NCBI RefSeq assembly: GCF_900102145.1
Contig: NZ_FNBC01000016.1
Coordinates: forward strand, 1-51,592
Source of the DNA: Thermus arciformis
GTDB lineage: Bacteria; Deinococcota; Deinococci; Deinococcales; Thermaceae
Length of the DNA: 51,592 nucleotides
Reading direction: 5' to 3'
Shown here: positions 1 through 51,592 of the stretch, piece after piece
Numbering within the stretch: position 1 is the stretch's first letter
Layout of the letters: each line of letters begins with the position of its first letter
Position numbers and translations under genes: made by a program
Notes under the pieces: generated by a model
The model's input: the letters and a program-made list of their open reading frames with translations, nothing else
Databases searched by the model: none
What the model was told of the DNA's origin: nothing

Positions 1-374
1 AGGCTCTCCGGCTTCACGTCCAGAAGCACCGTGGGGGCGAAGAAGAGCCCCTTGGCCTCCCCTCCCGCCACGAGCCTCGCTCCCTTGGCGAGGGCGTCCT
101 CCACGTGGGTCTGCACCTTCCGGAGGGCGGCCTCGTTCACCAGGGGGCCGATGTCCGTCTCCTCGGAGAGGGGGTCCCCCACCTTCAGGGCCTGGACCCT
201 TCGGGCGTAGGCCTCGGCGAAGGCCTCGGCCACCTCCGCCTGGATGAAGATCCGGTTCGCGGCCACGCAGGACTCCCCGGCGTTGCGGAACTTGGCCCGA
301 AGCGTTTCCTCCACCGCCCTATCCAGGTCGGCGTCGGCGAAGATCAGGACGGGCGCCCCGCCGCCAAGCTCCAA
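1..374 (-). pseudogene. Truncated aldehyde dehydrogenase (SSADH/GabD-like), continues off the left edge
   Basis: Read on the minus strand, the frame opens with LELGG, the conserved catalytic Glu region of NAD(P)-dependent aldehyde dehydrogenases. It continues through KFRNAGESC, where C is the catalytic thiol, and DIGPLVNEAA, typical of succinate-semialdehyde dehydrogenases. Such enzymes oxidise an aldehyde to the acid. About 240 N-terminal residues, including the Rossmann NAD site, should precede LELGG. Instead the frame runs directly into an insertion-sequence end at 376-407. The gene is therefore cut at its 5' end and presumably dead. The C-terminus lies outside the window. The family call is firm; the substrate is a guess. 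Confidence 0.85.
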
Positions 375-375
375 G

Positions 376-407
376 ACAGACCCTTACACAGAATTCCTTA
401 CACGACC
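376..407 (-). mobile_element. Orphan terminal 32 bp of an IS256-type element
   Basis: These 32 bases match 51062-51093 at 30 of 32 positions and in the same orientation. The right-hand copy lies just upstream of an IS256-family transposase, so it is an element terminus. Here no transposase follows: the terminus is joined directly to the aldehyde dehydrogenase fragment. An IS-adjacent deletion that removed the IS body and the 5' part of the dehydrogenase is the simplest explanation (inference). Confidence 0.75.
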
Positions 408-463
408 TCCCGCTTGAGGCCTTGGCCGCTGGGGTGGGGGATTTTGACCCCCAGGAGGCCCGG

Positions 464-493
464 TTGCCCGGCCTATCCCCATTGGGGTAGGAT
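464..493 (+). promoter_or_regulatory. Probable promoter of the FAD oxidoreductase gene
   Basis: A -35-like TTGCCC (464-469) and a -10-like TAGGAT (488-493) are 18 bp apart, about 30 bp before the GTG start at 523. The spacer holds an imperfect dyad (CCTATCCCC / GGGGTAGG, 472-491) that could be an operator. The promoter is inferred from pattern only. Confidence 0.45.
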
Positions 494-522
494 GGGCATA
501 GACCCGGAAGGAGGTTAGAGGC

Positions 523-1809
523 GTGGAGCGGCGCGTGGAGGCTTTGGTGGTGGGCGGGGGCCTTGCCGGCCTTTCCGCCGCCTACTTCTTGGGCCGGAGG
601 GGGCTTAGGCCCTGGGTGCTGGAGCGGGAGGCCCCCCTTTCCTGCACCAGCGACAAGTCCACGGAGGCCTACCGCCTCTTCTGGCCGGGGGACGAGGACC
701 TGGCCGCCCTGGTCCGGGAGAGCCTGGACCTCCTTCCGCCCTTCGCCGGGGTGGCCCGCCCTAACCGGCGGGGCTACCTGTACGTGGGCCGCCTCGAGGC
801 CCTGGAGGCCATGGCCCTCGAGGCCCCCCACGCCGGGCCCCTCCGGGTCCACCGGGAGGCGGCCACCTACCCCAAGGAAGCGGCGAGCGGCCTGGACCTC
901 CTCCTCCCCGGCGCCCTGGTGGAGGTCTTCCCCTACCTGGGCCACCTCCGGGGCCTGGGCGGCCTCCACGTGCGCCCCGCGGGGTGGCTTTCCGCCCAGG
1001 GGCTCGGCATGGCCCTCTTGGAAGGGCTCAGGGCCCTCGGGGGGCGGCTCGTGTCCGGGGAGTTCCTGGGGGTGGAGCGGGAAGGGGGGCGGGCCCGGTC
1101 CGCCCGGGTGCGGCGGGAGGGGCGGGAAGAGGCGTGGTCCTTCGGCCTTTTGGTCCTGGCCCTGGGGCCGGGCCTTCCCCGGGCGCTCCGGGCCTTGGGC
1201 CACCCCCTTCCCCTGACGGCGGAGCCCCACTTCAAGGCCTGGTTTCCCGACCCCGAGGGGCGCTTCCCCCGGGAGGCGCCTCTCCTTATCTGGAACGAGC
1301 CTCAGGAAATCTTCGCTCCCGAGGAGCGGGCCCTTCTGGAAGGGGAGGTGGAGCTCGCTCCCCTCCTTGGCCCCCTTCCCCCGGGGGCCCACGGCCGGCC
1401 TGAGGGGGAGGGCTTCCTCGCCCTCTACAACCCCCTGCCCCGGGAGGAGGCCGCCCCTTCGGGGTGTCTGCCCTCCCCGCCCCTCTTTGCCGGGGAGGTG
1501 GCCCTGCGGGGGCTTTTCCCCCTCCTTCCCCGGCTTAGGGCCCTGCTTGGGGTCCGGCCCCGGGTGGACGGGGGGTACTACGTCCGCACCCCCGAGAACC
1601 GCCCCCTCCTCGGGCCCCTGGAGGAGGGGGTGTGGGTCCTCGGGGCCTTGTCGGGGTACGGGGTGATGGCCGCCCTCGGGGCGGGGAATGCCCTGGCGGC
1701 CTGGGCCCTGGGGGAAGGGGTTCCCGCCTGGGCCCGGGCCTTCGCCCCCGGGCGCTTCCTGGACCCTGCTTACCGCCCGAAGGCGGAGGCGGCCCGGTTC
1801 CAGCTCTAG
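523..1809 (+). CDS. FAD-dependent oxidoreductase, DAO family
   Basis: The 428-aa protein begins with a dinucleotide-binding motif (VVGGGLAGLSAAYFL, about residues 8-22) and ends with a second FAD-contact region (VWVLGALSGYGVMAALGAGN, about 368-387). This is the layout of the D-amino-acid oxidase / glycine-sarcosine oxidase superfamily (PF01266), which oxidises amines or amino acids with FAD. The GTG start at 523 is chosen because GGAGG lies about 9 bases upstream. It is convergent with the YwiC-like gene and has no obvious link to denitrification. The substrate cannot be told from sequence. Confidence 0.85.
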   Translation: MERRVEALVVGGGLAGLSAAYFLGRRGLRPWVLEREAPLSCTSDKSTEAYRLFWPGDEDLAALVRESLDLLPPFAGVARPNRRGYLYVGRLEALEAMALEAPHAGPLRVHREAATYPKEAASGLDLLLPGALVEVFPYLGHLRGLGGLHVRPAGWLSAQGLGMALLEGLRALGGRLVSGEFLGVEREGGRARSARVRREGREEAWSFGLLVLALGPGLPRALRALGHPLPLTAEPHFKAWFPDPEGRFPREAPLLIWNEPQEIFAPEERALLEGEVELAPLLGPLPPGAHGRPEGEGFLALYNPLPREEAAPSGCLPSPPLFAGEVALRGLFPLLPRLRALLGVRPRVDGGYYVRTPENRPLLGPLEEGVWVLGALSGYGVMAALGAGNALAAWALGEGVPAWARAFAPGRFLDPAYRPKAEAARFQL

Positions 1810-1853
1810 GGGGCGGATTCCCGCCCTAGGCCCGGGCGAGGCGCCTGGCCCCC

Positions 1854-2951
1854 CTAGTGCCAAAGGAGGAGAAGGCCGAGGAGGAGAAAGCCGATCCCGG
1901 GCCAGGGGTAAGGCCGCTTGATCAGGGCGTGGAGAAGGACCACGCCGAGGAGGGCGAGGAGGGGGTGGGGGAGGAGCTTCCCCCCGAAGGCCAGGTAGAG
2001 GAGGCCGAGGAGGGCGTTCAAGTCGTAGAGGCCGAGGAGGGCCCGGACAAAGCGGGGCACCTCTTGCTTCACGAGAAGATAGGCGCCCACGAGGAAGGCG
2101 AGGGCCACGAGGGCGAACCCTAAGAGCCGGTGCAAGGAGGGCACCCCGAGGAGGGCCGTGGGGAGGCCCTGGAGGGTATAGCCCAGGGCGGCGGACAGGA
2201 CCACAAGGAGGCCGAAGCCCATCTGGGTCCAGCCCACCACCCGGGCGGGCACCGGGGGGCGGAAAAGGGTGAGGCTCCCGTAGAGGGCGAGGAGGAGGAG
2301 GGCGAGGAAGACGGGGTAGGGGAGGAGGCGGCCTTGGGCGAGGAGGAAGGCCAGGAGGGCACTCCCCCAGAGGGCGAGGAGAGCGGGGTAGCGCTTGGGC
2401 TTAAGGCCCCGCGCCCGAAGGACCTGGCTACGGGCATAGTAGAGGGCGGCCACGTCCCTTAGGGCCAGGGCGAGGAAGCTCCCAAGGGCCATCTCCCCGG
2501 GAAGCCCCCCGGCGAGGACCCCGGCGGGGGCGAAGGCGGCCATGAAGAGGGCGGCCCCGATCTCGGGGAAGAGGTCCCGGGCGCGGTTTTGGGCGTCGGC
2601 CCAGGCCACATAGGCCCCCAAGGGCAGGACGAGGAGGAGGGGCAGGAGGAAGGGCCCCCGGGCGGTGAGGAGGGTGAGGAGGAACCCCAAGAGGGCCAGG
2701 ACCAGGTAGACCCCCGCCACCTTCAGGGCGAGCTCCGTCCGGGGATAGCGCTTGCCCCGGGCGAGGTCCTGGTAAAGGAGCTTCAGGGGGTGCCGGGCGA
2801 GGAAGCCGAAGAGGCCGAGGAGGAAAAGCCCCAGGGTGGGGAGGCCGGGGGAGAGGAGGAGGCCTAAGAGGAGGGGCTCGAGGGTGAACCCCCAGCCCCC
2901 GTGCTCCGTGGGGAGGGCCACCGACTTGAGGGGAACGCTTGCCGCGCGCAT
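1854..2951 (-). CDS. YwiC-like integral membrane protein with extra C-terminal membrane segments
   Basis: The N-terminus has the YwiC-family signature (LPTEHGGWGFTLEPLLLGLL, about residues 13-32), followed by hydrophobic helices and the R-x5-R basic loops typical of PF14256. At 365 aa it is well over the roughly 240 aa I expect for the family. The last ~120 residues form at least four more membrane helices with His residues, like a fused small heme-binding membrane domain (inference). ywiC lies beside nar/fnr genes in Bacillus, and here it ends an operon transcribed away from the denitrification genes. Its function is unknown. The ATG at 2951 has a weak GGAG upstream. Confidence 0.75.
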   Translation of the reverse strand: MRAASVPLKSVALPTEHGGWGFTLEPLLLGLLLSPGLPTLGLFLLGLFGFLARHPLKLLYQDLARGKRYPRTELALKVAGVYLVLALLGFLLTLLTARGPFLLPLLLVLPLGAYVAWADAQNRARDLFPEIGAALFMAAFAPAGVLAGGLPGEMALGSFLALALRDVAALYYARSQVLRARGLKPKRYPALLALWGSALLAFLLAQGRLLPYPVFLALLLLALYGSLTLFRPPVPARVVGWTQMGFGLLVVLSAALGYTLQGLPTALLGVPSLHRLLGFALVALAFLVGAYLLVKQEVPRFVRALLGLYDLNALLGLLYLAFGGKLLPHPLLALLGVVLLHALIKRPYPWPGIGFLLLGLLLLWH

Positions 2952-2994
2952 ACCTTGCTCCAGGGTAGGGGAGAGGGCCCGGGACGGAGGTCCC

Positions 2995-3372
2995 TTAGGC
3001 CCAGAGCACCTCCAACATCAGGAGGGCGAAGAGGGCTCCCGCCAGGAAGGAGACCCCGGCGAAGAAGCCCCAGACGCTGGGCCCTAGGTTGAGGCCCCAA
3101 GCGAGGGCCATGCCCAAAAGCCCAAGATTGGCCAAGGCCACCTGGAGGAGGGCCACCCCGGCCCTGCGGAAGACCACCCCTCGGAAGCGGGGCAGGGCGT
3201 GGTAGGCCACTCCGTAGATCATAAGGCTAACGAAGCCCAGAAGTTGCATGTGGGCGTGGGCGGGCCGCCAGGTATAGGGAAGGAGGCCCAGGCCTAGGAG
3301 CAGGCCCACCAGGCTACCGGTCAGGAACCAGAGGAGGGCCGTGGTGAGGGCCAGCCGACTTGCTGGGATCAT
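2995..3372 (-). CDS. Small heme-copper-oxidase subunit I-like membrane protein
   Basis: This 125-aa protein has about four membrane helices. The segment HAHMQLLGFVSLMIYGVAYH (about residues 38-57) resembles the His-bearing helix of cbb3 oxidase and NorB subunit I. It is far too short to be an oxidase and lacks the full set of metal ligands. A paralogue of similar size and motif is at 30416-30850. Its start overlaps the end of the cupin gene by 4 bases, so the two are translationally coupled. A role in binding heme or NO or in assembling respiratory complexes is plausible but unproven. Confidence 0.65.
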   Translation of the reverse strand: MIPASRLALTTALLWFLTGSLVGLLLGLGLLPYTWRPAHAHMQLLGFVSLMIYGVAYHALPRFRGVVFRRAGVALLQVALANLGLLGMALAWGLNLGPSVWGFFAGVSFLAGALFALLMLEVLWA

Positions 3373-3665
3373 GGCCTAGGGGTGATGATGCCAAGCACCA
3401 AAAAGGTTCCTTCCCCAGCCTTGGCCCCGTGGGCTTCCCCGGGCTCTGCGGCCAGGAGGGTACCGGGGGTGGCGGGGATGCTCCTTTCCCCGGCCCATAG
3501 GGTGCCCTCCCCCTCGAGGCAAAGGAGGTGCACCCTTGGCTCCCCCTTGCCCCGCACCTCCTGCCCTGCTTGCAAGCTGAAGAGGACCAGGCGCACCTCC
3601 GGGTGGTCGGCGAGGAGCTCCACCCCCCGCACCGCCCCGTAGCGGGCCTTTTCCAAGAGGTTCAT
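3369..3665 (-). CDS. Small cupin-domain protein
   Basis: The 98-aa protein is a single small beta-barrel. The pattern RVHLLCLEGEGTLWAGE, then PGTLLAAEPGEAHGAKAG, matches cupin motifs 1 and 2 (PF07883-like), although the usual HxH of motif 1 is reduced to one His. It overlaps the upstream ScdA_N gene and the downstream membrane-protein gene by 4 bases each. Cupins beside denitrification genes are often sensors or accessory factors. No specific function can be assigned. Confidence 0.7.
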   Translation of the reverse strand: MNLLEKARYGAVRGVELLADHPEVRLVLFSLQAGQEVRGKGEPRVHLLCLEGEGTLWAGERSIPATPGTLLAAEPGEAHGAKAGEGTFLVLGIITPRP

Positions 3666-3859
3666 ACCCTTCCCTCCAGAAAGGCCTCCAGGGCGCGAAG
3701 CACCGCCTCGGGCTCCTGCCCTGCGGCCTTGGCCGCCTCCTCCAGGGGCTCGGCCCCGCCGCAGCAGGTGTCCAGGCCGAGCCCATTGAGGAGCCTCACC
3801 GCCTCGGGGAAGCGCTTGAGGATCTCGTTCACCGAGGTCTTCAGGGTGATCCCTTCCAT
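3662..3859 (-). CDS. ScdA/RIC N-terminal domain protein (DUF542)
   Basis: The 65-aa protein is only the N-terminal domain of the RIC/ScdA/YtfE iron-sulfur repair family. It has the hallmark GLDTCCGG (about residues 28-35) and the following LEEAAKAAG helix. The di-iron hemerythrin-like domain that carries out repair of nitrosylated Fe-S clusters is absent. It is the first gene of a four-gene minus-strand operon and has a DnrT-type palindrome centred 43.5 bp upstream of its ATG. A role in NO stress or metal-centre maturation is inferred from family and context. Confidence 0.8.
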   Translation of the reverse strand: MEGITLKTSVNEILKRFPEAVRLLNGLGLDTCCGGAEPLEEAAKAAGQEPEAVLRALEAFLEGRV

Positions 3860-3895
3860 GCCCCTAAGCCTCGCCGTCAGAGGGGTTTCCCGGCC

Positions 3896-3909
3896 ATGAC
3901 CTGGGTCAT
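3896..3909. promoter_or_regulatory. DnrT-type operator ATGACC-TG-GGTCAT
   Basis: This perfect 6-2-6 dyad overlaps the stop codon of the Rrf2 gene. Its centre is 43.5 bp upstream of the ScdA_N start codon at 3859, the distance expected for class II activation of a nearly leaderless mRNA. It belongs to the palindrome family described in the findings. Confidence 0.65.
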
Positions 3910-4331
3910 GCCCCCTCTGGGGCCTGGGGCAGGAGGTCCTTCAGGGTGAGGGAGGCGAAGGCTTTGCGGATCTCCTGGTTCAGCCGCACCAGGTTCGGCT
4001 TCAGGTGGCAAAACCCCCGCCTCTCCTCCGTGGGGCAGCGCTTCAGCGTGGCGCAGGGGTCCAGGACCACGGGGCCGGAGAGGGTTTCCATCACCTTGAG
4101 GAGGGTGATCTCCTCTGGGGGAAGTTTCAGCCACACCCCTCCTGCCCGGCCCATGCGGCTCTCCACGAGGCCTGCCTTAGCCAGTTTGGAGAGCACCTTG
4201 GCCATGAAGGCGGGAGGGGCTTTGAGCTTCTGGGCGATCTCCTGGGCCGAGAGGCCGGATTCCTCCGCCAGGAGGAGAAGGGCGTGGAGGGCGTAAGACT
4301 CTTCCCGTTTGAGGAGGCTGCGCAGGGCCAT
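3906..4331 (-). CDS. Rrf2-family regulator with three-Cys cluster (NsrR-like)
   Basis: The 141-aa protein has an N-terminal winged helix (MALRSLLKREESYALHALLL, with HTH AQEIAQKLKAPPAFMAKVLS) and a C-terminal C-x5-C-x8-C cluster (DPCATLKRC...FCHL). That is the place where NsrR and IscR carry [Fe-S] ligands. NsrR senses NO, which fits its position divergent from norCBH. The ATG at 4331 opens the conserved fold. A longer frame reaches 4460 but its extra 43 residues look non-coding. A TTG near 4352 with GGAGGAGG upstream is an alternative. It may control nor or its own divergent region; target sites are unknown. Confidence 0.8.
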   Translation of the reverse strand: MALRSLLKREESYALHALLLLAEESGLSAQEIAQKLKAPPAFMAKVLSKLAKAGLVESRMGRAGGVWLKLPPEEITLLKVMETLSGPVVLDPCATLKRCPTEERRGFCHLKPNLVRLNQEIRKAFASLTLKDLLPQAPEGA

Positions 4332-4466
4332 GACCCCATGGTAACCGGGCAAAAGGCCTCCTCCCTGGCCTTCCCGTGGGGCGGACCCGCTTCCAAAGCG
4401 TAGGCGAGGAGGAGCACCGCGGCCTGGCTCAAATGTTCCCAAGGAAGCACTTGGGGACATTTGCCC

Positions 4467-4480
4467 TTGACTTGAGTCAT
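4467..4480. promoter_or_regulatory. DnrT-type operator TTGACT-TG-AGTCAT in the rrf2/norC intergenic region
   Basis: This 14-bp dyad is centred 65.5 bp before the norC ATG. A nearby imperfect dyad (GGACATTTGCCC, about 4455-4466) resembles the nirS and narC type. A TTTATG at 4506-4511 could be the norC -10. The site lies in the 207-bp region between the divergent Rrf2 gene and norC. Confidence 0.6.
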
Positions 4481-4538
4481 GGAAACCAAGCCCCCGAGGT
4501 CCGAGTTTATGAGCTGGAGGTGAAAGGAGGGTAAGGTT

Positions 4539-5204
4539 ATGGAGATCGGCTGGATAGAGACCACCATCGGGGCCCTCTTCGCCACCGTGGTCCTCACCCT
4601 GTGGCTCTCCCGAGGGTCGGGCTGGCTGGAGCCCCGCTTCTGGCGGAACGCCGCGGTGGTGAGCTCCCTCATCATGTCGGGCATCCTCGTCTACCTGACG
4701 GTGGACTCCGTGAACCAGATCCGCGAGGGCTCAGCGCGGGTGCCTGCCTACACGGTCATCAACCACGAGATCGGCCTCAAGCGGGACTACGAGAAGCGCC
4801 GGGACGTTCCCGTGATCGGCGAGGAGGTGGGCTTCTTCGGCAAGGTCTGGAGCGAGGCGGAGGCCTACGCCCTGGTCAACAAGGGCAAGATGACCTTGCA
4901 GAGCCGCAACTGCATGGACTGCCACACCCTCCTCGGCAACGGGGCTTACTTCGCTCCGGACCTCACCCGGGCCTGGCTTGACCCCAAGTGGGAGGCCATG
5001 GTCATGCCCATGACCGGGAAGGCCACCCGGGAGGAGGCCATGGCCGAGTGGCTGCAGCACCCGGACCGCTACCCCACCTTCGCTCGGCGCATGCCCAACC
5101 TCCGCCTCACGGAGGAGGAGGCCAAGGCCCTGGTGGCCTTCCTGAAGTGGATGTCGGCCATAGACACGAACGGCTTCCCCGACCGCTTTGCGGCGGCGGA
5201 GTAG
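4539..5204 (+). CDS. norC: Nitric oxide reductase cytochrome c subunit
   Basis: The 221-aa NorC subunit has an N-terminal membrane anchor and a second hydrophobic stretch (about residues 8-60). A single c-type heme site CMDCH at 125-129 is followed by the NorC signature LLGNGAYFAPDLTRAW. The likely axial Met is in RRMPNLRL. NorC passes electrons to NorB for 2 NO to N2O at the cytoplasmic membrane. Typical NorC is near 150 aa, so this version has a longer N-terminal part. GGAGG precedes the ATG. It is the first gene of norCBH and has a DnrT-type site upstream. Confidence 0.93.
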   Translation: MEIGWIETTIGALFATVVLTLWLSRGSGWLEPRFWRNAAVVSSLIMSGILVYLTVDSVNQIREGSARVPAYTVINHEIGLKRDYEKRRDVPVIGEEVGFFGKVWSEAEAYALVNKGKMTLQSRNCMDCHTLLGNGAYFAPDLTRAWLDPKWEAMVMPMTGKATREEAMAEWLQHPDRYPTFARRMPNLRLTEEEAKALVAFLKWMSAIDTNGFPDRFAAAE

Positions 5205-5214
5205 GAGGTGAAGC

Positions 5215-6642
5215 ATGACCCAGGCTTTACCGCAGGGAAAGCTTTACGAGTCCCAGAAGCTCGCCCTCTGGTACTTCTGGGTGGCCCTCGCCCTCTTCGG
5301 GGCGCAGGTCCTCTTCGGCCTTCTGGCCGCCTGGCAGTACCTGGACCCTGGCTTCCTCTACGGCAAGCTCAACTTCATGACCAACCGGATGCTCCACGTG
5401 AACGCCATGATCGTCTGGCTCCTTTTGGGCTTCATGGGTGGGGTCTACTGGTTCCTGCCCATGGAGCTCGGGCGCGAGGTGGTGGGCATCCGGCTCGCCA
5501 AGGCCGCCTTCTTCACCCTGGTGGGCGCCGTGGCGGTGGTGGTCCTGGTCTACCTCCTGGTCCAGTACGGACCTGGCAACGCCTTCACCCTTTGGTTCAT
5601 CACCGAGGGAAGGGAGTACATCGAGGCTCCCCGCTGGGCGGACATCGGCATCGTGGCGGTGATGGCCATCTTCCTCTACAACGTGGTGGCCACCGCCCTG
5701 AAGGCGCAGCGGATCACCGGGGTGGTGGCCGTGCTCATGTTTGACCTCGTGGCCCTGGCGGGGCTCTACACGGCGGGGATGCACTACACCCCCAACATCT
5801 CCATGGACCAGTACTTCTGGTGGTGGGTGGTGCACCTCTGGGTGGAGGCCACTTGGGAGGTGCTGGTGGGCTCCATCATGGCCATGGCCCTCATGCACCT
5901 TTTGGGGACGCCGAGGCGCATCGTGGAGACCTGGCTTTACCTCGAGGTCGCCTTGGTCTTCGGCACCGGGATCCTGGGCCTCGGCCACCACTACTTCTGG
6001 ATCGGCACCCCCGAGTACTGGCTCGGCCTCGGCGGCTTCTTCAGCGCCCTCGAGCCCATCCCCCTCGTGGCCATGGTGGTCCACGCCGTCTACGACGCCG
6101 GGGTCCACCGCATGCAGACCGTGAACCAGCCCGCCCTCTTCTGGGCCATCGCCCAGGCCTTCGGCAACTTCATCGGGGCGGGGGTGTGGGGCTTCATGCA
6201 GACCCTGCCCCAGATCAACCTCTACTCCCACGGCACCCAGCTCGCCCCGGCCCACGGGCACCTGGCCTTCTTCGGGGCCTACGTGACCGCCATCCTCACC
6301 GTCATCTATATGGCCTTGCACCAGGTGCGCAGGCCGGACCTGCCCCGGTTTGACTCCAAGCTCTGGAAGTGGGCCTTCGTCCTGATGGTGGTGGGGATCT
6401 TCGGCATGTCCGCGGCCATGACCGTGGCGGGCTTCACCCAGACCATGGTGGAGCGGGCCATCGGGGGGAGCACCTGGCAGGCCTACATTGATGCCCAGCA
6501 GCACCCCTGGTTCCAGAACGGCATGGTCTGGCGGTTTGTGTTTGGCGTCTTCTTCTTCGTAAGCTACCTGGTCCTCCTCTGGGACCTCGCCACCATCGGC
6601 AAAGGCGAGGCCAGGGCCGTGAAGGAGGTGGGGGCCCCATGA
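5215..6642 (+). CDS. norB: Nitric oxide reductase catalytic subunit, cNOR type
   Basis: This 475-aa heme-copper superfamily protein has about 12 membrane helices. Visible ligand regions are HVNAM (low-spin heme b), HLWVEATWE (Fe_B His plus nearby Glu), LGHHY (two Fe_B His) and HGHLAFFG near the C-terminal third (heme b3 and heme b ligands). There is no quinol-oxidising N-terminal extension as in qNOR, in agreement with a norC partner 10 bp upstream. It reduces NO to N2O. The ATG at 5215 has GAGGTGAAGC upstream, and the end overlaps norH by 4 bases. Confidence 0.93.
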   Translation: MTQALPQGKLYESQKLALWYFWVALALFGAQVLFGLLAAWQYLDPGFLYGKLNFMTNRMLHVNAMIVWLLLGFMGGVYWFLPMELGREVVGIRLAKAAFFTLVGAVAVVVLVYLLVQYGPGNAFTLWFITEGREYIEAPRWADIGIVAVMAIFLYNVVATALKAQRITGVVAVLMFDLVALAGLYTAGMHYTPNISMDQYFWWWVVHLWVEATWEVLVGSIMAMALMHLLGTPRRIVETWLYLEVALVFGTGILGLGHHYFWIGTPEYWLGLGGFFSALEPIPLVAMVVHAVYDAGVHRMQTVNQPALFWAIAQAFGNFIGAGVWGFMQTLPQINLYSHGTQLAPAHGHLAFFGAYVTAILTVIYMALHQVRRPDLPRFDSKLWKWAFVLMVVGIFGMSAAMTVAGFTQTMVERAIGGSTWQAYIDAQQHPWFQNGMVWRFVFGVFFFVSYLVLLWDLATIGKGEARAVKEVGAP

Positions 6643-6935
6643 CTAGCGAGGCGGTGCGCGACCTCATGCTCTACGGCATGCTCATGGTCTCCGCCGCCGG
6701 GTTCTACGCCATGTTCTACGCCCTGGGGCGCATGTGGGGAAGGCCCTCCGTGGTGGCCTTCTCCTATGTCTTCGCCCTGCTCCAGGCGGTGGGGGCCTTG
6801 GGCATGATCCTGCCTCCCTACCTGGACCCCTTCTGGAGGTACCTCATCGGCTTCAGCTCCCTGGTGTACCTCTTCGTCCCCCAGGGCATGTGGTGGGTGG
6901 TGACCACCTTCCACGAGCGGGAGCACGCCCACTAG
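6639..6935 (+). CDS. norH: Small membrane protein of the nitric oxide reductase operon
   Basis: The 98-aa protein has three predicted membrane helices (about 10-30, 38-56, 65-88) and an acidic-His C-terminal tail (FHEREHAH). The small third gene of the Thermus nor operon has been named norH. Its start overlaps the norB stop (ATGA), so translation is coupled. It probably supports NorCB activity or assembly; no catalytic motif is visible. Confidence 0.85.
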   Translation: MTSEAVRDLMLYGMLMVSAAGFYAMFYALGRMWGRPSVVAFSYVFALLQAVGALGMILPPYLDPFWRYLIGFSSLVYLFVPQGMWWVVTTFHEREHAH

Positions 6936-6946
6936 GCTTGGCCTAG

Positions 6947-6982
6947 GCCCCCGGGGTCCCAAAGGACCTCGGGGGCTTCTTT
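6947..6982 (+). terminator. Rho-independent terminator after norH
   Basis: A G+C-rich stem (GCCCCCGGGGTCC paired with GGACCTCGGGGGC, loop CAAA) is followed by TTCTTT. It sits 11 bp after the norH stop codon and separates the nor operon from nirS. Confidence 0.75.
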
Positions 6983-7002
6983 ACCTGTAGGGACTTTTGC
7001 CT

Positions 7003-7018
7003 TAGGACATCTGTCCTA
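7003..7018. promoter_or_regulatory. nirS upstream palindrome TAGGACA-TC-TGTCCTA
   Basis: This perfect 7-2-7 dyad is centred 46.5 bp before the nirS ATG. A TATATCTT at 7029-7036 is the likely -10 region. The core GAC-N4-GTC has the same spacing as in the TTGACC palindromes, with different flanks. A near-copy lies between dnrS and narC (19407-19422). Confidence 0.6.
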
Positions 7019-7056
7019 CTTGGACACCTATATCTTAGTTCGTGGAGGTGAAGTCC

Positions 7057-8667
7057 ATGAAACGAGGGTTAGGTCTATTAGGCATGTTGGTGTTGGGGGC
7101 CCTGGCCTTGGCCCAGGCTCCCGCTCCCCTGAGCCCGGCGGAGAAGGAGCGGGCTTCGCAGATCTACTTTGACCGTTGCGCCGGGTGCCACGGGGTCTTG
7201 CGCAAGGGGGCCACGGGCCCGGCCCTGGACCCCAAGAAGATGGCGGAGCGGGGGGTTGAGTACCTGAAGGCGGTCATCTTTGGCGGGCTTCCCGGGGGCA
7301 TGCCCGACTGGGGGCGGCAGGGCATCCTGAGCGAGAAGGACACCGAGCTTATGGCCCGCTTCCTCCTGGAAGAGCCGCCCACGCCTCCCATCCCCTCCTA
7401 CGAGGAGATCCGCAAGACCTGGAAGGTCTACGTGCCCCCGGAGAAGCGGCCCAAGAAGCCCGAGCATAGCCGCAACTGGCAAAACTTCTTCGGACAGGTG
7501 CTCCGGGACACGGGCCAGGTGGCCATCATCGACGGGGACAAGAAGGAGCTGGTGACCATCGTGCCCACGGGCTTCGCCACCCACATCCTGCGTTCCAGCG
7601 CCACCGGGCGCTACTTCATGGCCATCGGCCGGGACGGGAAGGCGAGCCTCATAGACCTTTGGATGAACCCGCCCCAGGTGGTGGCGGAGTCCAAGCCTTG
7701 CGTGGACGCCCGCTCCATTGAGTCCAGCAAGTTCAAGGGGTTTGAGGACAAGTACGCGGTGGTGGGGTGCTACTGGCCGCCCACCATGGTCATCCTGGAC
7801 GGCCAAACCCTCGAGCCCCTGAAGATGGTCTCCACCATGTCCTACACCAAGGGGGCGGGGGAGTTCGTGCAGGAGGCCCGGGTGGCCGCCATCGTGGCCA
7901 GCCAGTTCAACCCCGAGTGGATCGTAAACCTGAAGGAGTCGGGCCAGACCTGGCTCGTGGACTACTCCCAGCTCTCCAAGCAGGGCCGGCCCCTTCCCAT
8001 CACCATGATCGACACCGAGCGCTTCCTCCACGACGGGGGCTGGGCTTTGAAGCGCTACTTCATCGTGGCGGCCAACGCGGTGAACAAGCTCATCGTCATC
8101 GACACCAAGACCCGGGAGTTCGTGGCCGAGGTGGAGGCCGGGGTGCGTCCTCACCCGGGCCGGGGGTCCAACTGGACCCACCCCACCTACGGGCCGGTCT
8201 GGGCCACGGGGAACATCGGTAGTCCCGAGGTGACGGTGGTGGGCGTGGACCCCGAGAAGCACCCCCAGTACGCCTGGAAAGTGGTGAAAAGGATCCAGCT
8301 TCCCTACGCGGGTACCCTCTTCATCAAGACCCACCCCAACAGCCCCTGGGTGATCGTGGACTTCCCCATGAGCCCAAGCCCCCAGGCTGCCGCCAGCCTC
8401 TGCGCCATTGACAAGCGGAAGCTTGAGGTCACCAAGTGCTGGGAGGTACCGGGGGCCCAGGAGCTCAAGGCCCGCATGGTCCACCCCGAGTTCAACAAGG
8501 GAGGCACGGAGATCTGGGTCTCCGCCTGGGGGAGTAAGGACACGCCCACCTTCATCGTGGTCTACGACGCCCTGACCCTCAAGGAAAAGGCCCGGATCAC
8601 CGGGGACTGGGTGCGTACCCCCACGGGCAAGTTCAACGTCTACAACACCGCCTACGACATCTACTGA
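7057..8667 (+). CDS. nirS: Cytochrome cd1 nitrite reductase (NO-forming)
   Basis: The 536-aa protein has a signal peptide ending LALAQA (about residues 1-21), a c-type heme domain with CAGCH at 41-45, and an eight-bladed d1-heme propeller filling the rest. Examples of propeller motifs are GQVAIIDGDKKELVTIVPTGFATH and the VRPHPGRGSNWTHPTYGPVWATG region with its His residues. It reduces nitrite to NO outside the membrane. The ATG at 7057 follows GGAGGTGAAGTCC; a GTG at 7042 is in frame but would disrupt the signal peptide. It is a single-gene unit with a palindrome upstream and a hairpin downstream. Confidence 0.95.
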   Translation: MKRGLGLLGMLVLGALALAQAPAPLSPAEKERASQIYFDRCAGCHGVLRKGATGPALDPKKMAERGVEYLKAVIFGGLPGGMPDWGRQGILSEKDTELMARFLLEEPPTPPIPSYEEIRKTWKVYVPPEKRPKKPEHSRNWQNFFGQVLRDTGQVAIIDGDKKELVTIVPTGFATHILRSSATGRYFMAIGRDGKASLIDLWMNPPQVVAESKPCVDARSIESSKFKGFEDKYAVVGCYWPPTMVILDGQTLEPLKMVSTMSYTKGAGEFVQEARVAAIVASQFNPEWIVNLKESGQTWLVDYSQLSKQGRPLPITMIDTERFLHDGGWALKRYFIVAANAVNKLIVIDTKTREFVAEVEAGVRPHPGRGSNWTHPTYGPVWATGNIGSPEVTVVGVDPEKHPQYAWKVVKRIQLPYAGTLFIKTHPNSPWVIVDFPMSPSPQAAASLCAIDKRKLEVTKCWEVPGAQELKARMVHPEFNKGGTEIWVSAWGSKDTPTFIVVYDALTLKEKARITGDWVRTPTGKFNVYNTAYDIY

Positions 8668-8674
8668 AGCCCTT

Positions 8675-8699
8675 GGGGCCGGGGTTCGTCCCCGGCCCC
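8675..8699 (+). terminator. Strong hairpin after nirS
   Basis: A perfect 10-bp stem, GGGGCCGGGG / CCCCGGCCCC, with a 5-nt loop TTCGT starts 7 bp after the nirS stop. There is no T-run; the DnrT-type site begins at the next base. It may act as a terminator or as an mRNA 3' stabiliser that uncouples nirS from nirJM. Confidence 0.6.
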
Positions 8700-8713
8700 T
8701 TGACCCCGGTCAT
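8700..8713. promoter_or_regulatory. DnrT-type operator TTGACC-CC-GGTCAT upstream of nirJ
   Basis: This 14-bp dyad is centred 42.5 bp before the nirJ ATG. A GATAAC at 8739-8744 is at the right place for a -10, which would make the nirJM transcript essentially leaderless. Confidence 0.65.
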
Positions 8714-8748
8714 AGAAACGCGCCCTCACCCGCTTGGAGGATAACTCC

Positions 8749-9876
8749 ATGGAACGCCCCGACTTCGCCCAATACCCCTACCTGGTGGCCTGGGAGGTGA
8801 CGAACGCCTGCCTCCTCGCCTGCCGCCACTGCCGGGCCTCGGCCATGCCCCACCCCCTGCCGGGGGAGCTTTCCACCCAGGAGGGCTTAAGGCTCATAGA
8901 GGAGGTCGCCACCTATCGCCCGAAGCCCCTCCTCCTCCTCACCGGGGGGGACCCCTTGGCCCGGAAAGACCTTTTTCTCCTCGTTGAACGCGCCCGGGCC
9001 CTGGGCCTCAAGGTGGGCCTCACCCCGGCGGCCACGCCTCTCCTCACCCGGGAGATGGTCTTCCGCCTGAAGGAGGCCGGGGTCACCCGGCTCGCCCTCT
9101 CCCTGGACGGGGCGAGCGCCCAAACCCACGACGCCTTCCGGGGGGAAGAGGGCACCTTCCAGAGGACCCTCGAGGCCCTCTCCTGGGCCAAGGAGGCCGG
9201 GCTTCCCACCCAGGTGAACACCACCGTCACCCGGGAGAACTGGCCGGAGATCCGGGCCCTCCCCGACCTCCTGGCGGAAAAGGGGGTGGTCCTCTGGAGC
9301 CTCTTCTTCCTGGTGCCGGTGGGCCGGGGGGCGCTTCTTAGGCAGCTTTCCGCCAGGGGGTTTGAGGAGGTCCTCCACTGGCTTTACCAGGTCTCCAAGG
9401 CGTATCCCTTCCACGTCAAGACCACGGAGGCCCACCACTTCCGCCGGGTGGTGCTGCAAAGGCGCAAGGAGGAGGGTGGGGGAGACCGGGCCCTGGCGGC
9501 AGGGGAGAGCCTCCACCGGGAGTACTTCCAAGACGGCATGGAGCACTCCCGCCTGGGGGTCACGGACGGGAACGGCTTCGTCTTCGTCTCCGCCACCGGG
9601 GACGTGGCCCCTTCGGGGTTTTTGCCGATCTACGCCGGGAACGTCCGGGAGAAGCCCCTTCTGGAGATCTACCGGAATAGCTCCCTCTTCCAGGAGCTCA
9701 GGAACAAGGACCTCCTCAAGGGGAAATGCGGGGTGTGCGAGTACCGCTACGCCTGCGGGGGCAGCCGGGCCCGGGCCTGGGCGGAGACCGGGGACTACTT
9801 GCAAAGCGAGCCCCGGTGCGCCTACGTGCCCCCGGCTTGGCTGGAGAAGGTGGGAAAGAAGGCGATCGGGAGGTGA
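8749..9876 (+). CDS. nirJ: Radical SAM heme d1 biosynthesis protein
   Basis: The 375-aa protein has the radical-SAM C-x3-C-x2-C motif (CLLACRHC, residues 21-28) and a C-terminal SPASM-type Cys cluster (KCGVCEYRYACGG...PRC). This is the NirJ layout; NirJ modifies propionate side chains during synthesis of heme d1 for NirS. The related AhbC/AhbD heme enzymes are alternatives, but position beside nirS decides. The ATG at 8749 follows GGAGG, and nirM starts 5 bp after the stop. Other d1 genes (nirE, nirF, nirDLGH) are not in this window. Confidence 0.88.
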   Translation: MERPDFAQYPYLVAWEVTNACLLACRHCRASAMPHPLPGELSTQEGLRLIEEVATYRPKPLLLLTGGDPLARKDLFLLVERARALGLKVGLTPAATPLLTREMVFRLKEAGVTRLALSLDGASAQTHDAFRGEEGTFQRTLEALSWAKEAGLPTQVNTTVTRENWPEIRALPDLLAEKGVVLWSLFFLVPVGRGALLRQLSARGFEEVLHWLYQVSKAYPFHVKTTEAHHFRRVVLQRRKEEGGGDRALAAGESLHREYFQDGMEHSRLGVTDGNGFVFVSATGDVAPSGFLPIYAGNVREKPLLEIYRNSSLFQELRNKDLLKGKCGVCEYRYACGGSRARAWAETGDYLQSEPRCAYVPPAWLEKVGKKAIGR

Positions 9877-9881
9877 AGGGT

Positions 9882-10316
9882 ATGGTGAGGAAAAGGCTGA
9901 TGGTGGGTGCACTTTTGGCCTTGGGCTTTTGGGGTCTGGCCTTGGCCCAGGACGGGGCCAAGCTTTACGCCCAGTACTGCTCAAGCTGCCACCAGTCCAC
10001 GGGGCTGGGGATCCCGAACGCCTTCCCCGCCCTCAAGGGCCTGGACCAGCTGGCCCAGACGGACGAGGGGCGCGTCTACCTGATCCACGCGGTGCTCTTC
10101 GGCCTGCAGGGACCCTTGAAGGTGGGGAGCGCCACGTACAACGGCCTCATGCCGGGGTTCGGCGGGCAGCTCTCCGACGAGCAGGTGGCCGCCCTTCTCA
10201 ACCACGCCCTTTCCTCCTTCGGCAACAAGAACCCGAAGCCGATCACGCCCGAGGAGGTCAAGAAGGTCCGGGCTAAGCCCGTGAAGCCCCAGGACGTGGC
10301 CAAGGGCCGCCCCTAA
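9882..10316 (+). CDS. nirM: Periplasmic c-type cytochrome, likely electron donor to NirS
   Basis: The 144-aa mono-heme cytochrome c has a signal peptide ending ALAQ and the heme site CSSCH at 33-37. The sixth-ligand Met is likely in GLMPGFGGQLSDEQ. The last ~30 residues are a Lys/Pro-rich tail (KPITPEEVKKVRAKPVKPQD). It is translated right after nirJ (GGGAGGTGAAGGGT upstream of ATG). Its role as donor to cytochrome cd1 is inferred from the operon and from the Thermus nirSJM arrangement. Confidence 0.85.
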   Translation: MVRKRLMVGALLALGFWGLALAQDGAKLYAQYCSSCHQSTGLGIPNAFPALKGLDQLAQTDEGRVYLIHAVLFGLQGPLKVGSATYNGLMPGFGGQLSDEQVAALLNHALSSFGNKNPKPITPEEVKKVRAKPVKPQDVAKGRP

Positions 10317-10371
10317 GTGTCCGCACCTTGATTTCGCCACATGGGACGCCGGGGGTAGGGCTTTGCGAAGG

Positions 10372-10417
10372 CTCTTTTGGGGCCCCCGCTCTGGCGCAAG
10401 CCAGAGCGGGGTACTTA
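10372..10417 (+). repeat. REP-like palindrome, copy C, at the end of the MarR gene
   Basis: The order is CTTTTGGGGCCCC, then the stem CCCCGCTCTGGC / GCCAGAGCGGGG with loop GCAA, then GTACTTA. It lies between nirM and the convergent MarR gene and probably terminates both. The final TTA, read on the minus strand, is the TAA stop codon of the MarR gene. It shares its layout with copies at 11472, 15123 and 29272. Confidence 0.75.
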
Positions 10418-10957
10418 GGCCGGGGCGTGGTCCGGGCAGGCGAGGCGGAGGTCTAGGGGGGCCAGGGGGATCTGGAGGAGGGCGCAGAAAAATCCCTCTT
10501 CCTGCCGCAGGTGGCGGCAGGTGAGGCAGAGGCCGGTCTCCGCCATCACCCCCTGGCGCACTAGGGCGGCGAGGAGGTGCATGAGGCCGAGGAGGAGGCC
10601 TTCGGGGTCTTCCACCTCCCGCAGGGCCTGGCTCAGGGGGGCGGCGTAGCCCTTCAGGGCCTGGGCCAGGGCCTGGCCCTCCTCCGTGGGCTTAAGGCGC
10701 CAGCGCCGCCCGTCCTTCTCGTCCTTTTCCCTTCGGAGAAGCCCTTTGCGCTCCAAAGCGGCCAGGGCTTCGCTCACCGTGGCCGGCGTGAGGGCGAAGA
10801 GGGCGGCCAGGTCCACCACCCCTTGGGGCCTTTCCGCCAGGTGGAGGAGAAGGTGCGCCTGGGTAGGGGTGAGGCCCAGGCGGTGGGCTTCCCGGGTGAG
10901 GAGGGCCCTTTCCGCCTGGGCCAGGCGTTCCAGGAGGGCGAGGAGCTTCTCCTCCAC
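10415..10957 (-). CDS. MarR-family regulator with C-terminal Cys cluster
   Basis: The 180-aa protein has a winged-helix core (TPTQAHLLLHLAERPQGVVDLAALFALTPATVSEALAALERKGLL, about residues 30-75). A C-terminal extension has four Cys in C-x2-C...C...C arrangement (GLCLTCRHL, FFCALL, RLACPDH), suited to a metal or Fe-S cluster. It is the third gene of the protoglobin-P460 operon, so NO or redox control of that operon is a reasonable guess. The GTG start lies 10 bp after the P460 stop. Ligand and target are unknown. Confidence 0.75.
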   Translation of the reverse strand: MEEKLLALLERLAQAERALLTREAHRLGLTPTQAHLLLHLAERPQGVVDLAALFALTPATVSEALAALERKGLLRREKDEKDGRRWRLKPTEEGQALAQALKGYAAPLSQALREVEDPEGLLLGLMHLLAALVRQGVMAETGLCLTCRHLRQEEGFFCALLQIPLAPLDLRLACPDHAPA

Positions 10958-10966
10958 CCCTCTAGC

Positions 10967-11440
10967 TTAGGGCTGGAAGGCGCTGAAGACGTAGTCGGTG
11001 TTCGCCGCCCCCTGGTGGCAGGCGTGGCAGGCCTTGGGGTCTATGGCGAGGGGCTTCTTGTCGGGGCCGAAGGCGTAGTAGCCCCACCCGCCCGTCTCCC
11101 GGTAGCGCTCCGGGTCCTTGACCATGACCCCGATGAGCTTCCTTGGGCCCTCTATGAGGGCGTTCCCCTCCACCTTGGCCTCGAGGAGGTCAAAGACGAT
11201 GACCGTACGCCTAGGGAAGGGGGCCTTCTTGCCCTCCAGGTAGGTCTTGAGGCCCACGGGGTTCACGTAGACGTGGTGGAGCCCCCCGAAGCTCTCGTAG
11301 AGGGGATGGCCGGGCTTGAGCTCCATGCTTTTCACGTGGGTCCAGAGCCGGTAGCCCTCGGGGTAGGGGAAGCCCGTTTCCCCGTACTGCCCCAAGGCTA
11401 TGAGGGCCAACACGGCCAACCAAGGTCCGTACCGCTTCAT
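10967..11440 (-). CDS. Cytochrome P460-family protein
   Basis: The 157-aa protein has an N-terminal signal helix (about residues 3-20), a central domain of the P460 fold (PHPLYESFGGLHHVYVN-like core, FPRRTVIVFDLLEAK) and a C-terminal c-heme site CHACH (DPKACHACHQGAANTDYVF). P460 cytochromes oxidise hydroxylamine and NO to N2O or nitrite with a Lys-crosslinked heme. Similar proteins also occur in non-nitrifiers as NO-detoxifying cytochromes c'-beta. The ATG at 11440 follows AAGGAGGTGGAGG. It is downstream of the protoglobin gene and upstream of the MarR gene. Confidence 0.82.
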   Translation of the reverse strand: MKRYGPWLAVLALIALGQYGETGFPYPEGYRLWTHVKSMELKPGHPLYESFGGLHHVYVNPVGLKTYLEGKKAPFPRRTVIVFDLLEAKVEGNALIEGPRKLIGVMVKDPERYRETGGWGYYAFGPDKKPLAIDPKACHACHQGAANTDYVFSAFQP

Positions 11441-11471
11441 CCTCCACCTCCTTGGCGTTTCTTTCATGGCG

Positions 11472-11517
11472 CCTTTTTGGGCCCTCCGCTGAGGCTTCCG
11501 CCTCGGCGGGGTATTTA
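11472..11517 (+). repeat. REP-like palindrome, copy B, between protoglobin and P460 genes
   Basis: The order is CCTTTTTGGGCCC, then the stem CCGCTGAGGC / GCCTCGGCGG with loop TTCC, then GGTATTTA. The terminal TTA provides the protoglobin TAA stop on the minus strand. Within the operon it could reduce read-through from protoglobin into P460. Confidence 0.75.
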
Positions 11518-12096
11518 AAAGTCGCCTTCCTTGGCGTAGGGGTAGCTCCAGAGGGCCACCTGCAGGACCACGGCCTTGAACCAGGCCTGGTGCATTCGCT
11601 CCACCGCCTCCGGGGGGTGACCTTTCTTGGCCAGGAAAGGCCGGATTGTGGCCGTGATAGGGTAGATAAAGGCGATAAGGTAGCGCAAGGGGATGTGGGG
11701 TACGGAGGCTACCCCGTCGGTCTGGTTCTTCTTGGTCCGGTGGTGGCGCAGGCCGATCTCGTGCTGATAGGCCAGCCAGGCCTCGTCGTGGGGCCGGAAG
11801 CAGGTGTCCAAAACCCACTGGCCAAAGCGCTTCCTCACCCGCTCCAGGTACTCCGGGATGGGGTTGCCCTGGCCGTCGGTGAAGTAGTGGAGGAGATGAG
11901 GGTGGCTGCCCACAAAGCTGTACCAGAGGTCCAAAACCTCCTCCACCTGGTCTTTGAGGACCTCGCCCGCCTCTTTTAGGGCCTTTTCGTCCTCCTCTGA
12001 CCAGAGAAGGGCGGCCTTGAGCTGGTGGAGAGCCTCGAGGGAAACCGGTGAGGGTGGAAGGCCGGGGTCGCCGTAGGTATAACCGGGTAGGACCAC
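11515..12096 (-). CDS. Protoglobin
   Basis: The 193-aa single-domain globin has the N-terminal loop IPGYTYG-like LPGYTYGDPGLPPSPVS and the protoglobin heme pocket (WLAYQHEIGLRHHRTKKNQTDG, with the proximal His inside). It closely resembles archaeal protoglobin. It binds O2, CO or NO, and with P460 behind it NO handling is likely. I choose the GTG at 12096, 5 bases after AAAGGAGG; a GTG at 12102 overlaps the Shine-Dalgarno. It has a strong own promoter and operator (12107-12150). Confidence 0.88.
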   Translation of the reverse strand: MVLPGYTYGDPGLPPSPVSLEALHQLKAALLWSEEDEKALKEAGEVLKDQVEEVLDLWYSFVGSHPHLLHYFTDGQGNPIPEYLERVRKRFGQWVLDTCFRPHDEAWLAYQHEIGLRHHRTKKNQTDGVASVPHIPLRYLIAFIYPITATIRPFLAKKGHPPEAVERMHQAWFKAVVLQVALWSYPYAKEGDF

Positions 12097-12106
12097 GGTC
12101 ACCTCC

Positions 12107-12150
12107 TTTAGGACTCCTAAATATTACCTTTCAGTCCCTCCGCCTGTCAA
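12107..12150 (-). promoter_or_regulatory. Protoglobin promoter with TTTAGGACTCCTAAA operator
   Basis: On the minus strand TTGACA (12145-12150) and TAATAT (12121-12126) are 18 bp apart, a near-consensus promoter that is unusual for this G+C-rich window. A perfect dyad TTTAGGA-C-TCCTAAA (12107-12121) covers the expected start of transcription, as a repressor site would. Half-sites TTAGGAC also occur upstream of nirS and dnrS. Confidence 0.7.
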
Positions 12151-12299
12151 CCCCGGAAGGCCTGGCCACCTCGTACCGGCCTAGGCCAGCGTGGGATGGC
12201 AAAAGGCATCGGGCCTCTCTTCCCCGAAGATTAGCCCTCGAGGTGGCCTTTGTGGCGTTGGCCGGCCTCCTGGCCCTCTCCGCCAGGTAACCTGAGGCT

Positions 12300-12830
12300 A
12301 TGCCTGAAGAGATCGCCACCTTGGCGGGCGGGTGCTTCTGGTGCACGGAGGCGGCCTTCAAACTCCTCAAAGGGGTGTTGGAGGTGGTGCCGGGCTACGC
12401 CGGGGGGCACGTGCCCCACCCCACCTATGAGGAGGTCTCTACCGGGGCCACGGGGCACCGGGAGGCGGTGCAGGTGCGCTTTGACCCCGAGGTCCTCCCC
12501 TACGCCGACCTCCTGCGCTACTTCTTCGCCGTGCACGACCCCACGAGCGAGGACCGGCAGGGGCCCGACGTGGGGCCTCAGTATAGCCCCGCCATCTTCT
12601 ACCACTCGGAAGCGCAAAAGCGGGTGGCGGAGGCGGTGATGCGGGAGCTCGCCCCCCTCTACCCGAAGCCCATCGCCACCAAGCTTCTCCCTTTTACCAA
12701 CTTCTACCCCGCCGAGGAGTACCACCGGGACTACTTTGCCCGCCACCCCGAGGCCCCCTACTGCCGCCTGGTCATCGCCCCCAAGCTGGAGAAGGCCCGG
12801 AAGGCGTTCAAGCCCCTTCTCCGCCCATGA
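12300..12830 (+). CDS. msrA: Peptide methionine-S-sulfoxide reductase
   Basis: The 176-aa protein has the MsrA catalytic motif GGCFWCTEAAF (residues 10-20, C at 12 and 15) and conserved GYAGGHVPHPTYEEVSTGATGHREAVQV. It repairs S-methionine sulfoxide in proteins. Length is normal for the family. The ATG at 12300 follows CAGGTAACCTGAGGCT. Its 3' end overlaps the DUF488 gene on the other strand by about 20 bases. Link to the nitrogen-oxide genes is only general oxidative stress. Confidence 0.92.
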   Translation: MPEEIATLAGGCFWCTEAAFKLLKGVLEVVPGYAGGHVPHPTYEEVSTGATGHREAVQVRFDPEVLPYADLLRYFFAVHDPTSEDRQGPDVGPQYSPAIFYHSEAQKRVAEAVMRELAPLYPKPIATKLLPFTNFYPAEEYHRDYFARHPEAPYCRLVIAPKLEKARKAFKPLLRP

Positions 12831-13086
12831 GGCCCCCTTCCTCCAGGATGGCCTGGGCGTTGTTGTAGCGCGCCTCCTTGGCGCCGAAGCGGACAAACTC
12901 CGGGTACTTTCCGGGGTCGTGGGCAAACCAGCGCCTGAGGCCGTCCGAGGGGGCGAGCTCCCTGGCCCACCAGTCCACCCGGGCCTTTTCCTTGGGGAGC
13001 CCCCGGGGCCAGATCCGGTCCACCAGGACCCGGAGGCCGTCCTCGGGGGAAGGGGGATCGTAGACCCGCTTGGCGCGGAAGGGCAT
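12808..13086 (-). CDS. DUF488 protein with an apparent internal deletion
   Basis: The 92-aa protein starts like a normal DUF488 protein (RVYDPPSPEDGLRVLVDRIWPRGL, residues 6-29; then PGKYPEFV). It jumps from PEFVRF directly to GAKEARYNNAQAILEE. Family members have about 25 residues between these points, ending in a strand such as TLLYGA. Either a deletion has removed the last core strand and helix, or this is a short subfamily. The function of DUF488 is unknown. The ATG at 13086 follows GAGGAGGTGGGC. Confidence 0.7.
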   Translation of the reverse strand: MPFRAKRVYDPPSPEDGLRVLVDRIWPRGLPKEKARVDWWARELAPSDGLRRWFAHDPGKYPEFVRFGAKEARYNNAQAILEEGGLMGGEGA

Positions 13087-13096
13087 GCCCACCTCC

Positions 13097-13492
13097 TCAA
13101 AGCCAGTCCGCCTCCGGTAGGACGCACTCCGGGCACTGGGCCTCCACGAAGCGGAGCCAGTCCAGGACCTCTTCCTCGCCCCCCACGGGGCCCAGGTGGT
13201 AGACCTCGAGGAAGGCGTCCGCCACCAGGGCGCCCCCTTCGGGGATGGCGGAGAGGAGGGCGCCTTCCGGGTCCAGAAGGAGGGGGAGGGGGCTTGGCCT
13301 TGGGGCTTGGGCCAGGAGGTAGGCCTGGGCCCCCAGAGCCTTGAGCTCCGCCTCCCGCGCCGCGAGGCCTTGGGCCAGGGCCTCGCTCCTCAGGAGGACG
13401 AGGGGCTTCCCCTTGAGGTCTGGGAGGTAGACCCTGCCCCCCTCCGGGATCTTAAGGGTGTACGGAGGAAGGGGCTTACGCAGGCGGACCAC
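13097..13492 (-). CDS. Redoxin-like hypothetical protein
   Basis: The 131-aa protein has a thioredoxin/peroxiredoxin-like order of strands (VYLPDLKGKPLVLLRSEALAQGL; AQAYLLAQAP; PLLLDPEGALLSAIP; LVADAFLEVYHLG). It lacks a Cys at the usual N-terminal active site; two Cys occur only near the end (QCPECVLPE). It may be a degenerate redoxin. The GTG start at 13492 follows GGGTGAGGC. It is co-directional with DUF488, 10 bp apart. Confidence 0.6.
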   Translation of the reverse strand: MVRLRKPLPPYTLKIPEGGRVYLPDLKGKPLVLLRSEALAQGLAAREAELKALGAQAYLLAQAPRPSPLPLLLDPEGALLSAIPEGGALVADAFLEVYHLGPVGGEEEVLDWLRFVEAQCPECVLPEADWL

Positions 13493-13579
13493 GCCTCACC
13501 CTAGGCGGCGTGGGGCCTGGGCGTCAACAGCCGTTCTCACCTTCGCCGGTCTAGGGGCTCCGAATGCTAATATGGCTGT

Positions 13580-13822
13580 ATGCGCACCACCCTGGACCTG
13601 CCGGACCCCCTGTACCGGCGGCTGAAGCTCCAGGCCGCCAGGGAGGGGAAGACCCTCCGGGAGCTGGTGATCCGCTACCTGGAGGAGGGGTTGAGGCGGG
13701 GGGGATCTCCCGGGCCTAGGCCCCTGCCGCGGGTCCCCGAGGCTGGGCGGCGCATCCCCGTTCGCACCCACGAGGAGCTTTGGGCCCTTCTGGAGGACGA
13801 GGGTGGACCTGCTGGACCTTAA
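13580..13822 (+). CDS. VapB-type antitoxin (ribbon-helix-helix)
   Basis: The 80-aa protein begins MRTTLDLPDPLYRRLKLQAA, followed by REGKTLRELVIRYLEEGL, a typical ribbon-helix-helix DNA-binding fold. A variable C-terminal part would wrap the toxin. It overlaps the following PIN-domain gene by 20 bases, the usual vapBC arrangement. A TAATAT at about 13568-13573 just before the ATG may be a -10 of a nearly leaderless autoregulated promoter. Confidence 0.8.
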   Translation: MRTTLDLPDPLYRRLKLQAAREGKTLRELVIRYLEEGLRRGGSPGPRPLPRVPEAGRRIPVRTHEELWALLEDEGGPAGP

Positions 13823-14219
13823 CGTCTGGTTTGCCCTCTTGGTGCCCGAGCACCCCTTCCACCCCCGGGCCCGGGCTTACTGGGAGAGGGCCTCCGATCC
13901 CTTTCTGGTCCGGGTCACGGCCTTGGGCCTCCTCCGCCTCCTGACGAACGCCAAGGCCATGGACGGCAAGCCCTTGGGGGTAGGGGAGGCCTGGAAGGTC
14001 TATTGGGAGCTCCGCTTGAGCTCGGGGGTTCCGCTTTTGGAAGAGCCCGGGGGCCTGGACGAGGCCCTGGCCGACCTGGTCCGCGGGGGGCTTTCTCCCC
14101 GGCTTTGGACGGACGCCTACCTGGCGGCCTTCGCCCTGGCGGGGGGCCACCGCCTGGTGACCTTTGACCAGGACTTTCTGCGCTTTCCCGGGCTGGAGGT
14201 CCTTCACCTTTCCCCTTGA
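13803..14219 (+). CDS. VapC-type PIN-domain toxin
   Basis: The 138-aa PIN protein has the first acidic residue in DLLDLNVWFALL, a central Glu/Asp region and the C-terminal TDAYLAAFALAGGHRLVTFDQDF with two conserved Asp. PIN toxins are Mg-dependent RNases. The stop codon lies inside the first copy of the duplicated ferredoxin leader (14212-14277), so the last residues may have been set by that duplication. Confidence 0.82.
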   Translation: MDLLDLNVWFALLVPEHPFHPRARAYWERASDPFLVRVTALGLLRLLTNAKAMDGKPLGVGEAWKVYWELRLSSGVPLLEEPGGLDEALADLVRGGLSPRLWTDAYLAAFALAGGHRLVTFDQDFLRFPGLEVLHLSP

Positions 14220-14277
14220 CCCTGGTCAGGGACCGCCCCCGGCCTCGCCCCCACCCTGGGAGGTGGAGGATGCCGCA
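14212..14277 (+). repeat. Upstream copy of the duplicated ferredoxin leader (DR1) with a DnrT-type site
   Basis: This stretch matches 16502-16573 almost base for base. It includes the palindrome TTGACC-CT-GGTCAG (14216-14229), the leader hairpin CCCACCCTGGG, the ribosome site and the first codons ATGCCGCA. It lacks 6 bases (TGAAGG) just before the ATG. After MPH the sequence no longer resembles ferredoxin, so this is a promoter without its gene. Confidence 0.85.
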
Positions 14278-14387
14278 TGCCCTCGTCTGCTACTTGATCT
14301 GGACCCCCGGGGTGGTATGCTTTCAAACCGTGAGCACCCCCAGAACATAACCTTCGGCTGACTTACCATCTTGACGCAGAAACCCGC

Positions 14388-14411
14388 AAGATAGCTCCTT
14401 CGGAGCTGACC
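14388..14411 (+). repeat. Mini-palindrome (type 1) at the 5' end of the dead transposase
   Basis: AAG is followed by AT-AGCTCC-TTC-GGAGCT-GACC. It has the same layout as copies at 14713, 14824, 15101 and 50716: AAG, one base, T, a 6-bp stem with a 3-nt loop, then GAC. A degenerate copy (TAACC-TTC-GGCTGAC) is at about 14349-14361. Confidence 0.6.
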
Positions 14412-14565
14412 CTCGTGGCTATCTACGTCTGGGTAGATGATGAGCTGAAAGCCTTGCAGGTCCAGGGCCTCAAGCCCCCCCAAAGCAAAAGCACCAGAAG
14501 GCTACCCTGGCCGCCAAGACCACCCTCAAGGCCTACTTCCCCTCCCTCCCCCACCCCAAGATGTT

Positions 14566-14630
14566 CCCCTGCGGGGAAGCAGTTCCCGCTTCTATCGGGT
14601 CCTCAAGGTGTTTCCCTAAGGGGGAAGCAG
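14566..14630 (+). repeat. Two mini-palindromes (type 2) in the dead transposase
   Basis: The stretch holds TTCCCC-TGC-GGGGAA followed by GCAG (14572-14590) and TTTCCC-TAAG-GGGGAA followed by GCAGC (about 14610-14630). Both come a few bases after AAG, and both interrupt the transposase reading frame. A relative, TTCGCC-TGAC-GGCGAA-GCAG, is in the IS256 pseudogene at about 50400-50420. Confidence 0.55.
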
Positions 14631-14712
14631 CCAGAAGGCCCAGGGGTTGTTGGCTCACCTGGCCATAAGGCTCTCCGGGGGGCAAGGTCTTCTGCAAGTG
14701 GTGGACCCCAAG

Positions 14713-14733
14713 TTACGGGCCTCGCCCGTGACC
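14713..14733 (+). repeat. 21-bp type 1 mini-palindrome, in frame (adds LRASPVT)
   Basis: The stem ACGGGC / GCCCGT has loop CTC and is followed by GAC. It is flanked by AAG on both sides (14710-14712 and 14734-14736). It adds seven codons to the transposase frame; without it the text reads VVDPKPIPLAHG. Confidence 0.75.
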
Positions 14734-14823
14734 AAGCCCATCCCCCTGGCCCACGGTCACCGAATCCACATCCTGGACGACGTGCTCATCGGGCGCTACC
14801 GCTCAGGCAAGCTGAGCCCCAAG

Positions 14824-14844
14824 ATACGGGCTTCGCCCGTGACG
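14824..14844 (+). repeat. 21-bp type 1 mini-palindrome, in frame (adds IRASPVT)
   Basis: The stem ACGGGC / GCCCGT has loop TTC and is followed by GAC. It is flanked by AAG on both sides (14821-14823 and 14845-14847), and the preceding bases are again CCCC. Its insertion point differs from that of the copy at 14713, yet it encodes nearly the same heptapeptide. Confidence 0.75.
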
Positions 14845-15100
14845 AAGAAGGCCCGGGACACCTCCACGGGGGCTTGGGTGTTTGGGCTGTCCCTGGTGGT
14901 CCTAGCCTGGACGGACGGGAAGCGGCGGATTCCCCTGGCCTTCCTGCCCTACTTCGGGGAGGAGAGCAAGCTGGACCTGGCCCTGGCCCTGCTGGAGTAG
15001 GCCAAGGAGGCGGGCTTTCGTCCGAAGGGGGTGCTCTTTGACGCCTGGTACGCGGCGCGGCAGGTCCTGGAGTGGCTCCATGCCCACGGCTGGCCCCAAG

Positions 15101-15118
15101 CTACGCCTACGGCGTGAC
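15101..15118 (+). repeat. Type 1 mini-palindrome, shortened, adjoining a REP-like copy
   Basis: After CCCCAAG the sequence reads CT-ACGCC-TAC-GGCGT-GAC. The stem is one pair shorter than in other copies. Four bases later the REP-like palindrome copy D begins, so two elements were inserted at one place. Confidence 0.65.
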
Positions 15119-15122
15119 TTTG

Positions 15123-15172
15123 TCATACCACCCCATGCTGGCTTGCGCCAGCATGGGGGCCCCGGCAAAAGG
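15123..15172 (-). repeat. REP-like palindrome, copy D, inside the dead transposase
   Basis: On the minus strand CCTTTTGCCGGGGCCCC is followed by a perfect stem CCCCATGCTGGC / GCCAGCATGGGG with a 4-nt loop, then GGTATGA. The plan is that of the copies at 10372, 11472 and 29272. It is the only copy not at the end of an intact gene. Confidence 0.65.
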
Positions 15173-15428
15173 CTCCTAGGGGACTTCCCCGGGTCAGCCA
15201 AGCGAAGGAAACAGGGAGAAGGGGTATCACAAGGCTCAGGTCTAACCGTGTGCTGGACGGTGTCCAGCTCAGGAGGCATGGGGGTACCCGTTGGGTCAAG
15301 ACGGGGAGGCTTAGGGGCCTGGCCTTTGCCGTGGGGGTCCTCAAGCGCGGGGGGAAGTTTTACGGGACGGACCGGGGGGGTGGTGGGACTCGGGGATGCG
15401 GGAGGTTTACCGGTTACGGCAGGCCATA

Positions 15429-15467
15429 GATGCTTGGCCCTTCGGGCCAACACATTTGCGTAAGCAA
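15429..15467 (+). repeat. 39-bp in-frame palindromic insert in the dead transposase
   Basis: It consists of nested hairpins: TTGGCCC-TTC-GGGCCAA, TTGC-GTAA-GCAA, and an outer TGCTT / AAGCA. Removing it joins RQAI directly to EEIFRGL, the expected transposase text, so it adds exactly 13 codons. Confidence 0.6.
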
Positions 15468-15709
15468 GAGGAGATCTTCCGGGGGCTATAGCAGGAGCTT
15501 GGGTGGAGGGGGCACCGGCACTGGCGGAGGGGGAAGCTACTGGCGCACTTGGCGCTGGGGCTGGTGGCCTACGGGCTGATAGAGCGGCAGCGGGAGAGGC
15601 TGGGGTTGAGCTTCTACGGGTGCCGAAGAAGACTCATCGCAGGCAAGCTGCGGCTAGATTTGAGCCCACTATTATCGGTAAATGTGGACGCCGCGTAAGT
15701 CCAGAGGCA

Positions 15710-16156
15710 TCACACCCGCTTCACCGCCAGCCCCTCGGCTTCCGCCGCCCTCGCCTGTTCCTCGTCTGCCGTCCAGAAAGGTAGCTCCCAAGGTGCCACC
15801 CCTCCCACCCGGGCCACCACCAAGGCCGTGGCCAGGTGCAAGGCGTCGTAGGCCCGGAGCTTGTGGCGGAGGAGGAGGCGCTTGGCCTCCCGGAGAACGG
15901 GGGGCTTGGGAGGCACCAGGCGGTACTGCAAGGCGGCGTGGGCCTCCAGGGCTTCTACGGCCAAGCGCACCTCCTCCGGGGTAAGAACGCCTTGCCGCTC
16001 CTTGATGCGGAAGGCGGACACCGCCTCCACCACGGCCAGGGAGCTGGTGAGCACCGCCCTAACCTCCGCGAAGAGGGTCCTCACCTCCTCCGCTCCCGGC
16101 TCCTTCGGGTCGTAGCGCTTCACCAAGGCGGAGGTGTCCAGGTAGGGGAGGATCAC
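15710..16156 (-). CDS. VapC-type PIN-domain toxin
   Basis: The 148-aa protein has the PIN signature MILPYLDTSALVKRY (first Asp at residue 7), a central EAVSAFRIKERQGVL, and C-terminal LRAYDALHLATALV plus FWTADEEQARAAEAEGL. It belongs to the VapC RNase family. It overlaps its antitoxin gene by 4 bases and ends about 10 bp from the dead transposase, so the pair may have arrived with or beside that element. Confidence 0.85.
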   Translation of the reverse strand: MILPYLDTSALVKRYDPKEPGAEEVRTLFAEVRAVLTSSLAVVEAVSAFRIKERQGVLTPEEVRLAVEALEAHAALQYRLVPPKPPVLREAKRLLLRHKLRAYDALHLATALVVARVGGVAPWELPFWTADEEQARAAEAEGLAVKRV

Positions 16157-16443
16157 CGCCCCTCCCGGTCCGCCAAGACCGCCCCGGAGAGGCCGAGCCC
16201 GCGCCCGGCCACCTTCCCCAGGTAGCGGCGGTAGGCCTCCTCCATCCGGGCCGGGGTCACGGCCCGCTCGGGGACCTCCAAGAGCCCCTCCTCCGCCAGG
16301 GCCAGAAGCAAGGGGGCCTCCTCCTCCGGGAGGAGGTCCAAGGCCAGGCGGAGGATCTCCGCCTCGGTGCGCCCCGTGGCGCGGGCCAGGCGTTTCAGCT
16401 TGGCCTCCTCCTCAGGGGTGAGGTAGACCTGCTTGCGTAACAT
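16153..16443 (-). CDS. VapB-type ribbon-helix-helix antitoxin
   Basis: The 96-aa protein starts MLRKQVYLTPEEEAKLKRLARATGRTEAE, a ribbon-helix-helix domain, followed by a toxin-binding tail. The ATG at 16443 is preferred over a TTG at 16452. A TATAAT-like -10 (about 16453-16458, minus strand) lies about 10 bp upstream, so the mRNA is probably nearly leaderless. Confidence 0.82.
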   Translation of the reverse strand: MLRKQVYLTPEEEAKLKRLARATGRTEAEILRLALDLLPEEEAPLLLALAEEGLLEVPERAVTPARMEEAYRRYLGKVAGRGLGLSGAVLADREGR

Positions 16444-16501
16444 ACAGCGCAATTATACATCACGTCGGCGAGTCCCCCAGGTGTGCCGGTCCCTTGCCTT
16501 A

Positions 16502-16573
16502 CCCCTTGACCCCGGTCATGGACCGCCCCCGGCCTCGCCCCCACCCTGGGAGGTGGAGGTGAAGGATGCCGCA
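16502..16573 (+). promoter_or_regulatory. Ferredoxin leader (DR2): DnrT-type site TTGACC-CC-GGTCAT, leader hairpin and ribosome site
   Basis: The palindrome at 16506-16519 is centred 53.5 bp before the ATG. It is followed by a leader with CCCACCCTGGG and GGAGGTGGAGGTGAAGG. The leader resembles the narC leader (19447-19476). This whole segment is the intact member of the duplication with 14212-14277. Confidence 0.75.
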
Positions 16574-16829
16574 CGTGATCTGCGAGCCCTGCATCGGCGT
16601 GAAGGACAGGAGTTGCCAGGAAGTCTGCCCGGTAGAGTGCATCTACGATGCCGGGGAGCAGCTTTACATCCACCCCGACGAGTGCATTGACTGCGGGGCC
16701 TGCGTGCCCGCCTGCCCGGTGAACGCCATCTACCCTGAGGAGGACGTCCCCGAGGAGTGGAGGGTCTACATAGAGAAGAACCGGGAGTGGGCGAGGACCC
16801 TGCCCAACGTGCACGTCCTGGAAGGTTAG
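16566..16829 (+). CDS. Seven-iron ferredoxin
   Basis: The 87-aa protein begins MPHVICEPCIGVKDRSCQEV, followed by CPVECIY, and continues with CIDCGACVPACPVNAIYPEE. These are the [3Fe-4S] and [4Fe-4S] ligand sets of Thermus-type seven-iron ferredoxin, to which it is very similar from memory. The C-terminus is slightly longer. The chromosomal housekeeping ferredoxin should exist elsewhere, so this is probably a second copy serving the denitrification island, for example electrons for NirJ or other radical enzymes (inference). Its DnrT-type promoter supports anaerobic expression. Confidence 0.9.
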   Translation: MPHVICEPCIGVKDRSCQEVCPVECIYDAGEQLYIHPDECIDCGACVPACPVNAIYPEEDVPEEWRVYIEKNREWARTLPNVHVLEG

Positions 16830-16921
16830 GATGCCCGCGCCGAGGGGACTTTGGCCTGGTCTGCGGGCTGCCAGAGGGTGTGGGGCCGCAAAAGGCCCTG
16901 CCCGGGAGAGGGGCGGCTTCC

Positions 16922-17578
16922 TCAGCGCTTGATCAGGCCCTCGAGGGCCCCGGGGTCCGGCACCTCCACCCGCCTTCCCGCAAGGCGGATGAGCCCCCGG
17001 CGGTAAAGCTCCCCCAGGTTGCGGGAGACCGCCTCGGGCACCGTGCCCAGAAGGGCGGCGAGCTCGGGGTTCGTGGGGAGGCGGAAGCCCTGCCCCTCCT
17101 CCCGAAGCCTTTCCAGCAGGAACTCGCAGAGCCTCTCCCGCACCTCGTGGAAGACCAGGCGGTCCAGGAGGTGGAGGAGTTGCCCCTGACGGCGGGCCAG
17201 GTAGCGGATCAAGGCCCGGGCCAGGGGGGGCCTTTCCTCCAGGAGCTGGAAGAAGCGGTCCTTGGGGATGGCCAGGACCTCGCTTTCCTCCAGGGCCTCG
17301 GCGCTCGCCGGGTAGGTGGGGCGGTCCAGGAAAAGGGCCACCTCGGCCAGCACCTTTCCCGGGCCCTCCACGTGGAGCACCACCTGCTTGCGCCCCTCGG
17401 GGTCCAGCTTGTAGACCTTGATGAGCCCCCTTCTCACCACAAAGAGGGCCCGCACGGGCTCCCCTTCCAGGAAGAGAAGCTCCCCTTTCCTCAGGCGCAG
17501 GGCCCTGGCCTCCCTTTCCAGGGCCTCGGCGTCCTCCGAGGGCAACTCGCGGAACAGGGCCACCTGGGTGAGCTCCAC
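16922..17578 (-). CDS. dnrT: CRP/FNR-family transcriptional activator DnrT
   Basis: The 218-aa protein has a cyclic-nucleotide-like beta-roll (about 15-125), a dimerisation helix and a C-terminal winged helix (about 155-205). The recognition helix text is TVPEAVSRNLGEL and keeps E-x2-S-R as in FNR, which reads TTGA half-sites. There is no N-terminal Cys cluster, so it is not an Fe-S oxygen sensor. It may sense NO through heme or act together with DnrS. It lies 3 bp after dnrS in one operon. In Thermus, DnrT is reported to be needed for nar, nir and nor expression. Confidence 0.88.
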   Translation of the reverse strand: MELTQVALFRELPSEDAEALEREARALRLRKGELLFLEGEPVRALFVVRRGLIKVYKLDPEGRKQVVLHVEGPGKVLAEVALFLDRPTYPASAEALEESEVLAIPKDRFFQLLEERPPLARALIRYLARRQGQLLHLLDRLVFHEVRERLCEFLLERLREEGQGFRLPTNPELAALLGTVPEAVSRNLGELYRRGLIRLAGRRVEVPDPGALEGLIKR

Positions 17579-17581
17579 GCC

Positions 17582-19402
17582 TCACCCCCTCAGGGCGGAA
17601 AGCCGCTCCCGGGCCTCTTCCAGGAGGGGCTCCAGGCGCAGGGCGCGGGCGTAGGCCTCCTTCGCCACCTCTTTGTAGCCCAAGGCCTCCGCCAGCTCCC
17701 CAAGCCGTAAAAGCCCGGAGAGGGCCCTCTCCTGCAGGTAGGCCCTTTCCGCCTCGGCCCACTCCCCGTAGGGGTCGTCCCCGAAGAGGGGGCCCTTGTA
17801 GAGCTCCAGGGCTTGGCGCAGGGTCTTGAAGGCGGAGAGGCCCTCCTCGAGGTCCGCCTTGCGCATGAGCTCCTCAAAGCGCTCAAAGTCCAGGAAACGC
17901 TTTTCCGGCAACCGCAGGTGGTAGTACTCCCCCTCCCGCTCCACCACCCCGGGAAGGGTCTTGCGCAGGTGGTAGACCAGGGCGTAGAGCTCCTGACGGG
18001 CCTTCTCCGGGGGGAGGTCGGGAAAGAAGGTCTCCAGAAGCTCGTCCACGTAGAGGGCCCGGTCCTTGTTGGCCAGCAGGAACTTGAAGAGGCGGTAGGC
18101 CCCGCTCCGGCCAAAGCTCTTGGGGGAGAGTTCCTCCCCCCGGTGGCGCACCCGGAAGCCCCCCAAGGCGTAGACCTCCAGCTCGGGCGGGGCCTCCTTG
18201 GCCGCGGTGAAGAGCAGAGGGGTGGCCAGGCGGGCGAACCACAGGGCGGGGGCGGCGGGGCCGGTGGGGGGCTTGGGGGGGCGGGCGTGGAACAGGGTGC
18301 CCACCGCCACCACCTCCCCGCCCGCCCAGAGGGGGAGGCACACCCTGGGCCGGCCCTCGGCCTCGGGGCAAGGGGGAAGGCCGTTTTTGAACCCCACCAC
18401 CTCCCCCCGCCAGGCGGGGCAGTCTTGCATGGCGCAGGGGGGGACCAGGCCCACCTCCAGCCGCTCCCCGGAGCGTCCCACCACCCGGACCCCGGTGGCC
18501 TCGGTGAAGCGCCGGAGCTGGTGCAAGAAGGTGTGCCGGGCTTCGGAGACCTCTCCCCGCCCGAGGTGCGCCCCCAGGGCGAAAAGCCCCGTCTCCCCCA
18601 GGCGGGTGAGGAGGGTGTAGAGGGTGCTGGCGAAGAGGGGACCGATGCGGGAGAGGGCCTCGAGGACCTCCTCGTGGTCCGCCTGGGGGTTGCGGGAGGC
18701 CAGGTTCAGGACCCCGATGAGGCCTTGGGGAAGCTCTAGGGGAACACAGATGTAGGTCTGGTAGCCCAGCTGCTTCACCTTCTGCCGCAGGTAGCGGGGG
18801 TCTTCCCGGAGGGTGTGGGTGACGAGGGGTTCGCGCCTCAAGGCCACGATGCCCGGGTAGCCTTCCCCCAGCTGGAACCAGGGCTTTTCCAGGAAGGCTT
18901 CCCGGTGCAGGCCCTCGTAGACGGTGAGGATCAGGTGGTGCCCCTCGGGGTCCGCCAGGAAGAGCTCCGCGGCCTCCATGGAAAGGGCCTGGCGCAGGGT
19001 CTTGAGGAAGCCCTCCAGGGCCTGGGGAAACCCCTCGGGGTGGCGGAGGAGGTGCTGGGTCAGGCGGGAGAGCTCCAGGAGGAGGTCCGGGGGTTCGGCC
19101 CGCTCGGGGTAAAGCTCCACCCGAAAGCCCTCCCCCTCCCGGTAGCCCTGGCACCGGAGGCGCCTCCCCTTGAGGAGGAGGGGGGTGCTGGCCCGGTAGG
19201 CGCCCCGCCTTAGCTCCCGCTGGACCGGGCAGCGGGCGCAGAGGGGGCGGCCAAAGGGGTCCTGCCCTTGGACGAGGGCGGCGCAGGGGAGGTTTGTCCC
19301 TTCCAGCCCCAAGGCGGGGTCAGCCTCCACAGAGGTCACCCGCCCCTCCCGGTCCAGACGCAGGCGGGCCAGGGGTTTCATCGCTTCCCAGGGTAAGCCC
19401 AT
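17582..19402 (-). CDS. dnrS: Denitrification regulator DnrS (GAF plus SARP/BTAD-type)
   Basis: The 606-aa protein has an N-terminal PAS-like segment with C-x14-C-x2-C (CAALVQGQD...LCARCP) and a GAF domain (about 105-265). A second sensor-like segment has C-x4-C-x16-C-x9-C (about 320-355). A C-terminal winged helix (VYALGGFRVRHRGEELSPKSF...) and a BTAD/TPR repeat region follow (about 415-606), as in SARP activators. It partners DnrT in control of nitrate respiration in Thermus. The ATG at 19402 is 4 bp from the operator at 19407; M8 at 19381 with GGGAAG upstream is an alternative start. Confidence 0.85.
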   Translation of the reverse strand: MGLPWEAMKPLARLRLDREGRVTSVEADPALGLEGTNLPCAALVQGQDPFGRPLCARCPVQRELRRGAYRASTPLLLKGRRLRCQGYREGEGFRVELYPERAEPPDLLLELSRLTQHLLRHPEGFPQALEGFLKTLRQALSMEAAELFLADPEGHHLILTVYEGLHREAFLEKPWFQLGEGYPGIVALRREPLVTHTLREDPRYLRQKVKQLGYQTYICVPLELPQGLIGVLNLASRNPQADHEEVLEALSRIGPLFASTLYTLLTRLGETGLFALGAHLGRGEVSEARHTFLHQLRRFTEATGVRVVGRSGERLEVGLVPPCAMQDCPAWRGEVVGFKNGLPPCPEAEGRPRVCLPLWAGGEVVAVGTLFHARPPKPPTGPAAPALWFARLATPLLFTAAKEAPPELEVYALGGFRVRHRGEELSPKSFGRSGAYRLFKFLLANKDRALYVDELLETFFPDLPPEKARQELYALVYHLRKTLPGVVEREGEYYHLRLPEKRFLDFERFEELMRKADLEEGLSAFKTLRQALELYKGPLFGDDPYGEWAEAERAYLQERALSGLLRLGELAEALGYKEVAKEAYARALRLEPLLEEARERLSALRG

Positions 19403-19406
19403 CTCT

Positions 19407-19422
19407 TAGGACAGATGTCCCA
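19407..19422. promoter_or_regulatory. dnrS-narC divergent operator TAGGACA-GA-TGTCCCA
   Basis: This 7-2-7 dyad with one mismatch is nearly identical to the nirS site. It is centred 62.5 bp before the narC ATG and 12.5 bp from the dnrS ATG. It is therefore placed to activate narC and, if bound, to block dnrS. The same GAC-N4-GTC core is present. Confidence 0.6.
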
Positions 19423-19446
19423 AGAAGGGAAAGTGGCCGCCAGGAC

Positions 19447-19476
19447 CCGCCCCCACACTGGGAGCCGGAGGTGAGG
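19447..19476 (+). promoter_or_regulatory. narC leader with small hairpin and ribosome site
   Basis: CGCCCCCACACTGGGAG, followed by GGAGGTGAGG just before the ATG, resembles the ferredoxin leader at 16535-16565. CCCA/TGGG could form a short stem directly before the Shine-Dalgarno. The shared leader may mean shared post-transcriptional control or a duplicated promoter. Confidence 0.5.
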
Positions 19477-20268
19477 ATGAAGGGTGCAAGGCTGATTCCC
19501 CTAGCCCTGGTCCTGGGGCTGGCCCTGGCCCTGGCCCAGGACGGGAAGGCCCTTTACGGCCAGCACTGCGCCAGCTGCCACGGGGCAGAGGGCCAGGGGA
19601 TTCCCGGGGCCATCCCGCCCCTGGCGGGGAACCCCAGGGTCCAGGACGAGGCCTACGTGGTGAAGGCGGTGCGGGAAGGCCTTTCCGGGCCGCTGGAGGT
19701 GGGAGGGGTGACCTACCAGGGCGTCATGCCCCCCCTGCCCCAGGTCTCCGAGGCGGAGGCCCGGGCCATCGCCCGGTACCTGCAGGGGTTGGGCGGGGCC
19801 CCGGCCCAGGCGGCCCCGGCCCCCCAGGTCCAGGGGGACCCCGCCTTGGGACGGGCCCTCTACCTGGGGCAGAAGGCCCTCCAGAACGGCGGCGCCCCCT
19901 GCCAGGCCTGCCACACCGTGGCCGGGGTGGGCTTCTTCGGGGGCGGCGCTTTGGGCAAGGACCTGACCGACGCCGCCAAGCGCCTGGGCGGGGAGGCGGG
20001 CCTCGCCGCCCTCCTGGAGAACCCCGCCTTCCCCGTGATGCGGGAGGCCTACAAGGGGAAGCCCCTGACCAAGGAGGAGGCGAGCGCCATCGCCGCCTTC
20101 CTGGCCCAGGTCTCCCAGGAGGCCCCGAGGCCTGCCTCCCTCTACCTGGGGCGCTTCCTGGTGGCGGGGCTTTTGGTTTTGGCGCTCCTGCTCCTTTACC
20201 AAGCGATCCTCTGGCAGCTTCGGCCGAGAAGCCTGGCGGAAAGGATCCGCGCCCAGCTTAGGAGGTGA
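19477..20268 (+). CDS. narC: Di-heme cytochrome c of the nitrate reductase operon
   Basis: The 263-aa protein has a signal peptide (residues 1-20, ending ALAQ) and two c-type heme sites, CASCH at 31-35 and CQACH at 142-146. A C-terminal membrane anchor ([18 protein letters not shown], about 222-239) is followed by a basic tail. In Thermus, NarC is required for nitrate respiration and passes electrons between the nitrate respiratory complexes. The ATG at 19477 follows GGAGGTGAGG. The last bases overlap or abut the start of narG, so nar genes are coupled. Confidence 0.9.
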
Positions 20269-20270
20269 AC

Positions 20271-23200
20271 ATGAGGGACTGGATCAAGGAAGTGGAAAAC
20301 CCGGCGGAGAGGAAGTGGGAGGAGTTCTACCGCAACCGCTTCCAGCACGACAAGCGGGTGCGCACCACCCACGGGGTGAACTGCACGGGGTCTTGCTCCT
20401 GGGAGGTCTTCGTCAAGGACGGGATCGTCACCTGGGAGCTCCAGGCCACGGACTACCCGAGCCTCGAGGCGGGCCTCCCCCCCTACGAGCCCCGGGGGTG
20501 CCAGCGGGGCATCAGCTTCAGCTGGTACCTCTACAGCCCCATCCGGGTGAAGTACCCCTACGCCAAGGGGGCCCTGCTGGACCTCTGGCGGGAGGCCAAG
20601 AAGCAGCATCCCGACCCCGTGGCTGCCTGGGAGGCCATCCAGAGCGATCCTCATAAGCGCAAGCGCTACCAGAAGGCCCGCGGAAAGGGAGGCTTCAGGC
20701 GGGCGAGCTGGGACGAGGTATTGGAGCTCATCGCCGCCGCCGTGGTTTCCACGGTGAAGCGCTACGGGCCGGACCGGGTCATCGGCTTTTCCCCCATCCC
20801 CGCCATGAGCCAGATCTCCTACGCCGCCGGAAGCCGCTTCCTCTCCCTTTTGGGCGGGGTGCCCATGAGCTTCTACGACTGGTACTGCGACCTGCCCAAC
20901 GCCTCGCCGGAGATCTGGGGGGAGCAGACCGACGTCCACGAGTCCGCCGACTGGTACAACGCCCGCTTCATCGCTGTCATGGGCTCCAACCTCAACATGA
21001 CCCGCACCCCCGACACCCACTTCATCTCCGAGGTGCGGCACGCTGGGGCCAAGCTCACCGTCTTCAGCCCCGATTTCTCCCAGGTGTCCAAGTACGCCGA
21101 CTGGTGGATCCCCGTCCACCCCGGCCAGGACGGGGCCTTCTGGATGGCGGTGAACCACGTCCTCCTCAAGGAGTTCTACGCCGAGCGGGAGGTGCCCTAC
21201 TTCCAGGACTACCTGAAGCGCTACACGGATAGCCCCTTCCTGGTGGAGATCAAGGACGGCCGCCCGGGGCGCTACCTGAGGGCGAACCGCCTCGCCGAGT
21301 ACGCCGAGGAGGAAAACGGCGACTTCAAGCTCCTCGTCTTTGACGAGGCCAAGGGCCCGAGGATGCCCATGGGGACCCTGGGCTTCCGCTGGCAGAAGGA
21401 GAAGGGGAAGTGGAACCTGAAGCTGGAGGACCCCAAAACGGGCGAGCCCTTGAACCCCCGGCTGAGCCTCTTCGGCGTGGAGGACGAGGTCGTCCTGGTG
21501 GAGTTTGACGACTTCGCCGCAGACCGCAGGCTCAAGCGGGGGGTGCCGGTCAAGTACGTGGCCACCAAGGACGGGGAAAGGGTGGCGGTGGCCACGGTCT
21601 TTGACCTCCTCATGGCCCAGTTCGGCGTGGGCCGGGGCCTCCCGGGGGACTACCCCGCCTCTTACGAGGACGACCTCCCCTATACCCCCGCCTGGCAGGA
21701 GAAGTGGACGGGGATCCACCGGGACACCCTCCTCGCCTACGCCCGGGCCTGGGGGGAGAACGGCCTCAAGACCAAGGGGAAGAACCTCATCATCATCGGG
21801 GCGGGCATCAACCACTGGTACCACAACAACCTCATGTACCGGGCGGGGATCGTGGCCCTCATGCTCACGGGGAGCGTGGGGGTGAACGGGGGCGGCCTCG
21901 CCCACTACGTGGGCCAGGAGAAGCTGGCCAACCAGGCCTCCTGGGGGCCCATCGCCTTCGCCACCGACTGGGGTTACCCGCCCAGGCAGCAGAACACCCC
22001 GAGCTTCCACTACGTCCACTCCGACCAGTGGCGCTACGAGCGGGGCTTCGCCGCCTACGACAAGACGGCCAAGGGGCTTTCCGACCACACCATAGACCAC
22101 CAGGTGCGGGCGGTGCGCAAGGGGTGGCTTCCCTTCTTCCCCCAGTTCAACAAGAGCCCCCTGGAGGTGGTGGCCGAGGCCGAGGCCAAGGGGGCGAAGA
22201 CCGAGGCCGAGATCGTCCAGCACGTGGTGGAGGCCCTGAAGCGGGGAGAGCTCCGTTTCGCCGTGGAGGACCCCGACGCCCCGGAGAACTGGCCCAGGGT
22301 CTGGTTCATCTGGCGGGGGAACGCCATCGGCACCAGCGCCAAGGGGCACGAGTACTTCCTCAAGCACTACCTGGGAACCCACACCAACACCGTGGCCGAG
22401 GAGGCGGCCGAGGGGCACGTGACGGAGGTGGTCTACAGGAAGCCCGCCCCTGAAGGGAAGCTGGACCTTGTGGTGGACCTCAACTTCCGCATGGACACCA
22501 GCGCCCTCTACTCGGACATCGTCCTCCCCGCCGCCACCTGGTACGAGAAAGACGACCTGAACACCACCGACCTCCACACCTTCATCAACCCCCTCCAGGC
22601 CGCCGTGCCCCCCGCCTGGGAGTCCAAGCCCGACTGGGAGATCTTCAAGGCCATCGCCAAGAAGGTCTCCGAGCTCGCCCGGGTCCACCTGCCGAGGCCT
22701 GTGAAGGACCTGGTCATGATCCCCCTCCAGCACGACACCCCTGACGAGCTCGCCCAGCCGGAGGACCGGGACTGGAAGCGGGGCGAGGTGGAGGCCATCC
22801 CCGGCAAGACCATGCCCAAGTTCCGGGTGGTGGAGCGGGACTACACCAAGCTCTACGAGAAGTTCGTCACCCTGGGCCCCACGGTGGAGAAGGTGGGCGT
22901 GGGGATGCACGGCCTCACCATCCCCGTGGAGGACTTCTACAAGGAGCTCACCGAGCGCCAGCCCCGCCTTTACGAGGGGGAGAAGCGGCCCTCCCTGGAG
23001 GAGGCCCGCCAGGTGGCCGAGGCCATCCTCTTCCTGGATCCCGTGTCCAACGGGGAGCTCGCCTACCGGGCCTTCCTGGACGAGGAGAAGAAGACCGGGG
23101 TGAAGCTTACCGACCTCGCCGAGGGCAACCGCCACGTGCGCATCTCCTTCAAGGACATCGTGGCCCAGCCCCGCCGCCAGCTCACCACCCCCACTTGGAG

Positions 23201-23861
23201 CGCCATCATCAACCACGGCCGCGCCTACAGCCCCTATACCCTAAACGTGGAGCGCTTCATCCCCTGGCGCACCCTCACGGGGAGGCAGCACTTCTACCTG
23301 GACCACCCGAACTACCTGGCCTGGGGCGAGCACCTGCCCGCCTACAAGCCCCGCCCCGAGGTCCACATGCTCCAGGAGACGGAAAGGTCGGCTAAGGAGG
23401 CCCAGGGGAAGCTCATGAACTACATCACCCCCCACGGGAAGTGGTCCATCCACTCCACTTACTCGGAGAACCACCGCATGATGACCCTCTCCCGGGGGGG
23501 CTACCCCGTGTGGCTGAACGACAAGGACGCGGCAGAACTGGGCATCCGGGACAACGACTGGGTGGAGCTTTTCAACGACAACGGGGTCTTCGTGCAAAGG
23601 GCCATCGTCTCCGCCCGAATCCCCAGGGGCACGGTCTTCGTCTACCACGCCACCGAGCGCACCGTGGGCATCCCCAAGAGCCCCCTTAGGGGCAAGCGGG
23701 CGGGGATGAACAACTCCATCACCCGCGCCCGGCTCAAGCCCGTGCTCATGTCGGGCGGCTACGCCCAGTTCACCTACGCCTTCAACTACTGGGGGCCCGT
23801 GGGGGTGAACCGGGACACCTGGGTCTACGTGCGCAAGCTGGAGGCCCCGCCGGAGTGGTAA
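20271..23861 (+). CDS. narG: Respiratory nitrate reductase alpha subunit
   Basis: The 1196-aa molybdo-bis-MGD catalytic subunit has HGVNCTGSC (H34, C38, C42) plus C77, the His-Cys3 FS0 cluster. The Mo ligand Asp is in YDWYCDLP (D207). The stretch [18 protein letters not shown] is typical of NarG. It reduces nitrate to nitrite on the cytoplasmic side. I do not see a canonical N-terminal Tat leader. The ATG at 20271 is 6 bases after GGAGG; a GTG at 20265 is in frame. Confidence 0.96.
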
Positions 23862-23872
23862 GGAGGGAACCC

Positions 23873-25408
23873 ATGAAGGTTAGAGCCCACATGTCCATGC
23901 TCTTCCACCTGGACAAGTGCATCGGCTGCCACACGTGCTCCATCGCCTGCAAGAACCTCTGGACCGACCGCAAGGGCGCGGAGTACATGTGGTGGAACAA
24001 CGTGGAGACCCGGCCCGGGGCCGGCTACCCCACGGGCTGGGAGGACCAGGAGCGCTTTAGAGGCGGCTGGGAGTACAAGGACGGCCACCTGGACCTGCGC
24101 CTCCACTCCCGGACCCAGGGGCTTTTCCGCCTCTTCTTCAACCCCGCCCTGCCCTCCCTGGACGACTACTACGAGCCCTTCACCTTCCGTTACTCCGACC
24201 TTTTCACCGCCCCTGAGGGCGAGGACCAGCCCACGGCCATCCCCGTGTCCATGATCACCGGGGAGCCCATGACCCCGGAGGCGGGCCCCAACTGGGACGA
24301 CGACCTCTCGGGCAGCCCCCTCTACGCCAAAAACGACCCCAACCTGAAGGCCCTGGACCCCGAGGTGCGGGCCCAGCTTGAGGAGATCGAGGGGGTGGTC
24401 TTCCAGTACCTCCCCCGGATCTGCAACCACTGCCTGAACCCCGCCTGCGTGGCCGCCTGCCCCTCGGGGGCCATCTACAAGCGGGCGGAGGACGGGGTGG
24501 TGCTGGTCAACGAAAACAAGTGCAAGGCCTGGCGCATGTGCGTGGCCGCCTGCCCCTACAAGAAGGTCTACTACAACTGGGCCACGGGGAAGAGCGAGAA
24601 GTGCATCCTCTGCTTCCCCCGGTTGGAGACGGGCCAGGCCCCGGCCTGCGCCCACTCCTGCGTGGGGCGCATCCGCTACATGGGGGTTTTGCTCTACGAC
24701 GCCGACCGCATCCCCGAGGCGGCCATGGTGCCGGACGAGGAGCTCGTAGAGTCCCAGCTCTCCCTCATCCTGGACCCCTTTGACCCCGAGGTGATCGCCG
24801 CCGCCAAGGCCGAGGGGATTGACGAGGGGTGGATCCAGGCCGCCCAGAAGTCCCCCATCTACAAGTTCGTGAAGGTCTGGCGGCTGGCCCTGCCCCTCCA
24901 CCCCGAGTACCGCACCCTGGCCATGATGTTCTACGTCCCACCCCTCTCCCCGGTGGTCTCCACGGTGGAGAAGGCCTTCAGGGCCAGCCAGGGGAACGGG
25001 GGCCTGGTGCGCCTGGACCTTCCGGAGACCGACCTGGACTTTGAGGTCTACGCGGCCCTGGAGAAGGCCCGCATGCCCGTAAAGTACCTCGCCAACCTCT
25101 TCGCCGCGGGCAACGAGGCGCACATCGTCCCCGTGCTCAAGAAGATGCTGGCGGTGCGCATCCTTAAGCGGCAGGAGAGCCTCGAGGGCCGCCCCACCGA
25201 GAAGGCCCTGAAGGTCCTGGCGGACGCGGGCCTCACCCTGGAGGAGGCCGAGGCCATCTACCGGCTCACCACCTTGCCCACCTTAGAGGAGCGCTTCGTG
25301 CTTCCCCCCTACCACCGGGAGATGGCCGCCGAGGTCTGGAAGGACCCCCTGGCCCACAAGGGCGAGGCGGGCCTGGGCTACATCCAGCCCCCCTTGCGGG
25401 GCGAGTAG
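23873..25408 (+). CDS. narH: Respiratory nitrate reductase beta subunit
   Basis: The 511-aa electron-transfer subunit has four Cys clusters: CIGCHTCSIAC near the N-terminus, CNHCLNPACVAACPSG, CKAWRMCVAACPYK (the Trp-containing [3Fe-4S] site) and CILCFPRLETGQAPACAHSC. It conducts electrons from NarI heme to NarG. The ATG at 23873 follows AAGGAGGGAACCC, 11 bp after narG. Confidence 0.96.
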   Translation: MKVRAHMSMLFHLDKCIGCHTCSIACKNLWTDRKGAEYMWWNNVETRPGAGYPTGWEDQERFRGGWEYKDGHLDLRLHSRTQGLFRLFFNPALPSLDDYYEPFTFRYSDLFTAPEGEDQPTAIPVSMITGEPMTPEAGPNWDDDLSGSPLYAKNDPNLKALDPEVRAQLEEIEGVVFQYLPRICNHCLNPACVAACPSGAIYKRAEDGVVLVNENKCKAWRMCVAACPYKKVYYNWATGKSEKCILCFPRLETGQAPACAHSCVGRIRYMGVLLYDADRIPEAAMVPDEELVESQLSLILDPFDPEVIAAAKAEGIDEGWIQAAQKSPIYKFVKVWRLALPLHPEYRTLAMMFYVPPLSPVVSTVEKAFRASQGNGGLVRLDLPETDLDFEVYAALEKARMPVKYLANLFAAGNEAHIVPVLKKMLAVRILKRQESLEGRPTEKALKVLADAGLTLEEAEAIYRLTTLPTLEERFVLPPYHREMAAEVWKDPLAHKGEAGLGYIQPPLRGE

Positions 25409-25417
25409 GAGGGCGCC

Positions 25418-25933
25418 ATGCCGGGAAACCCTAACCTCCTGGAAACCCTGGCCCTGGCCCTGGACTACCCCATGCCGGGCCGCTTAGAGGAGCTCTGGCG
25501 GCGCTGGATTGGGTGCCCGAGGGGCCCCGCCAAGCAGAAGCTGGAGCGCTTCTTGCGCCAGGTGGAGGACCTCTCCTTAGGGGAGTGGGAGGAGCTCTAC
25601 ACCCGCACCCTGGACCTCACCCCCACCACCGCCCCCTACGTGGGCTTCGCGGTGTACGGGGAGAGCTACCAGCGGGGGGAGCTCCTCGCCGCTTTGGTGC
25701 GGGCCTTCCGGGAGCTTGAGCTTGACCCGGGGAGCGAGCTTCCCGACCACCTGGCGAACGTCCTCCGCTACCTGGCCCGGGTGGAGGAGCCCCTGCCGGA
25801 GCTTGCGGAGATCCTTCCCCGGGCCCTTTCCGAGATGCACAAGACCCTCAAGACCCTGGACGCCAAGAACCCCTACCTCCTGATTTTGGAAGCCGTCCAG
25901 GAGGCCTTGCAGGGGGACTTGGCAAGGAGGTGA
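25418..25933 (+). CDS. narJ: Nitrate reductase assembly chaperone
   Basis: The 171-aa helical protein of the NarJ/NarW (TorD-like) family has the LALDYPMPGRLEELW opening and the central LYTRTLDLTPTTAPYVGFAVYGESYQRGELLAAL, matching the NarJ signature (Y-x-x-x-F-[DE]-x-x-P region). It helps molybdenum cofactor insertion into NarG and membrane attachment of NarGH. It lies between narH and narI, as in other nar operons. Confidence 0.9.
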   Translation: MPGNPNLLETLALALDYPMPGRLEELWRRWIGCPRGPAKQKLERFLRQVEDLSLGEWEELYTRTLDLTPTTAPYVGFAVYGESYQRGELLAALVRAFRELELDPGSELPDHLANVLRYLARVEEPLPELAEILPRALSEMHKTLKTLDAKNPYLLILEAVQEALQGDLARR

Positions 25934-25936
25934 AGG

Positions 25937-26614
25937 ATGAACTGGAACGCCCTTCTCTTCGCCGTCTTCCCCTACATCGCCCTCACCCTGGCGGTGGCGG
26001 TGACCGCCTACCGCATGGTCTACAGGCCCTTCTCCGTCTCGGCCCAGTCCAGCCAGCTCTTGGAGCAGAAGCGCCTCTTCTTCGGCTCCACCGCCATGCA
26101 CTGGGGCCTGGTGATTGTCCTCCTTGGGCACCTTTTGGCGCTGCTTCTGCCCAAGGGGCTCCTCCTCTGGAACGCCGTGCCCCTCAGGCTTTACCTCTTG
26201 GAGATCACCGGGCTTGGCCTCGGGCTTTGGGCCCTCTTCGGCACCTACGTCCTCCTCGCCCGGCGCATCTCCGTGGCCCGGGTGCGGGCGGCCTCCACCC
26301 CCATGGACTACCTGGTCCTGGTGGTGGTCTTTGTCTCCGCCCTCACCGGGGTTCTCACCGCGGTCCTCTACCGCTACGGCTCCTTCTGGTTCCCCGCGGT
26401 GATGACCCCCTACCTCTGGTCCGTCCTCACCCTGAACCCCAGGCCCGAGCTTCTCCAGGACCTCCCCTTCTGGACTAAGCTCCACGTCTTCAACTTCTGG
26501 CTCTTCCTGGCCCTCTTCCCCTTCTCCCGCCTGGTCCACATCGTCACCGTGCCCCTGGGGTACGTGGTGCGGCCCTGGCAGATTGTCGTCTGGGTGCGCA
26601 AGCTGGCGAGGTGA
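25937..26614 (+). CDS. narI: Nitrate reductase gamma subunit (di-heme b)
   Basis: The 225-aa membrane protein has five predicted helices. His-bearing helices include LFFGSTAMHWGLVIVLLGH near residues 48-66 and the C-terminal KLHVFNFWLFLALFPFSRLVH, which supply the two b hemes. It oxidises menaquinol on the outer face and anchors NarGH. AAGGAGGTGAAGG precedes the ATG, 3 bp after narJ. Confidence 0.94.
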   Translation: MNWNALLFAVFPYIALTLAVAVTAYRMVYRPFSVSAQSSQLLEQKRLFFGSTAMHWGLVIVLLGHLLALLLPKGLLLWNAVPLRLYLLEITGLGLGLWALFGTYVLLARRISVARVRAASTPMDYLVLVVVFVSALTGVLTAVLYRYGSFWFPAVMTPYLWSVLTLNPRPELLQDLPFWTKLHVFNFWLFLALFPFSRLVHIVTVPLGYVVRPWQIVVWVRKLAR

Positions 26615-26617
26615 GCC

Positions 26618-27949
26618 ATGGTCCACGATCCTGCCCAACTGGACAAGGAGCGTCCCGACCGCTTAAGGGTGCTCTGGCTTTCCACCTTGGCCTTCACCCT
26701 CATGTTCGCCGCTTGGCTCATGTTCGGCGTGCTGGGGGTGCCCATCCGCAAGGAGTTCGGCCTCTCCGACGTGCAGCTTTCCTGGATTTCCGCCCTGGCC
26801 ATCCTCAATGGCTCCCTTTGGCGCCTTCTGGCGGGCGTTCTCGCCGACCGCTACGGGGGGCGGCTGGTCTTCACCCTCATGCTCTTCTTCACCGCCATTC
26901 CCGCCTACCTGGTTTCCCGGGCGGGGAGCTACGAGGAACTCCTCCTCTACGCCTTCCTGGTGGGCTTTGCCGGGAACAGCTTCAGCGTGGGCATCGCCTG
27001 GAACTCCGCCTGGTTCCCCAAGGACCAGCAGGGCTTTGCCCTGGGGGTCTTCGGGGCGGGCAACGTGGGGGCCAGCGTCACCAAGTTCATCGGCCCGGCC
27101 CTCATCGCCAGCGTTCCCGCCTCGGGGTATTTGGGGGGGCTCATTCCCGGGGGGTGGCGCTTCATCCCCTTCCTCTACGCGGTGCTCCTGGTGCTGATGG
27201 GCTTCGTCCTGTGGTTCGGCACCCCCCAGAAGGACAAGCGCCCGGGGCAGGGAAGGCCCTTCCTGGACATGCTAAGGCCCCTCCGCCACATACGGGTGTG
27301 GCGCTTCAGCCTCTACTACGTGGTGGTCTTTGGGGCCTACGTGGCCCTTAGCGCCTGGCTTCCTAAATACTACGTGGACGTCTTCGGCCTGCCCCTGCAC
27401 GAGGCGGCCCTGCTCACCGCCCTTTTCATCTTCCCCGCGAGCCTCCTTAGGCCGGTGGGGGGCTACCTCTCTGACCGCTTCGGGGCGCGGCGCATCATGT
27501 ACTGGACCTTCGGCATCATCCTCCTGGCCTCGGGGGTGCTGATGATGCCCGAAGGGCACATCGTCCTCTACACCAAGCAAGGGGCCAAGGAGGTGATGCA
27601 GTTCACCATGAGCGTGGGGCTCTTCACCCTCCTGGTCTTCCTCATCGGCGTGGGGATGGGGATCGGCAAGGCCGCGGTCTACAAGCACATCCCTACCTAC
27701 TTCCCCCAGGACGTGGGGGCGGTGGGCGGCCTCGTGGGGATGCTGGGGGCCTTGGGGGGCTTCTTCCTCCCGCCCCTTTTCGCCTACGCCCAGGCCTGGA
27801 CCGGCCTGCCCCAGATGACCTTCTTCGTCCTCTTCCTCCTCACCGCCATCAGCTTCCTCTGGATGCACCTCACCGTCCTAAAGCTCTTGCAGCAGGAGGC
27901 CCAGCACCTCAAGAACGACTTTGAGCTGAAAGGAGACCGTCCATGCTGA
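26618..27949 (+). CDS. narK1: Nitrate/nitrite transporter of the MFS NNP family, NarK1
   Basis: This 443-aa 12-helix MFS transporter has the nitrate signature GIAWNSAWFPKDQQGFALG followed by VFGAGNVGASVT (about residues 124-155). A second Gly-rich signature is GVGMGIGKAAVYKHIPTYFP in the second half. Tandem NarK pairs usually combine a nitrate/proton importer with a nitrate/nitrite antiporter. It overlaps narK2 by 7 bases. Confidence 0.92.
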   Translation: MVHDPAQLDKERPDRLRVLWLSTLAFTLMFAAWLMFGVLGVPIRKEFGLSDVQLSWISALAILNGSLWRLLAGVLADRYGGRLVFTLMLFFTAIPAYLVSRAGSYEELLLYAFLVGFAGNSFSVGIAWNSAWFPKDQQGFALGVFGAGNVGASVTKFIGPALIASVPASGYLGGLIPGGWRFIPFLYAVLLVLMGFVLWFGTPQKDKRPGQGRPFLDMLRPLRHIRVWRFSLYYVVVFGAYVALSAWLPKYYVDVFGLPLHEAALLTALFIFPASLLRPVGGYLSDRFGARRIMYWTFGIILLASGVLMMPEGHIVLYTKQGAKEVMQFTMSVGLFTLLVFLIGVGMGIGKAAVYKHIPTYFPQDVGAVGGLVGMLGALGGFFLPPLFAYAQAWTGLPQMTFFVLFLLTAISFLWMHLTVLKLLQQEAQHLKNDFELKGDRPC

Positions 27950-29274
27950 AGTCCGCCAAGGGGACCTGGATTACGGATTGGAACCCCGAGGACCCCAAGC
28001 GCTGGGACCCCGCCCTGGCCTGGCGCACCCTCTGGATCACCACCTTCAACCTCACCCTGGCCTTCATCACCTGGTTTGTGGTGAGCGCCCTGGTGGTGCG
28101 CCTGCCCAAGGTGGGGTTTGAGCTCTCCACCACCCAGCTCTTCTGGCTCACGGCCATGCCGGGACTGGCCGGGGGCACCCTGCGCATCATCTGGACCTTC
28201 TTGCCCCCCATCTTGGGCACCCGCCACCTGGTCACCTTTTCCACCCTCCTCCTTCTCATCCCGCTTCTGGGCTGGGGCTTCGCCGTGCAGAACACCGGGA
28301 CCCCTTACTGGGTTCTCCTGCTCCTGGCCTTCTTGGCGGGCATCGGGGGAGGGAACTTCTCGGGGTTCATGCCCTCCACCAGCTACTTCTTCCCCAAGCG
28401 CCTCCAGGGGACGGCCTTGGGCCTGCAGGCGGGGATCGGCAACTTCGGGGTTTCCATCGTCCAGTTCGTGACCCCCTGGGTCATCGGCTTCGCCCTCTTC
28501 GGCTCCCTTTTGGGCGGGCCCCAGACCTTTACCCCCAAGCCTGGGGTGTCCCAGCCCATCTGGCTCCAGAACGCCACCTTCCTCTGGGTGCCCTTGGTCC
28601 TCTTGGGGGCGCTTGTGGCCTGGGTCTACCTGAGGAGCGTGCCCATCCGGGCCAACTTCCGGGAGCAGTTTGACATCTTCCGCGACAAACACACCTGGAT
28701 CATGACCAGCCTTTACATCATGACCTTCGGGTCCTTTTCCGGGTTCTCCGCCATCTTCCCCCTCCTCATCCGCGAGGTCTACGGGAAGTTTGAGGGGGCT
28801 CCCGATCCCTTGCGGTACGCCTTCCTGGGGCCTTTGGTGGGTTCCTTGGCCCGGGTGATCGCGGGGCCCATCTCCGACCGCCTGGGCGGGGCCATCGTCA
28901 CCCAGGTTTCCGCCATCGGCATCTTCCTCTCCGCCCTTCTGGTCACCCTCTACACCCGGCCCACCTCCTTGGACCAGTTCCCCATGTTCGTGGTGGCCAT
29001 GCTCCTGGTCTTCTTCTTCAGCGGGGTGGGGAACGCCAGCACCTTCAAGCAGATGCCCATGATCTTCCCGCCCCGCCAGGCGGGGGGGGTCATCGGCTGG
29101 ACCGCGGCCATCGCCGCCTACGGGCCCTTCCTCTTCTCCACCCTGGCCGCCTACACCCAGCGGGCCACGGGGGGCTTCACCGCTTTCTTCTATGGGCTCA
29201 TGGTCTTCTACGCCCTCAACCTCTTCCTGAACTGGTACTACTACGCCCGTAAGGGAGCGGAGAAGCCCTGCTAA
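27943..29274 (+). CDS. narK2: Nitrate/nitrite transporter of the MFS NNP family, NarK2
   Basis: The second 443-aa NNP transporter has the signatures GIGGGNFSGFMPSTSYFFPK and GIGNFGVSIVQFVTPW in the first half. SGVGNASTFKQMPMIFPPRQ in the second half corresponds to the other signature. Sequence differs clearly from narK1, so the two probably differ in transport mode. The TAA stop lies inside a REP-like palindrome (29272-29316), the likely 3' end of the nar operon. Confidence 0.92.
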   Translation: MLKSAKGTWITDWNPEDPKRWDPALAWRTLWITTFNLTLAFITWFVVSALVVRLPKVGFELSTTQLFWLTAMPGLAGGTLRIIWTFLPPILGTRHLVTFSTLLLLIPLLGWGFAVQNTGTPYWVLLLLAFLAGIGGGNFSGFMPSTSYFFPKRLQGTALGLQAGIGNFGVSIVQFVTPWVIGFALFGSLLGGPQTFTPKPGVSQPIWLQNATFLWVPLVLLGALVAWVYLRSVPIRANFREQFDIFRDKHTWIMTSLYIMTFGSFSGFSAIFPLLIREVYGKFEGAPDPLRYAFLGPLVGSLARVIAGPISDRLGGAIVTQVSAIGIFLSALLVTLYTRPTSLDQFPMFVVAMLLVFFFSGVGNASTFKQMPMIFPPRQAGGVIGWTAAIAAYGPFLFSTLAAYTQRATGGFTAFFYGLMVFYALNLFLNWYYYARKGAEKPC

Positions 29275-29316
29275 ATGCCCTGCTGAGGCTTTCGCCTCGG
29301 CAGGGGCCCCAAAAGG
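29272..29316 (-). repeat. REP-like palindrome, copy A, at the end of narK2
   Basis: On the plus strand TAA (the narK2 stop) is followed by ATG, the stem CCCTGCTGAGGC / GCCTCGGCAGGG with loop TTTC and one G-T pair, then GCCCCAAAAGG. It has the same plan as the copies at 10372, 11472 and 15123. It probably acts as transcription terminator or mRNA 3' end. Confidence 0.75.
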
Positions 29317-29360
29317 AGGTGCCCATGCCCCGGGTGGGGAAGCCCCGCCCGGGGCTCTCC

Positions 29361-29374
29361 TTGACCCAGGTCAT
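29361..29374. promoter_or_regulatory. DnrT-type operator TTGACC-CA-GGTCAT upstream of the accessory operon
   Basis: This 14-bp dyad is centred 45.5 bp before the DUF2249 ATG at 29413. It is preceded by a small hairpin GCCCCG-CC-CGGGGC (29342-29355). It indicates that the accessory operon is a separate transcription unit co-regulated with nir and nor. Confidence 0.65.
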
Positions 29375-29412
29375 GGCCCAAGGCCCCCGGGCTTAGGGAG
29401 ACTGAGGGCGCT

Positions 29413-29631
29413 ATGGAGCTGGACGTGCGCGCGATCCCCCCTAGGGAAAGGCACCCCAAGATCTTCGGCGTCTTTGACGCCCTGGCCCCCGGCGAGAGCT
29501 TCGTCCTCGTCAACGACCACGACCCCAAGCCCCTCTACTACCAGCTTTTGGCCGAGCGCCCGGGCCAGGTGGACTGGACCTATTTGGAGGAGGGCCCGGA
29601 GGTATGGCGGGTGCGGATCGGGAAGAAGTAG
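29413..29631 (+). CDS. Single-domain DUF2249 protein
   Basis: The 72-aa protein is one complete DUF2249 domain: LDVRAIPPRERHPKIFGVFD, GESFVLVNDHDPKPLYYQL and a terminal WRVRIGK strand. The invariant HDP of the family is present. DUF2249 proteins are common beside nor, nir and hemerythrin genes and resemble the TusA fold. Their role is unsettled, with sulfur or metal delivery or NO response suggested. It is the first gene of a seven-gene accessory operon. Confidence 0.85.
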   Translation: MELDVRAIPPRERHPKIFGVFDALAPGESFVLVNDHDPKPLYYQLLAERPGQVDWTYLEEGPEVWRVRIGKK

Positions 29632-29642
29632 TCCGCCCCGAG

Positions 29643-30416
29643 ATGAAGGTGGCGGAGGTCCTAAAGCGCTGGCCGCACCTCCTCGAGGTCCTGGTGGCGG
29701 CGAGCCCCGCCTTCCAAAAGCTCAAAAACCCCCTCCTCCGCCGCACCATGCCCAACTTGGTCACCGTGGCCCAGGCGGCGAGGATCGGGGGGCTTACGCC
29801 GGAAGAACTCGTGGCAAGGCTCAACCGGGCCCTGGGGGTGGAGGCCAGGCTCCCCGTGGCGGGGGCGGAGGAGAGCCTCCTCGGTGCCCCGCCCCCTCCC
29901 TGGCTTTCCGCCCCCGTGGGCTTCCACCTGGACGTGCGGCCCATCCTGGAAGGAGGCGGGGAGCCCTTCCCGAACATCATGGCCGCCGCCAAGGAGGTGG
30001 CTCCAGGAGAGCGGCTCGTGCTGGAGGTGCTCTTTGAGCCCGTCCCCCTCTACCGGGTCCTGGCCAAGCAGGGCTTTCTCGCCTGGTGCGAGAAGGTGGG
30101 GGAGCGGCACTACCGGGCCCACTTCTACCGCCAGGGGGCGGGGGAAGGGGGGAGGGGTCCTGCGGTCCCCCTCACCGAGGCGGACTGGGAGGACTATCAG
30201 GCCGAGGTCTTCATTGAGGAGAACCTGGAGCCTCCTTTACCCATGATGCGGGTCCTCGAGGCCCTGGCCGCCCTCAAACCGGGGGAGAGGCTTCTCGTCC
30301 ACCACGTGCGCAGGCCCATCCACCTCCTCGCCCGCCTGGAGGAGGAGGGGCACGCCTACGCCCTCAAGGACCTCGGCCCCGGGAGGGTGGAGATCCTCAT
30401 CCGCAAGGGGGGCTAG
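29643..30416 (+). CDS. DUF1858 plus two DUF2249 domains
   Basis: The 257-aa three-domain protein has an N-terminal DUF1858 (MKVAEVLKRWPHLLEVLV...LRRTMPNLVTVAQAARI, about 1-65). A first DUF2249 follows (FHLDVRPILEGGGEPFPNIM, about 95-170), then a second (PPLPMMRVLEALAALKPGERLLVHHVRRP, about 185-257). The second has HHVRRP rather than HDP. The start is uncertain: ATG 29643 has weak ribosome signals, while ATG 29604, overlapping the previous gene, has GGAGG immediately before it. Function unknown; context points to NO metabolism. Confidence 0.75.
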   Translation: MKVAEVLKRWPHLLEVLVAASPAFQKLKNPLLRRTMPNLVTVAQAARIGGLTPEELVARLNRALGVEARLPVAGAEESLLGAPPPPWLSAPVGFHLDVRPILEGGGEPFPNIMAAAKEVAPGERLVLEVLFEPVPLYRVLAKQGFLAWCEKVGERHYRAHFYRQGAGEGGRGPAVPLTEADWEDYQAEVFIEENLEPPLPMMRVLEALAALKPGERLLVHHVRRPIHLLARLEEEGHAYALKDLGPGRVEILIRKGG

Positions 30417-30850
30417 TGGGCTTCTGGCACTACCTCTTCGTGCGGGCGGCCCTCCTTTACCTGGTCTACACCGCCCTCCTCGGTACCCTCTTCCACCTCT
30501 TCCCCTCCCTGGTGGGGCCTTTCCGCCCAAGCCACGTCCACGCCGGGCTCGTGGGCTTCTTCCTGCAGATGGTCATGGGGGTGGCCTACTGGATGATGCC
30601 GAGGCCCGGGGGGCTCCGGCAGGACCGGCTGGAAGGGCTCACCTTCGTCCTCCTGAACGCCGGGCTCCTCCTGCGGCTTTTCCTGGAGCCCTGGGTGCTC
30701 TCGGGTCACGCCGGCCTTCGCCCCTGGCTTGGGCTTTCCGGGGGGCTTCAGCTCGCCGCCACCCTGGTCTTCGCCTACGCCATGACGAAGCGGGTGGTCA
30801 CGGCGGATATGCTGAGGAAAATGCGCGAGGAGCGGGAAAGGAGGGGTTAG
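30416..30850 (+). CDS. Small heme-copper-oxidase subunit I-like membrane protein
   Basis: This 144-aa protein has about four membrane helices with a SHVHAGLVGFFLQMVMGVAYWMMPR segment, a paralogue of the gene at 2995-3372 (HAHMQLLGFVSLMIYGVAYHALPR). The shared H-x-H-x2-L-G-F pattern resembles subunit I of cbb3 oxidase and NorB. It is too short to be catalytic. The GTG start abuts the preceding stop. A heme or NO binding accessory role is possible. Confidence 0.65.
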   Translation: MGFWHYLFVRAALLYLVYTALLGTLFHLFPSLVGPFRPSHVHAGLVGFFLQMVMGVAYWMMPRPGGLRQDRLEGLTFVLLNAGLLLRLFLEPWVLSGHAGLRPWLGLSGGLQLAATLVFAYAMTKRVVTADMLRKMREERERRG

Positions 30851-30852
30851 CG

Positions 30853-31692
30853 GTGGAAGCGCTTTTGGCCGAGGAGACCCTGGTGCTGGACCTGCCCCCT
30901 TTGCCCGAGGAGGTCTTCCGGGACCTCCTCGCCTTCGGGGGCCTGCGGGAAGAGGACAAGCGGGCCATGCGCCTGGACGCGGAGCGGCTCCTGGAGGGGG
31001 CGGCTTCCTTCGTGGCCGGGGTCTACGACCACCTGAGCCGCCACCCGGGGACGGCCAAGGCCCTGGGCTGGGAGGGGCGGGTGCCCGAGGAGGAGCTTTA
31101 CCTGAGGCGGGCCTTTTTCTCCGCCTGGCTCGCCCGCACCCTCGGCGTGGACACCTCGGCGGAGTTCGCCCGGGAGGTCTACCGGGCGGGGCTCTGGCAC
31201 GGGGGGCTCGGGCCCAAGCGGGCCCACATCCCCCCGGAGTACGTGGGCCTTTCCTTCGCCATGGTGGGGCGGTACGTGGCGGAACGGGTGCGGGACGCCC
31301 GCCCCTGGCTCGTCTACCTCTCGGCCCAGGAGGAGGTGATGCGGAAGGGGTTTGACGCCGCCCTGGCCCTGAAGGAGGGAGGGGCCGAGGTGCGCTTCCA
31401 GGCCTTGGGCCTCGCCTACTCGGCCCAGCCCGAGCCCCTCCTCTTGCGGGCAAAGACCGTGGGGGAGGCCTTGAGGAAGACTTTCGCCGTGAACCCGGCC
31501 CTGCGGGACCTGGCCCTGGAGGCCGTCCCTTCCGAGGAGGAGGTGGGGCTCTGGCTTGAGCCCAAAACCCTCTACCGCCTGAGGCCCCGCTGGGCCGTGC
31601 TCCTCGAGGGCCGGGACGTCCGCTACCTTCAGGGCCTCGCCACCCCCCTCAAGTCCAGGGAGCGCCTCACCCTCCTCCCCCCGGGGCGCTAG
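30853..31692 (+). CDS. Protoglobin fused to a MoaD/ThiS-like domain
   Basis: This 279-aa protein has two parts. Residues ~1-178 look like a protoglobin / globin-sensor fold ([56 protein letters not shown]). Residues ~183-279 look like the ubiquitin-like MoaD/ThiS fold ([30 protein letters not shown], then [31 protein letters not shown]). The final Gly-Gly needed for sulfur transfer is absent (ends PPGR). It lies 3 bp after the previous gene. It may link heme gas sensing to a protein partner of the MoaD type. Family calls are from motif reading only. Confidence 0.65.
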
Positions 31693-31694
31693 CC

Positions 31695-31708
31695 ATGACC
31701 CAGGTCAT
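31695..31708. promoter_or_regulatory. DnrT-type operator ATGACC-CA-GGTCAT inside the accessory operon
   Basis: This perfect 6-2-6 dyad is centred exactly 41.5 bp before the GTG at 31743. Class II activation would thus start the mRNA at the start codon itself. It lies 2 bp after the stop of the protoglobin-MoaD gene. Confidence 0.65.
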
Positions 31709-31742
31709 GGCGATTCCCGATCGGTTTCCTCAGGATTAGGCC

Positions 31743-32894
31743 GTGATCGTCACGGCCCAGAACCGCGCGATCCCCTTAAGCCTCCCCGCAGGCTTCTTCT
31801 TCCTGGGGGAGGCCTTCTTCTTAGCCTTCGCCCTCCTCTTCGCCCTCCACCCGGAGGCCCTCGCCTCTCCCCGGCACCCCCTGGGCCTGGCCCTGGCCCA
31901 CCTCTTCCTCCTGGGCTTCGGGGTGGGGGTCCTCCTAGGGGCCATGCACCAGCTCGTGCCCGTGGTCCTCGAGGCGCCCCTTTACCGGCAGGAGCTCGGC
32001 TACCCCGTGATGCTCCTCTGGGCCCTGGGGGTGGGGCTCCTCGCCCTGGGCTTCGCCTGGGCTCCGGCCCTCGTCCCCTGGGGCGGGGCTTTGGCCCTTG
32101 CGGCCCTTTTCCTCTTCGCCCTTCACATGCTCCTCACCTTCCTAAAGGCCCCCCGCTGGAACCGGGTGGCCACGGCCTTGGCCTGGGTGGTCTTCTACCT
32201 CGCCCTCACCCCCCTCCTCGGCCTCTTCCAGGCCCTTTCCCAGCGCTATGGCTTCTACGACCCGGAAAGGCTCACCTGGCACCTCCTTGCCGGGCTCGGC
32301 GGGGTCTTCCTCCTTTCCATCGTGGGGGTGGGGTACAAGCTGGTCTCCATGTTCACCCTCACCCACGGGGTGGACGAGAGCGCCCTGGGGCTTTTCCTCT
32401 GGGCCGCCAACCTGGGGCTTTGGGGGCTCGCCTTTGGGGAGGGGCTCGGCTACCTCCTGCTCCTCCTCGCCGCTGGCCTCGCCCTCTACGACGCCTACCG
32501 CATCCTGAAAAACCGCATGAAGCGGGCTTTGGACATCGGGGTGCGGCACTACCTGGCGGGGCTTTTCTTCCTCGGCCTCGCCCTCCTTGCCCTGCCCTTA
32601 CGCCCCGTGGCCGCCGCCCTCTGGTTCGCCCTGGGCTTCGTGGGCCTGGTGGTCACGGGGATGCTCTACAAGGTCCTGCCCTTCCTGGTCTGGACCCACC
32701 GCTACGCCAAGCGGGCGGGCAAGGAGAAGGTGCCCCTCCTCAAGGAGATGCTCCCCGAGGGGGCGAGCTACCTGGCGGGGGGGCTTTTGGCCTTCGGGGC
32801 GCTTCTTTCCCCCTGGTTTCCCTGGGCGGCCTGGGCCTACGCCTTGGGCGCCCTTCCCCACCTTTACGCCCTTTGGGAGGTGATGCGGCGATGA
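31743..32894 (+). CDS. NnrS-like / heme-copper-like polytopic membrane protein
   Basis: This 383-aa protein has about 11-12 membrane helices. [31 protein letters not shown] (about 40-70) matches the His-rich helix seen in the two small heme-copper-like proteins here. [17 protein letters not shown] and the C-terminal [14 protein letters not shown] add His residues. It resembles NnrS, a heme- and copper-containing protein that protects against NO. The GTG start has no Shine-Dalgarno, in line with leaderless expression from the site at 31695. Confidence 0.6.
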
Positions 32895-33202
32895 CGGCGA
32901 AAAACCCGCTGGAAGCGCAGGCTTGGGCGCTTTTGGAGTCGGTCTACGACCCGGAGCTGGGCCTGGACGTGGTCAACCTGGGCCTGGTCTACGAGCTGGT
33001 GGTGGAGCCGCCCCGGGCCTACGTGCGCATGACCCTCACCACCCCGGGCTGCCCCCTGCACGACAGCATGGGGGACGCGGTGCGCCAGGCCCTCTCCCGG
33101 CTTCCCGGGGTGGAGGAGGTGGAGGTGGAGGTCACCTTTGAGCCCCCCTGGACCCCGGCGCGGCTTTCCGAGAAGGCCCGGAGGCTTCTCGGGTGGGGGT
33201 GA
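32891..33202 (+). CDS. DUF59 / MIP18-family Fe-S assembly protein
   Basis: The 103-aa protein has the DUF59 core [22 protein letters not shown] (about 18-39) and the conserved [13 protein letters not shown] loop with its Cys (about 53-65), like SufT and PaaD. Such proteins help insert Fe-S clusters into targets. The start overlaps the NnrS-like stop by 4 bases (ATGA). It may mature the Fe-S proteins of this island. Confidence 0.85.
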
Positions 33203-33399
33203 GCCTCCTGCGGGCTTGCGTCCGCGTGGGGTGGTCATCCCCGGGTTCAGCTCCTTCAAGAGGAGGTCCGGGTGGGGGAGGGGGGAGGCCCGGGCCTTAC
33301 AGAGGTGGGCCTTCCTCGAGGCCTCCACCCGGGTCCCTTCCGCCAAGAGCCTCCTTCCCCCGGCTGCGCCCCCACCCCCTTTTCCCGGAAGCCCAGCTT
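33203..33399. other. Intergenic stretch without a recognisable gene
   Basis: About 200 bases lie between the DUF59 gene and the convergent PIN toxin gene. They show G+C-rich inverted stretches but no frame with family resemblance. Function not seen. Confidence 0.5.
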
Positions 33400-33804
33400 T
33401 CAACCCCAGAGGCTCCTGGCCCTGGCGTAGCGCCTCAGGCGCTCGTCCTTGGTCACCAGCACCGCCCCGAGCCTCAGGGCCGTGGCCAGGATGAACCGGT
33501 CCGCCGGGTCCGGGTGGGGCAGGTCCAGGTAGGCCGCCTCCAGGGCGACCCCCGCGTCCAGGGGAACCACCCCGATCCCCCGCACCCGCAAGGCCTCCTC
33601 CAGCCAACGCCGGGGCTCCAGGGAAAAGGCGACCCGACCCTTTTGGGCGAGGACCGCCACCTCCCAGGGGGTGATGGCCGAGATGTAGAGGGCTTCCCTC
33701 GCCCGGGCCTCGTCCAGGGTCCGCACCAGCCCCTTGGGGAGGACTTCCGGGCTCGCCAGGTACCAGACCCAGGCGTGGGTGTCCAGGACCAGGGGCCCCT
33801 TCAC
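33400..33804 (-). CDS. PIN-domain toxin (VapC-like)
   Basis: The 134-aa protein opens VKGPLVLDTHAWVWYLASPE, the DTHxxxW form of the PIN domain that pairs with Phd-type antitoxins. It has TPWEVAVLAQKGRV in the middle and DPADRFILATALRLGAVLVTKDERL at the end. It is an Mg-dependent RNase toxin by family. The GTG at 33804 overlaps the antitoxin stop by 4 bases. Confidence 0.85.
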   Translation of the reverse strand: MKGPLVLDTHAWVWYLASPEVLPKGLVRTLDEARAREALYISAITPWEVAVLAQKGRVAFSLEPRRWLEEALRVRGIGVVPLDAGVALEAAYLDLPHPDPADRFILATALRLGAVLVTKDERLRRYARARSLWG

Positions 33805-34019
33805 CCTAGGGCCTCCCAGGCCTCCCCGGTGGGCTCCGTGGGGTCCTCGTAGCGGAGGAGGGTGCCCAAAAGTTTCTCCCTGGGGTCCTCCTCCCGGTAG
33901 GGGCGCACCTCCAGGACGGGGCGGCCCCGGTGGGTGAGGAGGAGGGGTTCCCCCGTGGCTTCCACCCGGCGGAGGAGTTCCAGAGCGTGGGCCTTGAAGT
34001 AGGACTTGGAGACCTTCAT
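33801..34019 (-). CDS. Phd/YefM-type antitoxin
   Basis: The 72-aa protein begins MKVSKSYFKAHALELLRRVE, followed by ATGEPLLLTHRGRPVLEVRPY. This is the Phd/YefM fold, and the C-terminal part binds the toxin. The ATG at 34019 starts the conserved domain; an in-frame ATG at 34031 adds MTLV. A 14-bp dyad covers both start codons, so autorepression at the start is possible. Confidence 0.82.
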   Translation of the reverse strand: MKVSKSYFKAHALELLRRVEATGEPLLLTHRGRPVLEVRPYREEDPREKLLGTLLRYEDPTEPTGEAWEALG

Positions 34020-34031
34020 GACCAGGGTCAT
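34018..34031. promoter_or_regulatory. Palindrome ATGACC-AG-GGTCAT over the antitoxin start
   Basis: This perfect 6-2-6 dyad has the same arms as the DnrT-type sites, but it lies on the start codon rather than 41-46 bp before it. It may be a Phd operator, or a DnrT site acting as a repressor. Confidence 0.5.
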
Positions 34032-34120
34032 TGTATCTGGTCATGAAGGAATCCGGCAAGAAGCTCCGGGAGGTGCAAAAGAGGGCGCTCAGGCCTCAGG
34101 TCTGGGGGCCAGGACCCCTC

Positions 34121-34149
34121 TTGCAAGCGCTTTCAACGGATGCTATACT
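34121..34149 (+). promoter_or_regulatory. lacI-type promoter with its operator in the spacer
   Basis: TTGCAA (34121-34126) and TATACT (34144-34149) are 17 bp apart. The spacer contains AAGCGCTTTC (34125-34134), the core of a LacI/GalR-family operator. The ATG is 11 bp after the -10, so the mRNA is short-leadered or leaderless and autorepression is likely. Confidence 0.7.
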
Positions 34150-34160
34150 CCCGGGCAAAG

Positions 34161-35153
34161 ATGACCAAGGCGCATCCCACCATCGCCGAAGTGGCCCGCC
34201 GCGCGGGCGTCTCCCCGGCCACGGTTTCCCGGGTGCTCAACGGCACCGCCCGGGTCTCCCAGGAGAAGGTGCGGGCGGTGCTCCAGGCGGTGGAGGAGCT
34301 GGGCTACGCCCCGAGCCCCCTGGCCCAGGGCCTGGCCACGGGGCGCTCCTACGCCGTGGGCATCCTCCTTTCGGACTTCGCCAGCCCCTTCTTCGGCCCC
34401 ATCCTCGAGGCCCTCACCCTGGAGCTGGAGGCCACCCCCTACCGCCCCATCGCCGTGCCCGGCCACTGGAGCCTGGTGCGGGAGCTGGAGGCCCTGGAGT
34501 TTTTGAAGGCCCACCGGGTGGAGGCCCTGGTCCTCCTCGGCACTGCCCTGGACGGGGAGGCCTTGGGGGAGTTGGGCATCCCCGTCCTCGCCTTCGGCCA
34601 GCGGGTAGAGGGGCCGAAGGCCTGGTCCCTTTGCCTAGACAACCAAAAGGCGGCCTACGAGGCCACGCGCTACCTCATGGACCGGGGGCACACCCGCATC
34701 GTCCACGTCTCCAGCCACCGGGGAGGGATGGACGTCCGGGAGCGGCTTCTCGGGTACCGCAAGGCCATGCGGGAGGCGGGCCTCGAGGCCCGGGTGGTCT
34801 ACGGCGACCTGGAGGAGGAGGGGGGCTACCGCGCGGCGGCGGAGGCCTTTCGCCGCTACCCCGACACCACCGCCCTCTTCGCCGCCAATGACCAGACGGC
34901 CTTCGGCGCCCGGCTTTACCTTTACGAGCAAGGGCTTCGCGTGCCCGAGGACGTCTCCCTCGTGGGGTTTGACGACATCGCCTTAAGCGCCTACCAGATC
35001 CCCCCGCTCACCACCGTGCGCCAGCCCATCCAGGAGATCGGCATAGCCCTGGGCCGCGCTCTCCGGGCGGTCCTCGCAGGGGAGGTGCCCACCCCGCCCC
35101 GCCTGGAGCTGACGCTGGTGGAAAGGGCCTCGGTAAGGGAGGTGGGAGCCTGA
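34161..35153 (+). CDS. LacI-family transcriptional regulator of the sugar operon
   Basis: The 330-aa protein has an N-terminal HTH (TIAEVARRAGVSPATVSRVLNG, about 7-28), a hinge helix (SPLAQGLATGRSYAVG) and a periplasmic-binding-like sugar-sensing core with ANDQTAFGARLYLYEQG and VGFDDIALSAYQIPPLTTV. It lies directly upstream of a sugar ABC operon with a beta-glycosidase and probably responds to a beta-glucoside or its product. The ATG at 34161 starts the conserved fold; earlier in-frame codons overlap the promoter. Confidence 0.9.
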   Translation: MTKAHPTIAEVARRAGVSPATVSRVLNGTARVSQEKVRAVLQAVEELGYAPSPLAQGLATGRSYAVGILLSDFASPFFGPILEALTLELEATPYRPIAVPGHWSLVRELEALEFLKAHRVEALVLLGTALDGEALGELGIPVLAFGQRVEGPKAWSLCLDNQKAAYEATRYLMDRGHTRIVHVSSHRGGMDVRERLLGYRKAMREAGLEARVVYGDLEEEGGYRAAAEAFRRYPDTTALFAANDQTAFGARLYLYEQGLRVPEDVSLVGFDDIALSAYQIPPLTTVRQPIQEIGIALGRALRAVLAGEVPTPPRLELTLVERASVREVGA

Positions 35154-35228
35154 GAAAAACGGCGGCCCTTAGGCCTTAGGCCCTTGGCCCACTCCGAAAA
35201 GGGGTGGAGGACGCGAAAGGAGGTTCTC

Positions 35229-36533
35229 ATGGTTAAGAAAGCGCTTTCAAGCCTTCTCGTCCTGGCCTCCCTGGCCTTCGCCCAGAAGACCCTCGAGGTC
35301 TGGATCATGCCCAACAGCCCCCAGCCCGCCGAGGACTTCAAGGCCCTGGTGGCCCCCTTTGAGAAGGCCCACGGCGTGGAGGTGAAGGTCACCGTCCTGG
35401 ACTGGGGCGTGGCCTGGACCAAGATCACCACCGCCGCCACGAGCGGGGTGGGGCCGGACCTCACCCAGCTCGGCACCACCTGGGTGGGGGCGATCAGCGC
35501 CATGGGCGTCCTGGAGCCGGTGGACGACGTGCTGAAGGCGTTGGGCGGGGAGAAGGCCTACCTTCCCGCCGTCTGGCGCACCACCCGCTTAGAGGGCGCC
35601 CGCCAGGCCACCGCCGTGCCCTGGTTCTCGGAGCTTCGGGCCTTCTACTACCGCACCGACGCCCTCAAGGCCGCGGGGGTCAACCCGGCGGAGATGTTCG
35701 CCAGCTGGCAGGGCTTTGAGGCCGGCCTGGCCAAGCTCAAGGCCTCGAGCTTCCGCGACCCCGAGACCAAGGCCCCCTTAGCCCCCCTCTGCACCCCGGG
35801 AAAGAACTCCTGGGACGTGCTCCACAACGCCGCCCCGTGGATCTGGGGCGCGGGCGGGGAGATCGTCCGCCAGGCGGGCGGGCGCTGGCAGAGCGCCCTC
35901 AATGGCCCGGAGAGCCTGGAAGGGCTTTACTTCTTCCTCTCCCTGGCCCAGAAGGGCTACGTCCCGGCGGAAAGCCTGGAGAAGAACACCGCCCAGATCG
36001 AGGCCGACTTCCAGGCCGGGAAGTGCGCCGTCTTCGCCAGCGGCCCCTGGATGGTCCAGCGGGCCCAGGTCCCCGAGGCCAAGGGCGGCTTCGCCGAGCG
36101 CCCCGCCGCCAAGAACCTGGGGGTGGCGCCGTACCCCGCCGGGCCCAAGGGGCGGTACACCTTCTTCGGCGGCTCCAACCTCGCCCTCTTCAACTTCTCC
36201 AAGAACAAGCCCCTGGCCAAGGAGCTCCTCAAGTACCTGGGAAGCCCCGAGGCCCAGGTCCGCTACGCCCAGATGGCGGGGATGCTCCCCGGCCTGCGCT
36301 CCGCCTGGGGCGAGCCCAGCTTCCAGCAGAACCCCTTGCTCCGCACCTTCATCCAGGCCGCCCAGTTCGGCCGCACCTACCCCTCCTTGGCGGGCTGGGG
36401 CGGGGTGGAGAACCTGGCGGTGCAGCACATCGGCATGGCTTGGGACCTGGTGGCCCAGGGCAGGCTCACCCGTGAGGCCCTTAAGGACCTCATGGACAAG
36501 GCCTCCGTGGCCATCAACCAGGCCCTGAGGTGA
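35229..36533 (+). CDS. Sugar ABC transporter substrate-binding protein
   Basis: The 434-aa extracytoplasmic binding protein (family 1, MalE-like) has a signal peptide MVKKALSSLLVLASLAFAQ. It continues with LEVWIMPNSPQPAEDFKALV, TTAATSGVGPDLTQLGTTW and a C-terminal half with FQAGKCAVFASGPWMV. It delivers an oligosaccharide to the permeases that follow. AAAGGAGG precedes the ATG. A LacI-type palindrome lies within its signal-peptide codons (35237-35248). Confidence 0.9.
   Translation: MVKKALSSLLVLASLAFAQKTLEVWIMPNSPQPAEDFKALVAPFEKAHGVEVKVTVLDWGVAWTKITTAATSGVGPDLTQLGTTWVGAISAMGVLEPVDDVLKALGGEKAYLPAVWRTTRLEGARQATAVPWFSELRAFYYRTDALKAAGVNPAEMFASWQGFEAGLAKLKASSFRDPETKAPLAPLCTPGKNSWDVLHNAAPWIWGAGGEIVRQAGGRWQSALNGPESLEGLYFFLSLAQKGYVPAESLEKNTAQIEADFQAGKCAVFASGPWMVQRAQVPEAKGGFAERPAAKNLGVAPYPAGPKGRYTFFGGSNLALFNFSKNKPLAKELLKYLGSPEAQVRYAQMAGMLPGLRSAWGEPSFQQNPLLRTFIQAAQFGRTYPSLAGWGGVENLAVQHIGMAWDLVAQGRLTREALKDLMDKASVAINQALR
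35237..35248. promoter_or_regulatory. LacI-type operator GAAAGCGCTTTC inside the binding-protein gene
   Basis: This perfect 12-bp palindrome covers codons 3-7. With the AAGCGCTTTC at 34125 it gives two operator sites about 1.1 kb apart, which could loop or act as a roadblock. Confidence 0.6.
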
Positions 36534-36540
36534 GGCGTAT

Positions 36541-36560
36541 GGGGGGCCTCGAGGCCCCCC
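36541..36560 (+). terminator. Perfect 20-bp palindrome between binding protein and permease genes
   Basis: The sequence is GGGGGGCCTC / GAGGCCCCCC. It lies just after the binding-protein stop codon. Such hairpins often lower transcription or protect the upstream mRNA, so that binding protein exceeds permease. It overlaps an alternative permease start at 36539, which argues for the ATG at 36569. Confidence 0.55.
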
Positions 36561-36568
36561 TTCTTCTC

Positions 36569-37489
36569 ATGAGGACCTTCTGGCGTAAATACGGCCTCGC
36601 CTACCTCTTCATCGCCCCCGCTTTTCTGGGGATGCTCCTCGTCCACTACGGCCCCATGGTCCAGGGCGTTTACATGGGGTTCCTGGACCTCAGGCTCCAG
36701 ACCCTCAGGCTCTACCTCCAGGCTCCCTTCGTGGGGTTGGAGAACTACCGGGAAATCCTGCTGAACCCCGAGTCCACCTTCCGCGCCGGGTTCCTCTACG
36801 CCGTGCGCACCACCCTCCTCTACGCCCTGGTGGTCAACACCTTGAACCTCTCCCTGGGCCTCCTGGTGGCCCACCTCCTGAACCGCCCCCTCTTCCTCCG
36901 GGGGCTTTGGCGGAGCCTCATCCTCCTCCCCTGGGTGGTGCCGAGCTACGTGGTGGGGCTCCTTTGGGGGTTCATGTGGCTCAAGGAAGGGGTCATCAAC
37001 CATCTCCTCGTGGACGTCCTCGGCCTCCTTCCGCAAAAGCCCCACTGGCTCATTGGCCCCCTCACCTTTGTGGCCATCGTGCTGCCCACGGTGTGGCGGA
37101 GCTGGCCCTTCGTCATGGTCACCTACCTGGCCGCCTTGCAGACCGTCCCCCAGGAGCTCTACGAGGCGGCCAAGGTGGACGGGGCCACGCCCTGGCAGCG
37201 CTTCCGCTTCGTGACCTGGCCCATGCTCCGCCCGGTGACGGCGGTCCTCCTGCTCTACGGGCTCCTGGGAACGATGTACAGCTTCAACATCGTCTACATG
37301 ATGTTCGGCCACGGGGCGGGCTACCCCGGGGAGTGGGGGGACCTCCTCATGACCAACCTCTTCCGCAACACCTTCGGCATGTGGAACTTCGGCCTGGGGG
37401 CGGCGGCGAGCACCCTTTACATGCTCCTCTCCCTCGGGCTCATCCTCTTCTGGTACCGGGTCTTCCGGGAGGACCTGCGCGCGAGGTGA
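36569..37489 (+). CDS. Sugar ABC transporter permease (MalF-like)
   Basis: The 306-aa protein has six membrane helices and the permease loop EAAKVDGATPWQRFRFVTWPMLRP (EAA-x3-G motif) at about residues 202-225. It imports the sugar captured by the upstream binding protein. I choose the ATG at 36569 (MRTFWRKYGLAYLFIAPAF). In-frame starts at 36530 and 36539 would place the hairpin at 36541-36560 within the gene. Confidence 0.88.
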   Translation: MRTFWRKYGLAYLFIAPAFLGMLLVHYGPMVQGVYMGFLDLRLQTLRLYLQAPFVGLENYREILLNPESTFRAGFLYAVRTTLLYALVVNTLNLSLGLLVAHLLNRPLFLRGLWRSLILLPWVVPSYVVGLLWGFMWLKEGVINHLLVDVLGLLPQKPHWLIGPLTFVAIVLPTVWRSWPFVMVTYLAALQTVPQELYEAAKVDGATPWQRFRFVTWPMLRPVTAVLLLYGLLGTMYSFNIVYMMFGHGAGYPGEWGDLLMTNLFRNTFGMWNFGLGAAASTLYMLLSLGLILFWYRVFREDLRAR

Positions 37490-37492
37490 ACG

Positions 37493-38350
37493 ATGCGTGA
37501 GGAAAGATGGCTCAAGTGGGGCGCGGGCTTTCTCCTCTTCTTCGTGCTCGCCTTCCACCTTTTCCCCATCTTCTGGATGGTGAACACCTCCCTCATGACC
37601 CAGCTGGAGGCGGCCACGGGAAGCCTTTTCCCCAAGGCGCCCCAGTGGGGCAACTACCTGGACATCTGGCGCGTCCTGCCCTTCTTCCACTACCTGAAGA
37701 ACTCCTTCCTGGTCTGCTCCCTGACCACGGCCTTCGCCCTCGCCGTGGCCACCTTCGCCGGGTACGCCCTCGCCCGGTTCCGCTTCCCGGGAGCGGAGCT
37801 TTTCGCGGGAAGCGTCCTCGTGACCCAGGTGATCCCCGGGATCCTCTTCCTGATCCCCATCTACATCATGTACATCTACGTGCAGAACTGGGCCCGCTCC
37901 GCTTTGGGCCTCGAGGTGCGCCTCGTGGGCAGCTACGGGGGGCTCGTCTTCACCTACACCGCCTTCTTCGTTCCCCTGAGCATCTGGATCCTCAGGGGCT
38001 TCTTCGCCTCCATTCCCAAGGAGCTGGAGGAGGCGGCCATGGTGGACGGGGCCACGCCCTTCCAGGCCTTTTACCGGGTGATCCTGCCCCTGGCCCTCCC
38101 GGGCCTCGCGGCCACGGCCGTCTACATCTTCCTCACCGCCTGGGACGAGCTCCTCTTCGCCCAGGTCCTCACCACCGAGGCCACGGCCACCGTTCCCGTG
38201 GGCATCCGCAACTTCGTGGGCAACTACCAAAACCGCTACGACCTGGTCATGGCCGCCGCCACGGTGGCCACGCTGCCCGTCCTCGTCCTCTTCTTCTTCG
38301 TGCAGCGCCAGCTCATCCAAGGCCTCACCGCCGGGGCGGTGAAGGGCTAG
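37493..38350 (+). CDS. Sugar ABC transporter permease (MalG-like)
   Basis: The 285-aa protein has six membrane helices and the EAA loop EEAAMVDGATPFQAFYRVILPLALPG (about residues 181-206). It pairs with the preceding permease. No ATPase gene is in this operon, so a shared MsmX/MalK-type ATPase elsewhere must energise it, as is common for such operons. GAGGTGAACG precedes the ATG. Confidence 0.9.
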   Translation: MREERWLKWGAGFLLFFVLAFHLFPIFWMVNTSLMTQLEAATGSLFPKAPQWGNYLDIWRVLPFFHYLKNSFLVCSLTTAFALAVATFAGYALARFRFPGAELFAGSVLVTQVIPGILFLIPIYIMYIYVQNWARSALGLEVRLVGSYGGLVFTYTAFFVPLSIWILRGFFASIPKELEEAAMVDGATPFQAFYRVILPLALPGLAATAVYIFLTAWDELLFAQVLTTEATATVPVGIRNFVGNYQNRYDLVMAAATVATLPVLVLFFFVQRQLIQGLTAGAVKG

Positions 38351-38371
38351 GTGCTTGGAGGAGAAACGCCT

Positions 38372-39679
38372 ATGACCGAGAACGCGGAAACGTTCCTGTG
38401 GGGGGTGGCCACCAGCGCCCACCAGATTGAGGGGGCCACGCGGGAAGACGGGCGGGGGCCTTCCATCTGGGACACCTTTGCCCGCCGCCCGGGGGCCATC
38501 CGGGACGGAAGCACAGGGGAGCCCGCCTGCGACCACTACCGCCGCTACGAGGAGGACATCGCCCTGATGCAATCCCTCGGGGTGGGGGCCTACCGCTTCT
38601 CCGTGGCCTGGCCCCGGATCCTCCCCGAGGGCCGAGGGCGGATCAACCCCAAGGGCCTCGCCTTCTACGACCGCCTGGTGGACCGGCTGCTCGCTTCGGG
38701 GATCACGCCCTTCCTCACCCTCTACCACTGGGACCTGCCCCAGGCCCTGGAGGACCGGGGAGGCTGGCGGAGCCGGGAGACGGCCTTCGCCTTCGCCGAG
38801 TACGCCGAGGCGGTGGCCCGGGCCCTCGCCGACCGGGTGCCCTTCTTCGCCACCCTGAACGAGCCCTGGTGCTCGGCCTTCCTGGGGCACTGGACGGGGG
38901 AACACGCCCCCGGCCTGAGGAACCTGGAAGCGGCCCTCCGGGCCGCCCACCACCTCCTCCTGGGGCACGGCCTCGCCGTGGAGGCCCTGAGGACGGCGGG
39001 AGCGAAGCGGGTGGGGATCGTCCTCAACTTCGCCCCGGTGTACGGGGAGGACCCCGAGGCGGTGGACGTGGCCGACCGCTACCACAACCGCTACTTCCTG
39101 GACCCCATCCTGGGCAGGGGGTATCCCGAAAGCCCCTTCCAAGACCCCCCGCCCGCCCCCATCCTCTCCCGTGACCTGGAGGCGATCGCCAGGCCCCTGG
39201 ACTTCCTGGGGGTGAACTACTACGCCCCCGTCCGCGTGGCCCCGGGGACGGGGCCCTTGCCCGTGCGCTACCTTCCCCCGGAGGGGCCGGTCACGGCCAT
39301 GGGGTGGGAGGTCTACCCCGAGGGGCTTTACCACCTCTTGAAGCGCCTCGGACGGGAGGTGCCTTGGCCCCTTTACCTCACGGAAAACGGGGCCGCCTAC
39401 CCCGACCTTTGGACGGGGGAGGCCGTGGTGGAGGACCCCGAGCGGGTGGCCTACCTCGAGGCCCACGTGGAGGCCGCCCTCCGGGCCCGGGAAGAGGGGG
39501 TGGACCTCCGGGGCTACTTCGTCTGGAGCCTCATGGATAACTTTGAGTGGGCCTTCGGCTACACCCGGCGCTTCGGCCTCTACTACGTGGACTTCCCCAG
39601 CCAGAGGCGTATCCCCAAAAGGAGCGCCCTCTGGTTCCGGGATAGGCTCTCGGGAGCCCGCGCCCAAGCGGGTTCTTAA
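38372..39679 (+). CDS. bgl: Family GH1 beta-glycosidase
   Basis: The 435-aa retaining beta-glycosidase has acid/base Glu E164 (TLNEPW) and nucleophile E338 (TENGA). N-terminal FLWGVATSAHQIEG and C-terminal WSLMDNFEWAFGYTRRFGL are GH1 hallmarks. It is nearly identical, from memory, to the known T. thermophilus beta-glycosidase, except for a slightly different C-terminal end. It splits beta-glucosides and galactosides brought in by the ABC system. The ATG at 38372 follows GGAGGAGAAACGCCT. Confidence 0.95.
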   Translation: MTENAETFLWGVATSAHQIEGATREDGRGPSIWDTFARRPGAIRDGSTGEPACDHYRRYEEDIALMQSLGVGAYRFSVAWPRILPEGRGRINPKGLAFYDRLVDRLLASGITPFLTLYHWDLPQALEDRGGWRSRETAFAFAEYAEAVARALADRVPFFATLNEPWCSAFLGHWTGEHAPGLRNLEAALRAAHHLLLGHGLAVEALRTAGAKRVGIVLNFAPVYGEDPEAVDVADRYHNRYFLDPILGRGYPESPFQDPPPAPILSRDLEAIARPLDFLGVNYYAPVRVAPGTGPLPVRYLPPEGPVTAMGWEVYPEGLYHLLKRLGREVPWPLYLTENGAAYPDLWTGEAVVEDPERVAYLEAHVEAALRAREEGVDLRGYFVWSLMDNFEWAFGYTRRFGLYYVDFPSQRRIPKRSALWFRDRLSGARAQAGS

Positions 39680-39846
39680 AGGTCTTCGCCTCGCCTCCTG
39701 AAGGAGGGCCTGGGTGCTTGGCCCCGGGCCCCAGGATTCTCCCTGGGCTCCCTTGCCAACCCGTGGAGGAGCGCCTAGGATTTTGGGGGGCGTTGGGCAC
39801 GCTCTCCCAAGGGGCGGCCCAGGGCTTTTCCCGATAAGGAGGGGCG
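39680..39846 (+). promoter_or_regulatory. Structured leader before the NitT/TauT-type ABC operon
   Basis: The 167-bp stretch has several short stems: CCTCCT / AGGAGG near 39697-39708 (possible bgl terminator), CCCAGG / CCTGGG near 39730-39746, and CTCTCCCAAGGGGCGG before AAGGAGG. No known riboswitch consensus was recognised. Promoter elements are not clear. Confidence 0.35.
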
Positions 39847-41511
39847 ATGCCTTTCCCGGAAAAACCCAACCGCTACGACCTCCTGGCCCTGGCTTTCCTC
39901 CTCATCCTCCTGGCGCTCTTTCTGGAGGCCTCCCGGGAGGCCGTGGCCCCCTTTGCCCCCGCGGAGCTCTCCTTAGACCCCCGCCACCTCCCGGAGTACG
40001 CCCTCAGGACCGCCTTCCGCATGGGGGTGGCCTTTCTCCTCTCCCTCGCCTTCACCCTGGTCTACGCCCCCCTGGCGGCCAAGACCCGTTTGGAGCCCTT
40101 TCTGGTCTCCCTCCTGGACATCCTCCAGTCGGTGCCCGTGCTGGGGTTTTTGGCCGCCACCGCCGGGGCCTTCGCCGCCTTGTTCCCCGGAAGGGCCTTG
40201 GGCTTTGAGCTTTCGGCCATCTTCGCGGTCTTCACCTCTCAGGCCTGGAACATGGCCTTCAGCTTCTACCAGTCCCTGAAGACCCTCCCCAAGGACCTCC
40301 TCGAGGTGGCGGCCCTCTACCGCCTCACCCCCTGGCAGAGGTTCTTGCGCCTGGAACTCCCCTTCGCCCTGCCCGGCCTGGTGTGGAACGGCATGATGTC
40401 CATGTCGGGGGGATGGTTTTTCGTGGTGGCCTCGGAGGCCATCGCCGTGGGCAGGACCCAGGTGGAGCTCCCGGGCATCGGCTCCTACCTGGCCACGGCC
40501 ATCGCCAAGCAGGACGGCCAGGCCATCCTCCTGGCCGCAGGGAGCATGCTCCTCGTCATCCTCCTCTACGACCAGTTCCTCTTCCGCCCCCTGGTGGCCT
40601 GGAGCCAGCGCTTCAAGTACGAGGAGCGCCCCGGTCCCCCTCCCCCCAGGAGCTGGGTCCTGGACCTCTTAAGCCGGAGCCAGGTGGTCCGCAAGGCCCT
40701 GGGCACTCTCTTTTCCCTGGCCCTCGAGGCCCTCCTCGCCCGCGAGCGCCGCCTTGCCCCGAGGCCCCGCGCCTTCCCCTTGTGGCCCCTGGCCCTTCCC
40801 CTCCTCCTCCTGGGAGGCATGGGGGCTTGGGCCCTCTGGAGGCAGGTGGCGCCCTTGGGCCTTGCGGAGGTGGCCAAGGTCTTCCTCCTGGGCTTCTTCA
40901 CCCTCCTCCGGGTGCTGGGGGTGCTGGCCCTGGCCGCCTTGGTCTGGGTCCCGGTGGGGATCCTCCTGGGCTCAAGGCCAAGCCTTGCCCAAAGGGTGCA
41001 GGCCTTTTTGCAGGTCCTGGCCGCCTTCCCCGCCAACCTCCTCTACCCGCCCCTGGCCTACGCCATCGTCCACCACCACCTCTCCCTGGAGGTCTTCTCC
41101 GCCTTCCTCATGGTCCTGGGCACCCAGTGGTACATCCTCTTCAACGCCGTGGCGGGGAGCCTGGCCCTGCCCGAGGACCTGAAGGAGGCCGCGAGGAGCT
41201 TTCGGCTCCGGGGCCTTCCCCTTTGGCGAAGGCTTCTCCTCCCGGGGACCTTCCCCTACCTGGTGACCGGCCTCATCACCGCGAGCGGAGGCACCTGGAA
41301 CGCGGCCATCGTGGCCGAGGTGGTGCAGTGGGGGGACACCACCTGGCAGGCCACGGGCCTGGGGAGCTACATCGCCTCCTGGACCCTGAAGGAGGGTCAG
41401 GGCCCCCACCTCCTCTTGGGCATCGCGGCGATGAGCCTGTACGTGGTGGTCCTGAACCGCCTCCTTTGGCGGAGGCTCTACCGCCTGGCCGAGGAGCGGT
41501 TCCGGCTTTAG
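39847..41511 (+). CDS. ABC transporter permease, two NitT/TauT-type halves fused
   Basis: The 554-aa protein is a tandem fusion of two BPD_transp_1 permease domains (about 1-270 and 290-554). Each has an EAA-type loop: DLLEVAALYRLTPWQRFLRLELPFALPGL and DLKEAARSFRLRGLPLWRRLLLPGTFPYL. Such fused permeases belong to the nitrate/sulfonate/taurine/bicarbonate family. With the following ATPase it forms a complete inner-membrane part, but no binding protein gene is near. The substrate is unknown. Confidence 0.85.
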   Translation: MPFPEKPNRYDLLALAFLLILLALFLEASREAVAPFAPAELSLDPRHLPEYALRTAFRMGVAFLLSLAFTLVYAPLAAKTRLEPFLVSLLDILQSVPVLGFLAATAGAFAALFPGRALGFELSAIFAVFTSQAWNMAFSFYQSLKTLPKDLLEVAALYRLTPWQRFLRLELPFALPGLVWNGMMSMSGGWFFVVASEAIAVGRTQVELPGIGSYLATAIAKQDGQAILLAAGSMLLVILLYDQFLFRPLVAWSQRFKYEERPGPPPPRSWVLDLLSRSQVVRKALGTLFSLALEALLARERRLAPRPRAFPLWPLALPLLLLGGMGAWALWRQVAPLGLAEVAKVFLLGFFTLLRVLGVLALAALVWVPVGILLGSRPSLAQRVQAFLQVLAAFPANLLYPPLAYAIVHHHLSLEVFSAFLMVLGTQWYILFNAVAGSLALPEDLKEAARSFRLRGLPLWRRLLLPGTFPYLVTGLITASGGTWNAAIVAEVVQWGDTTWQATGLGSYIASWTLKEGQGPHLLLGIAAMSLYVVVLNRLLWRRLYRLAEERFRL

Positions 41512-41520
41512 GAGGAAGGA

Positions 41521-42758
41521 TGCTGCTCACCGCTCGGAACGTGGCCAAAAGCTTCCAGGGCTACCCGGTGTTGCGCGGGGTGGACCTGGCCCTGAGAGAA
41601 GGGGAGATCGTGGCCCTCCTGGGGCGCTCGGGGGGCGGGAAGAGCACCCTCTTGCGCATCCTGGCGGGGCTCATCCCCCCGGACGAGGGAGAGGTGCGCT
41701 TCAAGGGGAGGCGGGTGGAAGGGCCCGTGGAGGGGATGGCCATGGTCTTCCAGACCTTCGCCCTCTTCCCGTGGCTCACCGTGCTGGAGAACGTGGCCTT
41801 GGGCCTCGAGGCTTTAGGGGTGCGGCGGGAGGCGCGCCTCAGCCGGGCCCGGGAGGCCATCGCCCTCATCGGGCTCAGGGGTTTTGAGGAGGCCCTGCCC
41901 AAGGAGCTTTCCGGGGGGATGCGGCAGCGGGTGGGGTTCGCCCGGGCCCTGGTGGTGGAACCCGAACTCCTCCTGTTGGACGAGGCCTTTTCCGCCCTGG
42001 ACCCCCTCACCGCCGAGGGGCTCCGGGGGGACTTCCTGGACCTCTGGCTGGCGGGCCACCTCTCCACCCGGGCGGTCCTCATGGTGACCCACAACATCGA
42101 GGAGGCCGTGGCCATGGCGGACCGGGCCCTCGTCCTCCAGGGAAGCCCCGCCCGCATCGCCCAGGAGATCCCCATCCCCCTGGCCCACCCCCGGGACCCC
42201 GGCGACCCCCGGTTCCGGGACCTGGTGGACCGGATCTACGAGGCCCTGACCCTCAAGGAGGCGGTGGAGCGCCGCCTGGAAGAGGAGGTCCTCCGCCTGC
42301 CCGAGGCCCGGGTGGGGGCCCTCGCCAGTCTGGCCGAGGCCATTGCCAGGCTGGGGGGGCGGGCGGACCTCCCCGTCCTGGCCGAGGAGGAGGGCCTGGA
42401 GGTGGACGAGCTCTTCCCCCTCTTGGAGGCCCTGGAGCTTTTGGGCTTCGCCCGGGTGGAGCGGGGCGACGTGGAGCTCACCCCCGCGGGTCGGGCCTGG
42501 GCCGAGGCGGACCCCGAGGAACGCAAGGTGATGTTCGCCGAGCACCTCCTGCGCCGGATTCCCCTCATGGCCCGGCTGCACCGCCTTCTCCTGGAGCGGA
42601 GGAGGCTCCCGGAAGAGCGGGTTCTGGCCTGGCTCAAGGACCACCTGCCGGAGCCCGAGGCCAGGAGGGTCCTGGCGGTGATCCTGGAGTGGGGCCGGTA
42701 CGCGGGCCTCCTCGGCTACGACAAGCGGGGCCGGATCTTTTTACCCTCGAGGCCCTAG
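41521..42758 (+). CDS. ABC transporter ATPase with AAA-associated C-terminal domain
   Basis: The 412-aa protein has Walker A GRSGGGKST (about 36-44), Q-loop, signature LSGGMRQR, Walker B LLLLDEAFSALD and the switch His in MVTHNIEEAV. It is followed by ~150 residues (EALTLKEAVERRLEEEVLRL to the end) of the AAA-associated type (winged-helix-like) found on some NitT/TauT ATPases. It powers the fused permease 9 bp upstream. The C-terminal part could be regulatory. Confidence 0.87.
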
Positions 42759-42768
42759 CCGGTCCCCC

Positions 42769-42796
42769 TTGCCCCCCGGATCGGGTGTAGTATATT
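42769..42796 (+). promoter_or_regulatory. Probable promoter of the APC permease gene
   Basis: TTGCCC (42769-42774) and TATATT (42791-42796) are 16 bp apart, about 38 bp before the ATG at 42834. The region is much richer in A+T than its surroundings. Confidence 0.5.
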
Positions 42797-42833
42797 CTCC
42801 CATCGTGGCGCCGCAAGCCCTGGCCCTCGCCCC

Positions 42834-44690
42834 ATGAAGCCCCCAAGCCATCACGAGGAAGGACATTACGCCTGGTGGCAGGTCCTCTGCCTGACGGGGG
42901 TGGACCTCTTCTCCTCTTTGGGCTACCAGCCGGGGATCGCCCTCCTGGCGGCGGGAGCCCTCTCCCCCTTGGCCAACCTGGCCCTGGTCCTCTTCGCCTT
43001 CTTCGCCGTCTACCCCGTCTACCGCCGCGTGGCGGAGGAAAGCCCCCACGGGGAAGGGTCCATCGGCCTCCTCACGCGCCTGCTCCCCGGCTGGCGGGGC
43101 AAGGTCTTGGTGCTGGTGGTCCTGGGCTTCATGGCCACGGACTTCGTGATCACCATCACCCTGTCCGCCGCCGACGCCGCCGTCCACTTCCTGGGCAACC
43201 CCCTGGCCCCGGACTGGCTTCAGGGGCACCAGGTGGGCCTCACCCTAGTTCTCATCGGGCTTTTGGGCTTTGTCTTCTACCTGGGCTTCCGCGAGGCCAT
43301 CGGCCTGGCGGTGCCCATCACCCTGGGCTACCTCGGCCTCAACGCGGCGGTCCTCCTCGCCTCCTTGCCCCACGTGCGCCCGGAGCACCTCCAGGACTGG
43401 TGGGCGAAGGTGGCCGCGAGCCAGCCCGACCCCCTAGGCCTGGCCCTGGCGGTGTTTCTCGCCTTTCCCAAGCTGGCCCTGGGGCTTTCCGGCTACGAGA
43501 CGGGGGTGGCGGTGATGCCCCTGATCCGGGGCCGGCCTGGGGATACGCCGGAGCGGCCCCTGGGCCGCATCCGGGGTACCCACAAGCTCCTCCTCGCCGC
43601 GGCCCTCATCATGGGGGCCTTCCTGATGGGGGCCGGGTTCGCCACCACGCTCCTGATCCCCTCGGAGGTCTGGGGAAGCGAGGAGGTTTCGGGCCGGGCC
43701 ATCAGCTACCTGGCCCACCGCTACCTGGGCGAGGCCTTCGGGAGCGTTTACGACCTCTTTTCCATCGTCATCCTCTGGTTCGCGGGGGCCAGCGCCATGG
43801 CCGGGTTGCTCAGCATCGTCCCCAGGTACCTTCCCCGCTTCGGTATGGCCCCCGAGTGGGCCAGGGAGAGGCGGCCTCTGGTCCTCTTCTTCACCGCGGT
43901 GGCCTTCGCCGTCACCCTCACCTTCCGCGCCCGGGTGGAGGCCCAGGCCGCGGCCTACGCCACGGGCGTCCTGGTGGTCATGACCTCCGCCGCCCTGGCG
44001 GTGGCCCTCCTTTCCGAGCGGGAGAGGCGGCCTGAAGCCGTCCGCTACCGCCTTCTCCTCCCCGTCTTCGGCTACGTGCTCGTGGCCAACGTGCTGGAGC
44101 GTCCGGATGGGGTGAAGATCGCCTCCTTCTTCATCGCCGCCACCCTCTTCATCTCCCTGCTTTCCCGGGCCCTCCGCTCCTTTGAGCTTCGGGTGGAGGG
44201 GTTCCGGCTGGACGAGATGGCCGAGCGTTTCGTGGAGGAACTCAAGGCCCAGGAGGCGCCCGTCCGCCTCGTGGCCCACCATCCGGGGCGGGGGGGGCCC
44301 GCCGTCTACTGGGAGAAGGAGGCCCGCATCCGCGAGGCCACCCACATCCCCCCCAAAGACCCCGTCTACTTCGTGGAGGTCTTCGTGCAAGATCCCTCGG
44401 AGTTCTCCGCCATCGCCCGGGTCTGGGGCGTGGATCACCCCCAGGCCCGGGTCTTTCGCATCCTGGGGGCCGCCACCCCCAACACCCTGGCCGCCTTCCT
44501 CCTGTACCTGAGGGACCGCACCGGGAAACGGCCCCACATCTACTTTGAGTGGCCGGAGGAAGGCCCCCTCCAGCTGGCCCTGGACTTCCTCCTCTCCGGG
44601 GAGGGGGATGTCCCCTCCCTCACCCACGAGATCCTGAGGCGGGCGGAGCCCAACCGGAGCCGGCGGCCCTTCGTCCACGTGGGCGGCTAG
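42834..44690 (+). CDS. APC-family amino acid permease with soluble C-terminal domain
   Basis: The 618-aa protein has ~12 membrane helices (about 15-440) with the APC opening DLFSSLGYQPGIALLAAGALSP and GLSGYETGVAVMPLIRG. A C-terminal cytoplasmic domain (about 450-618) contains YFVEVFVQDPSEFSAIARVWG and NTLAAFLLYLRDRTGKRPHIYFEW. The substrate is unknown; KUP-like or amino acid transport are both possible. The stop overlaps the convergent AI-2E gene by 4 bases. Confidence 0.8.
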   Translation: MKPPSHHEEGHYAWWQVLCLTGVDLFSSLGYQPGIALLAAGALSPLANLALVLFAFFAVYPVYRRVAEESPHGEGSIGLLTRLLPGWRGKVLVLVVLGFMATDFVITITLSAADAAVHFLGNPLAPDWLQGHQVGLTLVLIGLLGFVFYLGFREAIGLAVPITLGYLGLNAAVLLASLPHVRPEHLQDWWAKVAASQPDPLGLALAVFLAFPKLALGLSGYETGVAVMPLIRGRPGDTPERPLGRIRGTHKLLLAAALIMGAFLMGAGFATTLLIPSEVWGSEEVSGRAISYLAHRYLGEAFGSVYDLFSIVILWFAGASAMAGLLSIVPRYLPRFGMAPEWARERRPLVLFFTAVAFAVTLTFRARVEAQAAAYATGVLVVMTSAALAVALLSERERRPEAVRYRLLLPVFGYVLVANVLERPDGVKIASFFIAATLFISLLSRALRSFELRVEGFRLDEMAERFVEELKAQEAPVRLVAHHPGRGGPAVYWEKEARIREATHIPPKDPVYFVEVFVQDPSEFSAIARVWGVDHPQARVFRILGAATPNTLAAFLLYLRDRTGKRPHIYFEWPEEGPLQLALDFLLSGEGDVPSLTHEILRRAEPNRSRRPFVHVGG

Positions 44691-45622
44691 CGCCGCCAGT
44701 GCTTGAGAATCCCCGCCCCCAGGATGGTCATGGGCACCGCCAGGAAGATGCCCAGGAAGCCGAAGAGCTTGCCGAAGGCGAAGATGGCCAAAAGGACCAG
44801 GGCGGGGTGGAAGCCCACGGTGCGGCCGTAGATGTAAGGGATGAGGACCTTTCCCTCCAGGAGGGCGATGCCCCCGTACCCCGCCAAGACCAGAAGGGCC
44901 ACCAGGGGCCCATGGGCGGTGAGGGCCACCAGGGCCGCCAGGGTGGCGGTGGCGATGCCCCCCACGAAGGGAACCACCTCCAGCACCCCTCCCAGGACGC
45001 CGAGGGCGAAGGGGCTCGGGACCCCCAGGAAGAGGAGCCAGCCCCCGAAGAGGAGGGCGAAGGAGAGGGCGATGAGGAACTGGGCCCGGGCCCAGTACCC
45101 CATGCGCCGCCAGGTGTCCTCCAGCACCTCGGCCCACCCGCTCCCCGGAAGGTAAGGGGCCACGCGGGCCACCAGGTGGGGCTCGAGGCTGATCATCACC
45201 GCCAGGACCAGGGCCAAGGTGAGCTCGGAGGCGGTGGCCGCCATCCGGAGGAGCAAATCCCCCGCCACCCGGGCCGAGGAGGCCAGGGAGGGGGCCAGCC
45301 CCGCCACCGATAGCCCGAGGTTGCCCTCCAGCCAGTTCAGGACCTGGGGTACCAGCTCGCTTAGGTGATGGAACTGGGCCAGGAGGAGAGGGGCCGCCAG
45401 GTACAACCCCAGGCCCACGGTGCCGAAAACCAAGAGGTAGGCCACGAGGACCGCCGAAGGATGGGGCAAGCCCCGCCGGAAAAACCGCACCAGGGGGTCC
45501 AGGGCCGCCGCCAGGGTGAAGGCCAGAAAGACCCAGAGGAGCAAGGGGTAAAGGCGGCCCAAGGCCCAAAGCCCAAGCAGGAAGAGCGCCAAGCTGAGAA
45601 AGAAGCGGCCCGTAGGTGGCAT
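44687..45622 (-). CDS. AI-2E transporter family (PerM/TqsA) membrane protein
   Basis: The 311-aa protein has about eight helices in the order of PF01594: RLYPLLLWVFLAFTLAAALDPLVRFF, then the central VLGGVLEVVPFVGGIATATLAALVAL and the terminal GFHPALVLLAIFAFGKLFGFLGIFLAVPM. Members export signals or act as Na+/H+ antiporters; the role here is unknown. The ATG at 45622 is chosen; a GTG lies two codons upstream. The terminal signature (GRTVGFHP...G) is intact. Confidence 0.87.
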   Translation of the reverse strand: MPPTGRFFLSLALFLLGLWALGRLYPLLLWVFLAFTLAAALDPLVRFFRRGLPHPSAVLVAYLLVFGTVGLGLYLAAPLLLAQFHHLSELVPQVLNWLEGNLGLSVAGLAPSLASSARVAGDLLLRMAATASELTLALVLAVMISLEPHLVARVAPYLPGSGWAEVLEDTWRRMGYWARAQFLIALSFALLFGGWLLFLGVPSPFALGVLGGVLEVVPFVGGIATATLAALVALTAHGPLVALLVLAGYGGIALLEGKVLIPYIYGRTVGFHPALVLLAIFAFGKLFGFLGIFLAVPMTILGAGILKHWRR

Positions 45623-45628
45623 ACACAC

Positions 45629-45939
45629 CGTCCCCAGACCATCCTAGAGGAAAGGGGCGGGGCCACCCGCCCCTTGGGCAGGGGCTTGACTATGCGGCCT
45701 CCAAGCGCTTCCGCCGTCCCCTCTACCGAAGGCCCTCCGGGGGAGTGCCTGGAAGGCCTCACCCCCACCCGGGAAGGCCACACGAGGGCGGCCCGCTTAT
45801 GCGAAGTCCTCAAGGGGCTCCGCCCGGACACCACGGGGTCTTGGTGCGGTCCGAGAGGTGGCCGAAAAGGGGGCGTTCACCGCGTTCCGCCGTGGGCATC
45901 CCCAGGCGGTCCAGGCATAAAAGGCCAGGTGGGGTGGCC
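45629..45939. pseudogene. 311-bp gap holding a fragment of an MFS sugar transporter gene
   Basis: Bases 45835-45887 match 49038-49094 of the MFS gene and in one minus-strand frame encode RPLFGHLSDRTKTPW, the DPLFGHLSDRTKTPLG motif of that transporter. One base is missing in the run of G's, so the frame is broken. The rest has a weak frame (ECLEGLTPTREGHTRAARLC) of no known family, a degenerate LacI-like CCAAGCGCTTCC near 45701, and a hairpin GGTGGCCT-CACC-AGGCCACC at 45933-45952 that may terminate the GH2 gene. Confidence 0.6.
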
Positions 45940-47988
45940 TCACCAGGCCACCTCCAGGGGCAGGAGGGGCTCCAGGTACTCCACGCTGAGGATGTGGCGG
46001 GACCAGAGCCTTTCCCCCTCATGGGCCTCGCCCACCAGGCGGTAGGCCCCGGGGGGGATGCGGGCCAAGGCCTCCTGCAAGGGCAGGAAGCGAGCCTGGA
46101 CCTCGAGGGGGCTTTCCCAAAGCTCCCCCAGGCTGAAAAACCGCCGCACCTCCCCCGCTTCCAGGGCCACCTCCTCCTCCACGAGGAGGAGGGTGGTGGG
46201 GCCCTCGAGGCGGAGGCGCACCCGAAGGCTTAGGGGCCGGTCCAGGTCGCTGATGAGCCAGGCCTCCTGCAACGGGGGCCCGCCCACCTCCACCCTTTCC
46301 CTGTAGGGCACCAGGGAGAGGAGGACGGGGCTGCTGGCCTCCTTGAGGGCGAAGTAGCCCTTCTTGGGCACCCGTTCCACGTCCACCACCGCCCAGGTGA
46401 TCCCCTCCCAGGGCTCCACCAGCATGAACTGGAAGTAGCCCACCACCTTCCCCTTGGCCCTCCGGTAGGCGTGGACGGCGAAGTCCAATAGCCTCGCCTG
46501 GTAGTCCTGGGAGTTCTCCACGAACTCCTCCAGGCTCCCCCCCATCTCCACCCCCGCCACCCGGAAGGTCTCGTGGGGCTGGAAGTTGTGGTGGGCCCAG
46601 ACCTCCCACCTGGGGGGCCAGGCCGCCTCCCCCAGGACCCGCCTTAAGAGCTCCGCCCGGGGCAGGGCCTGGGCTCCGAACTCCGAGGGGAGGGGAGCCC
46701 CGGGGAGGGCGAGGAAGTCCCGGTAGTGCCCCCAGTACCAGCCGGGGTAGGGGTGCTCCCGGAAGTCCGAGGCCTCCTTCACGGGCCGGGTGGGGTCGGC
46801 CGCCCTTAGCGCCGCTCCCAGGAGGGGGCCCAGGGTGTGGCGGTTGTGGGTGGGCTCGTTCTGGGCGCACCAGAGGTAGACGCTGGGGTGGGCCCCCAGG
46901 ACCTCCACCATGGCTCGGGCCTGGCGCAGGGCCTCCTGGGCGAAGGCCTCGTCCGGGGCGTAGCCCCACTGCAGGGGGAAGTCCTGCCAGACCAGGACCC
47001 CTTCCCGGTCGCAGCCTTCGTAGAAGGCGGGGTGGGTCACGTGGGCGTGGACCCGCACGGCGTTCAGGTTCGCCTCCTTGAGGAGGGCCACGTCCTTTTG
47101 CGCCATCTCCTCGGAGTAGCCCGCGAGCCACTGGGTGGGGATGGCGTTGGTGCCCCGCAGGAAAAGCCGCCTCCCGTTCAGAAGAAGCCAGCCCTCCCCG
47201 TCCACCGCCACGGTGCGGAAGCCTAAGGGGACGCCAAGCCGCGCCCCGAGGAGGTCCGCCTCGAGGCGGAAGAGGTGGGGAAAGCCCCGCTCCCACACCT
47301 CCCAAAGGGGCATCTCCGGCAGGTCCCAGACCGCCTCCCGCCAACCCCGCCCCGCCTCCCCCTCCAGGGGGGCCTCCCGCTCCAGGACCTCCCCGGGGAA
47401 GTTGACCGGGCTCAGGGCGAGGCGCACCCGCTCGCGGAAGGGCCTTGTGGCGTCCACCAGGAGGCGCACCCAAAGCCGCCACCCCCCGGGCCGGGGGAAG
47501 AGGTGGTGGGTGAGGCCTAGGAGGGCCACCTCCTCCCGCACCAGGACCTCCACCCCGCCCCAAAGCCCCCCGGTCCCCCGCTCCTGGCCCCTCGCCGTGG
47601 TCCCCCCGGGGCGGCAGTCGTGCTGGCCGAAGACCCCCTTGATCTGCCGCTTGAACCGGGGCCAGACCCCAAGGGGCTCCTTGGGGGCGGAGACCCTTAG
47701 GAGGAGCTCTTCCCCTCTGGGAAGCTCCAAAAGCCAGGGGAAGAAGTAGCCCTCGTGCCGCCCCAGGTGGACCCCGTCCAGCCAGGCCTCCTGGTAGTAG
47801 TCCCCGAAGGAGCGGAGGAAGCGCCGGGGGCCTCCCTCGGGCAGGGCGAGCCTGTACCAGCCCACCTCCGCCTCAATCCCTTCCAGGCTCCACTGGTGGG
47901 GGAGGGCCACTTCCCGCCACCCCTCCCCGGGAAGCTCCTCCGGACCCTCCGCAGGATGGGCGAGGAAGCGAGCTTTTTCCATCCTCAT
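45940..47988 (-). CDS. Family GH2 glycosidase, beta-mannosidase-like
   Basis: The 682-aa protein has an N-terminal jelly-roll (about 1-150), an Ig-like domain (155-255), a TIM barrel (260-560) and a C-terminal beta domain. The acid/base Glu is in WCAQNEPTHNRH and the nucleophile Glu is in LPSEFGAQAL. LFLRGTNAIPTQWLAGYSEE and VRVHAHVTHPAFYEGCDREG are typical of GH2 mannosidases. It probably releases mannose from short mannosides imported by the coupled MFS transporter. Its start overlaps the MFS stop (ATGA). Confidence 0.85.
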   Translation of the reverse strand: MRMEKARFLAHPAEGPEELPGEGWREVALPHQWSLEGIEAEVGWYRLALPEGGPRRFLRSFGDYYQEAWLDGVHLGRHEGYFFPWLLELPRGEELLLRVSAPKEPLGVWPRFKRQIKGVFGQHDCRPGGTTARGQERGTGGLWGGVEVLVREEVALLGLTHHLFPRPGGWRLWVRLLVDATRPFRERVRLALSPVNFPGEVLEREAPLEGEAGRGWREAVWDLPEMPLWEVWERGFPHLFRLEADLLGARLGVPLGFRTVAVDGEGWLLLNGRRLFLRGTNAIPTQWLAGYSEEMAQKDVALLKEANLNAVRVHAHVTHPAFYEGCDREGVLVWQDFPLQWGYAPDEAFAQEALRQARAMVEVLGAHPSVYLWCAQNEPTHNRHTLGPLLGAALRAADPTRPVKEASDFREHPYPGWYWGHYRDFLALPGAPLPSEFGAQALPRAELLRRVLGEAAWPPRWEVWAHHNFQPHETFRVAGVEMGGSLEEFVENSQDYQARLLDFAVHAYRRAKGKVVGYFQFMLVEPWEGITWAVVDVERVPKKGYFALKEASSPVLLSLVPYRERVEVGGPPLQEAWLISDLDRPLSLRVRLRLEGPTTLLLVEEEVALEAGEVRRFFSLGELWESPLEVQARFLPLQEALARIPPGAYRLVGEAHEGERLWSRHILSVEYLEPLLPLEVAW

Positions 47989-49238
47989 TCCCGCACCTCA
48001 TGGGGAAAGAAGGCGGTGAGGAGGTAGGCGAGGAGAATGGCCACCCCTGGCACCACGGAGATGAGGAAGCGGAAGGCGAGCCCCGGGTTCGGCCCTGGGT
48101 TCTCCCCGCTCACGTAGCCGAAGAGGGGCCCGAGGAGGGCGAAGGAAAGCCCCACCAGGGCCCCCGAGGCCCGGCCCAAGAGCCCCACCAGGCTGTAGTA
48201 AGCCCCCTCTCTCCGCGTGCCGGTCCTCTCCGCGTCCAGGTCTATGACCTTGGCCATCACCACCTCCCCCGTGACCCGAACCCCTGCAAACCCCACCCCC
48301 ACCAAGGCCCCGGCGAGGAGGGCCGCGGGGAGGCTTTGGGGCAGGAAGAGGAGGAGGGCGGCGAGGCCCATGAGGAGGTGGGCGTACCGCCAGGCCCGCT
48401 TGCCCCCCAGAACCTGGGCCAGCCACCCCCAGAGGAAGACCGAGGGCAGGGCCACCAGGAAGACCGCGGCGAAGAGGAAGGTGGTGGCCGCCTCGGGCAG
48501 GCCCAGGCTGTGCTTGGCGTAGAAGGCCATCCCCGTCTGGATCACCATGCGCCCGAACTCAAAGAGGAGGCCCACCAGGGCCACCACCCAGAAGGCCCGG
48601 TTGGCCAGGACCAGGCGGAAGGACTCCCGGAGGCCCAGACCGCTTTGGGCCTGGGGGTCCTCCTCCACCCCCCTCAGGAAGAAGAGGAAGGCCCCGAGGG
48701 CTAGGGCGGCGAAGAGGAGGGCCATGCCCAAAAACCCCAGCCGGGCGTAGACCATGGGGGCCAGGGCGATGCCCAGGATAAGGCCGAAAAGCTCCGTGCC
48801 CCGCTTCAGGGCTGCGGTCTGGGCCCTTTCGGGAAGGGTGCGGAACATCTCGGGGAAAAGGGCCCCGTAGTTGGTCCAGACCACGGTGGCCAGGGTCTCG
48901 TAGAGGACGATGGCCGCCGCAAAGTAGTAGGGAAGCACCCCGGGGCTCCTCGCCCAGTCCGGCACCCAGAAGACCAGGACGTAGGCCACCAGGAAGAGGG
49001 GGATGCCCAGAAGAAGCCAAGGACGCCTCCGCCCCAAGGGGGTCTTGGTGCGGTCTGAGAGGTGGCCGAAGAGGGGGTCGTTCACCGCGTCCCAGAGGGC
49101 GTAGACCGTCCGGGCCAGGGCGTAGAAGGCGGCGGAAAGCCCCAGCCTCTCCAGGTAGAAGAAGGCGAGGTAGGTGCCGAAGCTTTCGGAAACCAGGGTC
49201 AAGCCGAGCTGGCCGGAGGCGTAGCGCCAGGCCTTCAT
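47985..49238 (-). CDS. GPH-family MFS sugar transporter
   Basis: The 417-aa 12-helix transporter has the GPH/MelB-type motif NDPLFGHLSDRTKTPLGRRRPWLLLG (about residues 53-78), with YALARTVYALWDAV before it. It takes up sugars or glycosides with a cation. It lies between a ChbG-like deacetylase and a GH2 glycosidase with 4-base overlaps on both sides, so all three act on the same oligosaccharide. A fragment of a related gene is at 45835-45887. Confidence 0.9.
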   Translation of the reverse strand: MKAWRYASGQLGLTLVSESFGTYLAFFYLERLGLSAAFYALARTVYALWDAVNDPLFGHLSDRTKTPLGRRRPWLLLGIPLFLVAYVLVFWVPDWARSPGVLPYYFAAAIVLYETLATVVWTNYGALFPEMFRTLPERAQTAALKRGTELFGLILGIALAPMVYARLGFLGMALLFAALALGAFLFFLRGVEEDPQAQSGLGLRESFRLVLANRAFWVVALVGLLFEFGRMVIQTGMAFYAKHSLGLPEAATTFLFAAVFLVALPSVFLWGWLAQVLGGKRAWRYAHLLMGLAALLLFLPQSLPAALLAGALVGVGFAGVRVTGEVVMAKVIDLDAERTGTRREGAYYSLVGLLGRASGALVGLSFALLGPLFGYVSGENPGPNPGLAFRFLISVVPGVAILLAYLLTAFFPHEVRE

Positions 49239-50026
49239 AGCGCCTCCTTGACCTGCCGCCAGGTGAGGGGGTGGAACTCGGCGAGGACCCGGCGCACCTC
49301 GGGGTGGGAGAGGGCGAAGTAGTCCGCTTCCCGCGTCGGCCAGTCGGGGAGGGCCCGGCCCTCGGGGGTGGGGAGGGCGCTGTGGTGGACCAGGTAGTAG
49401 AGGCCAGGCCCCAGGCGGCTCAGGTCCAGGTAGAAGCCGAGCCGCCCCTCCGGGGGAAGGCCGTAAGGGTCCAGGAAGCGCACCCGGGGAAAGGGGGCTT
49501 CCTCCATGAGGCGCAGGAGGTCGGGGAGAAACGCGGGGGGCACGCCGAGGTCCTCGAGGCTCTCCGGCACCAGGGCGGGAAGCCGGTACTCCCGGGCCAG
49601 GCGCAGGTACACCTTGGCGAGGTCGGGCCTTAGGACCGCCCCCTGGTGGGTGTCCAGGTGGGTGGGGGAAAAGAGCCTTCTCGCGGCCTCTATCTGGGCG
49701 CGAAGTTCCCGCTCCACCTCTTCGCTCCTGGCCCTTCGCCAGAGGACCTCCAGGGAGGAGGGGAAGTACCCCGCCTCGTCCCTAAGGCTTTCACCTCCCG
49801 TGAGGGGGCGCATCCTGGGCGCAGGCCACTCGCTGGTGAGGACGAGGTGCACCCCGAGGTCCTTCCCCCGCACCCCGCTCGCCCAGGCCCCGGGGACCAT
49901 CACGCTCCCCGTGGGAAACCCCAAGGCCTGGTAGGCCGCGTTTTGGGCGTGGGTCAGGCCGAGGTCGTCGTGGTGGAGGATGAGGACCCGCCGCCCTCCA
50001 AGTCCAAGCCGCTCCAAAAGGTCCAC
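49235..50026 (-). CDS. ChbG/YdjC-family carbohydrate deacetylase
   Basis: The 263-aa protein has the family metal site HHDDLGLTHAQN (Asp-Asp and His), THLDTHQGAVLRPDL (His-x3-His) and YLVHHSALP. These are the ChbG/YdjC (PF04794) hallmarks. ChbG removes an acetyl group from chitooligosaccharides. The GTG at 50026 follows AAAGGAGGTTTTCC. A longer open frame to 50107 enters the IS256 remnant and is not used. A TAGAAT (minus strand, about 50054-50059) may be the -10. Confidence 0.87.
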   Translation of the reverse strand: MDLLERLGLGGRRVLILHHDDLGLTHAQNAAYQALGFPTGSVMVPGAWASGVRGKDLGVHLVLTSEWPAPRMRPLTGGESLRDEAGYFPSSLEVLWRRARSEEVERELRAQIEAARRLFSPTHLDTHQGAVLRPDLAKVYLRLAREYRLPALVPESLEDLGVPPAFLPDLLRLMEEAPFPRVRFLDPYGLPPEGRLGFYLDLSRLGPGLYYLVHHSALPTPEGRALPDWPTREADYFALSHPEVRRVLAEFHPLTWRQVKEAL

Positions 50027-50630
50027 GGAAAACCTCCTTTCCCCGCCTGGCTTCCATTCTAGCCCAGGCCCGCAGCGGGGGCATTGGACATTGAGGGGCG
50101 ACCTCACTCCGCAAGTACGGCCAAAGCACCTTGGGGTACCCGTAGAACCGCAGGAAGGCCCCCGAATCCTGTACCCAAAGCCCCACCACCCCCGGGTACC
50201 GCGAACCCCAGGCGGCCTTCACCTCCTCCAAGGCCCCAAGAGCTTCTTCCCGGCTCTCCGCCCCGTACACCCGCCTCAGGTCCTCCGCCAGCAGGGCCCG
50301 GTCCCGGGAGCGCACCTGAAACAGGCTCCACCGCACCCCGTGCACCACGCACCGCGGCCACTCCGCCTGAGGGTAGACCCTGCGGATCGCCTTTCGGGGT
50401 TCGCCTGACGGCGAAGCAGCAGGAAGCCCGGGCAGCCCGTCGGTGACAAAGAGCAAAACCCGCCGCAGGCCCCGCTGCCAAAGCTCCCCCAGGACCCCCT
50501 CCCATCCCAGGGCGCTCTCCGTGGGCAAAAGCCAAAACCCCAGGACCCGCTCTCCCCGCTAGGGGTGACCCCCAGGGCCACGTACACGGTTTCCCGCACA
50601 ATCCCCTCACCGTCCCTAAGAACCTTGAGG

Positions 50631-50668
50631 GAGAGCCCGTCCAGGTAAGGGAGAGCCCGTCCAGGTAG
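50631..50668. repeat. 20-bp tandem duplication in the IS256 transposase
   Basis: GGGAGAGCCCGTCCAGGTA occurs twice in a row, separated by one A, shifting the reading frame within the YLDGLS region. It is consistent with slippage in a gene no longer under selection. Confidence 0.7.
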
Positions 50669-50715
50669 ACGAAGGCCATCTCCTCGGGCAAAGACCGGGT
50701 GCGGAAGGCTTCAAG

Positions 50716-50736
50716 ATACGCCCTTCGGGCGTGACC
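50716..50736 (-). repeat. 21-bp type 1 mini-palindrome in the IS256 transposase
   Basis: After AAG the element reads AT-ACGCCC-TTC-GGGCGT-GACC, with the same plan as copies in the other dead transposase. On the transposase strand it adds seven codons (GHARRAY). Without it VLEAA joins LEAFRTR, which reads as a continuous helix, so the insert is in frame and clean. Confidence 0.75.
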
Positions 50737-51061
50737 TGCCGCCTCCAGGACCTCGTCCGTCAGGGCGCTCAGGGTCTCGTGGGAGTAGCGGTGGCCCAGG
50801 AGCAGGCTCGGTATCTCGGCCGCCTTGCGCTGACGGACCCCGGCAGCATAAAGAGCCACCGCCACTGGAACGTAGCCTTCGGCTGACCCCCCACGTCCAC
50901 CAGACGGCGGGTGTAGGGCCTGAGGAAGGTGGGGTAATACCGGCCTTCCCTGTCCCTGGGGACCCTCAGGTCCACCTGGCCGAAGGTGGTCTCCAGCCTC
51001 CCGCAAGGTATCCTGGTCCACGGGGCACCTCCTCGCGCTAAGGTGTGTCCCCCTATTAAAC

Positions 51062-51093
51062 ACAGACCCTTACACATAAATCCTTACACGACC
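51062..51093 (-). mobile_element. Outer end of the IS256-family element
   Basis: The 32 bases just upstream of the transposase start match 376-407 at 30 of 32 positions. They end GTGTAAGG / ACGACC in the manner of an IS terminus. The opposite end of this element is not found near 50085. Confidence 0.75.
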
Positions 51094-51531
51094 GGTAGCA
51101 ACTTAGGTTAGCTTATATGCGTTATTTTTCAACTGTTTGCACCTTCCCCTTGAGCGTCCACCCCTCTGGGCTCATTGCGTATATACTTGGGTAGATATCA
51201 AAGGGAGCTTTTCTCATCTTGGACGGCATTGGCCCTGCTTCCCCTCTCGCTGAGGGGGCAGGAATGGCCTTTCTTATCGATGCGAGCCAATCGACATTTG
51301 CGGGGATTTTCCCGTCCTAGACAAGGCTAACGCTTCCTGGGTGATCAAAAACTCGACCTGACGGATTCGATTCTCGTGCGGTCAGAGGCCATAAGCGCCC
51401 TTCTGGACGAGAGATTCTGCCTCTTTTAACTTTTCTCATCTTTGCCCGCCCCCGCCCTAAAAAATCCAGGAGGCCGCCTTTCGTATTTACAAGAAGCACC
51501 CCCTTTTCGGATATTCACCTGCGTACTCACC
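51094..51531. other. A+T-richer non-coding stretch
   Basis: About 440 bases with visibly lower G+C than the rest of the window and no convincing gene in either direction. CTTTTCTCATCTT occurs twice (51208-51220 and 51430-51442). TATATAC- and TTAGCTTATATGCG-like stretches are present. It may be a promoter or replication-related region or foreign DNA; nothing decisive is visible. Confidence 0.4.
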
Positions 51532-51592
51532 TCACGCCACCACCCGCAACACCCGGGTGATGGGCAGACCCGCCTGCCCAAGAAGCTGGGCC
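51532..51592 (-). CDS. Possible C-terminal end of a gene continuing off the right edge
   Basis: On the minus strand a stop-free frame reads AQLLGQAGLPITRVLRVVA and ends with TGA at 51532-51534. G+C rises again here to the level of coding DNA. Too short to assign to a family. Confidence 0.25.
   Translation of the reverse strand, partial: AQLLGQAGLPITRVLRVVA

Follow-up and report, generated by a model that had tools for sequence, protein, structure and literature searches.

A cysteine-tailed MarR gene recurs with cytochrome c′-β and protoglobin genes behind a predicted operator in Thermaceae

Local control of NO-related genes by a cysteine-bearing regulator is a feature of both the NsrR-hmp system and the Thermus NsrR (nsrRST), and in this respect both resemble the locus analysed here. 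NsrR is a member of the Rrf2 family, whereas the regulator at our locus is a MarR protein with a C-terminal tail of four cysteines, a different operator and one apparent target. ArnR of Corynebacterium is, in the portion of PMC12343034 available to us, described as a MarR-like wHTH protein with C-terminal cysteines that carries a [4Fe-4S] cluster, is sensitive to NO and acts on the narK and hmp promoters. By this description ArnR would appear to be the nearest analogue of the tailed MarR, although it has three conserved cysteines (179, 193 and 223) rather than four, and its targets are the nar genes and hmp. In Thermus itself, a MarR-family gene named "norR" is reported to be conserved and syntenic in denitrification clusters, according to the accessible text of PMC9270275 (2022), and this is very probably the same gene as the one that we consider. 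A term search of that accessible text returned neither P460 nor globin, and no test of an operator or of function was found in it; the study by Sanchez-Costa et al. 2020 (PMC7694296) that it cites treats NsrR/NorR, and the words MarR, P460 and globin do not occur in the text of the latter. The same three terms are absent by term search from PMC5748679, PMC10989939 and PMC3764938. We found no paper in the open-access literature on a unit of MarR with P460 or protoglobin, or on the operator strings reported below, and the palindrome TTAGGANTCCTAA at the promoter of this operon is new here.

The window, by which we mean the whole stretch of 51,592 nt (a 51.6-kb contig) from Thermus arciformis, carries the known denitrification island of Thermus. 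The island contains an Rrf2 regulator at the nsrR place (3909–4337), norCB, nirS, nirJ-like and nirM-like genes, and narGH-narK; the gene names are partly those used in the accessible part of PMC5748679, and the equivalents of dnrT/dnrS were assigned by place and size. The nirS, nirJ-like and nirM-like genes (7042–10316, plus strand) converge with a unit on the minus strand at 10415–12096 that adjoins both nirS/nirJ/nirM and norCB. As the initial annotation had it, this unit consists of three co-directional genes next to nirSJM, in the order protoglobin, P460-fold cytochrome and MarR regulator, the last being convergent with nirM and separated by a few bases from the stop codon of the cytochrome gene. 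A DUF488 gene and a small ORF without a Pfam match (12808–13492, minus strand) are co-directional neighbours in most Thermus loci, and they are probably not part of the unit because they lie upstream of the operator. Between the protoglobin stop and the cytochrome start is a strong hairpin (11466–11520, minus strand), which we considered as a terminator and which is followed by no U run in the operon direction. Among four protoglobin loci this hairpin is present in that of the window only, and the corresponding gap is just 11–19 nt in the three others (G001–G003). A similar intergenic hairpin element occurs twice in the window, after the MarR stop (10362–10418) and after the protoglobin stop (11466–11520), in both cases with arms of about 12 bp and with GGGCCC-like and GTAYTTA flanks.

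The first gene of the unit (11515–12096, minus strand) encodes a protein that matches PF11563 (E 2e-36) across the whole domain, from profile position 4 to 156 of 158, and that aligns over its full length with the M. acetivorans protoglobin (Pgb 2veb; phmmer E 4e-86). The two proteins have the same length and heme-pocket residues; the Thermus gene is unlike its archaeal counterpart in that a bacterial palindrome precedes it and its operon also contains c′-β and MarR genes. W60, Y61, F93, C101 and H120 are invariant in the four Thermus rows of the alignment, and we take H120 to be the proximal His and W60/Y61 to be the distal Trp and Tyr. The listed ORF starts at 12102, but the GTG at 12096, the start given in the initial annotation, appears likelier because it is placed after an AGGAGG. 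No signal peptide was seen in the protein, which was taken as cytoplasmic. A second, divergent protoglobin-domain protein is encoded at 30853–31692 on the plus strand (PF11563 E 3e-10), downstream of the nar genes; it is flanked on one side by the gene of a DUF1858/DUF2249 protein and on the other by that of a membrane-like protein that has no Pfam match and resembles NnrS by eye; two more protoglobin-domain matches occur in the same genome, on contigs C40 and C65.

The middle gene (10967–11440, minus strand) specifies a P460-fold protein (PF16694, E 1.8e-28) with an apparent signal peptide and a C-terminal CxxCH heme motif, whose residues C138-x2-C141-H142 are invariant in the alignment of Thermus rows. 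The initial annotation regarded it as a P460-type cytochrome that converts NO or hydroxylamine. Sharing a fold and a Pfam family with such enzymes, the protein could in principle be a true cytochrome P460 that oxidizes one of these compounds; this is highly improbable, however, since the nearest solved relatives are cytochromes c′-β, namely a Thermus chain (7ead, E 1.4e-86) and the M. capsulatus protein (6hih, E 1e-37), and the cross-linked P460s match at only E 1e-10 to 1e-7 (2je2, 1e-7). The first of these relatives, TtCP-β of T. thermophilus (PDB 7ead/8brk), is portrayed in the available text of a 2025 review (PMC11928373) as a c-heme protein that binds NO and CO, lacks the Lys cross-link and has Phe29 as its distal cap. 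F51 of the window's protein aligns with residue 29 of the 7ead chain, the Phe cap, and is invariant in 14 Thermus rows. We therefore rejected the assignment as a true P460 on sequence, and the protein is, by its closest relatives, better called a cytochrome c′-β. This grouping with published NO/CO binders leaves the enzymatic role first assigned to it unsupported; it leaves standing the view that both effectors come from NO-binding families, the protoglobin by profile and the cytochrome as a c′-β. TtCP-β is an orthologue whose gene, on T. thermophilus plasmids, is also followed by that of the tailed MarR; the available review text includes neither this gene context nor an operator. From the apparent signal peptide and the known families, the globin is expected to reside in the cytoplasm and the c′-β in the periplasm beside NirS.

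The third gene (10415–10957, minus strand) encodes the MarR-type regulator (PF12802, E 1.6e-13, 51 bits against a cut-off of 27), which ends in a tail with the pattern C144-x2-C147-x10-C158-x15-C174. The four cysteines, already noted in the initial annotation as a C-x2-C...C...C tail, are kept far beyond Thermus: they are invariant in 19 of 19 alignment rows from four phyla, Bacteroidota, Cyanobacteriota and Pseudomonadota among them. The G024 protein was left out of this alignment; a one-base frameshift, which may be an assembly error, removes its C174. A Pfam scan gave no Rrf2 domain match for the MarR protein, and the nsrR gene of the island does match Rrf2. None of the Pfam and NCBIfam models matched here spans the tail. 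The predicted structure has a mean pLDDT of 68.7, and because most of the tail falls below 60 we make no statement about its fold. A MarR protein 73% identical to that of the window is encoded on a contig in a record titled as a Bipolaricaulota MAG (L087), which is probably a Thermus contamination of the MAG.

Zinc-thiolate sites are common in cysteine tails of this kind. The tail could thus be a structural zinc site in a repressor that responds to a conventional small molecule, such as heme or an aromatic compound, bound in its MarR pocket, and a weak match to the profile of AdcR, a zinc MarR, points the same way. This alternative is improbable, as the AdcR match (NCBIfam NF038251) involves the HTH part only and reaches 38.4 bits, far under the cut-off of 175, and as no part of the protein is better conserved than the tail. 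It is probable that the signal exerts its effect on the four-cysteine tail.

Comparison of upstream regions and an exact search point to a predicted operator, the palindrome TTTAGGACTCCTAAA at 12107–12121 (minus strand, TTTAGGAGTCCTAAA). It borders on the −10 box of the operon's leading gene (TAATAT, 12121–12126, minus strand), and a −35 box, TTGACA, is found at 12145–12150 on the same strand. The pattern TTAGGA-N-TCCTAA precedes the unit regardless of which of its genes comes first. One exact copy of TTAGGANTCCTAA is present in each of 16 of the 50 Thermaceae genomes, all 16 sites being at this operon, and a reversed control pattern was found in one genome of the 50. The unit itself occurs in 20 of these genomes, a count that sets aside G016, G006 and G009, which have MarR genes or remnants and no cytochrome; the remaining four unit genomes (G001, G008, G014 and G022) have a copy with one mismatch in the same place. 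The exact palindrome is therefore found in 16/20 operon genomes versus 0/30 others (Fisher p 1e-9, with no correction for shared ancestry). Of 24 upstream regions, 22 have the palindrome immediately after the −10-like box of a TTGAC-type promoter, with the −10-like box about 17–18 bases behind TTGACA/TTGACG and with spacings that vary by one to three bases; the −35 match is absent in T. oshimai and G015. This arrangement of palindrome and promoter would be the geometry of a repressor, and local autorepression by the tailed MarR at the palindrome is very likely.

The MarR protein was also considered as a wider controller of the nir, nor and nar genes, and this was rejected: no operator is present at the nir/nor/nar promoters of the window, where the one other match has three mismatches and lies inside norB (5243), and a search of 27 Thermus genomes with one mismatch allowed yielded scattered single matches and no second recurrent site. 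On T. thermophilus plasmids (L119–L121), a conserved hypothetical gene of 106 residues near msrA lies upstream of the palindrome of the P460-fold gene; in HB27 transposase genes intervene between the two, and none was seen there in the window.

Recurrence of the unit was examined in 27 Thermus genomes, 50 Thermaceae genomes and, for a search of the phylum, 111 genomes. A c′-β gene is present in 14 of the 27 Thermus genomes, and in 14/14 the next gene after it, on the same strand, is that of the tailed MarR. The phylum search gave strong c′-β matches in 18 genomes, comprising the 14 Thermus genomes and four of a genus (g4) that may be Meiothermus-like, and the neighbour is a Cys-tailed MarR gene in 18/18 of these Thermaceae genomes with a close c′-β; the count excludes 14 of the 32 genomes with a match, whose P460 matches are weak (E 1e-7 to 6e-4), as well as the additional weak copies of G002 and G065. 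The MarR tail match is split from the body in G071. An archaeal-type protoglobin was detected in six of the 111 genomes, and in 6/6 it shares an operon with the tailed MarR. It lies upstream of the c′-β–MarR pair in 4/4 Thermus genomes that have it (27 searched) and directly upstream of the MarR gene, with the cytochrome absent, in G049 and G052, which represent two further genera; weak matches in the Thermus search (E 8.7e-5 or worse) and one in G001 were not counted. T. oshimai JL-2 and G015 (L079, L122) retain, between palindrome and cytochrome gene, a 19-codon protoglobin remnant composed of the start and end of the gene without the middle, and the trio was therefore once present in these genomes. 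Mapping the presence of protoglobin onto the MarR tree takes a minimum of three changes, so that its distribution is one of patchy loss or gain.

The linkage first noticed at a single locus thus extends to other genomes (18/18 and 6/6), and the three genes are a genuine linked, recurring unit. That a mobile denitrification island merely moved accidental neighbours together is scarcely credible: islands do shuffle genes, and the HB27 pair is bordered by IS-related genes, but G015, T. oshimai JL-2 and the g4 genomes retain the intact pair away from the island, behind one common palindrome. Chance linkage is ruled out by the adjacency counts and the palindrome. Where the unit lies elsewhere than on the Thermus island, the flanking genes that we inspected are ordinary ones unrelated to it, and hence the unit stands alone.

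Within Thermus, the unit accompanies nirS. All 14 Thermus unit genomes have nirS, for which real matches were found in 16 of 27 genomes, and among these 27 the unit occurs only together with nirS (Fisher p 6e-6, not phylogeny-corrected, for loci that are physically linked and mostly in one island). The G023 match was left out of the nirS count, as were all the other-genus matches (E 7e-7 or worse), which lie wholly within NirS residues 5–111, the cytochrome c part. The cytochrome is absent from G016, where nirS is truncated, and from G006 and G009, where nirS is absent, and the MarR gene in these genomes is intact, cut or a stub. The accessible text of PMC9270275 states that the pathway of T. 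brockianus YIM 77927, which lacks nor genes, probably ends at NO and that the nirS of T. caliditerrae is a pseudogene. The genome taken as the former (G010) has the unit with an exact palindrome, and that taken as the latter (G008) has kept the unit despite its broken nirS. In HB27 (pTT27) the pair is present with no nir genes nearby and with one base of the palindrome changed, and a NirS search of the six unit genomes of other genera (G049, G052 and four of g4) found no cd1 nirS. The initial annotation had read the trio as an NO module. Its association with nirS in 14/14 Thermus genomes agrees with that reading, and its presence in HB27 and three further genera of Thermaceae, with no cd1 nirS in the vicinity, does not. 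To describe it as an NO module of denitrification is therefore too restrictive, and the signal may be oxidative stress, thiol stress or stress from another gas.

Our preferred reading, to which we give a probability of roughly 0.55, is that of an autorepressed gas/redox-stress operon that probably buffers NO in denitrifying Thermus. A dimer of the Cys-tailed MarR would bind the single palindrome TTAGGANTCCTAA just downstream of the −10 box and so block the promoter of the protoglobin gene, the c′-β gene and its own gene. A reactive small molecule would then alter a four-cysteine centre in the tail, which may be an Fe-S or a Zn-thiolate site, and the repressor would be released. The cytoplasmic globin and the periplasmic cytochrome would now be made, and would bind or remove the molecule, which in denitrifying Thermus would most likely be NO from NirS. 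That NO or a nitrosative product is the main physiological signal in Thermus is a conjecture just short of even odds, with thiol/redox stress as the next candidate.

Regulators of this type are also found in other phyla. Of the many plasmid records listed we read 30 stretches; tailed MarRs were examined at 22 plasmid loci from organisms other than Thermaceae, including one Deinococcus. The core TAGGANTCCTA occurs exactly beside the tailed MarR gene in 11 of these 22 loci, in three other phyla (L124, L153, L155, L156, L157, L159, L161, L187, L188, L193 and L194), with close relatives among them (Ensifer L161/L187 and Shinella L159/L188); the Deinococcus locus L192 has a copy with one mismatch. 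At 10 of the 11 loci no more than about 100 bp separate the core from the MarR start, and in L153 it is ahead of a run of genes that ends with the MarR gene. Among the 1024 palindromes of the form NNNNN-N-NNNNN, counted for the first 13 loci over a stretch of about 330 bp that surrounds the MarR start, TAGGANTCCTA ranks first with 6/13, and no other palindrome exceeds 1. The core was not found near the MarR gene in L125, L126, L127, L154, L158, L160, L184, L189, L190 and L191, and L126 has an imperfect copy, with two mismatches, ahead of its gene run. A palindrome of another type, TAGTATCGATTCGATACTA-like, is seen ahead of the core-less tailed MarR genes of L127 (an Enterobacter plasmid, with a long palindrome) and L184 (Agarilytica).

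The genes that surround these regulators are varied. A protoglobin gene neighbours the tailed MarR in Hymenobacter (L126) and is divergent from it in Agarilytica (L184); of five plasmid protoglobins read among the seven listed, two have a tailed MarR nearby and three do not. Elsewhere, Novosphingobium has thioredoxin and DUF488 as neighbours, Nostoc has thiol peroxidase, thioredoxin and a globin, Defluviimonas has TlpA and NnrS, and Ruegeria has a hexameric tyrosine-coordinated heme protein and redoxin. No heme or redox neighbour was found at the tailed MarR in L125 and L153, and L158 has MOSC only. Near several tailed MarRs there is a protein of about 240 residues without a Pfam match, encoded downstream in L155, L157, L159, L192 and L194 and divergently in L158 and L160, the Pfam scan covering all copies except that of L159. 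The three of these proteins that were read begin with a likely signal peptide and have motifs in common, among them YVWPTSL/YVWPTTL and SGNLSLPG/SGDLSLPG.

Such neighbourhoods bear on an alternative in which the operon serves thiol/redox stress, the Cys4 tail is a sensor of peroxide, electrophiles, sulfane sulfur or the like, the heme proteins are peroxidases or gas buffers, and denitrification is a special case. Next to MarR genes with the same core are genes for thioredoxin (L124), thiol peroxidase plus thioredoxin (L156), TlpA (L155), redoxin (L159 and L193) and a peroxidase-related enzyme (L194, and L192 with its one mismatch), and the unit occurs without nirS outside Thermus. Within Thermaceae, however, the palindrome precedes only gas-binding heme proteins and their regulator, and none of the 27 Thermus genomes has the unit without nirS. 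We consider this alternative unlikely, albeit one to be taken seriously, and we favour the autorepressed gas/redox-stress operon. More tentatively, the Cys4-tailed MarRs might all belong to a single sensor family, as yet undescribed and spread across phyla, whose members respond to NO and related reactive species by a metal-thiolate or Fe-S centre and act through a common operator, TAGGANTCCTA. Such a family would be a functional counterpart of NsrR; it would control protoglobin and c′-β in Thermaceae, whereas its target would be protoglobin in Bacteroidota and Gammaproteobacteria and thiol peroxidase/thioredoxin in other groups.

Protoglobins and c′-β cytochromes have been studied as proteins, and their physiological signal is unsettled. 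A dedicated regulator together with a single located probable operator makes that signal testable in genetically tractable Thermus, where finding what lifts the repressor would reveal the function of both heme proteins. A common operator core would, in addition, give a handle on a widespread family of regulators.

Follow-up and report, generated by a model that had tools for sequence, protein, structure and literature searches.

What does a globin joined to a MoaD-like domain without its Gly-Gly tail do among the genes of denitrification? The question is raised by an open reading frame at positions 30853-31692 (+) of the window, by which we mean the whole 51,592-nt stretch of Thermus arciformis DNA analysed here (contig NZ_FNBC01000016.1). 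The window represents a denitrification island of Thermus, in which genes named by homology and position encode an Rrf2/NsrR-type regulator (3906-4460), NorC-like and NorB proteins (4539-6642), NirS (7042-8667), a NirJ-like protein (8734-9876), dnrT/dnrS (16922-19402) and nar (19294-29274). The reading frame starts with GTG, contains no internal stop and encodes 279 amino acids ending in LLPPGR; its NCBI product name is merely 'protoglobin domain-containing protein'. The gene belongs to the regulated unit of DrpA and DrpB and encodes the sole recognisable globin there, and we know of no mechanism for nitrate sensing via these two proteins in Thermus.

Domain composition of the fusion protein

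As judged from profile and alignment evidence, the open reading frame encodes a protoglobin-type heme domain followed by a SAMP1/MoaD-type beta-grasp domain. Median dN/dS values were 0.13 for the globin part and 0.22 for the MoaD-like part; both parts are therefore under purifying selection, and a chance open reading frame was ruled out by this range (0.13-0.22). The protein of the window contains no Cys and is therefore expected to perform no thiol or Fe-S chemistry.

The N-terminal domain (residues 22-150, 30916-31302, +) matched the Pfam Protoglobin family (PF11563) with an E value of 2.9e-10 and 40.8 bits against a cut-off of 25, and the match recurred in all seven members of a diverse fusion alignment, which bears out the protoglobin-type domain proposed in the initial annotation. 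Tyr58 (codon 31024-31026, +) corresponds to the distal Tyr45 of the globin-coupled sensor AfGcHK (5ohe), and His116 (codon 31198-31200, +) to its proximal heme ligand His99; both are invariant in 30 sequences. The alignment between AfGcHK and the fusion globin is weak (E 0.55); Tyr45 and His99 are the heme residues of AfGcHK. We infer from these residues that the fusion globin probably binds heme and a gas, NO and/or O2. Globin-coupled sensors and protoglobins thus share with the fusion a globin domain of the sensor type, the distal Tyr, the proximal His and a second domain behind the globin, but in the sensors this second domain is a kinase, cyclase or chemotaxis output, whereas here it is a MoaD-like beta-grasp. 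A stand-alone second protoglobin and an adjoining cytochrome P460 gene are also present in the island, at 11515-12102 (-) and 10967-11818 (-); this protoglobin matches the Pfam family at 2e-36 and is weakly similar to the fusion globin (28% over 90 aa).

AlphaFold2 run on the fusion sequence alone gave a model of no use (pLDDT 38), and a run with eight close fusion sequences gave a poor one (mean pLDDT 43) that we used solely to back the topology of the C-terminal part. In that part (block means 29-67) the order of elements is beta-beta-alpha-beta-beta-beta, which agrees at low confidence with the ubiquitin-like fold that had been anticipated; the globin half showed no confident fold in either model.

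A MoaD-like domain without the Gly-Gly tail

The assignment of the C-terminal domain (residues 178-279, 31384-31689, +) is carried by comparison of families. In hhalign the fused domain aligned with the Thermus MoaD family, whose core ends in Gly-Gly, at 98.5% probability (E 3e-15). ThiS was matched by seven of seven members of the diverse fusion alignment (best 1.9e-5); the protein of the window itself scored below the cut-offs, at 0.088 for ThiS and 4e-4 for NCBIfam SAMP1 (NF041918, curated cut-off). Profile searches with the domain matched 1v8c, 2m19 and 2l52, the nearest solved structure being the T. thermophilus MoaD-related 1v8c, and Foldseek on the C-terminal part of the low-confidence model gave SAMP1 (2l52) as the best match, together with 2m19 and 1v8c. 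The MoaD/ThiS-type fold of the initial annotation is consistent with all of these comparisons. The fusion has in common with 1v8c, SAMP1 and HVO_2177 (2m19) the beta-grasp and a GRDVRYLxGLxTxL...PP signature, the first part of which is strongly retained from MoaD. It differs from them by the lack of Gly-Gly, by an insertion of 16 residues (227-242, 31531-31578, +) that appears in hhalign as a gap and is absent from Thermus MoaD, by an altered first beta strand from which the MoaD Tyr (Tyr7) and the FRDL motif are lost, and by its position behind a globin.

The missing Gly-Gly is not peculiar to the window: each of the 30 relatives in the alignment, which come from two families, ends in the same LPPGR (31675-31689, +). 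Four codons for Gly278 and four for Arg279 occur among the relatives; since the codons vary while the residues stay, the residues appear to be kept by selection. A frameshift or a truncated Gly-Gly was ruled out, as PPGR is kept in two families and the other frames just downstream hold no GG. The host genome also encodes an ordinary MoaD-related protein (C43), in which an extension follows PPVAGG. For the fused domain, which has no C-terminal Gly-Gly, a sulfur-carrier role in the known sense is excluded. Beta-grasp families without a C-terminal Gly exist, and interactions have been proposed as their role (PMC1779556); they resemble the fusion in having a ubiquitin-like fold without a conserved C-terminal Gly, but they are other sequence families, whereas the domain of the fusion clearly comes from the MoaD/SAMP1 branch. 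The fusion clearly illustrates how a MoaD domain can be put to new use once the tail that carries sulfur is gone.

The fixed tail might still conceal a modifier if the terminal Arg were trimmed, exposing Gly278 for E1-like activation and then conjugation or thiolation. Some eukaryotic modifiers end in one Gly, in some cases after trimming (Atg12, Ufm1), and Gly278-Arg279 is invariant in the 30 sequences despite the codon variation. However, every Thermus MoaD examined uses VAGG, while the fusion has one Gly and a tail two residues shorter, and with about 30% of the alignment columns invariant, the two constant end residues are no more than mildly surprising and the constancy of LPPGR is not to be over-weighted. 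We regard a hidden modifier as very unlikely. The reading we prefer is that the MoaD/SAMP1-derived domain would have lost the capacity for activation and sulfur carriage and would have been reused for protein docking.

The fusion is the fourth gene of the drp unit

The fusion gene closes a tight unit that consists of drpA (DUF2249; 29413-29631, +), drpB (DUF1858 and two DUF2249 domains by Pfam; 29604-30416, +), a gene for a small COX1-like membrane protein with an HVH motif ('cox144'; 30416-30850, +) and the fusion itself. Successive genes overlap by 28 bp and then by 1 bp, and the last two are 2 bp apart. The first gene was identified by position and homology to the published operon (PMC6282519) and the NAR1 record, and the same paper supports drpB. 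In front of the unit, at 29360-29376 (+), lies a CTTGACCCAGGTCATGG box that has no mismatch to the published NsrR-Th site and stops 36 bp short of the drpA ATG; it is an exact copy of CTTGACCNNGGTCATGG, a site described for NsrR-Th and overlapping with the footprint of DnrT (PMC5748679). Matches to this box with at most two mismatches number 17 in the window against 0.27 expected by chance, a count in which most sites are palindromic and hence scored on both strands. The box upstream of drpA is also perfect in the other Thermus loci examined; in the second family that carries the fusion (f4), there is no such box at the fusion.

DnrT is required for the production of DrpA and DrpB (PMC6282519). 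Together with the perfect box, this gives good support to the DnrT-type control put forward in the initial annotation. The four genes overlap or abut, no further box occurs inside the unit, and its sole terminator-like match lies within the membrane-protein gene and is below the shuffle expectation. With this arrangement the fusion may be co-transcribed from the drp promoter. During denitrification DnrT, possibly also the NO-responsive NsrR-Th, would switch on the drp promoter, and the fusion would be made along with DrpA, DrpB and the small HVH membrane protein.

Downstream of the fusion a second box, CATGACCCAGGTCATGG, with one mismatch (31694-31710, +), separates it from the next unit, and a related box stands at this place in Thermus relatives. 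The next unit begins with a gene for a 383-aa multi-helix membrane protein (31743-32894, +; Pfam match none), followed by one for a FeS_assembly_P (MIP18-like) protein (32891-33202, +). The 383-aa protein, with its own NsrR/DnrT-type box ahead, is found together with drpAB in several Deinococcota. Further boxes of this type were seen at 16505-16521, downstream of dnrT (perfect), and at 34016-34033, upstream of a LacI-type regulator gene region (two mismatches).

The same operon has been studied in T. thermophilus NAR1, with drpA and drpB directly upstream and a DnrT-dependent promoter, and was described as bicistronic (PMC6282519). In that strain (NZ_LR027520.1, L093:4632-5606) an insertion sequence lies inside the third gene, for the small membrane protein, near its start, and the fusion is therefore cut off from the drp promoter; strain JL-18 has an uninterrupted set of the four genes. 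The operon was published as two genes, and the insertion is probably the reason why the fusion gene was overlooked.

Distribution of the fusion

Among 390 genomes of 285 genera searched, with a sample of genomes covering the groups outside Deinococcota, the fusion was confined to Thermus and f4. It is present in 20 of 27 Thermus genomes and in 12 of 14 genomes of f4, several of which are incomplete. The f4 copies are 52-59% identical to the fusion, and all intact Thermus copies end in LPPGR. Plasmid matches were to Thermus throughout, and the viral contigs yielded none. A contig scan found the fusion in Thermus alone; it used short exact peptide patterns, with which a wider spread is possible. 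These results indicate that the fusion is a conserved combination, and not a one-off or a frameshift. Our literature search found no paper describing a globin-MoaD fusion and, as far as that search reached, the architecture is apparently undescribed. On plasmid pTP143 of T. parvatiensis (L039:5001-5809) the fusion is split into two reading frames, and several nearby nar/drp genes also appear broken; a decaying island or an error-prone assembly is possible.

Co-occurring genes and the possible role of the fusion

In each of the 41 genomes from Thermus and f4, the fusion was present or absent along with the HVH membrane protein, both being found in 32 (Fisher P 2.9e-9, relatedness ignored); in one of the 32 (G003) the membrane-protein gene was matched just in pieces. 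The two genes adjoin in Thermus and in genus g13, where the fusion comes directly after. In genus g14 (L054:2543-5093, L056:1304-3857) the fusion lies away from the membrane protein, between an upstream ferredoxin gene and hemC/fur. Since many fusion-free genomes encode the membrane protein as well, this protein does not need the fusion. The HVH motif (H40-V41-H42) is kept in at least 97% of 38 homologues, and the protein has a weak COX1 match; the motif recalls the heme-ligand helix of heme-copper oxidases.

The initial annotation had suggested that a docking module reports gas binding to a MoaB/MoeB/MoaE-like partner or to molybdenum cofactor supply for NarG. Docking without sulfur carriage remains plausible after the present comparisons; the link to MoaB, MoeB or MoaE is weak, given the loss of the strand-1 Tyr and the FRDL motif. 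In its explicit form, the pseudo-MoaD would bind MoaE or MoeB without sulfur and tune the cofactor supply of NarG by gas binding. This would fit the retained GRDVRYLxGLxTxL region, the inhibition of molybdopterin synthase by attachment of SAMP1 to MoaE in Haloferax (PMC4443979) and the additional part of DrpA and DrpB in the maturation of nitrate reductase activity (PMC6282519). The gene distribution argues otherwise: narG is absent from 9 of the 32 Thermus and f4 fusion genomes, namely from two Thermus genomes that are about 99-100% complete (G009, G021) and from 7 of the 12 in f4 (narG in 5; several f4 genomes are incomplete). Conversely, narG is present in one fusion-free genome of this set, and Meiothermus-like genomes lack the fusion although they carry both narG and the HVH membrane protein. 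With the fusion in narG-less genomes and missing from many narG-bearing ones, supply of molybdenum to NarG was demoted as the main role, and we consider a cofactor decoy improbable.

The distribution of NO metabolism bears on another explanation, in which the globin binds or oxidises NO in denitrification and the beta-grasp domain merely brings it into place, for instance beside a reductant such as ferredoxin, with no signalling. NirS and/or NorB were found in 28 of 32 fusion genomes versus 1 of 9 fusion-free ones (Thermus and f4), the box upstream is a perfect NO-regulator site, and the g14 fusion has a ferredoxin gene upstream; NO dioxygenation is described as common among globins (PMC3820574). 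However, the fusion has no reductase domain, little oxygen would be present while the operon is on, and four Thermus genomes contain the fusion without NirS or NorB, the only NO sources surveyed. An NO-handling enzyme or buffer is accordingly a doubtful account.

A gas-binding globin with a MoaD/SAMP1-derived docking domain is the interpretation we favour, tentatively and at somewhat short of even chances, with the HVH membrane protein and/or the membrane-bound DrpB as the most likely partner. The soluble heme globin would bind NO and/or O2, the beta-grasp domain would dock on the membrane partner, and gas binding at the heme would alter respiration or its regulation. It is conceivable, on a more speculative footing, that the fusion represents a new globin-coupled class, in which the output of a gas-binding globin is a dead MoaD/ubiquitin-like domain whose PPGR tail is fixed; by docking on DrpB or on a membrane protein of the heme-copper-oxidase kind, this domain would relay the NO/O2 state to anaerobic respiration.

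Several variants of the locus were also observed. The HVH membrane protein occurs across Deinococcota, near drpAB, YwiC-like and dnrT-like genes in several genomes. The g14 fusion lies outside any denitrification cluster visible in the stretch around it. G009 (L072) has kept drpAB, the membrane protein and the fusion, with narG, NirS and NorB not found in this genome, and the same locus is seen in T. composti (L033).
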